From positions 186,001 through 250,000 of the forward strand of contig JAMXBD010000237.1 of assembly GCA_024138025.1 (NCBI GenBank): DNA of 64,000 bases, written 5' to 3'. A program made the position numbers and the translations under genes. The DNA is from Combretum micranthum. Taxonomy: Eukaryota; Streptophyta; Magnoliopsida; Myrtales; Combretaceae. The notes below the pieces were generated by a model. That model saw only the letters and a list, made by a program, of their open reading frames with translations. It made no database searches and was not told the origin of the DNA. This document shows positions 1-64,000 of the stretch, piece after piece. Position 1 is the stretch's first letter; every line of letters starts with the position of its first letter.

Positions 1-876
1 GTATGTTTGGTTATGCTTGGCCTTGATCAGTAAAGACTTGGCAGACAGTGATATTGGTGAGGCACCCTGATGATCTTGGTGTGAGGTTGTCCCTAGTGGA
101 CTCGTGCCTTGATATGATTCTGGTAGAATTAGGTGTTCTGGATTCGGGGTATTTGGGGAATACCCTCTCATCCATATATGTATATGATTATTATTTTCAA
201 AAAGTTGTTTGATTTTCAATGGGGTTTGAGTAACTCCGAGTTCGGTATTAGAGTATACCTAATACTGGACTGTGTTGTTTTGTTGGCTTAAAAAAAAAAA
301 GATAATAATACGGTTGTTTGCATTAGTTTAAGTTGCATGAATTACCTGTCTATTGTATGTGCATCTGCATTTGCTTTTGGATCGGAGTTTTCGTACTGGA
401 TGTCGCCGCTTGTTCTTTTAAATTTCAGGTACAGGTGAAGAGGATATAGTATATGATCTTTCTAGATATGACTTATTCTTTGATAGCGGGGATGGTGATA
501 GTGGACCTGACTACCCAGCCAAGAGCTAGGTTTCATATATCAAATTTCTAAGAAGAAGAAACTTTTAGATCTTTTCAAAATTTGTAGTTGGATGTTTAGG
601 TTGGTTTCAATGAAAAAGATTTTTGATGTAAATAGTTTTTAGTTTCTGCTGAATTTGTTGGCTATGTGATGCCGACTTGGATTTTATGCTAGAATTAGGA
701 GTTCATTTTTTTTTATGAAGTATAAGTTTTTACTTTAAATAGGTTTTGTATCCTATGAGATACCCTATGTGTGTTTATAAGTGAATTATGTATCATTGTG
801 GATAATAGAGTGTTTGCGTGTCCTATATAAGAAATGATACGTGGCAGGCTGTAATGCATTCGGTTTAGGCGTTACA
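1..876 (+). mobile_element. 3' portion of a long LTR (Ty3/Gypsy-like), truncated by window edge
   Basis: The segment ends in a CA-type LTR terminus (GGCGTTACA at 868-876), preceded by a GTGGCAG-containing stretch like those just inside other LTR ends in this window. It holds two perfect small hairpins, a 7-bp stem at 147-165 and a 6-bp stem at 245-265. A short acidic open frame runs 428-529 directly after a T-rich tract and a CAG. The LTR start is outside the window, so family and length are unknown. The assignment rests on the terminus and on similarity of organisation, not on a matching second LTR. Confidence 0.5.
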
Positions 877-3716
877 GCTTACTTTTTCATTTTTTTCTTT
901 TTCTTTATCCATTTCCATTTTTTTAATCTACATAGAGAGAATTAGAAAGAGAGAAAGAAAGAAAAGTGAGAGAGAGAGACACATGGAGAGAGAACGTGAT
1001 AGAAAGAGGGAGAGAGAGAACGTGACAGAAAGAGAGAGAAACGAAAAAGAAAAAGAGAAAGACAGAGAAGGAGAATGGATAAACGAATATGGGGAGAGAA
1101 GGAGAATTTACAAGGTTAAAGAACATGGAAAGCAAGCAAATTTCCTCAACTTGATGAGAAAGTTATTCTTTTTCGGGTCTAGTTAACATGTATAATAAAT
1201 ACTCATTCGTTAATATTTTTATATAAAAATTTACGTGCCTACTATATTAAATATTCTAAACACTATGGTATACTTAAAATCTTTGGTTTAAGACTTTTAT
1301 TTTTCAGCTTTAATATTTGCTATTATAAATTATAATTTATTCGTTAAGGATTTAAGTTATTAATGTTTTGATATTCTCTAACCTAACTAATAATTATAAT
1401 TTCCTTAATTTGAATTTATTTATATTTTATTATTATTAATTTATGGGGTTTCACACTACAAAAATAAAAAGAAAAAATATTTATATATGATAATTTCGAT
1501 TATAAATAACCTTTTGAATGTAATATTCGTGACATACCTCAAACCTCTACCTAAGTTTGAAATTGAGTTTAGATAGATTAAAATAAATCAAATGAATTAT
1601 AGAATATAATTAGACAAGATGATATAATTAGATTAGTAATTCATTAAGTTGACATTTGAGATTTCAATTCCTAAAACCCTTAAACATGTTGTTGAAATGT
1701 TTAGTAATTCCTAAACCCTTAAACTTCAGCCTAAATTCTAATTCCATAATCTTCATAAAACTTGAGTTCATTTGTTTGTATAAAAATATCAGTTCTTAAA
1801 CCTAAACTCAAATTATATATCATTTTGATCTAAATTAAATTCCTAAATTAAGTTCATATTTTAAGCTCTTAACTTCTAACCTATTGATTCTGCAATCATC
1901 TTCTAAATACTACCAAAACTAAAGATATTGATATGAAAGTTCTAAACCTAATACCTCTATTCTAAAATATTTTAATTTTATCCCAGTCTGTTCATTTTCC
2001 TTTTTCTTTCCCCCGCTCTCCTTTTCTTTTCCTCTTCTTTTCATTTTTCGTTCTCTCTCTTTCTCTCTTTTCTTCCTCTTCTTTTCTCTCTTCCATCTCT
2101 CAATTTTATCTCTCTAAATCTCAAATTCAAGAAGAGAAAAAGAGAAATCAAGTTAGAAATGGAGATAGAAAAAGAAAATCAAAGTTAGAACTAGCCTAAT
2201 AAGAAGAAGAAGAAGAAGAAAAGAGGAGAGGAGGAGGAGGAAGTGTAGAGAAGATGAAGAGTGCATGTGATTGCCAAAAAGAGATAAGTTTTGCTTTTTC
2301 CTTTTGTTTTATTTGTTGTTTATGTTTATATGTATTGGTTTGATGGTTGATACACGTTAGGTTGGTGAAGGAGATATAAATAGTGAATATCGGGTTTGCT
2401 GGAATGGTTTGGAGGTGTTCGATCTTGTTAAATGAATATAGAAGTGTTAGATATATGAAAACTAGCTTGTACAGTGTTTAGATGATGTTTTGATTGAAGT
2501 ATGATTTTATAAATTGATAAAAGTAAGGTAAAAAGACAAGAAAAATGCGTAGTTGGGATCCCCTGTTCATCATGGGTATGATACGGGCCATGATCTCCTC
2601 GAGCATGAATTTTTGAATGAAACAAGCTAGATCATAGCCGTGACAAAGGAGTTATCTCATTGGATCAAAATTTTCCATGATACTATTTTGTAATTTAATC
2701 ATAACTCTTTGTCCAAACTCAGATTATGATTCAAAATGCTTTTGAAAGCTTAAAAGAGATCTACAATTTTATGTTTTGAGTTTTTGCAAATTCTAAAAAT
2801 ATCAATACATAAATTTTGATTGATTCCAGCTATTACATTTTCCAAACAAAGTTTAAAACTTGTGTTTGCTTGTTAAGTATGTGGAGTTATTTATAAAATA
2901 AGTTTAGCTGATAAACCTAGGTTCAACTAGACTAAATGGACTTGAATAAACTAAAATAAATTAAATTGATTAAGTTTAATCAATTTTGCTAAGATTAAGT
3001 TAATATAGACTTAAGTTAATATGAATCTTAGATATAAAATGAACTTGGTTAATTAATCTTAGTTCAACTTGACTAAATAGACTTTGATAAGCTAAAATGA
3101 GTTAAATTGACTAAGTTTAACCAAAATGAATTAGTAATTGAATTAAATGATTAACTCTAATCAATTTGACTAAGATTAAGTTAAAATGGGTTTAATGGCT
3201 AATAATTTGATTAGAATGATATGCTAAGATAAACCATAAATAACATGGGGAATATGTTGTTTCCAATGCATGATTGCTTAGAAATTGAATGTTTTTTTAA
3301 TATGATTGCTTTGTTGATGATTTTGTAATAAAATACTATAATCAAAGTGAAAAGAAATACTTTGACAGACAAAAGAGAACTATCTATATTTTAGTGGAGC
3401 GATCTTCATAGCCATGCGGGGTTCCTTTTTAGTGTATGATCAAATAGGGTAATAATATGAATTTGAGATAAATGAAATGAGTGTAATTTCTTATATAAGT
3501 TTAATTCTTGAATCTATAGATATGAATACCTAATTTATCTTTTGAGACGGATTTTGAAACACCCTTTGAGTCTCTATTTGAATTCCATATAAAAGGTACA
3601 TAGTAACTTACATGATGGTTGTTAGGATAGGCATTCTAAAATGGATTAAAACTTAAAGACTGCCATTATAAATGAGTGCTTCTTATGCTTGTGTCATTGA
3701 ATCCGATCTGGAGAGT
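877..3716. other. Unclassified AT-rich DNA with purine/pyrimidine tracts and direct repeats
   Basis: No supportable gene. It contains a GA-rich purine tract (about 930-1090), then a CT-rich block (about 1985-2110) followed at once by a GA-rich block (about 2130-2250), which could fold back or form triplex DNA. Degenerate direct repeats sharing a TTCAACT/GACTAAATGGACTT core lie at about 2910-3190. Short open frames in the GA tract encode only low-complexity peptides and are not reported as genes. Confidence 0.5.
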
Positions 3717-3721
3717 GACAA

Positions 3722-6700
3722 TGTCACACCCTGAAGGGTACCCTAAACGTGGCAGTCCACCGTATATAATATTAAAACCGAGGAATGACCACCTCAGTCA
3801 TGCGAAGGCTTCCATACCATATACAAGGCATCTAACACATGGAGGAGACTCATCGGAGTGATACATTTTATATTGATACAACTTGAGTAACAACGTAAAG
3901 GAAATACACTTCACTATAATTCAATTTCAATTCATCCATAGATTTTACTACACAAACTATTACAAAACATTTCACAAAACCTAGATAATATCTTCAAGCA
4001 TTTTTACTTCCTGCCAAAATCCTGAAGTTACATTCGGCTCCAACCATCTTGATCCGCAAGTAGCATTCTCCCGTCAACTTGTTTATTCAAATATCTATTG
4101 GGGTATAAGCTACACTAACTTACTGAGAGTCTCCTTAATTCCGTATCATAACAAGCAAGTTATAATTTATCCATATGCTATGCATGAACAAACACATGAG
4201 TAGACAAGCATACGACTTTTTGGTAGCCATATGTGAATGGATTTACGCCCTCCATTCAGGGTTGGGGTAGTCCATAAGTCATGCAACCATAATTCCAATC
4301 TTGAGTGGGGTGGTCCATAAGTCATACAACCATAATCCCGATCTCTTTCTCTTAATTTTACAACATCTATTGTTTTATGTAGTTGATTCAAGTGCCTACT
4401 CCACTTCCGTTAACTTAAGCAATCTCACATCCTTAATGTTAACATAGGCCCCCTCGCCTTCCGCTAATATACTTTTATCCCACTAAAGGTATATTAGCTA
4501 ATGCAATGTGACACAATATGTGATATGCATGTGTAGTTTATTCATATAATCGTGGCATGTTAGTTATGTAGGTTAAGAGTGATCATAAAGAGTTTCAGAC
4601 AATTCAAGTCTATGCTAGCTCATACAATGATTTTACAACAAGTCTCGTATCGATATACTTATCATTCATTCAACCAAGATTATACCACAACTCATCACAA
4701 TTTTATCTTTTCATAATTCTAATGCAACTAGCTACAAGCATAATCAAGGTAACAAAATAAGAAGAAAACTCACTCGGCCATTGGATCACCGGTCTCTTAG
4801 TGAAAGTAATCCGGTGGTAGGGAATCGTCAATTTCGGGGTCACTTAAAAAGGAAGAAATACCCTAATAAGTATTTCATCACTTAAACTAATCTAAACTAT
4901 CTTATACAAACTATCAAATTCATAATTCTCATCCTATGCGAGAATTCCGACTTAAAACGGTCATAACTTGGTCGTTTTAACTCGGAATTCAGCAAATTAT
5001 ATATCGATTTTTATCTACTTCGAAATATCTATCTAATTCTAATATCATATTTAAGTTTCAAAAACTTTGAAGCTTCGAAAAGATCTGATCAGTTCAGATC
5101 ATTAGAGAAAACAATTTTAGAAAATTAATTTTGTGAAAGTTCATGAAGTTTCTACTATCCAAAGCAAGTATACATGCAATATGAACAAGTTACTATCATA
5201 AATGATATGTCATGAGATATATATACACATGTTCTTGATAATATTGAATAAAAGAAATTTTTAGAAAACTTTTTACTTGTAAGATTTTATGAAAAATCAT
5301 CTTAGAAAGGCTATCTTGTAGTCTTGATAATTCCCACTTGTTTTTAGAAAAATTCATTAATAAAATTCATTTATTCTTGTTAAAATTAAGTCCTCATTAT
5401 TTAAATCCCCTAAGGCCTTTGTTTTTCAATAAAAATTTTCATTTTACACTTTGTAAACATGTTTTTAAATATGGTTCATTCCAAAATCCGATTTTTTGTA
5501 AAAATTGTTTTTGTGGTGATTCCTTTAAGTAAAAATCATTTGATACTTAGAAAAATTAAGGCTCAACCATATCTAGCCACTAAGGACTTCGTTTCTTTAA
5601 TAAAAATTCTATTTTGAGTTTGGAAAGTAAGTGTTTTCATGCCATTCCTCCATTATTACGAATTTCTTAAAATGACAAAACTCAAATTTTCCTATTTTAT
5701 TTCGACTCCTTATTCTACATGTTTTTCTTAGAAAATCCCATCTCAACTTATAAAAGTCATTGCTTGATAATATATATTACCTATACTATTCATTTTTCAT
5801 ATAAAACACAAGTTTTGGAGTCGAAAAAAAAGGTTTTAAAGGCATGGTCTTGAAATCATCCGAATTTCACAAAGTTAGGATAAAACTTAAGTTTTACATT
5901 TTGTAATCTCTTCCTATTTTGAGAATCTCTACTAGTAGATCTATCATTTACTCATAAAAAATATCTCCTATTGATACCTATTCCATAAGCCTTTCATTTT
6001 TTAAACAAACCCTTCATTTTGGTGTTGAAAAATGGGTTTTTAAAATTGGTCTTGATTGAGATCCGAATTTACAAAATTTGTTTTTGGACATATCCTTTGA
6101 TAAAATCCATCTAAACTTATGAATATCCATCCCTTACATATCCTATCTTAAAAGCCTTCCTATTCTTGAATAAAAACTTCATTTTTGAGTTGGAAAACAT
6201 GTTTTTAAATTAGGTTTGCCTAAATCTGAAAATAGGATTTTGTTTTGAAAAATAATCTTTAAAAATCACCTTTGAACCATATAAAATGAAGTCTTGATGA
6301 TATATACCCATTAAGCCTTCATTATTTCAAGTAAAAATTACATTTTGACACTTGGAAAGTGGTTTTTAAATGTGGGTCTTACCTGGATACGAATTTCACC
6401 ATTTTTATTTGAGTTCAAAACCAAGATCCACACATAAATATAAAAGAAATGCATGGTAGTAAGTCCTAAACCTATAGATCTAAACATAAACATAATCAAA
6501 GCTTCATAAAAATTTAGATCTACAAAGTATAATACAAATATGAAGATAATAAGGTCTTAAAGACAACAAATATAGCAATATCAATATGGATCATAAACAA
6601 GAGGAGTGTTTCAAAGTTTTGGCATCATCATCTCTAGCTTTTAGGCGTTATGGAGAGTCCTTTGATGCATGAAACCTCCATATAATCAACCTATAGTCTC

Positions 6701-8413
6701 TATGGAAGCTTAAGAAGAAGGTTTACTTAAACAATCCTCAAGAATGGAATGTGGAATCAATATTTAGAGATGGGGGCAGCTTGTATTCTCACAAGAACAA
6801 GGCTAAGAAAGAGATAAAGAGAGGAAAAAGAGAGAGTAAATGAGGTAGGGTTGCAAAGAAAGAAAGTGAGTAAGTAAGAGGCTTTAAATAGATAGAAGTG
6901 TGTTAATGTGTGTTAAATAAATGGGAAAAGAAAAATAAAACAAAGGGGTTGAAATGGGAGGGGGCTTGCATGAATTCAACAAGAGAGAGAGAGAGGAGCG
7001 TAGTTAATTTGTAACTTGAATTTTGAAAGTGTAACTTGTGTCATTTAATTTGCTAACTAAAAGAGACTTTAAATCATTAAAATAAAAGAAAAGTGGATAA
7101 TTTTGAGAGTGTGGCAGCTGCCATGCATGGTAGATTGAGCGTAAGAAAGAGTGAAAGAAAACACGAGTAAGGTGTAGAAGTGACAAATGAAGTGTACTTG
7201 AAGTATGGGTTGAAAAAGTACTTTTTATTGAGAAAATATATAAAATAAAATTAAAAAAATATTTTTAAATGAGTAGCAGAATTTTCATAAGTAAAACTAA
7301 ATAATTAATTGAATTATTTTAGTATTTCAACAAATATGTTACCGGTATGATCAAAATACGCGAATTTGAGCTATAATTGATATTTTTATAACTCGAAAAA
7401 TTCTAAAAAATTATTTTATGAAAATAAAAATATTTTTTTTCAAATATTTTCCTATAATTAAATTAATTTATTTTATTTTTAGTATCGAATCTTAAACTGA
7501 AACTGATCCCATAAAAACCCGAAACGAACTAAATTTTGGAAAAACAGAATTTTCTATGATATATAAAATATTTATCTAAAAATATAAGGGTTTATAAGAA
7601 TAACAAAACTGTGTAATGAATAGTAGTGAATAGTGCCAAAAGACTAGTTAATTACCGATAGTAATGAAATACGAATATAATCGCAAAATAAGATATTTCT
7701 AGTTATTGAAAAATTATAAAACTGATATTTTTGAAATCCTTATAAAAATACGAGTCTAACGGTATTAATGGTATATTTTTTATATCTCGAGCCCCAGGAC
7801 ACGCTTTTCCAAGTCTCTATCCAAACGGGTTCGAAATAGATAAAAAACTTATCAATATGATATTTTTAAGCGACCTTATATTACTGCGAGCTGCTCTACA
7901 CACTCAAACTACAACTCGGCCTCTAGGGCTAAGAGCGCGAGATTGCAGGGACTAAAACTACTATATTCCACTTAGGGTTCCCGGGTGATTTTCCGGTTTA
8001 GATTTTTACCAATTTGGAAACTGATGTTTTATGTTTATACAACATATTTAATTTGAGAAATTTATTTTAAATTTTACTTTTGTAAGTATTTAATCTCTCT
8101 TAATGTTTTTGGCATTATTGAATTGGGTTTTATTTTGAAAGTTAATCGTTATTTACTTTTTAATAATTTATTTTTAGGTTATATATTACCCGATTTTACA
8201 AATCAAAGTTACGTATAGAATTTGTCATACGTAGTGGTTTTTGATTTGAAGATCATTGAGTTCTTATTTTATTTTTAAGGATTCTCATTTTCTCAAGATT
8301 AAGAAATTTCTAGATTCGTTCATGATTTAGGACTAATCGAAGTTCGGTTTTAACATGGAGTCATTTTTAGAGTTTATTTTGGAATTATTTACTGAAATTT
8401 TCTGAGGCTTACA
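3722..8413 (-). repeat. 3' LTR of the minus-strand Gypsy-like element (4.7 kb)
   Basis: The segment 6153-8413 is repeated at 9113-9857 plus 13235-14758, which is what identifies these as LTRs of one element. The LTR is unusually long at 4,692 bp. It contains perfect hairpins at 4234-4258 (8-bp stem, 9-nt loop) and 4463-4498 (10-bp stem), and degenerate tandem repeats at about 5330-6410. Its minus-strand start (8413) is preceded by a polypurine tract and its end (3722) is CA. Confidence 0.85.
5330..6410. repeat. Degenerate tandem repeats of about 165-180 bp inside the LTR
   Basis: Five to six diverged units recur, each containing a version of 'GCCTT...AATAAAAA-TTCATTTTGA...TTGGAAA...GTTTTTAAA'. 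Examples begin near 5412, 5580, 5990, 6155 and 6315. The truncated partner LTR begins at 9113, at the start of one such unit (matching 6153), so the array may have been the recombination site for loss of the interior. Confidence 0.65.
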
Positions 8414-8426
8414 TCCTCCCCACCTT
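8414..8426 (-). other. Polypurine tract (plus-strand primer site) of the Gypsy-like element
   Basis: Read on the minus strand the sequence is AAGGTGGGGAGGA, directly followed by the LTR start TGTAAGCC at 8413. This is the standard position and composition of an LTR-retrotransposon polypurine tract. It fixes which LTR is the 3' one. Confidence 0.8.
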
Positions 8427-9112
8427 AAAAAAGTTTTGTCCGCAAAACTTGTTACGTGTGTATCATTTATTGAGAAAAGATTGCGAATTTAGAGTTATAT
8501 TTCTAGCACCGGTTTATGCTTTGGTTTGTATCATTTCTAAATTTTGTATGATAGATATTTTATGAAATATAGCACATACAAATTAAGAAGATTTGGCTTA
8601 GCGATTCCAACCTTCACTTACACGACTCTTTTGAAAAACGACATGGACTTGACTCAAGACCACAGACGACCTGACTCGACTGACACTAGACGACTCATGA
8701 CAACACGACCTTTCATGATTCGATTACTTTGACCAACGAAGGTTGTGGATTCGCTTCTCCATTCTTATGTAGCTGTATATACAATATTATGCTTGGAGGT
8801 CCATATTTCTTTAAATAATAAAGTCATCATTGTTTTAAACTCTTATCATCGTGATTATCTTGATGGGGTTGAAATCAATAAATCTCATTGCTTTATTGTA
8901 TAATTATTACTTATGAAGATCTTATGGAGTTTGGTAATTGAGATTTGATTTCTGAAGTTTTAACTTTTATGTAATGATCATCATAGATTTTTGATCTTTC
9001 AAAGTTCTTTATTTACAAGAAGTTGTATGAGGGGTGTTTTGGAATTTGCTAAATCAATTGAGTTTGGCTTTAGTTTCCATCATTGGCTCATACTAGCTTT
9101 TAATGGTCTCGA
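8427..9112 (-). mobile_element. Residual internal region of the Gypsy-like element
   Basis: About 690 bp remain between the polypurine tract and the truncated LTR. No gag, protease, reverse transcriptase or integrase motif is visible in any frame; the 62-residue open frame at 8544-8732 has no recognisable domain. It is best read as the 3' non-coding tail left after a large deletion. Confidence 0.6.
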
Positions 9113-12100
9113 GCCTTCCTACTCTTGAATAAAAACTTCATTTTTGAGTTGGAAAATATATTTTTAAACTAGGCCTTGGCCTAAATCTGAAAAGAGGATT
9201 TTGTTTTGAAAAATAATCTTTGAAAATCACCTTTGAACCATATAAAATGAAGTCTTGATGATATATACCCATTAAGCCTTCATTATTTCAAGTAAAAATT
9301 CCATTTTGACACTTGGAAAGTGTTTTTAAATGTGGGTCTTGCCTAGATACGATTTCACCATTTTTATTTGAGTTCAAAACCAAGATCTACACATAAATAT
9401 AAAAGAAATGCATGGTAGTAAGTCCTAAACCTATAGATCTAAACATAAACATAACCAAAGCTTCATAAATATTTAGATCTGCAAAGTATAATACAAATAT
9501 GAAGATAATAAGGTCTTAAAGACAACAAATATAGCAATATCAATATGGATCATAAACAAGAGGAGTGTTTCAAAGTTTTGGCATCATCATCTCTAGCCTT
9601 TAGGCATTATAGAGAGTCCTTTGATGCATGAAACCTCCATATAATCAACCTCTATGGAAGCTTAAGAAGGTTTACTTAAAGAATCTTCAAGAATGGAATG
9701 TGGAATCAATATTTAGAGATGGGGGCAGCTTGTATTCTCACAAGAACAAGGCTGAGAAAGAGACAAAGAGAGGAAAAAGAGAGAGTAAATGAGGTAGGGT
9801 TGCAAAGAAGGAAAGTGAGTAAGTAAGAGGCTTTAAATAGAAAGAGGAGTGTGTTAATGTAAACCCTTAAAATTTTTGGTTAATTTTAAGTTTGACCTTA
9901 GAATTAAAAGTCAACCGAAACCCTAAAGGTCAACAAAAGTCTAGTACAAACCTTAGATTTTAGATTCGGCATTCCCGTTTTCTTTAGTCACAGAAAACGA
10001 AGTAGGAATAATTAGTGATAATAGTTCATAATAGCTTTAGGTTATATAAAAATATCAGATGTGTGAAATCCGAGTGTCCTTCGGACTCAATCGAGATCAG
10101 TTCTCGAAAATTGTGTCATGGAGCCTGGAATAATAAAAAGATTCCGATAACACCAATAGGACCGATTTAATATAAGGATTTCAAAAATATCAATTTCGTA
10201 ATTTTTTGGAAATTAAAAATATCAGATATTGCAATTATACGCGTATTTCTTACTACCGGTACTTAAATTGTCATGTCTACTTTACATTACACTATTTACT
10301 ACTATTCTACACTATTTATCTATCTCTACTTTTTCTTACAACCTACTCTTACAAACCATGCCTATTTCTTACAATTTTCATTTCCAATACAACTTCACAT
10401 CTTTCATATCTTACTTTTCATTGACAAAAATACAAAAAAAATAAATTTTTCTCTTCTCTTTTCTTCAAAGTTGCGCTGGCCGCCTCTCTTTCTCTTCTTT
10501 ATTTGTTTTATTTTTTATTTATTTAATTAAATAAATTTCTTCCACTTTTTCCTACAAATACCCATCTTCATTCCACTTCTTTCACACTTTTCATACACAA
10601 CAAAATTACTCTCTCAAATTCTTTACAAGAGTTCTCTCAAAATTAGTCTTGATAGGTAATCCTTCTTTAGAGTTTTCTTATGTTCATTTACTTAGTATGA
10701 GCTTAGTGTATATTTTCTAAACCATGAAAGTTAAGGAAGCAACAATAAGTTCATACTTTGTTTTTGTTCATAAAATTAATTTCTTTTATGTTGCTTTTAT
10801 GTACATAATTACCTAAATATATCTATGTAGCTATATATATCTTTAGAGCATAGAAGCTCATTTGTTTTGCAATTTATTTACTTTCCTTACGATTTATTTA
10901 CTATCTTGCAATTTATTTACTTTTATGTTGTTTTTAAAACTTATCTTTCTAGTCCTAGACTTGTTCTCATCAAGTCAAAATTTTCTTTTTCTTTTCTTTT
11001 TCTTTTTTCTTTTTTTTTTTTTTGGGACTAGTCTTTTCTTAGTCTCGGGATACCTTGATGAAGCTAAGGTTCCAATACTTGATTTATTTCTTTACTAGCT
11101 TGTTTTCTTTAATTACTATGTTTTCTTATGTTTTCATAATTTTATGATTCGTATTCATGCATGAACATAATGATTTTTGTCTCAATAAAATCAATGAGGA
11201 AAAGTTTTCTTAAAAAAGGAATTTTTCTCTAAAACTAAAAGTTGGAAGTAATTTTTATAAAGACTAAGGACTTTTATCTTAACAAACTTTTCTAAGAAAT
11301 CTAGAAGAAATTCATAGGAATTTTTTTTTTATACATACATGGGAAGGAATTCTTGAGTAAAATAAAAGTTTTACTAAACTCCACTTTCTTATCAATATTA
11401 GTTTGACAAACAAGAAATTCTTTCCATGAAAACAAAATGATCTTAAGGAACAAGAAAATTATTTCTATAAAATAAAAGTTGTTATTATTTTCAAGAAGTA
11501 TTAGAAACTAAACTTAGAAAATAAAAATCATTCCTTGGAAATTTAAAGGACTAAGGAAATGAAAATTTACTCATTTAAAATAACTTGAAACATTCTCTAG
11601 CAAAATAAGAGGAATTTTCAAAAGTTTCACTTTTCTTTAGAAGACTCTATTTTACTAAAATTCATGGTTTTAGACAACTTCATTAATTTCATACATTTGA
11701 TATGAGTCAATAAATATATGTATATACATTTCAAAGGTTTTACAAACTATTATAATATATCTTGTGATATGAGCTTTGATAAAAAGAAGGAATAAAAGTT
11801 TTGTGAAAATTCGATGAATCTGATCACCACTATTTCAGAGCCCAAATGACTTAGTTTGATGAAAATAATTTTAGAATTGATAGGTCTTTTCAAATAGGTA
11901 GAAAACGGTATATTATATGCATAATTCCGAGTTAAAATGACCAAGTTATGGCCATTTTAAGATAGAATTTCTCTGTACATGAATTTTAACGATCTTACAA
12001 CAATAGTTCCTTATTAGTACCATAGAATAAAAAAGAAATATTCATTTTGAGTATTCTTCTTAATTAGGTAATCTCGACGAGGATTGTTCATATCCCAAGA

Positions 12101-14758
12101 TTACTACGATTAGTGGAAATCCGAACGACTCATCCATTTCAAGAAAGATATCATCATGGTTAAGTGAGTTTATTCCCCATTATTTTTCATACTTATGATT
12201 GCGCTTGTAAATTTAGTTGATTAGAATTTAGGAAAAATCAAATGGAATTTGTATGATAATATGTTGAAAGAATATTAAGTATATCGAAACATGATTTGTT
12301 AGTAATAAAGTTGCATGTACATTTATATCTTGAAGTGTTTGAAATTGGTTGCTCACTTGAAAGAAGTTAAATATAACACTAGACTTTAATTAAGAAATTA
12401 AGCATGCACTTCATATGTTGAGTCACATTTCATTCACTACTATACAATTGGTAGGACAAGTTTATAATAGTGGTGGTAGGTATAACCGGTATATCATGTA
12501 AGTAGCGAGTAGGAGCAGATAAGAACTACATAAATTGGTGGCTAGTAGGAGCCTGTAATAACTACTAGTTTTTATGGCGTATAGGAGCCAGTAAGATCTA
12601 TAAAAGTGTTTTAAAAGTCGTAGCTGTAATTGGCCTGAATACCTAACCTAAATGAAGGGCGTAATTCATTCAACATATGATTCCCGTAAAGTCATATGTC
12701 TTGTATGCTCATGTGGTTGTTGCATTCCATTTGCTTGACTAATAAACTTGGTTGATAATTTACTTTGAGTATGAATTTTTTTTTGCATTTACTCACTAAG
12801 CGCATAATCTTACGCCCCTATAGGTATTTGCATTCTCAAGAATACCTATTTTGTACCCGAGGTCTCCTCATATCCACGTAAGTACATCTTTTGAAGCTTT
12901 TGGAGGAAATCTACTTGAAGATTTAGATTACAATTCCTTTGAAGTCTTTAATGTAGTATTTAAATATTGTAAAAACTATTTATATCTTTGGGTTTTAGCA
13001 GGGGTATGACCCTAAGAAATCATGTAATAGACCTTTGGTTATTAATGCTATAACATATTTTATTTCTGGATTTTGTATGTTCATTTTTACTTGCTTAGAC
13101 TATGTTTCCCAAAAGCGTCTCCTATTACCGTGCTAGACGCCTTACATATAATACTAAGGCTTGGCAGTCATTCTTAAGTCTTGATATTATATGTGGTGGG
13201 CTGCCACGTTTAAGGTATCCCTCGGGGCGTGATAGTTAATGTGTGTTAAATAAATGGGAAAAGAAAAATAAAACAAAGGGGCAGAAATGGGAGGGGGCTT
13301 GCGTGAATTCAACAAGAGAGAGAGAGAGGAGTGTAGTTAATTTATAACTTGAAATTTGAAAGTGTAACTTATGTCATTTAATTTGGTAACTAAAAGAGAC
13401 TTTAAATCATTAAAAAAAAAAATAAAAGAAAAGTGGATTATTTTGAGAGTGTGGCAGCTGCCATGCATGGGAGATTGAGCAGGAAAGAGTGAAAGAAAAC
13501 ACGAGTAAGGTGTAGAAATGACAAATGAAGTGTACTTGAAGTATGAGTTGAAAAAGTACTTTTTATTGAGAAAATATATAAAACAAAATTAAGAAAAATA
13601 TTTTTAAATGAGTGGCAGAAGTTTCATAAATAAAATTAAATAATTAATTGAATTATTTTAGTATTTTAACAAATATGTTACCGATATGATCAAAATACAT
13701 GAATACGAGCTATAATTGATATTTTTATAACTCGAAAATTCTAAAAAATTATTTTATGAAAATAAAAATATTTTTTTCAAATATTTTCCTATTATTAAAT
13801 TAATTTATTTTATTTTTAGTATTGGATCTTAAACAGAAACTGATCCCGTAAAAACCCGAAACGAACTAAATTTTGGAAAAACAGGATTTTCTATGATATA
13901 TAAAATATTTATCTAAAAATATAAGAGTTTATAAGAATAATAAAACTGTGTAATGAATAGTAGTGAACAGTGCCAAAAGACTAGTTAATTACCAATAGTA
14001 ATGAAATACGAATATAATCGCAAAATAAGATATTTCTAGTTATTGAAAAATTATAAAACTGATATTTTTGAAATCCTTATGAAAATACGAGTCTAACGGT
14101 ATTAATGGTATATTTTTGATATCTCGAGCCCTAAGACACGCTTTTCAAGTCTGTATCCGAACGGGTTCGAAATAGATAAAAAATTATCAATATGATATTT
14201 CTAAGCGACCTTATATTACTGCGACCTACTCTACACACTCAAACTACACCTTGGCCTCTAGGGCTAAGAGCGCGAGATTGCCGGACTAAAACTACTATAT
14301 TTCATTTCGGGTTCCCGGGTGATTTTCTGGTTTAGATCTTTGTCAATTTGGAAACTGACGTTTTATGTTTATACAACATATTTAATTTGATAAATTTATT
14401 TTAAATTTTTTTTGTAAGTATTTAATATCTCTTAATATTTTCAGAATTATTGAATTGGTTTTTATTTCCGAAAGTTAATCGTTATTTACTTTTTAATAAT
14501 TTATTTTTGGGTTATATATTACCCGATTTTACAAGTCAAAGTTACATATAGAATTTGTCATATGTAGTGGTTTTGGATTTGAAGACCGTTAAGTTCTTAT
14601 TTTATTTTTAAGGATTCTCATTTTCTTAAGATTAAGAAATTTCTAGATTCGTTCATGATTTAGGACTAATCGAAGTTCGGTTTTAACTTGGAGTCATTTT
14701 TAGAGTTTATTTTCGATGTTTATTTTGGAATTATTTACTGAAATTTTCGAGGCTTACA
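9113..14758 (-). repeat. Truncated 5' LTR, split by a nested solo LTR
   Basis: 9113-9857 matches 6153-6905 and 13235-14758 matches about 6897-8413, with scattered substitutions and small indels. The part equivalent to 3722-6152 is missing. The split is exactly at the GTTAA target duplication of the nested element. The outer minus-strand LTR start at 14758 is intact. Confidence 0.8.
9853..13239 (+). mobile_element. Nested solo LTR with GTTAA target-site duplication
   Basis: The element is 9858-13234 (3,377 bp), starting TGTAAACCC and ending GGCGTGATA (terminal CA changed to TA). GTTAA lies at 9853-9857 and 13235-13239. The uninterrupted site is visible in the sister LTR near 6901-6907. No internal duplicate of its ends is visible, so it is a solo LTR rather than a two-LTR element. 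It contains a row of three covarying hairpins at 12509-12602, a 9-bp-stem hairpin at 12820-12849, and T-rich low-complexity DNA near 10980-11020. Its terminus resembles that of the host element in mirror orientation, suggesting a related family. Confidence 0.85.
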
Positions 14759-14763
14759 GACAA

Positions 14764-17237
14764 CCCTGTCATTATGCAATGGCATGGTAATTAGCCATTG
14801 AGATGACAAGATGCATTGACTAATATCATGATGCAATGGCTAAATTTATATGAGACGCAGCGAGTAGCCGATGGGGCAAATGGTATCAACGTGACGTCTA
14901 CTTAGGCTCGGAATGGACATGTTTTAGTTCACATTTATATGATCAGTTGAACTAACTGATGTTATGGACTATGATGAGTGGAATGTGTGTAATGGTTGTG
15001 AACCCTAGACGATGCTATTTCTCTTTCTCGGTTAGATATAGACGATATAAGTATTCACGTTACTTATACCACCTCTCTAAACAGTTGCTATTACTCAGGA
15101 ACCCGGTTTCCCCTGGATTGTTCTGGAGTGTGAGTGTTCCGGTATTGATTTGTTTACTTTAAATTAAAGATAATAACTTCTTGTTTGTGCATTGCATTTA
15201 GCTAGGCTTGTATGCCATTTCATGTGTGTCTGAGTTACTATGTACTAAGCTTTGGCTCATTATTGTTGTTGTTATTCTTTTCTAGATATTTTGTTTATGA
15301 TGATGATATTGTTAGTGATTGTGTCCTAGGCCAATTATTGGATATTGTCATTTAATATTTATATATATAAATAAACAGAGGCATTTCTTTTGTATTGTTT
15401 GTATATTTATTTTATAATAGAAATCCATGAATAATTTATTATTCTAAATGTTCTTAGATGCTCCTTATTATGGGATAATAATGAATTAAATCTAGTATGA
15501 GTTTTTATTTGGTAAACATGGGATGTCTATTTGTATGGTGATACAAATGAAACTCATAGGCACATATTAGATGACTGTGTGTTGAACTGATCCACGATGA
15601 GATCACTACATAGAATATTGTCATAAGTGATTTTCATAATAATTATGTCAACGTATCCTTAGACCTGAAGTCACCATAGGTTCCAACATGAGAAACGTTA
15701 TGTTTCAACTCAATCAAACGTTGTCTTTAACCGGATAATTATAAAGGTCAAGTTTGGGCATAATGTATATCATGTAGAGGAAGTTGAGTGATTAAGATGG
15801 GATTTGTCCCTCTCGTTATGAGAGAGGTATCTTAGGGCCCCTCGATAAGTGAGACTGAGAAATGCATGGCCATGCTCAAATGAATTGATAGTATGATCAA
15901 TTTCATTTGTATTATTAGATCTCTTGAAAATCGAGAAATGATAAGATTGAACAATATAAGAATGACACTTTCCATGTCTTATATTCAATCTAGATATCAT
16001 GTGACAAAAAGGATAATGATATAAATTATAGATCAGATAAAAATCGGATTACTGATATTCACCTAATTTGGGTAGACATAATGTCTTGCCAGAGACCAAT
16101 GATGTCTTATAGGTCTAAAAGGTGTTTAGGACCTACTGCCAACATTAGGTGTACCTACAGGGTCACACATAAAAGAACGAATGAAATATATTATGGGTTT
16201 ATATTTAAACCTATAGGAATTATTATATTTATTATTCTTAAATAGTTTAAGAATAATAAATGATTATGACAGATAATTAATATTTAATGAAATAATGTAT
16301 TTTATTAAATATTAAATAAATATCTCATCATATTTATTTTCTAGGGTTTCCTACATGTCTATATATATAGATTTATAGACAGCCTTTTAGGTTAGACTCT
16401 TTGACGTCACATTAGACGGCAGAGAAATTCTGCAAACCTAAAAGAGAGAAAAGAAGAAAAATAATTCTAACACGAATTGAATTCGTGTTCTTGAGTGCTA
16501 GCGCACAATCATTCGCGTGTGGATACCATAGAGGGGATTACGAGACTGCAGTTCCTACAAATCCGATCTGCTGATCGTTTTGAAAGCATCAATATAAGGT
16601 ATATTTAAGAAACCTTTTTTTTTTTTGTCAGATCTAATCAAGAAACATGGATACTGGTATAAGGTTTTCATTTTTCCGCTGTGTTTTTACAAAATTTTCG
16701 AAATTTTTGTATCAATAAAACCCTATAGATGATATGTTGATGATGTTGATGATTAGATAATGATCATGTTGATGTTGATGATGATAGAGTTGGTGATGAT
16801 GAAGTTGATGTTTGATTTAGGTTAGGGGCGATCCTAGAGATTTGAGAGGAGAAGTGAAGTGAGTTAGGATTGAAGATATATTTTATTGTGTTTATGGTTT
16901 ATTGTAAAGAGCTAGATTTATCTTTTGAATTTTTATTTTCTGTCAAGGGGCCTATTGTAGCCATATGTTTGTAAATGTTAATCTATCTATGAGAGTAGAT
17001 TGTAAATTATTTTATAAAATTTTGTTTCTTAGAAAGTTAGTCGGCTCTGGTGGGAGTAAAGATCTTTATTATGTTTTTATAAACTTTGATTTTTCTATAA
17101 CTCCAGTTGTTTTAGAAATCTAAACAAACAATTTAATTAATTAAAATATGTTGGCAATGTCCAAAATAAATATGTCATTCTAGGAAGCTAGAGTGTGTAA
17201 TACATAAAGTATTATACATGGCAGTTAAGGTGCTACA
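14764..17237 (+). mobile_element. Decayed Gypsy-type LTR tail interrupted by a Copia-like LTR fragment
   Basis: The right end (17195-17237) has the hairpin-like GTAATACATAAAGTATTATAC followed by GGCAG and a terminal TGCTACA, matching the organisation of other LTR ends here. Sequence at 16980-17237 also resembles 35145-35442. Around 15310-16725 it is interrupted by AT-rich LTR-like DNA. GATGATAT occurs on both sides, but simple GAT repeats make an exact target duplication uncertain. Confidence 0.45.
15320..16725 (+). mobile_element. Probable Copia-like LTR fragment
   Basis: The stretch looks like an LTR promoter/leader: a TATATATA/TTTATAG region near 16360-16380, a perfect 15-bp-arm hairpin (TTTATTATTCTTAAA and its complement) near 16230-16262, and a 10-bp-arm palindrome centred on AACACGAATT near 16470-16490. 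No second LTR, primer-binding site or coding region is present. The boundaries are approximate and the family is inferred from general resemblance only. Confidence 0.4.
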
Positions 17238-18716
17238 ATTCAATTTTGTTAAAACCATATTTTACTAGAAGCTCTTAATATCAATTTTATCTAAGAATAA
17301 AATCTTACTATGTGTTCTAAGATAACATAGACCAAGCAAAATTTGAACATGGTTGTAATTTGTAAATTAAGTGTCATTTATCTTATAACATGAAATTTCA
17401 AACTTATTGAATAATACAACACTATGTATTACAACATTTCTTTAGCATTTCTTTTATTGTGTCCCAAAAAGCCCTTGTGATTGTAAAAAAAGTCCTCCTT
17501 GATACCAATACATAAGTCAATCAATATAAATCTTTCAATCAAGGATTGACGGAGGGCTTTTTGAACAATTTCATAAGGATTTTTTAAGGACACTAAAAAA
17601 GGGAAAAAAAAACTAAAGAAATAATATAATATAGAGGTGTATTTTTAAACAAAGCTTCAAAATTCATAAGGTAAATGACAATTAATTTACAAACTATTAC
17701 TATTATAAAATTTTATCTAGTCTATGTAATCTTGAAACACATAGTAAGATCTTATTTTCAAATATAGCTAATGAATGTTAAAATCTTTCTAATGATATAA
17801 GATTTTATCAAAAATGAAAATCATATGCAAAAGTTATTCACAATTGAAATTATTAGATAAATTTTTTTTTTCATTTCTAAAATAATATAATGGTTAAAAT
17901 TTTTAAATTAATTTTCAATTACATAATTTGTAACTTTCTTTTAAACTTTAATATAATATATCACTTAAGAAATGTAAAATCTTAACTTTTAAATATATTA
18001 ATTATTGAATAGACACTGAAGTGTGTTAAAAATCAAAGTATGGGTACCGAAATTCAATTAAAACTAAAAGTATAGACAATAAAATACAAAAAATATAATA
18101 ATGTTGATTTTTTTTTTTGTTAATGGAGATATTAAACTTAAAAAACAAGTACTAAATTGTTAAAATTGAAAGTTTATATAGTACCTTACAAAAAAATTAA
18201 AAATATATGTACTTGTGGTGCTTTTATCCAATCATATGTTAATATCAATCAAGCCTACTTGGAGGTGGAGTCCATATTATTAGTTTTTCTTTTTTTTTTT
18301 CAAGTAATTACTCCAACACAATCATTGACAATGACGATAAACCGAAAAATTAGTCCTTATCAAGCCCTTCTATATTGATGGGAAAAAAAAGAAAAAAAAA
18401 TCCCTTCTTTAAGGTATGAAAGATCTACTTTACCTAACATAAAATAATAATCTAAAGTGTGGGAGCAACTATATAATAATTTGTAAATTAATTGACCTAG
18501 CATTGGCAATTCATGTTACTATGTCGTGTTTCGTATCCGTGTCTAAAAAAAACTCAATTCATGGCCAGACGTATTAATTAATTGTGTATGAAAGCCTAAA
18601 CCTATGATCCGCCTCAATTATAATGTCTCGTGTCTCATGCCAATTTGTTTATTGATTGATAAAACATGTGTTGCATAGTGTATGGTAGGTAAATATTTTG
18701 ATATGATGACTGATAA
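17238..18716. other. Gene-free AT-rich DNA containing a foldback
   Basis: Apart from the foldback at about 17285-17775, nothing recognisable is present. The stretch 17740-17900 recurs at about 37295-37480 and 50735-50920 inside the segmental duplication, so it belongs to a dispersed repeat family. Confidence 0.5.
17285..17775. repeat. Large imperfect foldback (MITE-like)
   Basis: The left arm (from about 17285) and right arm (to about 17775) are inverted copies. AAATCTTACTATGTGTT pairs with a near-identical inverse ending near 17755; TTTGTAAATTAAGTGTCATTT pairs near 17670; GTGTCCCAAAAAGCCCTT pairs near 17560-17590. The apex is about 17510-17550. No target duplication was located with confidence, so the superfamily is open. 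Confidence 0.65.
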
Positions 18717-20470
18717 GATCATATTTTATACAACTTGTTGATGTTTAAAAGAGCTAGAATGGATATTTGTTTTGATTCAAATTCATGTTTCAGGTCTAAT
18801 TTGGACAAAGAAATCAAAACAAGAAACTTTGAAGTGAAAATTGGAAAAATTGAAGGATACGTCGGCATTTCATACTTCAAAGCCGCCGGCGTTCAGATGA
18901 CTTACACTCAAGGCCGCTGCCTACACTGCCAGCTTTGCCAGCCTTTGGCACAAGCAAACTTACGCCGCTTCAAAGTTGTCGGCGTAGAAGATGAATAAGC
19001 CAGCTTACACTAAAGGCCGGCAGCTCAGAATTGAAACATCACCAGCGTAAAAGGAGTTACAACATACGCTGGCTCCTAAGCCGCCGGCGTTGAGGCAGTG
19101 TAGATCAAGGATCAGAAGCGACAAGTAGACAACACATGCTTGGAGGCAATTGAAGAGACCAAATATGCTGGAGTGTCTAAGTCGGTATCAAAGCCACCGG
19201 CTTTAGGACATCTTTCGTTATAAATTAGCCCAACCTTTCATTTCTCATCACATACGCCGGCTAGATCTATATCTAAGCCGCCAGTGTAGAAGCGACCTAC
19301 ATTTGTAACCGAAGATGAAAGCTGCCAGTGCACTGCCTACGCAAAGATGAAGAAGCATTTATGCCGTCTGTAAACCGCCGGCGTAAGCTCCATAACTCCG
19401 GCGTATGAAGTGAAACTGAAATTTTCTATTAATGCTTTGCACGAAATTTTTACTATAAATAGGGGTTCTCCCCCCTGCAACAAGCAACAACAACAAGCAG
19501 AAGCAAATAGATAGTACACTTCAGTATAGAAATAGTCTAGCATTTTCATAGAGATTTGTGAGAGAATTTGAGCTTTCAAGGATTGTAATTGAAGATTGCG
19601 ATATTTGAATTGGTGATATCTAATCTCTTTCTTATACAATTCATTTATCTGAATTACTTGTTCATAATGTTATCAATTACATATTCTTATTTGATTATTG
19701 AATCAACATTCATGAGTAGCTAAATCTTTCTTTGTGGGAAGTGATGAAATCCTAATTTTGCTAAAATGATTATTGAATTTATATTATAGGATTGTTAGAA
19801 TTATGAAATATTTGTATTGAATCCTAATTATCTATTTTATTTTTGATTGAAATTGAATTGATAAGAATTCTGATAATTTGGAAAAAGAATTAGGATTCAT
19901 AGGAATTCATGAATTGAGATTAAACAACAATTGTGGAAACAATTAAGTTTAATATTAATTTAGAAATTATTCTATGTACTTCATGCAATATTTTATTTTA
20001 ATTTCTCACTAAGTAATTAGGAGAAGTTAATTTAGGATATTAGACAATTATAGAATTGGAAGATTTATAATTGTAAATTAGATTCCATTGATAATTTGTA
20101 TAGCGGAAGCTATAGATTATATTTATGGTTCACTAAAACTTTGTTTTAGGTCTTTACAATTTCTTACAAATATCCATAATTCTAATTGTTGATATAATAT
20201 AAATTCAGTATGATTAGTAAAGATTAGGATGGATTCTTTTCCTTCATACATTCATCTTATATAAACTTCTCACATTCTCATTTGCATTCATATAGATAGT
20301 AGTTAGTAATTGATCAATTTTGATAACCTAAATATTAGTATAAACTAATATCAATCTAGTAGTTAATTTAGTCTCTGTGGGAACGATACTCTACTCATTC
20401 TATATTACTTGATCAAGACCCAGTACACTTGCTGGTAGTATATGAAATTATACACATCCGCATCAGATCA
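18717..20470 (+). mobile_element. Solo LTR (Athila/Tat-like?) with GATCA target-site duplication
   Basis: The LTR is 18722-20465, flanked by GATCA at 18717-18721 and 20466-20470. It ends CGCATCA; the start is TATTTTATAC, one base off the expected TG. A TATA box (TATAAATA, 19454-19461) is followed by a short C-rich tract and a CAA-rich leader. Near the end is GTGGGAACGATACTCTACT, a phrase I associate with Athila/Tat-class LTR ends. The U3 region 18840-19400 is strongly GC-rich compared with its surroundings and repeats CCGCCGGCG-type words. The open frame at 18735-18998 lies in this U3 and is not considered a gene. Confidence 0.75.
19454..19461 (+). promoter_or_regulatory. TATA box of the solo LTR
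   Basis: TATAAATA sits between the GC-rich repetitive U3 and a CAA-rich leader, the usual place for an LTR promoter. Activity is inferred from position only. Confidence 0.55.
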
Positions 20471-21158
20471 ATGACTCATTTATTAAACATGAGCAATAGA
20501 CATGAAATAGAAAAATTATACTTTAGGAGTAGTATTACTGGTAAGAAATTAAGAATATCGTATTCCAACATTTACTTTATTTAAAATTCTATTACCGGGA
20601 ATATACTTTCTAACATTTACTTTAACTTATCAATTATAGCATTAAACAAAGAATACAACTAAATATATCATTATAATGGAATAAATAAAAAATTACTTAT
20701 ACCTACTTGATGTATAACCTATAGATTTTATACATATATATAGATGTGTTATATACATACATATTATGTCATACATGATATATATTTTATAACACACATA
20801 ATATATTTGTTTCATCTAAAAAATAAGTCATAATACACATATATACAGGTATAATATATAAATTATGTATTATTAACCTATTGATCTTGTATATGTAGAT
20901 CAGTATATAAATAAACATATACATTATAAATATTCTTTATATATATGTTATGTCACACATATATTATGTATGTGTATATATATGTGTCTAAGCGATATAT
21001 GTTATATATAATGCATATTTTCTTGGTACTCTATAAGTTATATATGTATTATATACAATCTACCAACTTTAAAAATGTTCAACATGTCATCTCTACAAAC
21101 TATAGATTTTGTAATTGTGAGTGTTATATCTATACATATGATAGTTATAGATATTTGA
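20471..21158. other. AT-rich low-complexity DNA upstream of the duplicated block
   Basis: TA/CATA-rich simple sequence with no gene. The open frame at 20945-21163 is a product of TAT-rich repeats. This stretch is absent upstream of copy 2, so the duplication (or its surviving part) starts at 21159. Confidence 0.5.
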
Positions 21159-22626
21159 TTTAAATATTATATGGTACATATATTGCATATATAATATATG
21201 CTATATATGTTGCAAATTAATCAATTATATATTAATATGTAAATTTTATATAATTTATTTGTTAAATATGATCTATATTACATATATTATATTCTATACA
21301 TAATTTATAATATACTATACTTACATATATATATATAATTTGTTTCTTATATGAATAGTTGTCACTTTTTAAATTAGTAAAGATAATAATATTATATTTT
21401 TAACGAAATAGGCATACAAAACAATACCAATATACTTAATAGGTCCATGGGTTTGTAAATGGGATTAGTGACTAAACCCAGATCCAAACACTTTTAAATT
21501 AGTTTCATTTTTGGGTTTGATCCTTTTATTATTCATATCAATTTTTACTTACCCAAACCTTTTTTATAATCCTATTATGTCATGTTTCGGATTCATGGGT
21601 TGAGTCTTGAATTGCCAGCTTTAACATTCATCATAATTTCTTTTTTTTTTTTCTCTCTCTCTCTCTCTTTGTTCCTTACTTTAGAATAGTTGGAGAGGGT
21701 AAATTTACAAGAATGCCCCATATCCTGGACATAATAATTTTTTAGATATTAGACTAAGGATGCAACCAGATAGATTATTATAGGGTATCCGACTCGTTTA
21801 AGAACCTATAAGGTTTTGAGACGGGTTTGGAAAGACTTTTGTAACCTAATAGAGTTTAAGGTCGAGTCATGGATCATAGTTATGACCCAATAGGACCCGA
21901 TCCAATAAGTTATGATAAAATAAAGAATAAATAATTATTAAAAACTTAAATTCAAACTAAAAAAAAAAACCTTAAAAAGTAAAATTTCTAGAGACATAAT
22001 TTTAGCAAAAGATGATTGTATGAATTATTTATTGCAATGATATTTTTTATAATTTAATTGGATGCTTGAACAATCAATGCATTCATATTTCTTAATATTC
22101 ACGTTGCATTTCTAATTTTATCATAGAACACACTAGTTTAAATTTTGTAATGTGCACTAAAAATGTTATCTAGTTAACTTTTTTTTCCTCCTTTTCCCAA
22201 TTGAAATAAATAACAAGATAGAATGAGTGAATTCTAAGATTTTGTCACCATGACATAAATCCTTTCAAAAATAAAAGTAAACAAAAATAACTTTAAAAAT
22301 TAAGAAAAAAATAGAGAGACCCTATGAGAGCGGGTTAGGTCGGTTCAGCCCAAAACCCTATATAAATAGGTTTTTGTGACAAGAAAAAATCCTATAAGAA
22401 GAAGGTCCCAAAAATATATATAATATATATATATATATAGAAAGTGGATTAGGTTTGGATTTTATATGACCTATCCCAAGCTCACTTCGATTACATCCTT
22501 ATGTTTGACCGAGTTGTTCCTATATTAGGGGATGTGGAGATTTTCACTCTATTAAGTTGTGCTTTTCCTTCCTTTGACATATCATTAGACGTACACCCAG
22601 CAGCAACATCAGCAAGTTAATTAAGG

Positions 22627-23421
22627 ATGCCGCTGCAATCACAAGGCAAGTAATGAAATCCCATGAATGTCTGTTGTTACTAGTTAAGTTACACTACACG
22701 TATTTGAATTTTGCTTCTCCTTTTATTTATTTTTATATTTAATATATATATATATATATATATTGTTTTTCACCCCATCTACAGTTGTACCGTTAGAGAT
22801 TGCTGGCGCTGGAGTCGTTGAATCAAAAGAGCTATCAGCGTTACGCATCTTATTCGCAGTGACGTTCGCTCTCACTGGGTTTTGTTTTGCAATCCTAATT
22901 GTTGGTAATTTTCTTATAGCAACTGAACCTTGCCTTACGGTTGAATCAATCAACCCGCTCACTCCTATAAATGTTACTGCTCCCCAAAATCCTCCTCAAC
23001 ATCTCCATCGTCTAGTATTACCGGCTCATGGAACGTCTCATTCGGTTTATACAATCGTGTTCATGTGCAAATCACCTATTACGATAATATTGATGTAACG
23101 TTGTATTATCGTAATGTTTCCATCGGACACACGACCATCCACTTCTCTAATCTCCACCAGCGTAAACGCCAAACTAGGATCCACATGACCACTAGGATTG
23201 ATACTGAATCGGCGCATCTTGATGATCTTGTGGCTTATTATTTAGCACGGGATATAGACGATGGAAGAACCATCGCCATTTATCAATTGGAAGTGGTGGT
23301 CCATGCTCGTGTTATGCCGAATTGGCGGCTTGGCCGAAAATCAACACTCAAGTTCAAGTTTGATACGACACAAGGTTCACCTGGCTATGGGCTTTGGCCA
23401 TCTTGTTCTGTTATACTCTAG
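22627..23421 (+). pseudogene. LEA_2/NDR1-HIN1-like (NHL) membrane protein gene, copy 1, frameshifted
   Basis: Members of this plant family have a short cytoplasmic tail, one membrane span and an LEA_2 domain, and are often defence- or stress-linked. Here exon 1 would start at ATG 22627 and end at 22645; the donor is GC rather than GT. The acceptor AG is 22783-22784 and exon 2 runs 22785-23421. The encoded order is a hydrophobic span (about 22835-22925), a proline-rich linker, then the LEA_2 region with the SVSFGLYN-like and YYDNIDVTLYYRN motifs. Copy 2 has one more C in the CCC run near 22990, so copy 1 carries a 1-bp deletion that breaks the frame before the LEA_2 domain; the second half is open in another frame to TAG 23419-23421. 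The intact length would be about 215 residues. Family assignment is from motif pattern; specific function is unknown. Confidence 0.7.
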
Positions 23422-23660
23422 TTTCATTGTTATCATTGGAAGGACAAATTTTCGGCTTTATTTCTTTACTTAACTATCTGTTAGCACCACTATTTGAGAT
23501 TAAAGAGTCTTAGTCAATTCCCTCCCCATTAGATTATAGTGTCTTAGGAATTTTTTAGCTGGACTGATGTTTTGGGTTTTTCTGTTAATTGTTATTTATT
23601 GTTATTAGAGTTTATATTCTGAAAAATCAATGGTGAAGACCGTTTCATTAAATTATTAAA

Positions 23661-24009
23661 GGGTTATTTACAAAATCTTATCGTGTTTTAACCAATTTGT
23701 AAACACATGTCCTGTGTTAATTTTTTTTTTAGACAAATAGATGACCTGAATTTTATACAAAAGTGTCAATATTATGTAATAATTTTATAATAACACCTAA
23801 AAAATGATTTTTAATATTTTACTTATTTAATTTTTTAAGTAATAATTTTTATTAAATTATTTTTTTTAAACCAATAAAACTTTAAACATATCATTCTAAA
23901 TTAATTAATTATATAAACAATTTTGTATCATCTATTTGTCAAAAAAATTAACACATATCATGTATTCGTAAATTGACCAAAACACAAAATATGTCTTTGT
24001 AATTAACCC
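23661..24009. mobile_element. Mutator-like MITE, copy 1
   Basis: About 100-bp terminal inverted repeats starting GGGTTATTTACAAA and ending TTTGTAATTAACCC, with AT-rich loop DNA between. The flanks are ATTATTAAA (23652-23660) and ATTATTGAAA (24010-24019), consistent with the 9-10 bp target duplications of Mutator-type elements. It encodes nothing. The same insertion is in duplication copy 2, so it predates the duplication. Confidence 0.7.
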
Positions 24010-25110
24010 ATTATTGAAACTATTAATATTTTTTCACTTCAATATTTTTGTAATCAATTTAATGATAATCTTACCGATCGTAGCATAGAAATTTTATTAT
24101 TCTTCCCACTAAATGGTAAAGCTTTTCCCTAAATTTGATCTATAACTTTGTGTAAATTAAACTTAGTGATAAAGCAATAAATTTTCTTTAAATGATAATC
24201 AAAACGAACATATTGCTAACATCACATACTATAAAAATATATGATACTGATATATGCTATTACTTAATTCTAGGAAACATAATATATTAGAATTTTATGT
24301 AATCACATATATGTATCGCATATAAAAAGTTATCATCATCCAAAAGATATCAGTAAAACATTACGAATTAGGAGTTGTATTGTCTTGCATTTATGTATAA
24401 ATTGTAGTAATTCTAATAGTTACATTACTTCCAATGAAAACAATGTGTTTTAGACAAAAGCTTTTTGGAAGTAAAAGCCTTTATAATTGAATGATACAAA
24501 CACCAATCTCCTAGTAAAATTAATCTAGTCCGTCCCCTTTGTCTAAAGTTGTAGTTAGTAGTAAATGGTTTAAAAAAAAAAAAAGCTTCTAGAGTTAAAT
24601 ATTTTCTAGCTAAAGTCCCATGCCATACATGGATTTTGATTTAAGGTATATATATTTACTTAAAGGTTTTTCTCAATTAACAAATCAAAGATATAACATG
24701 TTAATACTACATTCATATTTAAAAAGAAATTGCCATGACATTACTATTTATTAGGATAGTGTTAAAACCACAACCTAAAATTTGGTTTTTTTCCTTTTGT
24801 TTCCTTTTTATCTCACCTAAAATTTTAAGTTGGTAAATGTGATCCAATTTTTTATATAGGATTGGTTCCACTAGTTATTAATAACTTAAATCTATATTAA
24901 ACCATGATTAAACCACTGAAATATTTTTTTAATAACATCTATAGTCAATTCAATAGTCGAATCAAGACTTGTATGATCCCATGATAGAACTATAAAAATG
25001 TTGTACCCAATCCAACTTTCACTTATCAAATATTATACTTAATTAAATTTTTTACTTGTCAAATTGACTACCCCTATTATGTTAACAAAAATGATGTGAC
25101 AAATACTCAT
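24010..25110. other. Gene-free flank within duplication copy 1
   Basis: AT-rich DNA with no supportable gene, matched at 46726-47839 in copy 2. Confidence 0.6.
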
Positions 25111-25639
25111 TGTCACGACCCGCCTTTTAAGGGGTCTGCTAAAAAATATGGTACCTAAAAAGCAAATGCCGTCCTTTAAGTAAGGATAAGGCTATTATAA
25201 ATTTTTCAAACTTCTTATAACTTATATTTCCATGGACATCACAAAACCGTGTGGTTTACACTACTATATTATTTAAAGCAAATATGGTTTACTTAACCCA
25301 TAATAGTGTCTTACTAATATAGACTTTGTACAAGCCATAAAAGTTTTAAAGATAACTTTTGTATAGCAACCTATAATCTCAAGCTGTTTTCAACGATTAG
25401 ATCCTCTAAGCAGGTAGTTGGAACTCTCAATGCAATTTCCGAAACCCCTCTTAACAGCAGCAAGCATAGTCTTCAGTACCTGAGGTTAGAAACACTAACC
25501 CCTCAGTTCCTTTGAACTAAGTGAGTATAAAAAGCACATAAAATAAATAGTAGAAAGGTACAATTTATTGAAATTTAAAACTTCATATGCAACCGTATGT
25601 CATGCTAATGCACGTGACATGCACTGGCCAGTATCTTAA

Positions 25640-25876
25640 CCGAGCAGAGCAGCCTTTAGGCGACTCAAAAGCAGTATTTCACTGCTTAACCGAGCAGAGC
25701 GGCATGATGCGGCTCTAAAATAAACCGAGCAGGAATCAACCCAAGGGGATTTGGATTCCTAAATCCGAGCAGAATCCAAAGATTCAATAACCGAGCAAGT
25801 GGCCTGTAGGCGACTTAAAATCCGAGCAAGCGGCCGTAGGTAGCTTAAATCGAGCAATGCAATTCTATATGCATTA
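25640..25876. repeat. Array of seven CCGAGCA motifs, each followed by a different hairpin
   Basis: Motif starts are 25640, 25690, 25725, 25765, 25791, 25822 and 25850 (the last reads TCGAGCA). Hairpins after them include AGGAATC/GATTCCT (7 bp), GAATC/GATTC, AAGT+GCC/GGC+ACTT, AAGC/GCTT, and AATGCA/TGCATT. Stems differ between units while the motif is constant. The inner LTR landed immediately after the last hairpin. Confidence 0.75.
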
Positions 25877-26407
25877 TGTCACGACTCTAAATGGGGGCCT
25901 AACAGGATTTATCTAAAGCCATCATATCACGTGTGCACCCGTAACATGAGAGCCGTCTTATATGTCAGAGTATACAAGACTCTATTTCTTTATAAATATT
26001 TATCATACAATTAATATAATATATTATAGTATTTCAACTATGGAATCCTATTTTCCAATTTCCACCAAGATCGCAGAGAATCGGTATCCCCCACCAAATA
26101 GTGAAATTGGGTTTCCAAACTACAACATACAAAATTCAAAATTCATTTAATTTACATTCTAAGTTTCCATATCCATATCTCTATCTTCAATAAAGTTTGT
26201 TGGAGAAGCTCTCTTCACACATTCCTAGCCCAATCCCAGCTAGTAATATTCCTGCACAAAAACTGTAGGGGGTGAGCGAACCACGGGCTCAGTGAGTTCA
26301 TTCCTCACTACTACCGGTCACGCAAGTTATCAAACATTAATTATACACTCATGCAAATCTATCTATACGCAATATGAATGCATACGTAATGAATGCAAGC
26401 AACACAT

Positions 26408-26816
26408 CTATGGGGGTCCGGAACCATAGACGATGTAGATTTACCTGTCTACACTTCAGTTGTCTCCCATACTTACCCGCATGGGACACCTCGCCTTAAC
26501 CGTACGAGGCTGCCTGGTGGTTTCGTCCATCCAGACTCACCCAATGCTTAACCGCCATTGGTAACAACAAATATTCCCCAACGTGTTCACGTGATTTACG
26601 TTGGTTCATATTTAAATATATATAATGCCAATTTAATGGTCATTCTTACAATCCATCACCAATCTATGGTGAATCGCACAAGTAGACCCCTACACGGGTA
26701 ACATCTACTGCCAAAAAGAACCATCACCTATAAAGGTGAATCCGGCGGATAGACCCAAATTCAGGTAACATCTATCGCCAAGTGACCAGTGGACCCAAAT
26801 TCAGGCCACATCCACT
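26408..26816. repeat. Chain of about ten consecutive small hairpins
   Basis: Perfect stems with short loops follow one another: CTATGG (26408-26429), TGTAGA (26434-26453), CCCAT (about 26467), CCTCG (about 26489), CCAATG (about 26541), CCAACGT (26578-26604), CACC (about 26656), AGTAGA (26681-26709), CACC (about 26723), GATAGA (26748-26776) and AGTGGA (26788-26816). The last part is a 67-bp tandem repeat whose stems differ but remain paired. Confidence 0.75.
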
Positions 26817-27972
26817 GTCACAACAATACTCGGAAATGTCCCATGTTTATCTCATAAACTCTTTTAGTATAAATTTTCCTTTCCAAAGGATATAAAAAAA
26901 CCTGGAATATTCCAAGTCGGATTTCTTTAAAATACATTTCAAAATACTTTTGTTTTCAAAATTGGGACATTTCCTACAAGGGGATCAAGCACATGCGACG
27001 AGTATATCCAATTAGTTTAGTCGAATAATTATCTTTATCCATTTATGCAGGTGATCATGCGGATGATAACACTCATATCAATCAGTCATTCCATACAAGC
27101 AATACAATCAACATAACAGCAAGCAGTAGCAATCACAAGCAAATAGTAGATCATCAGAATTCCCTCACCTGTGGTCCTCGCTAAGCTACTGGCAGTCCGG
27201 AATTGATCTATTTTCCTATGAAAGGAAATAACAGAGATTTATTATTGGATTATTTCTGTAAGAGAAGTCTTCCTATAATTTAAAGGTGTTGATCTCTATC
27301 GTCGGATATTAAACTAAGTCCGTCATATTAATTACCGTATCGTTAAATAATTTAATTGAATCCTTATAGGTGCCTAACTATTCCGTATCGGTATTTGGTA
27401 TAGTTTTTATTAATTGCTATCTATATTTTTATTCAAGAGGTTTGTCTTTTCTTAAGTTCTACTGCTTTTAATAGAAGATTTTTATTTATTAATTCTTTGC
27501 CCGTCAACCTTATCTGTCTCTCAAATTGGTATTTTTATTTATTTAAGGGTATGTTTTAATATCTATATCTTTCAAAAGTTATAAAAATCGTATGTAGATA
27601 TATCAAATTTCTATTATATTTCAGTTTTATTTTTGTTGTAAAACAAGCTTAAGTGTAATACTATAATATTATTAGTAATATTAGTATTGAAAAATCAATA
27701 TCGTATTAGTATTAAATACAAGTATAATAATAACAACAATTTTTAGATAACTAGTAATTAATACCATAAGTGACAAAAGTAGAATTGATGATAGTATAAT
27801 TATAGTGACTTTAATGTAAAATAACAATATTGATAACTCTAATGAAAATATTAATAATACGAATACTATAAACAGTAGTATTAAATAGTAATAATCATAA
27901 CTATATTAATAGAAATAACAGTAACATTGATATAAGTTTAAAAGTGAAACTGAGTGAATTTCTATTTGTGAT

Positions 27973-28400
27973 TTCTTATTCGTTTTAAATCCGATTTCGT
28001 TGTATAAATAGTCGATTTGATAGTACTCGAAGAGTACTTTATAGTAGTGAAATTATTTTCAAAAAAGAGACTTGTACAATTTTTAAATTTATGAAGAACA
28101 TACATAGGTTTCAAGTGAATCTAATAGTTGTAGTCGAAACTTGTTTTGATCATATCTAACTCATTTCTAATCCGTTTTTGACGAATAAATAGTCGTTTTC
28201 GTAGTATTTTCCGAGTACAATCCATTAATGGTCTTAGTTTATCAAACAAAGTCATTAAGGGGACGAAAAGTACAAGAACAGCCGCTCTGTTCGTGTAGAT
28301 CTGGCAGCAGAAATTCCGTTTTTGTTTTTGTAATATCTAATTCGTTTCTTATCCGTTTTTAACAAATAAATAGTCGATTTCATAGGATTTTTCGTGTTCT
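27973..28400. repeat. Three degenerate tandem repeats, period about 181 bp
   Basis: The core 'TCGTTTCTAATCCGTTTTT...AATAAATAGTCG' recurs at about 27977, 28157 and 28337 inside the inner solo LTR. Each copy is followed by a GAGTAC- or GTGTTC-like segment. No coding potential. Confidence 0.65.
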
Positions 28401-31400
28401 TTCCATTGGTGGGGTTTTTTGGCTTATAAAAACACATCAATACAGTTTATTCATCTTTCCAACGGTTTCATGAGTTATTAAAGTTAATTTAGTTTGTTGT
28501 AGTTTAAGTATGGTTTTGGTTTTTCCTTTATTGGATTTGAATTCTATACTTAAAAACTTCAAGTTGATGTGTTATATACTAAATAGTCTATATACATAAA
28601 TATATTGTTAGATCTATTTTGGGTAAGTTATAAGATAATTTCTAGAGATAAAACAAAATGAACACTTGCATTAATATAATTCTTACCTTGTTGGATGATA
28701 GTGGGGTTTGTTCCTCCTTGATGAAGTAATGATCTAAAGAGGATAGTAAGGAAATGAGTATCTAAGGAAAAATTAATCTAGCTAACATAAAGATCTATTT
28801 TGTTTCTTACCTTGCTGTATCTAATCTTTAACTTGAATCTATGATGAACCAATGTTATCTAGCTTGCTCTTTGGTGTTGTTTGGATTAGTTAGAGTCGGG
28901 TTTCAATTGTGTGGATGAGTATCAATGTTCGGCTAGGGTTATAGGATATAAACAAGGGTGATACTTTATTTTTTTGGAGTGTTGAAACAAATTTGAACAA
29001 GTGAGCAAGAAGGGGAAAATATGAAATTCGTGTGGCTTTTTGGGGCAGATTTTTGGGTTGTGTTTGGGGAGAATTTGAGTTGGTTTTGTAGCCAACTTAT
29101 GCTTATATATGTATACAAAGATTAGGCTAAGATTTAGGTACATGGGACGGTGTTTTGGACTTGATAAATACAAATTTTCTGTTGATGTTTCTCGGGTAGA
29201 AATGTAATGCGAATTTGAGGACGAATTTTGGATGAATTTATGTGAAATTTGTGGCTGATTTCAAGGGGAATTAAATGTGTTTGTTTGGTAGTTAATAAAG
29301 GTTGTTTATGTGTGTAAAATAGAGGCTCAAATTGCAAGAAAATCGGGTCAAAATTGTGTGAAAACAGAGGTCAAAAATCAAAGTTTTCTGCTGCTGTTTT
29401 GTTATCTTTCTATGTTGGTTTGTATGAATTTTTTTTTTTTTTGTTCAGATTTCCCTTGTTCTTTCCTAGCTAATAAATGGTGGTTGAAGTATCCATATAG
29501 AGGCCTACTATTGGTGGTTGTTTGGTCAAAAATCTCCACTCAAGCTAAGCCTATATGTTTATCTAAAATCGGGCTAGAAAGTGTGGATGTTGCTGTTCTG
29601 TTTTGAATTCTCTGCTGCAGCTGCTGGTTTGGGATTTTCAAGACAGATTTGGTGTTGTTTTGGTTGATTATTTGAGCTTTAATTCTTGGCATTTAATGTT
29701 GATTACATGTGGAGTATTTTAGTTGGATTTCAAGTCATTTTCAAGTTGGATTTGTGTGTTTAAATTTGGAGCAAAGTTGGGTAAAAGTCAGCTATGGGTG
29801 CTCTGTTCTGGTTCTACTCTGTTCCAGCTGGAATTTCAACTCCTTGCTTACGTGAAGATGAAGTGAACTGCTGCTGAGGACTCCAACCAGTTGCCTTCGT
29901 GACCTTTCCGTGCGTGGAGAAGAAGCGGCTCGTGTATGAGGGCTTCATGTGCCTGCAGTTGCTCGTGTGCATGGGAGAGGAGCTGCTGCTTGCGCGTGTG
30001 GAATTCTTTTGTTCGTGACAACCAACTGCAGCGCATGGGCATTCTCTGTTCCAGCTGTCTTGCGGCTGTGAATTGCGTGGAGTCCAGCAGCTGTTTGCTT
30101 GGGCGTGTGGGCGTGGGAAGTGAACTGCAGCGCGTGGAGTAAGGCCACTGTATCGGCATTCTGCTGCTTGAGCGTGGAAACAAAACTCTGCTCGGTCAAC
30201 TTCAATGCTTATGCTGCTTCGGAATCCTGACCGTGCGTGGAGAAAAATGGCCTTTGATCCAGCGTTTCACGTGTTTGCATTATCCCCTGCTCATCCGATA
30301 CGTTCACTTTCCGTTCCAGTTTTCTTTATTATTATTATCATCTAATTAATAGTTAACTACAATAATTTAACAAATATTACTTCATAAACATATATTTATA
30401 ACCGTTACGTATAAGTTTTATCTAGATGAAATTATTTAAGTGTCTACAACACTCTAGATTATTTATATATTCAAGTTTTTAGTTTAAAGTTTACACGGTT
30501 AATTATTTTTAGTATTTTAACTTACGTGATTATATTTTCAAGTTCGATGAATTAAGTTAGGAACCAAGTCCTAATAAATTCAAAATTTCCTAACAAGTAC
30601 AACAGCGGGTTTAAATTTTTATTTTAGATCTAGATTAGTATTTATTAATCGGTATTGGTATATAATGTGTATATATAATCTTAGTATTTCCTATTTGAGT
30701 TATTGTTCTATACCGATAAGCTTTATTATTAAACTGTATCTTATCGGTTTTGAAATTGGGAGTTACTTCTAATTATATCGTGAATCATCAGTTCAAGGTA
30801 CGAAATCTCGTTTTTGGTATCTATTAAGGTCAAAGAAGTTTTATTCGGGTTTTTCAAACTACGAAGAAGTTTATTACAACCCATAGGTTTATTCTAAGAT
30901 ATATAATATATATATATTTTTTTTTTTTGGTTGAATCATATATTTGATATTTGCCAATTTGTTAATTTTCTAATTTTGAAATTATTGAATGTTATATTGG
31001 CAACTCAGGATTTTAATTTCTAAAATCTATAAATCTTTTCATTAGAATATTAGTATGTTTTAATTATTTATTTAAGATCTAGATTCTTAGATATTGATCT
31101 ATGTTACCAAATATTATATTTTACTGTATAGAATCTATTTATACTAATTTGTTATTAGCAACCTATTTTCATGTAGGCTACTCAATATTGTTAATAGATA
31201 GCTTGAACGGTATTATTTCATTATTTAACAAGCGTAGAATTTATTTTCTAAGTATTGAACTTAAGGAAAAAGAATTTAGTAACTTTATATTAATGATTGA
31301 TTTATCGCTGTTTTAAATTATTTGAGATTATAGAAGTTTACTTTTGTATTTTCGAAAAATTTTATTAATAGAGATTTTAATCTTTCTAACTATAATCAAA

Positions 31401-33777
31401 TTCATTCTTTGACATTTGTGAATCGAGAAAAAATTTGGAGTGATTTTTACTACTTGTTCCAAATATTTTATATAATCAAATATTACATTTTTAGTATTTG
31501 TTATAATTAGATTACGTAAAATTTGGGGGATTACACATTAAATCAAGCTTATAATCCGAGATTTACGAGAAAACCAAGCTATATCAAATCATGACCCTGA
31601 GGTCCATTTGTTAAAAATCGATCTCTTGAAATATGGCCCTTGGGCCCTTTCGTGTCGTGTCATGCCATGAATGCAATAGTTCAATCACCATTAACCACTC
31701 AAGAATTGAACATATATTCCAAGTAATAGAATCGTGACATGACAATCAATTCATGCAATCATATAGATTAAACTTAGACAATAAATATACTCACATCACC
31801 AACAATCAGTTCACATATCGAGTATCAACAAAGTAACCACATAAACAATAAGTTCATCATGTCATGTGACCTACTTAAGTAAAGTCACATTGATACAAAA
31901 ACAACAAGCGGGTGGCCTACGGTCTGTCGACCATTCCGCATAACAAGCAATAAACAAGGGGTACTCACCTGATATACTGAATCCTTTAACCCACATGTTC
32001 ACCAGATCCTATATGTACTTTAATAAGTTAGTATAAAAATATGGTAATTTAGTACCATAAGATTTTAATAAATCATAATTTCTTTATTTCTGTTTCTCAC
32101 AAAATATGACCAAGGTAAAAATTATTATTATCATGGTTTAGATATTCTCTTAAAACCGATGGTAACTTGTCACCACTAAATATTAAATGTTATGAAATAT
32201 TCTAAGGTCTCCCATACGTACATTAGTATTTGTAACTATAATATGAATATTCGCATATATATATATATATAATCATATAAAGGACATACTGAATATGTTT
32301 ACATATAGAAAACAAGTTTAATACATATATGTTCTTATGTGTACTTCACATACAAATTGGAAAAACACTTTATGTATATATGTATAATATATTCATGTAC
32401 AATCGTATAGTGAAGATTTTATATTTAACATTATAAGTGAAGCTGCGTGAAACAATATATCCGTCTTTCTTGCCGCAACTAGTCAGTGGAGATTTAGTTC
32501 TTATAATCTTCTTTGTTGTATCCTTATAATATTTATAAGTATGTATTCTTGTTTTTAAGCCACTTATTATTTAACTAAAGTCGGAATAATTATAATAACT
32601 AAAAAAAAAATATCCTTTAAAATCCGCATATGAATATAGACATGATTACGTAGTAAATTAGAACATGATAAATATTATGTATATGGACATTTCATATCTA
32701 ATTGGTTTATAAATTTTCCTGAAACCTAGTATACATAATTAGTGAGTTTAGCATACGTGATAACATTACGAATGCAATTATGGCGACATCCAAAAGGGTT
32801 ATTATTATCGTTTTTATTACTACTACCACAACAAGGAAGGCTATTTATCGTATGGAATAGAGAATTCCTGATATATGTGTTTCCTATGATAGATTTTATG
32901 ATATATTTATATCTAATAAAGACATGCATATAGAAGAAAATAATAAACATAAGAGCAGTATTACCTTTCTAATTGGTATGGTATAAGGAAATTTGTTGAA
33001 GTGGGTTTTCACCTTTTTTTTTTTTCTTCTTTCAACTGGATACTTTAAGGAACGTGGATGACGGTAGGTTACGAATATTTAGACGAATTGATTAGAGAAT
33101 ATAAGAATGTGGGCAGTGTGGTTTTATGTTAGGAATGGCAATTTAAAGGAGTTTAAAAAAAAATTGAGTACATGACGTGAAGCTCGGCAATGACAGGTTA
33201 GGGCACATATGTCAACACCTAATGTTCCTTTGTACAGTTGGCTTTGCAGCTCGGTGACCAGTGTTTTTTATTTCCAAAACAAAGGCCTGACTTATGATAT
33301 ACGAACACATATGAGTTCGCTGGCAATAGGATTTTGTATTTTATTTTATTTTATTTTATTTTTTTAGTAAAATAATAATATCTATATGTATATATACAAT
33401 GTTGACTATAAATATTATGTTGATTGTGTTTATACACATTTAACATAGATGATGCACATTTATATTATTTGCTTCGTAACTCAAACTCTGTGAGGCAAAT
33501 TTTTATTTAACTTGTGAGACCATAAACAAAAATCATAGATGTCAATTCTAAGCCCCAAAATTAGTAAATTTCCAAGCTTGGTCTCACACTCATTAAATAA
33601 AAGTATTAATAGAGATTAACTAGAGGTGAAAATGTTAATGTGAATGTGGTTGAGAAAAAATTATTTATGATAAAAATTAATATGAATACTGAATAGACCC
33701 TGTATGGATTAAATTTTTTTATGGAACCGTACATCACGATATACCAATATAGATAATTCGAGAACAGTAACTCTTCA

Positions 33778-34446
33778 GACAGTAACCAATATATTTAAAG
33801 GCCCCACTCAACACATCTCTTTTATCAAATTATGAAGCGTAAAATTAAAGGAAAAAAAGAGTTAGTAATGCTTCATTATATTCATTGAAAATTAAAAGAA
33901 GAACTTTTTTTTTTTTTTTTTTGCCAAAGACTTTATAATCTAATGCTATCGCTCTGGTCTTCCCAAAGAAAATGTGTCAATTTGATTTCTACCTTCTATT
34001 ATTGTAGTGGCCAAAAGAAAAAAATTATATCCATACTTAATATGCTCATGTTTTCCAGAAGATATTCTATCACCATCAATTTTGAAAGATATTTTTCCAG
34101 GATTTTCAAATTTCACATAGTGCAAAAGAGATGCTCATTAACAGGATACAAAAAAGATCCAAATAAGTCGTAAGAATGCAAAACAAATGAAATGAGTTCA
34201 CTATCACCAAAAGATCTTAACCATGCGAGAACTATTACCGTCTTTCTCATTCCTACTAAAAAGTGCATAGAAAATGAAAAACTAGCTTTTCCCTTATTTC
34301 CGGGAACAAAAAAAGCATCAATGGTGGACCGAGTTAGAGGAAAAATAATATTCAAGGAGTAGTACTTACACTTCATGAGCAACAGATTTTTGTTTGTAAA
34401 TTTTGGAAGGATGAATTGCTAAATTTTCTTTCTATAAGTGGCGGTA
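33778..34446. other. 669 bp present only in duplication copy 1
   Basis: Copy 2 passes directly from ACTCTTCA to TTCTCG (about 48021-48030). No target duplication brackets the extra DNA, so deletion from copy 2 is at least as likely as insertion here. A minus-strand open frame (34113-34382, 89 codons) is the only coding-like signal and has no recognisable motif. Confidence 0.6.
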
Positions 34447-35077
34447 TTCTCGATTATTAGGTCACTCCTGCAATTGTTCCTTATAAATGGGTCACGGTAT
34501 TAGATTTAGAAGGATTTCATTATTATTTTTTATATTATGGAAAGTTATATATTTGTTTTATAATCAGTTCTTTAATGGTTCAAATTTAATAGATATTTAC
34601 CATAGATATTAATGTATATAACATAATTTTTACATATATAAAATCCACAAACTATAAACATATAATATAATTATAATTCATTTGTTACATAAATTAAATA
34701 TGTTACATCGTGTGTTTAGAACATAATATATAAATCATATATAACATATTATACAAATTTAAGATAATATATAATATAAATGACATATATATTGTAAATA
34801 TTATGTGTAATATACATATATATGACATATAATAAATATAAATAAATAATCCCTAACATGTTGTGTTTTAATATGATTGAATCTTTTAATATGTTATGTT
34901 TCTCGTATTATAGCTTTTAAGCATATTGTGTTTGTTGGTTATAATTACAAGATCATATACTTGTTAGTTAAAAATATGGGACTGTTTTTCTTTTTTCTTT
35001 TTTTGTTACCATCAATTATTTCCACTAATGCCATTGAAATACCCAAACCCTTACCTAGTTAATTTAGAAACAGTTTA

Positions 35078-36102
35078 ATTAAATAATATAATAGATAGTT
35101 AATTTCGAATATAGTTAGACAATTTAAATAGATAAAATGATTATCTACCCCCAAGAGTAGATTGCAAAATGTTTTATTAAAATTTTGTTTCTTAGAAAGT
35201 TGATATGCTCGGTTGAGAGTACAGTTTTTATTTAAAAGTTGCTTTGTAAAATAGATTTTCCACTACTAAATCCAGTTATTTGAAAATCTAACTAAACAAT
35301 TTCATAACCTAAATTGAGTAGCAATGTTTAATATAAACAAAATCTTTTAAAGGAAGCATGAGTTTGTAATACTTTAGAATATTATACGTGACGGTAGCGC
35401 CCTAATTGATTTAATGTTTAATTAAGTTTTTAGGATGTTACAAAGAATAAATCTATCGAACCTATTCCACTTCACTAGTTCTCCCATATTCATCAATAAC
35501 GCCCCTTAACCTTTGTAACGCTCCTCTTGAGTTTGTATCTTACTTCCTAACTTTATATCTAGTTTGTGATGGCTTAGAAGGAATTGAAATGGATAAAATT
35601 TGGATTTGTTTGGGCTTGAGAGAAGAAAAGAAACGGAGAGAGAGAGATGATGGGAGAGAGGGTCTATTTTAGGGTAGATATTTGTTGCCTACTTTTGACT
35701 TTGGGGGCATATATGGAACTCTTTAGAAGGTGTAGGAACATGGGCTTTGGACTATAGGTTTTGTGTGTGTGGGCTTGGTTATTAATTTCGTTGAACTTAG
35801 GCTAAAATTTAGGCTCCAAATCTGCTAAGGTTTACAATTAATCACACATACAACTTAATTTAAGTGAATTTCTACAAACATATATATTTACAATTCTACT
35901 AACACATATATACTGCAATTACAAGAATTTCTCATATATAAAGAATTTGTCATATCATCAAATTAAGTTATACTAACTTAACTATAACAATTAAATTCAT
36001 AAATCATCAATTAATTATATAAAAGCAAATTAGTTTAATATATTAATTTTAGATTATTTCATACTATGTGTTTCAAAATTAACTATCTATTATATTATTT
36101 TA
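35078..36102. repeat. 1-kb segment bounded by a 26-bp inverted repeat
   Basis: AAATAATATAATAGATAGTT (35081-35100) is met in inverse orientation near 36080-36100, with further pairing outside this core. It is present in both duplication copies (copy 2 arms near 48667 and 49513). It could be a small non-autonomous DNA transposon; no target duplication was defined. Confidence 0.4.
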
Positions 36103-38662
36103 AAATATAGAGGTTTATATTATACTTACGTTTTTTGTTCAAAATTTAAGTTTTACTTTATTTTATGGTTTATTTAATATTTTACAATTGTCGGGATTGT
36201 TTAATTGAGTCCAAGGTTACGTGTTGACTCGGGTTCACTTTTAGTATTAATTTAAATTTTCTATTCTATAATTCGCTGAAAGTTTTAAAATTTTATAATG
36301 TTGTCATTAAATAATATGTGGGTGTGTTGTCTCGAGTCATGTGTTAGGGATCAAATAGATGAATTGTTAAGCGTACGGGTTTGAATCGAGTCCGTTTTGT
36401 TTTTTGAAGATTCTCTTTTTCTTAAGATTATGAAATTCATATTTGATCTTATTTAGAGTTTCTAGAATTCAGTTTTAACTTGGGTTTATTTTGGGGATTT
36501 GATTTCGGTATTAGCTTTAAGATTATTATTTTTTTTTAAGAATACCAAAAAATTCAGGGGTTTGCATAAATGGCATGCTTTCCCATAGGGTGTTGTCCCC
36601 AAGAGTGTTTTAAAAGTAATTTAATAGGCCCAAAGACCATCATCTATTTCTTCAGTCCAGTCTTTCCTGTTTGTTGTGACTGATTTTTCCAAGATTCATT
36701 TGAGTTCTCTATTAAAAACTAAAGGTGCATAGCTTAAGTATGTTTGCCATCTTGTATTTGCTTGTGTTATTACGTATTGGATCTCTGGCTCATGATATTA
36801 CCTTGCAGGTGATGTTGATGATGATTACTATAATGATATGAGATACAGGACTGATTGGGAAGCCTTTTTAGACTAGTGGGATGGCTAGGAAACCCATGTG
36901 TGAACCAAGCTGTTATGTTTAAGTTTTCTTAAAGACTTTGAAGAAGAAATATATTTTGTTATAGGCTTGTTGTAAAAGCCTTAGTTTGTAAAATAAGATT
37001 TTAAGTGTGTTTCTTATGCTTTCTTCATAAACAAGTTTTGTATCCTTTGAAGTGTCATTGGTATGACACTAAAGTTATTCTAAGTTTTGTAAAGTTAACC
37101 TACTCATGTACTGAGTAGTTTTACATTAAAGTTCTATGAAATTATCACAGAATTAAACAAATAATCAATATATTTATCTTCTTTATGGACAACCTCACGT
37201 ATAATACTTCAGTACTTTATAATACTAGAGTATTATGCACGGTTGAGGGATTTGACATGCCTAATAGTGGTATTAGGTAGGTCGGGTCCTTTCATAGTAA
37301 GATTTATTTTCAAATATAATTAATGTTAAAATCAATCTAATTATAAAAGATTTTATTGAAATTGAAAATATATGCAAAAAAATTATTCATGATTGAAATT
37401 ATTAGATACAAATAATTTTCTTTTTAATTCTAAATTAATATAATGGTTAAAAATATAAAATTATAATGGTTAAAATCAATAGATAATTGAAGATCATTTT
37501 CCGGCATTTGTGCTCAAATCAATGGAACATGATAATCCTTAATTATTTGGCTGCATCAAATTTCTATAACTACAAAAGTCAGGTAGACACACAGATAAGA
37601 TTTAATCATAACCTCGATATAAAAGAGGATTCTGACAAAGACGCACAAAGTAGAGTTTAATTCAATTACCCATCAATTAAAAGTCAGTTTAATGTAAAGC
37701 TTTGTTTTACAAAAGGGACACTTGGAATTCATTGAATCTCAGCCTGCAGCTTCAGAAATTGATAAAATGTATTCAAACCTTTGATTCCAGATTGAGAATC
37801 CTCACAAATTATTGGCCTTAATAAAATGTTGCTTTTGTTCGTTCTATTCAAAAATCAATATAATGTAGCGCTTTCGCAGGTTACATGGGACTATGGGAGT
37901 TCCCAAAATTAAACCAGAATATGAACAATAGTGAATCTTTTCCCTTGGTAGTGGGCAATGACATTGAATTTGCAAGTTGAGCATACATGTCCTGCTTATG
38001 GTTATTCACCTATCAGATCTGTATTCTGTATAATTTTTCTCAGACAGCAGGATACCTTTTAAAAGAAACTTCTTGTAGCTACAAATCCCAACACAGCAAT
38101 ACTGATCAACACATTTGTTATGAGAAATCATTTCTGTTATCTCCATTCCTGTTGCATAGTTTCTGCTACTTGTTTAGCACAAAAAAAATTACCTCAGCAA
38201 ACCTCATACACCGATAACATCCTTAGGCAAGAAGCTCAACCAAACTAAACCCTCAATCTAGCATTGCCTTTGCTCTTAGATAATTTAACCAGACATCATT
38301 TATCACTTTACAGCATAATTAGTAAAATGGTTCAATGAGCCAACTCTAACCAAATTGTCACACACAGAGGCAAATGATCTCATTTTCCTAATATTCATAT
38401 CACATCTGAGTTCAAGCACACTGGGTAATCAAGCAATAAATTCTTTCAGACTTCATATACAAATAACTATAGTCCTATTACCTTCTTGTTACATTAGAAT
38501 TCAGTTCCCTCCCTATTCTATATGGTGAAGTGAATGCGTCATAAGCAATATGACCATTTTCCAACTTTAGCTTTAGTGACCTTCAATGGTGGTGGCGGTC
38601 CAAGGCTTGAGTGCAGAGCATCATCATTAATTTCAACCGTTTCAAACAACAACATCAATCAT

Positions 38663-40306
38663 GTTGGTTTCTCTCAAATGATGATTTTGATGATAACAAA
38701 AAGAAGTAAGTAATAACTAACATATTCAGTCAGCGTGCAAGGATTCAATATAATCAAAGTGGTTTACAATGACTTAAGAGAATGATTTCAAAAGAGGCTT
38801 TAAGCAAAGAATACTTTAGATAGTGTTTGGAGAAGATTTCAAGAGCAAATGAGTTGTTAGAAGGTTAATCAGAAGGTTCTCCACTGGCTTTTTAAACCAT
38901 CAGAAGGTTCGTCAGAAGGTGACCTGCAGTTTTTTGCTAAGCACGAACAGTGTGCTCCAAATTCAAATTTTTCTTTATGGATTTGATTTTTTGAAGACCC
39001 ATCTCCAATGTTGAGTATATTTGGGTAATATACTCAATGTATTCCACAAAGTTGGTTTAATATCCATGGGGATTCAAATTTCGTTGGATTAAAGTTCATT
39101 TTTTTTGGGAAATTTATGTTTTGACAGCAAGGGAAAGTCACGTACTTACAAGGATCCATCTTCAACAGTTTATTCAAGTTTTATTTGGAAATATGGAAGA
39201 CATGATCCAAATATGCAAGGAACTTGTCTAATGATTATTTGTCTATACAATAAAGTCAAAATTTGTGGAAAATAAGATCTTTTTGTTGCATGAACAGTAC
39301 CAGACGAAGGAACAAGTCAACAACGGTGATTTCAAATTTGAATTTCAAGTTCAAGATAATTGTACAAGTTGTTGGAGATTTAAACTTATCCATTAGAGCA
39401 AAAATTTCAAGATAATTACATCAAGATATCAAGAGTCAAAATTTACAGATTTTGAAGAATGAGATAAGCTGATATCATGATAGATATTGCTGATAAACTC
39501 CAACTGATATCATGCACAAGAAAATAGGAATAAGCTTATCCATTTCTTTTACTAGCCGTTGGTGTTATGAAGATAAAACTAGCGTTCATCCAAGAGAGAG
39601 AAAATATAAGAAAAATCTCACGTGAAAAAGAACAAGAACCATCAGTGATAAAAGCTCTCCTTCTTTATATGCAAAATATTGTCATCTTTCTATTATTGCA
39701 TTTTGAGCGAAATTTTGTGAATACCTACTCTTTTTTCCTCTTATTTGATTTTACATAATTAGTGTAAGTTGAGAGTTACAAGTAGGCTTAGTAGATTGAT
39801 TGATTAGGAGAATCAAGCTAAGTGAATTGTAGCCAAAGAGAATTGGCAAGAACTTCTTGTAACTTTATTATTGATTTGATTGGATAGTAGAACACAACCG
39901 GTGAGGAGTACCAGGACCCTGGCTTTGAGCTGGAAGAGAGGATTGACGCTCGAGGCGAACCTCTATATATCGATTTGCACTTTCTTCTCCTTATCTCTTT
40001 AATTTCATGATTTATTATTGATGTTTTATATGTGTGATATATACTCAGAAGATTAATCAGAGAGTAAATCATTCATATTTTTCTTACTCAAAGAGTTAAG
40101 AAGAAGGTTTCTAAGTGTGAAAGTCTTGAATCACTTTTGATCCGAATTTTTGCTTAAATCTTTTATTTGTTAAGATTATTGTCTTAAGAAAATTTTAAAG
40201 CCATTTTAGTTGAATAACCAAGTGGTGTGAAATTTATTCAAAATTTTGAAAAGTAAATTTTATAACCAATTCACCCCCCCTCTTGGTTATCTTTTCCGGA
40301 CCAACA
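38663..40306 (+). repeat. 5' LTR of the Sirevirus
   Basis: 1,644 bp with TG...CA ends. The first part matches the 3' LTR from 43133. It contains short direct repeats of ATCAGAAGGTT-type words (about 38870-38930); the 3' LTR has about 24 bp more in this array. Confidence 0.85.
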
Positions 40307-40308
40307 AT

Positions 40309-40320
40309 TGGTATTAGAGC
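40309..40320 (+). other. Primer-binding site (initiator Met tRNA type)
   Basis: TGGTATTAGAGC lies two bases after the 5' LTR. It differs by one base from the common Copia primer-binding word TGGTATCAGAGC. Confidence 0.75.
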
Positions 40321-40419
40321 AGGGTTCAATTTTTAGAAAGAGTTTTTATTTTAAAATTTGGATATCTACAATTGATATCCGAGCTAAACGCTTTTCTCAT
40401 ATTGAGTGATCCTTGAACA

Positions 40420-42252
40420 ATGGTTGACAATAATGTTGCAATTGATAAAGCACCATTCTTTGATGGCATGAATTATCCTTATTGGAAAATGAGAATGGAG
40501 ACATACATCAAAGCTAATGATTTCGATTCATGGCAGGTTATCTTGCTTGGAGACACACAAGTCACTATGAATGGCGATGGGCATATAACTCTTGATCAAA
40601 AGAAAGCCATTGAGAAAAACAACAAGGCTAAGAATCTTCTTTTAACTACCATTTCATCATTTGAATTTTATTTATTTTCTTCATGTAGCACTGCTAAATA
40701 AATATGGGATACTCTTAGTGAAACCTATGAAGGAACAAGAACAATAAAATATACTAAAATCAATGCACTTTTGCAAAGATATGAGTTGTTCAAGTTTAAA
40801 CCTAATGAGAAAGTTAAGGATGCATTTGATAGATTTGTTGCTATTACTAATGAGCTAGCTTCTCTTGGAAAGAAGTTAGAAGAATCTGATCTTATCAGGA
40901 AAATTCTAAGAATCTTACCAAAATCTTGGGATGCCAAGAAGACAGCAATAGAGGAAGCCAATGATCGTAGCACTCTCTCCTTAAGCCAACTCAAAGAAAA
41001 GTTGATGGCATATCAATCTCACATAGATGTGACAGAAGAGAGTGAAGGAAACAAAAAAGAAACGGCTTTCAAAACAGAAAAGGTGGATGATGAATTAGAT
41101 TCTGATTCTAGTAGTGATGAAGACGAGGAAGTCAACTCATTAGTTCGACATCTCAACAAAATTCTAAAGAAACAAGGTAAGAAAACTGTTAAGTATAAGA
41201 AATATTACTCCACTTGTGATGTAGGAAAAGGTTACAAAGAGAAAGAAAAGAAGAAGGAGAAAAAGGAAGTGGTGTGCTATGAATGCAAGAAGCCGGGCCA
41301 TATTAAGTGTGAATGCCCTGTACTTGTGAAGATGATGGAAAAGCATAAGAAGAAGCATAGATCCTTACTTGCCACATAGAGAGATTCAGATGAGCTAGAA
41401 ACTAAATCAGAAAGTGCAAGTGAAGATGAAGAAGAAGCCAACTTGTGTCTAATGGCTACATCCGAGGTAAATTCTAATTCCGAAGTTGAAATGAGTGAAA
41501 ATGAAATGTATTCTGAGATGAAAAAGCTCTTAAAGGCTCTTAAAAAGGCTGATTTGAAGAATTCAAAACTAGATGCCGAAAATAAAGCTTTGAAAAATGA
41601 AAAAGATGTTTTGAAACAAATAAACAAATTGCTTGTTGATGAGAATGATATCTTGACAAATGATAATGAAAAATTGTTTGTCAAATCTGATGTTTTGAAG
41701 AAAGAGAATGATGTTTTGAAGAATGAGATTAAAGATTTAAAAGGAAGAGTAGAAGATTTGTCACAATCTATTAAAAACACTTTTAGTAAGTTTAATGAAA
41801 GTGACAAGAAGTTAAACATGCTTGTAAGTAGTCAAAGACAATTATTTATTAAGCATGGACTTGGATATGAACATGGAAATTCGAAAAATAGCATGAGTAA
41901 AACAGTATTTATAAAAGCAAATGAATCTGGGAATGAAAAAGTTGTTATGCAATCTGTCAAAAAGAGTATGAATGGTAACAGCAGAGGCTACATCAGAAGG
42001 TATACTCAATAAAATTATCCTATCAGAAGGTATGGCAGAGGGTACAGGTATGCATATAATAATTATCCAAGACAAAATTATTATCAAAAGATAAATCAAA
42101 GATACAATACACATCCATATGCATGTTCATTTTGTAATAGAATAGGTCATATAGAAAAATATTATTTTTACGAAAGAAACAAGCTTAGTGATCAACAAGG
42201 AAACAAGTTTTTCAATGGATCCAAACTTATATGGGTTTGTAAAGAAGTTTAA
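40420..42252 (+). pseudogene. Sirevirus Gag, one reading frame with three nonsense codons
   Basis: Gag forms the retrotransposon's particle and binds its RNA. A single frame of 611 codons starts at ATG 40420 and is broken only by stops at 40699, 41377 and 42010; no frameshift is needed to cross them. In order it shows a Copia-type Gag N-terminal region (about residues 1-230), an acidic serine stretch (about 225-240), a CCHC zinc knuckle starting near residue 286 (C-x2-C-x4-H-x4-C), a long charged coiled coil (about 345-480), an Arg/Tyr/Asn-rich segment (about 525-560), and a second knuckle near residue 569 whose last cysteine position is tyrosine. No pol follows. The element cannot move by itself as it stands. 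Confidence 0.8.
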
Positions 42253-42481
42253 CTTGTTTGTAAGTGAAGTGCAGGTACTAAATGCGAATGCAAAAGATAT
42301 TATCATGATCAATAATTGCCTCAATTGGAAGAGAAACAAATGTGCATTCATAAGCAAGAAGGAAAAATCTAAAAATTTGGTACTATTATTCCAACTCCTT
42401 TATAGATCCTTTTATTTGCTCTCCATGTTTTGATATGAAAATAATTATTGAATACTATTTAAAATCATTTGGTATCATATT

Positions 42482-43132
42482 AAGGGGGAGCTTGTTTCTT
42501 AAAAGAAATTTATAAAGGGGGAGATATGTTTAAAACAAAGATAAGTACATTGAACAAATATGTTGAAATTGTTTTACTGTATGTTAAAGGACAATTTTCT
42601 GCAATATATGAACAAATTTATGTCATTTTTGCACTTTTTAAAAACAAAATTCTGCACTTTTTGAGGAAATCTTGCATTTTTTTTTTAAATTCTGCACTTT
42701 TCTACATTTTTTCTGCATTTTCTGTACAATTTCTGCATTTTATGCAATAAAACTGCATTTTTCTGCAATTTCTTTCTGCACAATTCCTGCATTGTTATGT
42801 ATTTTTTTGCATTTTTGTTGCAAGTTTCTGTATTTTCTGCACAAATAATTTCTGTTTAAAAAAAAATCTACATGATTTATAATTTTTCTGCAGCTTTCAA
42901 AAAAAAAGCATAAAAAAAACTACACTTTTGCAACAAAATGTTTCTTACATACATGAAAAGTGTGCTTAAATTAAAGGAATTCATATTTGGTTATATATTT
43001 TGAATGGATATTTTGTTTTGATGCTAACAAAAAAGGGGAGAAAGTAAACAAAATATGTAGATAGAACTTTACATTTTCAAAAAATCATTATTTTGTCTAT
43101 ATAGGTTTTGTTATCATCAAAAAGGAGGAGAA
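42482..43132 (+). other. Multiple polypurine tracts and TTCTGCA-rich low-complexity spacer
   Basis: Polypurine tracts occur at 42482-42490, 42514-42524, about 43029-43043 and 43120-43132, the last abutting the 3' LTR. Between the second and third (about 42590-42900) the sequence is T-rich with the word TTCTGCA or TTTTGCA repeated many times. The 17-bp inverted repeat TTTTGTTATCATCAAAA (43106-43122) pairs with 43156-43172 inside the LTR, flanking the LTR start. Confidence 0.7.
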
Positions 43133-43764
43133 TGTTGGTTTCTCTCAAATGATGATTTTGATGATAACAAAAAGAAGTAATAATAACTAACTATTCATTA
43201 AGCGTGCAAGGATTCATTATAATCAAAGTGGTTTACAATGACTTAAGAGAATGATTTCAAAAGAGGCTTTATGCAAAGAATACTTTAGATAGTGTTTGGA
43301 GAAGATTTCAAGAGCAAATGAGCTATAAGAAGGTTAATCAGAAGATTCTCCACTGGCTTTTTAAACCATCAGAAGGTTCGTCAGAAGGTCTATCAGAAGG
43401 TTCGTCAAAAGGTGACCTGCAGTTTTTTTGTTAAGCACGAACAATGTGCTTCAAATTCGAATTTTCTTTATGGATTTGATTTTTTGAAGACCCATCTCCA
43501 ATGTTGAGTATATTTGGGTAATATACTTAATGTGTTCCACAAAGTTGGTTCAATATCCATAGGGATTCAAATTTAGTTGGATTAAAATTCATTTTTTTTG
43601 GGAAATTTCTGTTTTGACAGCAAGGGAAAGTCACGTACTTACAAGGATCCATCTTCAACAGTTTATTCAAGTTTTATTTGGAATATGGAAGACATGATCC
43701 AAATATGCAAGGAACTTGTCTAATGATTATTTGTCTATACAAGGAAGTCAAAATTTGTGGAAAA
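43133..43764 (+). repeat. 3' LTR of the Sirevirus, truncated
   Basis: Starts TGTTGGTTTC as the 5' LTR does and matches it to about GTGGAAAAT (43764), then breaks off. The remaining about 1 kb of LTR and the right target duplication are missing. Confidence 0.8.
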
Positions 43765-43780
43765 TTTGTCTGATGATTTT
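43765..43780. other. Short filler at the duplication/Sirevirus junction
   Basis: TTGTCTGATGATTTT matches neither the continuation of the LTR nor the start of copy 2. It closely resembles TTGTCTAATGATTAT about 50 bp upstream (43716-43730). Confidence 0.6.
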
Positions 43781-45339
43781 TTTAAATATTATATGGTACA
43801 TATATTGCATATATATTTGTATATGCTATATATGTTGCAAATTAATCAATTGTATATTAATATGTAAATTTATATAATTTATTTGTTGAATATGATCATA
43901 TTACATATAATTATTTCTATATATAATTTATAATATACTATACTTATATATATAATTTATTTCTTTATATGAATAGTTGTCACTTTTAAATTAGTTAAAG
44001 ATAATAATATTATATTTTAACGAAAGGCATACAAAACAATACCAATATACTTAATAGGTTCACGTGTTTGTAAATGGGATTAGTGACTAAACCCAGATCC
44101 AAACACTTTTAAATTAGTTTCGTTTTTAGTTTGATCCTTTTATTATTCATGTAAACTTTTACTTACCCAAACCTTTTTTATAATCCTATTATGTCATGTC
44201 TGGATTCATGGGTTGAGTCTTGCCAACTCTAACATTCATCATAATTTCTTTCTTTCTTTTTCCTCTGTCTGTTCCTTACTTTAGAATACTTGGAGAGGGT
44301 AAAATTACAAGAATGCCTATTATGTCATGTCCGGATTCATGGGTTGAGTCTTTAATTGCCAGCTCTAACATTCATCATAATTTCTTTTTTTTTCCTCTCT
44401 GTTCCTTACTTTAGAATAGTTGGAGAGGGTAAAATTACAAGAATGCCCCATATCCTGGACATAATAATTTTTTAGATATTTGACTAGGGATACAACCAGG
44501 TAGATTATTATAGGGTAATCGACCCGTTAAGAACCCTATAAGGTTTTGACATGGGTTTCGAAAAACTTTGTAACCTAATAAAGTTTAGGGTCGGGTCGGT
44601 CGGGTCGTGGTCATAGGACCCGATCCAATAAGTTATAATAAAATAAGAATAAATAATTATTAAAAACTTAAATTCAAACTAAAAAAAAAAAAAAAAACCT
44701 TAAAAGCAAAATTTCTAGAGACATAATTTTAGCAAAAGATGATTGTATGAATTATTTATTGCAATGATATTTTTATAATTTAATTGGATGCTTGAACAAT
44801 CAATGCATTCGTATTCTTAATATTCACGTTGCATTTCTAATTTTATCATAGAACACACCAATTTAAATTTGTAATGTGCACTAAAAATGTTATCTAGTTA
44901 AATTTTTTTCCTCCTTTTCCCAAATGAAATAAATAAGATGGAATGAGTGAATTCTAAGATTTTGTCAGTTTGACATAAATCCTTTCAAAAATAAAAGTAA
45001 ACAAAAGTAACTTTAAAAATTAAGAAACAAATAGAGAGACCCTATGGGAGCGGGTCAGGTCGGTTCAGCCCAAAACCCTATAAAGGCGGATTTTTGTGAC
45101 AAGAAAAAATCCTATAGGAAGAAGGTCTCAAAAAAAAAAAAAAAAAAAATCTATAGGAAAGTGGATTAGGTTTGGATTTTATATGACATGTCCCAAACTC
45201 ACCTCAATTACATCCTATGTTTGACTGAGTTGTTCCTATATTAGGGGATGTGGAGATTTTCACTCTAAGTTGTGCTTTTCCTTCCTTTGACAAATCATTA
45301 GACATACACCCAGCAGCAACATCAGCAAGGTACTTAAGA

Positions 45340-46131
45340 ACGCCGCTGCAATCACAAGGTAAGTAATGAAATCCCATGAATATCTGTTGTTGCTTGATAA
45401 ATAACACTACACGTATTTGAATTTTGGTTCTTTCCTTTTTTATGTTTGTATTTTATTTTATTGTTTTTCCTCCATTTACAGTTGTACCTTTAGAGATTGC
45501 TGGCGCTCGAGTCGTTGAATCAATAAATCTAACGGAATTAGGCTTCTGTTTCCCAACTCGCAATTCCAATGGTGTGCGCTTTAATGGGGGTTTCTTTTGC
45601 AATCCCACTTGTTATTTTTCTTCTTATACAAACCGAACCTTGCCTTATCGTTGAATCAATCAATCCGCTCACTCCTATAAATGTTACTGTTCCCCAAAAT
45701 CCCTCCTCAACATCTCCATCGTCTAGTATTACCGGCTCATGGAACGTCTCATTCGGTTTATACAATCGTGTTCATGTGCAAGTCACCTATTACGATAATA
45801 TTGATGTAACGTTGTATTATCGTAATGTTTCCATTGGACAAACGACTATCCACATCTCTAATCTCCACCAGGGTAAAAGCCGAACTAGGATCCACATGAC
45901 CACAAGAATTGATACTGAATCGGCGCATCTTGATGATCTTGTAGCTTATTATTTAGCACGGGATATAGACGATGGAAGAACCATCGCCATTTATCAATTG
46001 GAAGTGGTGGTCCATGCCCTATTATGCCGAATTGGCGGCTTGGCCGAAAATCAACACTCAAGTTCAAGTTTGATACGACACAAGGTTCACCTGGCTATGG
46101 TTTTTGGCCATCTTGTTCTGTTATGCTCTAG
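45340..46131 (+). pseudogene. LEA_2/NHL-type membrane protein gene, copy 2, multiply broken
   Basis: The second copy of the gene at 22627-23421. The start codon position reads ACG (45340-45342) where copy 1 has ATG. The intron donor is a normal GT (45359-45360) and the acceptor AG is 45480-45481. The first about 110 bp of exon 2 are much more diverged from copy 1 than the rest and shift frame. The LEA_2 region is then open from 45569 (copy 1 is broken in this part), but a 1-bp deletion near 46015 shifts the last about 38 codons away from the C-terminus preserved in copy 1. TAG of the ancestral frame is 46129-46131. The two copies are broken at different places. Confidence 0.7.
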
Positions 46132-46371
46132 TTTCATTGTTATCATTGGAAGGACAAATTTTCGGCTTTATTTCTTTATTTAACTGTCTGTTTGCACCAC
46201 TATTTGAGATTAAAGAGTCTTAGTCAATTCCCTCCCCACTAGATTATAAGTGTCTAAGGAATTTTTTAGCTTGACTGATGTTTTGGGTTTTTCTGTTAAT
46301 TGTTATTATTGTTTTTAGAGTTTATATTCTGAAAAATTAATGGTGAAGACCGGTCTCATTAAATTATTAAA

Positions 46372-46725
46372 TGGTTATTTACAAAATTTTATCGTGTTTT
46401 AATCAATTTGTAAACACATATCCTGTGTTAATTTTTTTTTTTTTTTTGCAAATAGGTGACCTGAATTTTATACAAAAGTATCAATGTTATGTAATAATTT
46501 TATAATAACACCTCAAAAATGATTTTTAATATTTTACTTATTTAATTTTTTAAGTAATAATTTTTATTAGATTATTTTTTTAGACCAATAAAACTTTAAA
46601 CATATCATTCTAATATTAATTAATTATATAAACAATTTTGTATCATCTATTTGTCAAAAAAAAATAACACATATCATGTATTTGTAAATTGACTAAAACA
46701 CAAAGTATGTATTTGTAATTAACCC
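46372..46725. mobile_element. Mutator-like MITE, copy 2
   Basis: Duplicate of the element at 23661-24009, with the same flanks and long inverted ends; it differs mainly in a longer T run and a few substitutions. Confidence 0.7.
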
Positions 46726-47274
46726 ATTATTGAAACTATTAATATTTTTTCACATTATATTTTCATAATCAATTAAATGATAATCTTACCGATCGTAGCA
46801 TAGAAATTTTATTATTCTTCCCACTAAATGGTAAAGCTTTTCTCTAAATTTGATCTATAATTTTGTGTAAATTAAGCTTATTGATAAAGCAATAAATTTT
46901 CTTCAAATGATGATCAAAACGAACATATTGCTAACATCACATATTAAAAAAATATGATACTGATATATGCTATTACTTTATTCTAGGAAACATAATATAT
47001 TAGAAATCTATGTAATTACATATATGCATCGCATATAAAAAGTTATCATCATCCAAAAGATATCAGTAAAACATTACGAACAACGAGTTGTATTGTCTTG
47101 TATTTATGTATAAATTGTAGTAATTCTAATAGTTATATTACTTCCAATGAAAACAATGTGTTTTAGACAAAAGCTTTTTGGAAGTAAAAACCTTTATAAT
47201 TGAATGATACAAACGCCAATCTCCTAGTAAAATTAATCTAGTCCGTCCCCTTTGTCTAAAGTTGTAGTTAGTAG

Positions 47275-47306
<32 letters not shown>

Positions 47307-50300
47307 AGAAGCCTCTGGAGTTAAATATTTTCTAGCTAAAGTCCCCTGCCATACATGGATTTTGATTTAAGGTATATATATTTACTTAAAGGTTTTTCTC
47401 AAATAACAAGTCAAAGATATAACATGTTAATACTACATTCATATTTAAAAAGAAATTGCCATGACATTACTATTTATTAGGATAGTGTTAAAAGTTAAAA
47501 CCACAACCTAAAATTTGGTTTTTCCTTTTGTTTCCTTTTTATCTCACCTAAAATTTTAAGTTGTTAAATGTGATCCAATTTTTTATATAGGATTGGTTCC
47601 ACTAGTTATTAATAACTTAAATCTATATTAAACCATGATTAAACCACTAAAATAATTTTTTTAATAACATCTATAGTCAGTTCAATAGTCAAATCAAGAC
47701 TTGTATGATCCCATGATAGAACTGTAAAAATATGTTGTACCCAATCCAACTTTCTCAAATATTAAACTTAATTAAATTTTTTACTTATCAAATTGACTAC
47801 CCCTATTATGTTAACAAAAATGATGTGACAAATACTCATTAAATAAAAGTATTAATAGAGATTAACTAGAGGTGAAAATGTTAATGTGAATGTGGTCGAG
47901 AAAAAATTATTTATGATAAAAATTAATATGAATAGACCCTGAATGGATTAAATTTTTTTTATGGAACCGTACATCACGATATACCAATATAGATAATTCG
48001 AGAACAGTATATATATAATAACTCTTCATTCTCGGTTATCAGGTCACTCCTGCAATTGTTCCTTATATATTGGTCACAGTATTAGATTTAGAAGGATTTC
48101 ATTATTATTTTTTATATTATGGAAAATTATATATTTGTTTTATAATCATTTGTTTAATGGTTTAAATTTAATAGATATTTACCATAGATATTTATGTATA
48201 TAACATAATTTTTACATATATAAAATCTACAAACTATAAACTTATAATATATATATAATTCATTTGTTACGTAAATTAAATATGTTACATGTGTGTGTTT
48301 AGAACATAATACATAAATCATATATAACATATTATACAAATTTAAGATAATATATAATATAAATGACATATATATTGTAAATATTATGTGTAATATACAT
48401 ATATATAACATATAATAAATATAATATAAATAATTCCTAACATGTTGTGTTTTAATATGATTGAATCTTTTAATATGTTATGTTTCTCGTATTATAGCTT
48501 TTAAGCATATTGTGTTTGTTGGTTATAATTACAGGATCATATACTTGTTAGTTAAAAATATGGGTCCATTTTTCTGTTTTCTTTTTTTTTTTGTTACAAT
48601 CAATTATTATCCACTAATGCCATTGAAATATTCCAAACCCTTACCTAGTTAATTTAGAAACGGTTTAATTAAATAATATAATAGATAGTTAATTTTGAAC
48701 ATAGTTAGACAATTTAATAGATAAAATGATTATCTACCCCCAAGAGTAGATTGCAAAATGTTTTATTAAAATTTTGTTTCTTAGAAAGTTGATATGCTTA
48801 GAGAGTAGAGTTTTTATTTAAAAGTTGTTTTGTAAAAAGATTTTCCGCTGCTAAATCCAGTTATTTGAAAATCTAACTAAACAATTTCATAATCTAAAAT
48901 TGAGTAGCAATGTTTAATATAAACAAAATCTTTTAAAGAAACATGAGTGTGTAATACTTTAGAATATTATACGTGATAGTAGCGCCCTAATTGATTTAAT
49001 GTTTAATTAAATTTTTAGGATGTTACAAAGAATAAATCTATCGAACCTATTCCACTTCACTAGTTCTCCCATATTCATCAATAACGCCCCTTAACCTTTG
49101 TAACGCTCCTCTTGAGTTTGTATCTTACTTCCTAACTTTATATCTAGTTTGTGATGGCTTAGAAGGAATTGAAATGGATAAAATTTGGATTTGTTTGGGC
49201 TTGAGAAAGAAAGAAGAAATGAGAGAGGAGAGAGGGTCCATTTTGGGGTAGATATTTGTTGCCCACTTTTGACTTTTGGGGCATATATGGAACTCTTTAG
49301 AAGGTGTAGGAAGGCTTTGGACTATAGGTTTTGTGTGTGGGCTTGGTTATTAATTTCGTTGAACTTAGGCTAAAATTTTAGGCTCCAAAATAAGAATTTG
49401 TTATATCATCAAATTAAGTTATACTAACTTAACTATAAAATTAAATCATCAATTAATTATATAAAAGCAAATTAGTTTAGTATATTAATTTTAGATTATT
49501 TCATATTATGTGTTTCAAAATTAACTATCTATTATATTATTTTAAAATATAGAGGTTTATATTATACTTATGTTTTCTATTCAAAATTTAAATTTTACTT
49601 TATTTTATGTTATTTAATATTTTACAATTCTCGAGATTGTTTAATTGAATCTAAGGTTATGTGTTGACTCGGGTTCACTTTTAGTATTAATTTAAATTTT
49701 CTATTCTATAATTCGCTGAAAGTTTTAAAATTTTATGATGTTGTCATTAAATAATATTTGGGTGTGTGTCAGTTATATGTTAGGGATCAGATAGATGAAT
49801 TGTTAAGCGTACGGGTTGTTACGGGTTTGAATCGAACAATTATTCGATTTTCCATTCTGTTTTTGAAGGTTCTCTTTTTCTTAAGATTATGAAATTCATA
49901 TTTGATCTTATTTAGAGTTTCTAGAATTTAGTTTTAGCTTGGGTTTATTTTAGGGATTTGATTTCGGTATTAGCTTTAAGATTATTATTTTTTTTTAAGA
50001 ATACCAAAAAATTTAGGGGTTTACATAAATGGCATGCTTTCCCATAGGGTGTTGTCCCCAAGAGTGTTTTAAAAGTAATTTCATAGGCCTAAAGACCATC
50101 ATCTATTTCTTTAGTCCAGTCTTTCCTGTTTGTTGTGACTGCTTTTTTCAAGATTCATTTGAGTTCTCTATTAAAAACTAAAGGTGCATAGCTTAAGTCT
50201 GTTTGCCATCTGTATTGCTTGTGTTATTACGTACTGGATCTCTGACTCATGATACTACCTTGCTGGTGATGTTGATGATGATTACTATAATGATATGAGA

Positions 50301-52101
50301 TACAGGACTGATTGGGATGCCTTTTTAGACTAGTGGGATGGCTAGGAAACCCTTGTGAACCAAGCTATTATGTTTAAGTTTTCTTAAAGACTTTGAAGAA
50401 GAAATATATTTTGTTATAGGCTTGTTGTAAAAGCCTTGGTTTGTAAAATAAGATTTTAAGTGTGTTTCTTATGCTTTCTTCATAAACAAGTTTTGTATCC
50501 TATGAAGTGTCATTGGTATGACACTAAATTATTCTAAGTTTTGTAAAGTTAACCTACTCATGTACTGATAGTTTTATATTAAAGTTCTATGATGTTATCA
50601 CAGATTAAACAAACAATCAATATTTATCTTCGTTTACAACCTACATATAATACTTGATATTTTATAATACTAGAGTATTAATGCGTGTTGAGGGATTTGG
50701 CATGCCTAATAGTGTATTAGTAGGTCGGGTTCTTTCATAGTAAGAATTTATTTTCAAATATAATTAATGTTAAAATCAATCAACTTATAAAAGATTTATT
50801 GAAATTGACAATATATGCAAAAAATTATTCATGATTGAAATTATAGATACAAATAATTTTCTTTTTAATTCTAAAGTAATATAATGGTTAAAAATATAAA
50901 ATTATAATGGTTAAAATCAATAGATAATTGAAGATCATTTTCTGCATTTGTGCTCAAATCAATGAACATGATAATCCCTAATTATTTGGCTGCATCAAAT
51001 TTCTGTAACTACAAAAGTCAGGTAGACACACAGATAAGATTTAATGATAACCTCGATATAAAAGAGGATTCTGACAAAGACGCACAAAGTAGAGTTTAAT
51101 TCAATTACCCATCAATTAAAAGTCAGTTTAATGTAAAGCTTTGTTTTACAAAAGGGACACTTGGAATTCATTGAATCTCAGCCTGCAGCTTCAGAAATTG
51201 ATAAAATGTATTCAAACCATTGATTCCAGATTGAGAATCCTCACAAATTATTGGCCTTAATAAAATGTTGCTTTTGTTCCAAGGTTCTATTCAAAAATCA
51301 ATATAATGTAGCACTTTCGCAGGTTACATGGGACTATGGGAGTTCCCAAAATTAAACCAGAATATGAACAATAGTGAATCTTTTCCCTTGGTATTGAGCA
51401 ATGACATTGAATTTGCAAGTTGAGCATACATGTCCTGCTTATGGTTATTCACCTATCAGATCTGTATTCTGTATAATTTTTCTTAGACAGCAGGATACGT
51501 TTTAAAAGAAACTTTTGTAGCTACAAGTCCCAACACAGCAATACCGATAAACACATTTGTTATGAGAAATTATTTCTGTTATCTCCATTCCTGTTGCATA
51601 GTTTCCGCTACTTGCTTAGCACAAAAAATTACCTCAGCAAACCTCATACACCGATAACATCCTTAGGCAAGAAGCCTAACCAAACTAAACCCTCAATCTA
51701 GCATTGCCTTTGCTCTCAGATAATTTAACCTGACATCATTTATCACTTTACAGCACAATTAGTAAAATGGTTCAATGAGCCAACTCTAACTAAATTGTCA
51801 CACACAGGCAAATGATCTCGATTTTCTAATATTCATATCACATCTGAGTTCAAGCACACTGGGTAATCAAGCAATAAATTCTTTCAGACTTCATATACAA
51901 ATAACTACAATCCTATTACCTTCTTGTTACATTAGAATTCAGTTCCCTCCCTATTTTATATGGTGAAGTGAACGCGTCATAAGCAATATCGACCATTTTC
52001 CAACTTTAGCTTTAGTGACCTTCAATGGTGGTGGCGGTCCAAGGCTTGAGTGCAGAGCATCACCATTAATTTCAGCCGTTTCAAGCAACAATATCAATCA
52101 T
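46726..52101. other. Gene-free right part of duplication copy 2
   Basis: No supportable gene. It includes the LTR-like tails and 1-kb inverted-repeat segment also found in copy 1. Small open frames shared with copy 1 (for example 48461-48652 and 34877-35062) are AT-rich and lack coding features. Confidence 0.55.
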
Positions 52102-53132
52102 AAGCCACCACCTCTTTCAGAGTCAGCACCAATCTAAATGTTCCAAGTAAACAATAAAATTACCAGCTATATGCACATAACCAAGGAATTGCTACATTCC
52201 TGTGTCATTCCATAAATAGTTCATTCTTTTCTTTGACAATCTTACTGAAGAATTTGATCAATTAAGCAGCAAAACGGGCACCACCATTCTCGCATGTTCA
52301 CATAATTTAAAAACAATTGCTTCTTTTTCTACACAAACTCACACTAAAATGTCTATACTCTCTAAATACAAACCTAGAAACTTACTAACTATCAACATTA
52401 ATTGATTCTAAACATGAACCATAAATCAGAAAAAGGAAGAGAAACAGACTCCTAAATAGGAAACTTTCTACTAACTTCACCTGATTATTAGAGATTAGTG
52501 CGAATTCAGAGTGATGAATCATTCCACAAATCACAATCGATTCATTGGTCTTTCTAAACATATCTCACTATACAGGAGACTTCACTACAGATTACATGAA
52601 TAAGCAACGAACGTCATCACAAATGAAAGACTCTGACAAGTTCACTGATCCTTCGTCACATCATTCTGTATGAAACCCACTCTTTCATACACAAATTTCA
52701 TTACATTACACTAGAGATTACATTAATAAGCAGTAAAATCATCATAATTTCCAAATTTAAAGCTACATGTTTGGCAATTATCATCTTAAGCTAAACAAAA
52801 AGTGGAAGATAAAAACCTATCGACTACTGCTCTGAAAAACAAAATCTAAGAGAAAAGAAAGAAAGCAACATAAATCAGAAAGTTGTCTGCAACGGCCTTG
52901 CTGCTTGAACTGATCACTGGAGAGGATTTGAGTCAGTACTTGAGCGTGTACTCCAATGCTTTTAGTTGAGGGTTTTGCTCCAAGCTTTCAGGTGGCCATT
53001 TTCACCTGAACTCAAAATCAAACCATTGTGATAAACCAAATCTCCCCTAGTGTCCACACAAGCAGCTTCAATGCCCTCCCAGCATAAAGTGGATAAAACG
53101 GCAACATGCTGCTAGTACACTAAGGATCACCC
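52102..53132. other. Single-copy flank downstream of the minus-strand coding region
   Basis: AT-rich, no open frame of note. Its position next to the stop at 53133 suggests 3' flank or UTR of that gene. It lies just past the end of the surviving duplication. Confidence 0.4.
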
Positions 53133-54234
53133 TCATTGTGTATTTTTTAACTTTTCCTCCTCAAAAATAAGTAGCACTTTATAACAAAATGCATAGATAA
53201 AGCTAATCACTAAAATTGCTACTCCTTCAAAGATTCTCTTCCGTAAGATAACTGTAAAGGCGTTGCTAACCACTACTCCTAATGTTAAATCAGTAATCCC
53301 AAAGGGTTGATTCCGAAGAGCACAAGATGCTGAAGCTGAACCAATAAAAGTTACTAAAGCTATCCATGGACCAACCGTACTATAGTTTATGGAAGTGAAT
53401 GTGAGCCCGGCTGTGTTTAAATACAATAAAATCAGGCTTACTGCAGCAATACACAGTTTCTGGTTACGTTTCAAATCCTCACTATGTGCAGCATCCAAGC
53501 CTTGTATCGAATTAAACCGAAAGCTGCACTCCATCCGAAAATCAAAATATAAAATAAAATAACTATAGCCAAACTCCAGTTTTTTGGTTTAGTCTTTATG
53601 GAATCTACTGTAAGCAAAATTAATAGAGCTAATATCGCAGCACCAAAAACGTAACAAAGGTATTGTGATATCACCTCCCTTTTTGCCGAGTAAAAGGAGT
53701 CGCCTACTTGCTGCTGAGGACCTGGAGTCTGCTGCTCGTCTCACTCTGTATCACACTAAGCTCTTGCTCCAGTTCCCCAATCCTTTGTCTAAGTACAGCT
53801 TCATCCTTTTCCCACTCAGCTTTCTCTTTTTGATGATTATTTTCCATTGTCATCTTTTCTTTCCGTGCAGCCTCCGTATCCTTTGTTATCTGCTCCTGCA
53901 ATGAAAATATCTTTGCACTGTGAGACATTATGGTATCCTCCATTCTTTGCATTTGAACTATACGCTGGTTGTGTGCATCCTCCAACGTGTCTATCCTCGT
54001 TTTTTGAGCCATTATGGTGTGCTCCATTGCTTGCTTTTGAACTGTGTGCTCCTGGCATGCATCCTCCAACTCATCTATCTTCATTTTTTGACACATTACC
54101 ACGTTCTTCAGTTCTTCATTTTGAACTCTACTAATGGCGTTCACCCTCATATGTTCCCTCATTTCTTCAACAAAAATAAGTTGTAAATAACCCACTTCAA
54201 TCTGTGCTAGAACTATAGCTTCTTCTGCCGCCAT
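53133..54234 (-). pseudogene. Coiled-coil plus multi-span membrane protein, coding region split by two frameshifts
   Basis: I do not recognise the family. ATG is at 54234 on the minus strand. The first frame (to stop 53704) gives 176 residues: a hydrophobic N-terminal patch, then a long coiled coil with two to three 26-27-residue repeats containing ID-LED, and a KEK/EWEKDE-rich segment. The next part is open in another frame (about 53471-53720) with two membrane spans, and continues in a third frame (53133-53534) with about four spans, ending in EEEKLKN. The frames overlap at both changes, with no convincing intron signals. Two small indels, either real decay or sequence errors, explain this most simply. 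An intact product would be about 390 residues. It could also be two separate genes. Confidence 0.55.
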
Positions 54235-54290
54235 TGTTGTGTTTTGTGTTTAGAAACTTCTCCGGTGTTTCACGGTAGGGATGGTGCTGA

Positions 54291-54530
54291 GAGTGAGACT
54301 GAGGACGGGTGGTTTACTACTTTCTGGTTTCTTAGGGTGAGGACGGAGGACTGGGTGTTTTGCCACTGTCTGGTTGCTGAGAGTGAGGATGGAAGACTAG
54401 GTATTTTCCCAGTGTCTGGTTGCTGACAGTGAGGACCGAGGACTGAGGACAAGGTGGGTTGCTAATGTCTGATTGCTGGCTGCTGCTGAGAATCAGGACT
54501 GACGAGCAGGTGGTTTACTACTGTACCGTG
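54291..54530. repeat. Minisatellite, about five units of 44-62 bp
   Basis: Units start with GAGTGAGGA-like sequence at 54291, 54335, 54381, 54427 and about 54489, and contain GTCTGGTTGCTGA. The array lies just upstream of the ATG at 54234 (minus strand), so it would be in that gene's 5' UTR or promoter. Confidence 0.7.
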
Positions 54531-55681
54531 CTTGCTTGTCTGCATGGCTTCATTCTTCTCTCTTATCTTTAATTCTCATTATTTTTCTAGTGGGTGCGGG
54601 TAAAAATCAAACTGAACTTAAAAATCAGGTTTTTAATTTTATATTATTTTATTTAAACAATTTAGTGAAAAGAATTCCAAATCAAATGGAAAATTATGTT
54701 GTGTCCAGAGATGAACTGAGTTGGAAGAAGAAAAAAGAAATAAAATCATTTAAAGATCTAAAAGTAAAGCACCTTAAAACAAAAATTTTCCTTATTATAA
54801 ATATATATATATATATATACCTAATATGACTCAACAACTTTCTTTATCTTTTTTTAAAAATGTGTATGGAAAAAGTATTATCAATTTATATGCAATTTAT
54901 TAATTACATTTTTCATCTTCTATTTAAAGCTAGATTAAAAAGATTTAGAATAATGCCTTATCAAATCTTGTCGTAATGCAGGTTTTGAACCATATTTTAT
55001 TTTCCCGTTAGAAGTGGATTTCTCACTACAAATTTACACAAAGGCAATGGATTGCGTAATGGTTGAACATTTTATTCTCCTCTGTCCTATGGTTTTAGGT
55101 TAGCATTTTACCAATGCTTCTAAAATGGGATTAGTTTTTCTTCAATAGTTTCGTATTAGGAAAAGAAAAAGATAATATTAATAAAATATACAATTAGATA
55201 CTTGTATTTTAAAATCAATCAATTTAATACCTGAAAAAACTTTGAAATTCATCAATTTACTACATGAAAGAACTTAATGGGGATCTTATTGGCCTGCAAG
55301 AAAAGTTCTTTCAAGTATTAAAGTTATCGATTTTAAATAAAAGAGGAAAGGGGGAACTTTTGTAAAATTAAAATTATATAATATCCACCAATTGTAGTTG
55401 CTCTATGTCAATAATTGATGAAAACTTATCAAAATTAACAAACTTCTACTTTAATTAAGTTGATTAATATTAAGATTTTAATAGAAAATATAAGGTTAAT
55501 GTAAAGACTCGACCTATTTAATCTTTAAATTAAACAAGTCCCCAATCACATATAATATTTTCATATTATATGTAAGGTTATCCTAAAACTACTTGTTTAT
55601 GTTAATTGTTTGTTTAATACCACTATACCTTTTCTTTCTTTGAAAAAAAAAAACTTTTTAAAACAAAGATTGCTTACATGA
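54531..55681. other. AT-rich intergenic DNA with a small foldback
   Basis: Contains an (AT)n run near 54805-54820 and a MITE-like inverted repeat at 55207-55338 (AAAATCAATCAATTTAATAC pairs with an inverse copy ending in GATTTTAAA). No gene supported. Confidence 0.55.
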
Positions 55682-56527
55682 CACTACAAGAATTTTGCGG
55701 TTTAGCCACGTTAAATTACCGTTGCGAATTGATAAAAAACGTGGCAAAATCAATTTTGCCACGTTTAATAAATGTGGCTAATAAACGTAGCCCAAGCTGT
55801 GTTGCCGATTGATTTGGCCACGTTTAAAAATTAAACATGGCGAAGATAATTTAGCGCCAAAATTACATAATGAAAGGCAACATAAAAACGTGGCCATAAG
55901 TTATATGATAGGCGACTTTTGTTGTGTGGCCAATATGCAAATTTTGTTCCCGCCTTTTATAGTTGGGATTGTTATGAAATGGATTTGGTGACATTAAGTA
56001 AGAAAACGTCGCCAAGGTAATTTTCGCACTAAATTATCTCCGCCATGTTTAATTTTTTAACGTGGCCATAAGTTATATGATAGGCGACTTTTGTTGTGTG
56101 GCCAATATGCAAAATTTGTTCCCGCGTTTTTTATTTTGGGATTGTTTTGAAATGGATTTGGTGACATGAAGTAAGAAAACGTCGCCAAGGTAATTTAACG
56201 TATAAATTGTACTATAAAACGTAGCATTGAAACGTGGCAATATGTGACATGATAGGCCACATCTTTTGTGTGGCTAATATACAAACTTTTTATGCATGGA
56301 ATTGTTGTTATGTTTATTTTGCGACGTTAATTAAGAAAACGTGGCCAATGTAATTTAGCGCAAGAATTCCATTATGAAACGTGGCATTGAAACATAGCCA
56401 TATGTTATATGATAAGCCATGTTATTTGTGTGGCTAATATACAATTGAACATTATACATACCTATTATTTTAAACTTCGCTAATATTGTTCTTGCTTTTT
56501 TCATGGATGATTGTAGATTACACTTGA

Positions 56528-56966
56528 GATGAGTGTAATAACTATTTATGTAGAAACTTATTGAACCTGTTTAGCAAAATACATAAGTGATGTTTAAAGA
56601 CACCTTTTCCTGTAAATATACCTGTGTAATGTGTATAACCTTATTACGATAAACAAACATAAACTTTTTCAACATACATCAATCAATTTGCACACTTGCA
56701 AAGTGGAACCAAAATGCTCATATAATATAATAAGTTCAAACATCAAGTTGTGATGAGTATAATAACTATTTATGTAGAAGCTCATTGAACCTATTTAGCA
56801 AAATACATAAGTGGTGTTTAAAGACACCTTTTCCTGTAAATATACCTGTGTAATGTGTATAACACTATTACAATAAACAAACATGAACTTTTCCAACATA
56901 CATCAATCAATTTGCACTTGTGCAAAGTGGAACCAAAATACTCATATAATAAGTTCAAACATCAAG
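56528..56966. repeat. Tandem duplication, period 224 bp
   Basis: GATGAGTGTAATAACTATTT at 56528 recurs at 56752 as GATGAGTATAATAACTATTT. The units match to CAAACATCAAG, differing by a few substitutions and small indels. It sits inside the CACTA remnant. Confidence 0.8.
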
Positions 56967-57175
56967 CAAGACAAAAGATTCTTGAGCGTTAGTTTGGACA
57001 TGTACCAAAACATAATCCTATTCAATTGGAGGTATATTTCAAAAAAATGGTTAGAAAACCCTCACCCACCTCCTCAAAACAAACCTACACATAAGTTGTT
57101 AAAAGCATCAATTCAAACATGCTAAAAGAGATAATCATATTCCATCATAGGCATTTCCAAAAATTCCTATCTATC

Positions 57176-57439
57176 TCAATTGTCATCCTCACTTCCTCCA
57201 CTTTCATCCTCACTTCCATCGCTATCATCATTATTAGATGGCCTTAGAGATCGATCCCGTCCACTTGGATTTCCTGTAAAACAAAATGTTAAGTAATAAA
57301 GCACACATAAATATACTTACTGTTGAACTATTAATAAAAGAAAGAGAGTGAGTAATGTCAAAGCTTAATGAAATAACTTACTTGAAGTACTAAGATAGCT
57401 GGAGCAAAGTTGTTGTACCAGTTCAGTAATTTTGGCTAG
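57176..57439 (-). pseudogene. C-terminal two exons of a CACTA-type transposase
   Basis: Minus-strand exon 57382-57439 (acceptor TAG before it, donor GTAAGT after it) joins in phase to exon 57176-57273 (acceptor ACAG), which ends in TGA at 57176-57178. The 19 codons of the first encode a K-I-T-E-L-V-Q-Q-L segment. The second encodes a Gly/Ser/Asp/Glu-rich acidic tail of 31 residues. This layout fits the C-terminus of plant En/Spm (Ptta-type) transposases, a match made from memory of the family. Upstream exons were not identified, so the gene is partial. Confidence 0.6.
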
Positions 57440-57783
57440 CTACAAAACATACATACCAATATGCAAAGGACAAATTAAACTTATATTTAGTTTTGAATAA
57501 GAACATCTATCAAATTTATCATTTAAGAAGTTTACATAGATATGAAAGTTACATTCAGCTTGAAATGCAATTCATAATAATTTTTTTGGACAAATATCAT
57601 GATCTAATCTTTTTAAGAAATTCTTTTGCAAATTCTTGTAAGGTATCCCAGATATTAAAAGCCAACATTTTCCCAATCCCGTAAAAGAGACTAAATAAAG
57701 TGAAATAAGGAAAATTTTTATACTTTATTCATGTAGCAAAAGAGACAAAAGGTAAAACATGCTAAGAATATATGCAATGCCAC

Positions 57784-57815
57784 TACAACAAAAACTGTCT
57801 TTTGCCACGTTTTTT
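57784..57815 (+). mobile_element. Second CACTA-type terminus
   Basis: CACTACAACAAAAACTGTC followed by TTTTGCCACGTTTT, sharing the GCCACGTT subterminal word with the element at 55682 and facing the same way. It soon becomes unrecognisable. It may be the edge of a second element reaching rightwards over the gene fragments, or a broken fragment. Confidence 0.5.
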
Positions 57816-58244
57816 AATCACATCTTCAACCCCAGCAATACCTAAGTCTCCTTCTTATGTATTTAAAAAAATACATTGATTAGACAAGATAAAACAAGGT
57901 TGTTTAAAGAAGAAATCAAAATTAATAGAATTCATAGAAGCTGTGGAAGAGCTATGAGTTAGCCTTCAAACATTCATCAATAATCAGTTTCTAAAGAAAA
58001 TGCATATAGTTTTTCATTTTATTTGTAAACTATTGCTATTGCAATCAATGTGTACAAATTTAAGTGATTACCTTATGCATCTGCAAGTTAAGGAGAGAAT
58101 TATGATAATCTGGAGATAGAGGGGAGCAGAACTAGTAGACCCTATAGTGGAACCATTTCTAACACTTAAACCCATAATGAAATAATTTGTTGTGCAACTA
58201 TTTGGATACTAACCCCTAAGTCTTACTTCCCCCCACACACCACC

Positions 58245-58281
<37 letters not shown>

Positions 58282-60461
58282 CAAAAAAAAAAAAAAAAAC
58301 CCTAAGTCTTGCAGCTCTTTTTAGTGATCTCTAGAAGCCTTAAAGTATCAAGAGATTGCAGCTTAAAAGAATGATGATAAATAAATAATCTCGTCTATTA
58401 AAAGCATTAAACAACATGTTTCAACAATGTGATATACAGATTTGAAATTTCATTGAAGAAAACAAGAAAGATTGCCCATGAAATGAATAACCCTACGTGA
58501 CTATTGTATGATCATGAAATCAAAACATTATCTTCTAGAAAAAGCAAGTTAGACCAGTTTAAACTTCAAATATAACATGGGTCAAGAATCAAACTCCAAA
58601 AACTCTATATACAATTGATACCATCTTTCGTAAGAAAACAACAAAAATACGTTAAATAAATAAAATATAATCCAATCGTTAAATTTATCTACCAAACATT
58701 GAATTCCTATAACAAAGAAGTTAAAAATCTATGCCTAGAAATTGAAATAAGGTTGAGATAAAGTAAATTAAAATTGAAAGACATAATACTATAAGCTTTA
58801 AATAAGTCGTAAAGTATGACAAAGAAAAAAAATAAAATAGGGAAAAAGGAAATTAAGTGATGATATGGTGGTTCTATATATATATTTAAAACAATTAACT
58901 GTGGTATTTTTCATTAATAGACTATTATTCCAATTGCTATAATTTATTATTACATAAACATTTGCACAGCACATACATAAGAAGGTATGTTTTAGCTGAT
59001 ATTAGCTACCACTAAAATATGTCAATGCCTAGTTGTTGATGCAATCAACATGAATATTGAAATTGTAGTCTAGTTAGAAACAACTTTATTAACATCAAGA
59101 TATTAAAAACTCTCGGAATAGTGCCTAATGTAAATATAAGGATAGGATAATTACATTGAGGTTGAAGCATAGCTTGAAGGAGGGACTTCCTTCATGCTTT
59201 CAAAGGTCGAAGTATGTGTTTTGTATTTTCTGATATATGGTATATGTTTTTGTTCGGCATAGCTGTCATGGACTCATATCCCCATCCTATGTCTAGAATT
59301 TAAGGCACTCCACAACTTTCTGTGTTTCAACAAATCAGTCCATTATCTATCGGAAAGCAACTTAACATCTCTGTCCAATACCATAAATATCAGTATAATT
59401 GATTAAAAGAGGACCTCATTTAGTTTAGGGGTAGATGACTGCTCCTTACAAGGCTTTTAGTTAGATATTCGGCCTTCTAATATGTAAACTATAACACACA
59501 ACAACTTCCATGTCTCACAATTGAATGTGAGAATAGCCATTTTGTACATGAATATATGCTTCTAGAGTTGTTAAAGAATTTTATTACAGATAATGCAGCT
59601 CCATATTGATTTGCAAATAGTATTATGATATTCCTATTGCATGTGATGTAAACAAAGATCAGAGTAGATAAAGAAGAATTACATTGTTTCTTACCTGTAC
59701 CAATGAAGCCATGTTTACGTATCATTAATCAATATTTGAGGTTATAAAACCAGAGTCAATTTGAAATCAGTCAATTTAAAACTTGTAATGGTCGACTAGT
59801 GGACAAGGGTCAAGTATTTGAAATGCTCTTGCTAACTTTAGGCATTTAATTAATTACCTAAAAATGCTTCAGGCATTTCTCTTATACTATCAACTCGAAG
59901 GGACAAAAAAACAAGAAAAAGAAATGCCATACAGATTCACTCAACATGTTGAATTAATTACCCATAAATTTTAGCTATTTTGTTAGTGCGAGATAATATT
60001 CACCTACTTAAGTAGTAACATACTGAAATGACATCAAAAAGTAGTATTAAAATGCCTTGCTAATTACTCATCCCCTAAAGAAATGCAATAAATAAAAAAA
60101 ATGTATATAAAATAGTATGAGATATGATATAGAAAAGATGAATAAAAATATTTTACATGAAACCTTAAATGATTAAAAGAATGACATAAAAAAAAAACCA
60201 TGGTAAATAAGGAGTGACATCAACTAATAATCAAGAGAGTACAAAATGATCAGGCTGAAGTTAGATACTACATAGGATGGATCTTTAAATTTATTAATTA
60301 TGCTAAGAATGATATAACTTCTCAAACGGTTAAGAGAGTTATACCTTTCAAATGTGAGAGGATAGATCATCAAATTATAATTTTTGGAGTTTAAAAATTT
60401 CACACTTGCTAATAGAAAATTTTCATTAGATATATTAGACAACTCAAGGTTCACAAAATAC
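57816..60461. other. AT-rich DNA without a supportable gene, with a poly-C tract
   Basis: Nothing recognisable except a homopolymer feature at 58214-58310. Further anthranilate synthase exons would be expected here if that gene were complete; none were recognised by eye. Confidence 0.45.
58214..58310. repeat. Poly-C (34) and poly-A (17) tract between 11-bp direct repeats
   Basis: C runs 58246-58279 and A runs 58283-58299. CCCTAAGTCTT lies at 58214-58224 and again at 58300-58310. On the minus strand the C run is poly-G, with strong quadruplex potential. Confidence 0.8.
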
Positions 60462-61367
60462 CTTCTCTGCGTCATTAAAAACAATCACATTAACATAAAA
60501 GGCCTAGGTGAATGTCTGGAAGGTTTCTGTCATCCTGGGGGCCATGGAAAAAGGAAGCTTTTGTTCTCCATATCAAACAGTGTCATATGAGAAGTAACCA
60601 ACCCAGCCACCTAGCATATTACTTCAATCAGTGCCAATTGAAGCATAGCAAAGCATACCAGAAAACGTGGTGAAAGTGAAAAAAATACAATAGATGCAAC
60701 TTTTTAAACTTTTAAAAAGACACTATATGCATAGATGTAAATCATCTTAATGGTTCCCCATTGAAAATGCACAGCTCCAAGTTCTAAATTCGTCAAGATG
60801 CAACATTGTGAACTTGACTTCTTCAGACATTAAAGATGGAAATCTTAACCAACAAATACAATGTTGACAACAGAAAATTATGAAGTGCACGCTTGGAAAC
60901 TGGCTCCATCCTCTTTCTTACCGCAAAATGCACCAGGAAGTCTGCCAACTAGTTGTGGTTTCCAAGCCTCATATATCCTTCGAGGAATGACCATTGGATC
61001 AATGATGATTTCCTCAGTCAAAGATCCCTTTTCATGGTCCATTGCAGTAACTTTATTCTCTTTGGCCATGATTTCCATCACATGCCATGCTCCAACAACA
61101 CTATATCTTCCCTAGTAGAAAAGGTTAGAACAACTAATTACAATTTACCAAAAATGCCAAATTTCAAAGTAACAAAGTAATTAAGTACACTTACAACATT
61201 TGAAACCCTAAGACCAGGCTCTACTGACTCAAAAAGGAAGGTCGGAGCTTTCCGATCATCTTCTTTAACCAAATAACGGTAAACAAGAACAGGAGTGAGC
61301 TAATCAAAGAATATGCACTGGCAAAGAGGAATTAGATTCCCATGCTTAGAAGCTGACATAAACTTAG
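60462..61367 (-). pseudogene. ASA: Anthranilate synthase alpha subunit, three-exon fragment with nonsense codons
   Basis: The family makes anthranilate from chorismate in plastids, the first committed step of tryptophan synthesis. Minus-strand exons: 61195-61367 (with the SKHGNLIPL and LFESVEPG motifs), 60922-61111 (GRYSVVGA; MDHE; IPRRI; WKPQL; AFCG) and 60462-60610 (GWVGYFSYDTV). All introns keep GT-AG ends and phases agree. Breaks: in-frame TAG at 61300-61302, TGA at 60573-60575 where the family has Arg, a 1-bp loss in a C run near 60538, and another shift near 60510. The transit peptide exon and the chorismate-binding catalytic half are missing, so it is non-functional. Confidence 0.85.
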
Positions 61368-63242
61368 CTGCATCATTAATGAGAAGCAGAACAAGAAAAG
61401 CCTTTAACTGACTATCTAATGTACATTTATGAACAAGTGGAGAACTGTTTAACCAAAATAATAATGATGATGATAATAACAATAATAATACACAAGTATT
61501 ATCTCTATCCTCACAATTCAAAGGATGCATTCCCATTCTTTCTTTTTTCATTATTTTGAAAGATGAACTATGAACTCTGTTAACTTGTAAGGGAAAAAAA
61601 AGTAGAAATAACAATGCATCTATTATCATATCTTAAAGAGTCTTCAATATACTAGTGAAGAGATCTAAATTACTCTAGTCTTCAAATAACCAAATACCAG
61701 CAAAAAGCAATCAACTTGCTATTGTAACATAAGTGCATAGGAAATCCTAAAGCTTTTTATGCACGGTTTAGTCTTAAGTATATGGCTTATTTAAATTTAG
61801 TACTAAACATGTTGAGCATTACTCTAGGCACATTATTTCCAATGCAAACAAGAGAAACCATGTCAAAAAATGGATTTAAAAATACATTATAGAAAAATCT
61901 AAAACTAGTTTGATTCTAAAAAACATCATGGCTAATTCTTGAGTTTGTTGCATATAGGTCCTATTCATTGCTAGCTTCTATCACAAATCATTCCCTAATT
62001 CTTGAGTTTGTTGCATCATATTGAATTGTTCCTCTCCACATTTTTTTCAAGAACCTACTCTGTTATATGATGACTAGTTTCTAAAAGAGGTATCCCTTTA
62101 AACAATATAGCTCATCCCTACAGAAGGAAGAAAAGGATATAAGGATTGCCAAATAGAAAATGAAAGATCTTACCAATCTGGCACCATAAGTCTCAATTTT
62201 GGCATATCTCCTTGGAAATATCTTAAAGTCAGTAGCTAAGATGCATGAGCATGTAACAATCATCTATACCACAAGCCTTATGAGGAAAGAAAAGCTTTAG
62301 AGAGATAAAACTCAGGTTAGATGAGCAATTAAATAAGTGTTTACCATGCAAACCCGGTATAATGAAATATCTATCCTCACAGAATTGGATAACCCTTTTA
62401 AATAGTGAGAAGACATAGATCTGCAATGAAGAAATGTAGAAAGTTAGTGATTAGGAGTGTGTGAGTATGATCTACAACATCTTTTTTGCATATTTGATTA
62501 AACTAATTTAGAAATACAAGCATAATCAACAACATTAAGATCCTAGAGACAAAATCAAGAAAGTTTGACCTTTTGGCCACCATGGTGCAAAAAACTAGTA
62601 GAGAAGTCAACAAAATTGTCTAGAAATATGTGCCTTCTACAAGATCAATTTGCAACCTTACATTCTGATCAAAAAGCAATATACATAAAATATATATATA
62701 TATTTAGTCCAGCAAAAATTTCCAAGATGAGGAAGTTCATGTTATGGTGGTGAAATTGAGGACAATCACTCTTTTACAATGAAATGTATACATACAAGTA
62801 TAGATGGTCCTCCCAGTAGAGTGGCAAAATTTATTCATTGCAAGGAAATCCATGCAATAGAAATATAAGACTAATACAAATTAATTCGAACCAATGCATA
62901 CCCCTATAGTCACACCTCCAATAATTCGTATCTTCAAAATTTACTCCACCAATGCCCTCTATGAAGATTGATGATAACTATAGATTTCTTTTTTCGGTTC
63001 CAGTATAAACTATTTAATGAATATCATCTAACATATATTTCAATAACCAGTGAAGAAAAATCAATAGTTGAGTTCCAATATATCAAAACTTCTCTCTTTT
63101 TTATAAAATATGACATGGATTGGAATTTTCTCTCTAGCTTGCAACCACCCATTGTGTATATTCATGCTGGGTACATAACAGTAAAGTTCATGTCAAAAAT
63201 AAAATTGAACTCTTGAGTATGTAAATAAAATAATTCACAAAC
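61368..63242. other. Intervening DNA between the two gene fragments
   Basis: No exon of either neighbouring gene was recognised. The P450 reductase fragment should continue here (FMN/FAD/NADPH-binding exons) and the synthase should have its first exon here; both appear absent. A splice-like AGATTGGTAAG near 62175 (minus) is unassigned. Confidence 0.45.
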
Positions 63243-64000
63243 CTTTGCAACAGGTGATGCAAGATGTCTTACACGATTGGCTTCAGTAGAATCAGAGGCA
63301 TGAGCAGCTAGAGCAAGCAAGGCAGACTGCAACAGATTCATGACACAGTAAATACATGTGCTATGCAAAATTAATGAAGATAACAAAGCATTCAGCCCCC
63401 ATCTGACCTTTTTCGGAGATCCCAAGAGATCTACATAACGACTTAAAGCTGTCCTTAAAGTGCAAGGTGGGAATGGCGGTGGTAGAGAGCTCGCACTAAG
63501 TGGTGTACCATCTTCCTTGTCTGTGTGGAGGGAGAAATAAGTGTCTGCGGATAATCCTAATAAATTCAATGCTTCCTCCACTATCTAAATTAAATTCTCA
63601 TAGTACACTCCAACTTGATCCCCACTCTCATATCTGGAAAGAGACAGAAAATATTAAGTACATTTATCATGCATCTATTTTGTGTTATCAAAGTACTAAT
63701 GAGCATGGGGAAGAAAATTTTACGAAATTGCAGTCCCAGCAATATTGAACTCTAAATGTGTGCAAGAGTGATCAGACTCAAGAGTATGAAGCTCTTTCTT
63801 AACAACATTAGATCTGTAAAAAGCAAAAATGACTTAGGCTTGTAATCTGATGAAGGATATTTTGATATCAGATCCATTAGTCCATAACGGTTAACCTGCA
63901 TGGATGATGAGCATCAACAATGGCACGACCATTTGAATTACTCAAGATCTTCTCAAAAATAGGTGCATTTGCTGCATCATGGGATATGACCCTGTATTCT
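63243..64000 (-). pseudogene. CPR: NADPH-cytochrome P450 reductase, four-exon fragment with a nonsense codon, cut by window edge
   Basis: The family passes electrons from NADPH through FAD and FMN to ER-bound cytochromes P450. Minus-strand exons: 63896-64000 (partial; ends in AxHPCR), 63724-63813 (KELHT; SCTHLEFNIAGT), 63408-63633 ([21 protein letters not shown]; [17 protein letters not shown]) and 63243-63326 ([18 protein letters not shown]). Every junction has GT-AG ends and matching phase (84-nt last exon = 28 codons). In exon 63408-63633 the family's ETVEEA reads stop-I-V-E-E-A: TAG at 63585-63587 replaces Glu. The next exon, for the rest of the FAD and NADPH domains, is not found. It is therefore a truncated pseudogene, unless the upstream part beyond the window is a separate gene. 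Confidence 0.85.

What the first reader, a model, noticed from the sequence alone, without database searches (positions are those of the whole stretch)
26653..26816. 67-bp repeat in a solo LTR with compensatory changes in hairpin stems
Three hairpins have stems AGTAGA/TCTACT (26681-26709), GATAGA/TCTATC (26748-26776) and AGTGGA/TCCACT (26788-26816). All are perfect 6-bp stems, and all have exactly 17-nt loops beginning CCC and ending in ACA. The loop is conserved and the stem sequence changes with pairing kept. Drift of a tandem repeat should break stems rather than change both sides together. This points to selection on RNA/DNA structure or a copying mechanism that rewrites both arms.
Basis: seen in the sequence. 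Interest (0 to 1): 0.8.

Follow-up and report, generated by a model that had tools for sequence, protein, structure and literature searches.

The report
Hairpin chains in nested plant LTRs
Two nested retrotransposon remnants in a plant-like genome each carry a chain of short hairpins whose pairing is kept although the stem letters differ from one hairpin to the next, which fits arms being rewritten together by local copying or kept paired by selection, but no other copies could be examined to decide between the two.

Summary
The three hairpins are present letter for letter. All 3 variable stem pairs differ on both sides, 18 of 18 cells paired. They belong to a chain: 26220-26830 holds 11 non-overlapping perfect stems of 6 bp or more, against 1.74 in shuffles (0 of 300). 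The three densest of 635 windows lie here. The carrier is solo LTR Y (25877-31535, TSD CATTA), nested in LTR X (25111-33588, TSD CTCAT), whose empty site survives in a duplicated segment.

Four alignable X hairpins also show two-sided changes.

So pairing is kept while stem letters turn over, in two LTRs. My best account is local template switching, one arm copied from the other, in LTR hairpins that may have a cis role. Selection alone is a close rival. Palindrome-rich LTRs are known from Sireviruses; this is a variant of a known kind.

The parts
25111..25876 (-). Left piece of LTR X (outer solo LTR); begins TGTCACGACCC; TSD CTCAT just before it
   Evidence: the paralogous segment lacks the insert. 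Strand inferred only.
25640..25876 (.). Hairpin chain of X: seven [CT]CGAGCA linkers (25640, 25690, 25725, 25765, 25791, 25822, 25850), each followed by a hairpin; eight hairpins in all
   Evidence: 7 of 7 segments fold, sum -59.7 against null mean -11.6, 0 of 500 shuffled sets
25646..25667 (.). X unit u1, hairpin GAG..GCC TTTA GGC..CTC
25669..25687 (.). X hairpin AAGCAGT atttc ACTGCTT
25696..25716 (.). X unit u2, AGAGC.GCA TGA TGC.GCTCT
25731..25760 (.). X unit u3, AGGAATC..GATTCCT
25750..25780 (.). 9-bp inverted copy TTTGGATTC/GAATCCAAA joining u3 and u4 across the linker
25772..25785 (.). X unit u4, GAATC..GATTC
   Evidence: 3 of 500
25797..25816 (.). X unit u5, AAGT.GCC TGTA GGC.ACTT
25828..25846 (.). 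X unit u6, AAGC..GCTT, the weakest (23 of 500)
25856..25875 (.). X unit u7, AATGCA attctata TGCATT; Y is inserted at its edge
25877..31535 (-). LTR Y (5659 bp, solo, nested in X), TGTCACGACTC...GGGGATTACA, TSD CATTA on both sides
   Evidence: Strand inferred only.
26291..26309 (.). Y hairpin AGTGAG ttcattc CTCACT
26407..26430 (.). Y hairpin TCTATGG gggtccggaa CCATAGA
26434..26453 (.). Y hairpin TGTAGA tTTACCTG TCTACA
26465..26486 (.). Y hairpin TCCCAT acTTACCCGc ATGGGA
26489..26509 (.). Y hairpin CCTCG ccTTAACCGta CGAGG (5 bp)
26541..26561 (.). Y hairpin CCAATG cTTAACCGc CATTGG
26578..26604 (.). Y hairpin CCAACGT gttcacgtgattt ACGTTGG
26656..26672 (.). Y hairpin TCACCA atcta TGGTGA (repeat unit 1)
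26681..26709 (.). Hairpin A of the finding
26724..26739 (.). Y hairpin TCACCT ataa AGGTGA (repeat unit 2)
26744..26779 (.). Hairpin B of the finding with its outer arm GGC/GCC
26782..26821 (.). Hairpin C of the finding with its outer arm GTGAC/GTCAC
31536..33588 (-). Right piece of LTR X (first 5 bases are the second TSD copy of Y), ends GGTCTCACA, then TSD CTCAT
   Evidence: Strand inferred only.

Best explanation
The feature is a chain of short inverted repeats (hairpins) inside an LTR, present in two different LTRs, X and Y, that share an end motif. Linkers (X) or loops (Y repeat) are kept, pairing is kept, and stem letters turn over. The most likely way this arises is self-templated copying. 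When replication or reverse transcription stalls at a hairpin, the new strand briefly uses the opposite arm as template, so one arm is rewritten as the exact complement of the other. A one-sided mutation thus becomes two-sided in a single event. The hairpins themselves are probably retained because the loops, linkers or folded RNA have a cis role in the LTR. Shown: the hairpins, their excess, the two-sided differences, the nested LTRs. Inferred: template switching, the cis role, and minus-strand orientation.
For: Eleven perfect stems in 26220-26830 against 1.74 in shuffles, 0 of 300. Seven of seven X segments, chosen by linker and not by stem, fold; 0 of 500 shuffled sets reach the observed sum. 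Two-sided differences occur in both LTRs: 3 of 3 variable pairs in the trio and 3 of 4 variable pairs in the X units (the internal mismatch left out). Pooled, 27 of 33 cells at variable pairs are Watson-Crick against 16.5 expected, p 0.0002. Wobble pairs are scarce on the + strand, 2 of 127. Leaving out G-U makes the trio's z-scores stronger, -5.24 and -4.45 against -4.58 and -2.88. A 9-bp inverted copy joins neighbouring X units u3 and u4; a perfect 8-bp stem is met in 10 of 300 shuffles of that region. The loop core TTAMCYG occurs in both orientations in the Y chain, 4 on + and 2 on -, as expected if loops can be turned in place. PMC8794818 (abstract and discussion read) proposes that template switching makes and repairs stems and, very rarely, inverts whole loops.
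Against: Only three or four homologous sequences per family, all from one locus, and no phylogeny. All trio stem changes are transitions, which selection through G-U intermediates gives equally well. On the - strand wobble is not scarce, 8 of 135 pairs. In 26220-26640 the - strand folds better, relative to shuffles, with G-U allowed (z -3.69) than without (-2.30), which favours RNA selection there. For the X units, 52 of 500 shuffles reach the number of pairs changed on both sides, although only 9 of 500 reach the covariation score. Counted by perfect 6-bp stems alone, X's array is weaker, 3 against 0.74, 9 of 300. Loop sharing is weak outside the trio: no excess of shared 5-mers or 6-mers, 12 of 2000 for 7-mers. 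The TTAMCYG core was defined after seeing the loops.
Confidence: 0.42

Rival explanations
1. Selection on RNA structure alone: the LTR transcript needs the hairpins (for example for packaging, translation, stability or handling by the silencing machinery), and single substitutions are compensated one at a time.
For: All trio stem changes are transitions, which can pass through G-U. In 26220-26640 the - strand RNA has the strongest z of the four versions folded, -3.69. On single folds without shuffle control the - strand is the more stable for 8 of 9 Y segments folded, though for only 3 of 7 X segments. In 26220-26830 one-defect 8-bp stems hold 2 of A-C type (16 of 300 shuffles reach that), 0 of G-T type and 4 others; A-C on + is G-U on -.
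Against: In X the defects point the other way: 3 of G-T type (4 of 300), 0 of A-C type, 4 others, so no single transcribed strand explains both. X and Y stems are often wholly unrelated rather than stepwise variants. The trio folds better, relative to shuffles, when G-U is forbidden.
Confidence: 0.3
2. DNA-level cis-regulatory palindromes: inverted half-sites bound by dimeric or paired factors in the LTR, kept by selection on binding rather than on RNA folding.
For: [quoted passage not shown] A core TTAMCYG recurs in loops of the Y chain, and TTAACCG also lies at the X linker at 25636 and 25686.
Against: A bound half-site should conserve stem letters, yet the stems are the variable part. The shared-loop excess is weak in an unbiased count.
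Confidence: 0.15
3. Chance inverted repeats in a tandem repeat, noticed because they pair.
For: The trio alone gives only 14 of 500. Perfect 6-bp stems are common in the window: 195 with at least 2 G/C. A mild excess exists elsewhere too: 61 against 46.2 in 1-21000 (1 of 60) and 9 against 2.43 in 15501-16500 (0 of 300).
Against: 0 of 300 for the density in 26220-26830, 0 of 500 for X segments selected without regard to stems, and two-sided differences in both LTRs.
Confidence: 0.08

Closest known systems
Palindrome-rich cis-region of maize Sirevirus (Ty1/copia) LTRs (Bousios et al. 2016; seen only as cited in passages of PMC10760457, the paper itself not held)
   Same: Clusters of short palindromes inside the LTR with strong predicted folding; there linked to excess small RNAs
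   Different: The consensus CACCGGACNNNGTCCGGTG is absent here even with 3 mismatches. Here stems vary and linkers or loops are kept. PMC10760457 reports that Ty3 elements in maize generally lack an obvious peak of such structures; the superfamily of X and Y is not known.
Template-switch mutations that create and maintain hairpins (Monttinen and Loytynoja 2022, PMC8794818; abstract and discussion read)
   Same: Perfect stems, multi-base two-sided changes, kept loops, very rare loop inversion
   Different: Described for RNA genes (rRNA, microRNA) with ancestral reconstruction; here a plant LTR, and no ancestral history could be built
Repetitive hairpin-forming elements of sponge mitochondria (PMC2800124, passages read)
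   Same: Repeated hairpins with a few complementary substitutions between types
   Different: There stems are conserved and loops vary; here it is the reverse, and the setting is an LTR

Membership tests
LTR of an LTR retrotransposon (Y and X) | TG...CA ends with a target-site duplication | tested here: met
   X TSD CTCAT, Y TSD CATTA, both with TG..CA ends
LTR of an LTR retrotransposon (Y and X) | Insertion shown by an empty site | tested here: met
   X: paralogous segment near 47830 is continuous with one CTCAT. Y: no empty site available, TSD only.
LTR of an LTR retrotransposon (Y and X) | Paired LTRs with coding region between | tested here: not met
   No second copy in the window by self-BLAST (E 1e-8, 100 bp or more); consistent with solo LTRs
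Ty3/gypsy Tekay (chromovirus) | pol domains, primer binding site | not testable with these tools
   Solo LTRs carry neither. The recalled LTR-PBS junction gave no hit in viral contigs.
Sirevirus palindromic cis-region | CACCGGACNNNGTCCGGTG palindromes | tested here: not met
   0 matches in the window with up to 3 mismatches
Template-switch hairpin evolution | Two-sided changes clustered in one stem, pairing kept | tested here: met
   Between paralogous hairpins:
Template-switch hairpin evolution | Several changes arising on one branch of a known history | not testable with these tools
   No other copies: 13 of 13 genome-search requests were unanswered (listed in Tried and rejected)
Known structured RNA | Match to an Rfam family | tested here: not met
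   0 matches at gathering score over the whole window, 4227 families

The most novel reading that the evidence does not exclude
A lineage of plant LTR retrotransposons carries self-rewriting hairpin arrays: fixed linkers or loops separated by stems that are repeatedly regenerated by arm-to-arm template switching, so that pairing persists while sequence changes fast, perhaps letting the element keep a needed structure while escaping sequence-matched small RNAs.
Probability: 0.2. Interest if true: 0.8.

Novelty: new variant of a known kind. Interest (0 to 1): 0.5.

Why it matters
How compensatory changes arise, stepwise through selection or in one copying event, is an open question (PMC8794818, abstract and discussion). 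A multi-copy LTR family with a dozen or more short hairpins per copy would be a directly countable test. It would also bear on how retrotransposons keep structured control regions under small-RNA surveillance.

Tried and rejected
Other copies: exact patterns in viral contigs and genome contigs gave one hit in all, L001. Its surroundings read like coding sequence with no hairpins, so I judged it a chance match by eye; no tool identified it, and the word 'phage' in my notebook is only my guess. Protein-level searches for LTR-derived reading frames were considered and not run, because none of the open frames of 55 or more residues listed for Y crosses the three hairpins and protein letters cannot test pairing.

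A single 8.5-kb LTR was considered and rejected once the nested TSD CATTA was found. Rfam gave nothing. A sequence-motif explanation (TTAMCYG) was pushed. Of 22 occurrences in the window, 7 lie in Y; the 6 in Y's chain all lie in loops of perfect stems of 5 bp or more, against 5.6% of random positions; the seventh (30496) does not. Of 2 in X's array 1 does, and of the 13 elsewhere 2 do. A fold test centred on the cores gave 9, 3, 71, 0, 2 and 26 of 300 for the six, so one of them (26496) is unremarkable. A loop comparison showed an excess only for 7-mers (12 of 2000), none for 5- or 6-mers, so the motif is kept as a lead only. Resemblance of CGGTTAA/GGTAA to plant GT or MYB sites was recalled, not tested.

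Rows dropped before counts: X units u3, u4, u7 and the hairpin at 25669 were not alignable with u1, u2, u5, u6 and are not. The outer arm of hairpin A was left out. The X internal mismatch pair is but not. One search folded 16 segments and left out Y hairpins 26291, 26407 and 26578. The bounds 26220-26830 were chosen after seeing the hairpins; the blind count is the 635-window scan. The X segment test used single-base, not dinucleotide, shuffles, and its last segment runs one base into Y.

Papers: ten searches. I judged the listings by titles and starts of abstracts and saw no report of stem-variable hairpin arrays in a plant LTR; two searches listed 20 of 25 and 10 of 13 papers. Read further: PMC8794818 (abstract, discussion) and passages of PMC10760457, PMC6911290, PMC2800124 and PMC3601003. 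My first notebook entry names other authors and years for the template-switch work from recall; PMC8794818 is the paper I saw.

Full report
What was checked. The three hairpins exist at the stated places with perfect 6-bp stems and 17-nt loops. Units 1 and 2 of the repeat are 72% identical over 47 nt, and the third hairpin is a partial unit 40 bp further on. A and B differ at two stem pairs, A and C at one, B and C at three, always on both sides and always by transitions. The pair counter finds 18 of 18 cells paired and 3 of 3 variable pairs changed on both sides; 14 of 500 shuffles do as well, and none of the six slid registers reaches it.

Where it lies. The window looks like plant DNA (inference from LTR anatomy and a copia-type gag; the organism was not identified). 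A large segment is duplicated in the window. One duplicate is interrupted from 25111 to 33588, while its partner near 47830 is continuous. The insert has TG..CA ends and the duplication CTCAT; call it X. Inside X a second insert runs from 25877 to 31535 (5659 bp) with the duplication CATTA on both sides; call it Y. CATTATG occurs five times in the window and only once inside X. X and Y share the left end TGTCACGACYC, its only two exact matches in the window. Neither has a partner LTR in the window at 1e-8 and 100 bp. A TATA-like string and splice-donor-like strings on the - strand (29096-29111, 28804-28817) suggest that Y reads on the - strand; this is inference, and the lineage (Tekay-like, from recalled end motifs) is not tested.

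It is a chain, not three hairpins. Between 26291 and 26817 perfect stems follow one another. In 26220-26830, 11 non-overlapping stems of 6 bp or more with at least 2 G/C compare with 1.74 (sd 1.25) in dinucleotide shuffles, 0 of 300. In a blind scan of 635 overlapping 600-bp windows, three reach 10 and all lie here; outside 26001-27200 the highest is 6. Neighbouring parts are ordinary: 5 against 4.74 in 26831-29400, and 9 against 8.72 in 29401-33588, which also takes in X's right piece. Excess is not unique to this place: 15501-16500 has 9 against 2.43 (0 of 300), and 1-21000 has 61 against 46.2 (1 of 60).

A second chain in X. From 25640 to 25850 the 7-mer [CT]CGAGCA occurs seven times; CCGAGCA occurs 8 times in the whole window, six of them here, against 0.99 expected. 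Taking every segment after such a linker, without looking at stems, 7 of 7 fold into hairpins. The summed energy without G-U is -59.7 kcal/mol, against a mean of -11.6 and a best of -25.7 in 500 sets of single-base shuffles. Singly, 0, 0, 0, 3, 0, 23 and 1 of 500 shuffles do as well. By perfect 6-bp stems alone the array is less striking, 3 against 0.74, 9 of 300, because several stems hold an internal mismatch. The stems are mostly unrelated (AGAGC/GCTCT, AGGAATC/GATTCCT, AAGCAGT/ACTGCTT, AATGCA/TGCATT and others). Four (u1, u2, u5, u6) align: 27 of 28 cells pair, 3 pairs change on both sides (52 of 500 shuffles reach that), and 9 of 500 reach the covariation score. One cell is broken (u1, C-A), one is G-U (u6), and an internal mismatch, left out of that count, is present in all four. 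Pooling all alignable families, 27 of 33 cells at the ten variable pairs are Watson-Crick against 16.5 expected, p = 0.000235. Some families entered that pool because they pair, so the p-value flatters; the X linker test does not suffer from this.

Mechanism. Three things point to copying at the DNA level: scarce G-U pairs on the + strand (2 of 127), stronger trio z-scores without G-U on both strands, and a 9-bp inverted copy between neighbouring X units (25750-25780). Loops with TTACCYG or TTAACCG occur on both strands (26441, 26473, 26496, 26548 on +; 26695, 26762 on -). PMC8794818 describes whole-loop inversions as a very rare trace of inter-strand template switching. Against this, the trio's changes are all transitions, - strand wobble is not scarce (8 of 135), the stretch 26220-26640 folds best as - strand RNA with G-U allowed (z -3.69), and loop sharing is weak in an unbiased count. 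One-defect stems lean to - strand wobble in Y (2 A-C, 0 G-T) and to + strand wobble in X (3 G-T, 0 A-C), so they do not single out one transcript. X's array as a whole has z of -2.83 (+) and -1.78 (-) with G-U, -3.12 and -1.89 without. I put template switching plus some functional retention at 0.42, RNA selection alone at 0.30, DNA-binding palindromes at 0.15 and chance at 0.08.

What is known. Palindrome clusters in LTR cis-regions are known, most clearly in maize Sireviruses, where small RNAs map in excess; a survey of maize found no obvious peak in Ty3 elements (PMC10760457 passages). The Sirevirus palindrome is not here. I saw no listing that reports stem-variable, linker- or loop-constant hairpin arrays in plant LTRs, within an open-licence library and by titles and abstract starts only. 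Y sits at the edge of an X hairpin. A weak preference of LTR retrotransposons for palindromic targets is reported (PMC6911290 passages), but not for the nested ones there, so I draw nothing from it.

What is missing. The question turns on other copies of X and Y. The genome search did not answer in 13 attempts. Until those copies are aligned, the claim is that pairing persists while stems differ within two arrays at one locus, and the cause is inferred.

Noticed in passing
25640-25876: Linker-and-hairpin chain of LTR X with seven [CT]CGAGCA linkers, statistically stronger than the three hairpins of the finding
   Followed up: yes
21150-25111 with 43772-47840; 33588-39273 with 43132-43765 and 47834-52101: Large segmental duplication in pieces about 90-95% identical, one copy interrupted by X
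   Followed up: partly
15501-16500: Nine non-overlapping perfect stems against 2.43 in shuffles, 0 of 300; stems look unrelated by eye
   Followed up: no
around 60327: Near-palindrome TATAACTTCTC..GAGAGTTATA around CGGTTAA, 0 of 300 shuffles as stable, outside both LTRs
   Followed up: no
42596-42886: TTCTGCA nine times in 290 bp, about 1.2 kb beyond a copia-type gag frame
   Followed up: no
58246-58279: Run of 34 C
   Followed up: no
25856-25877: Y inserted at the edge of the last visible X hairpin
   Followed up: partly
55879-56444 and 56524-56966: Tandem repeats of 172 bp and 224 bp
   Followed up: no
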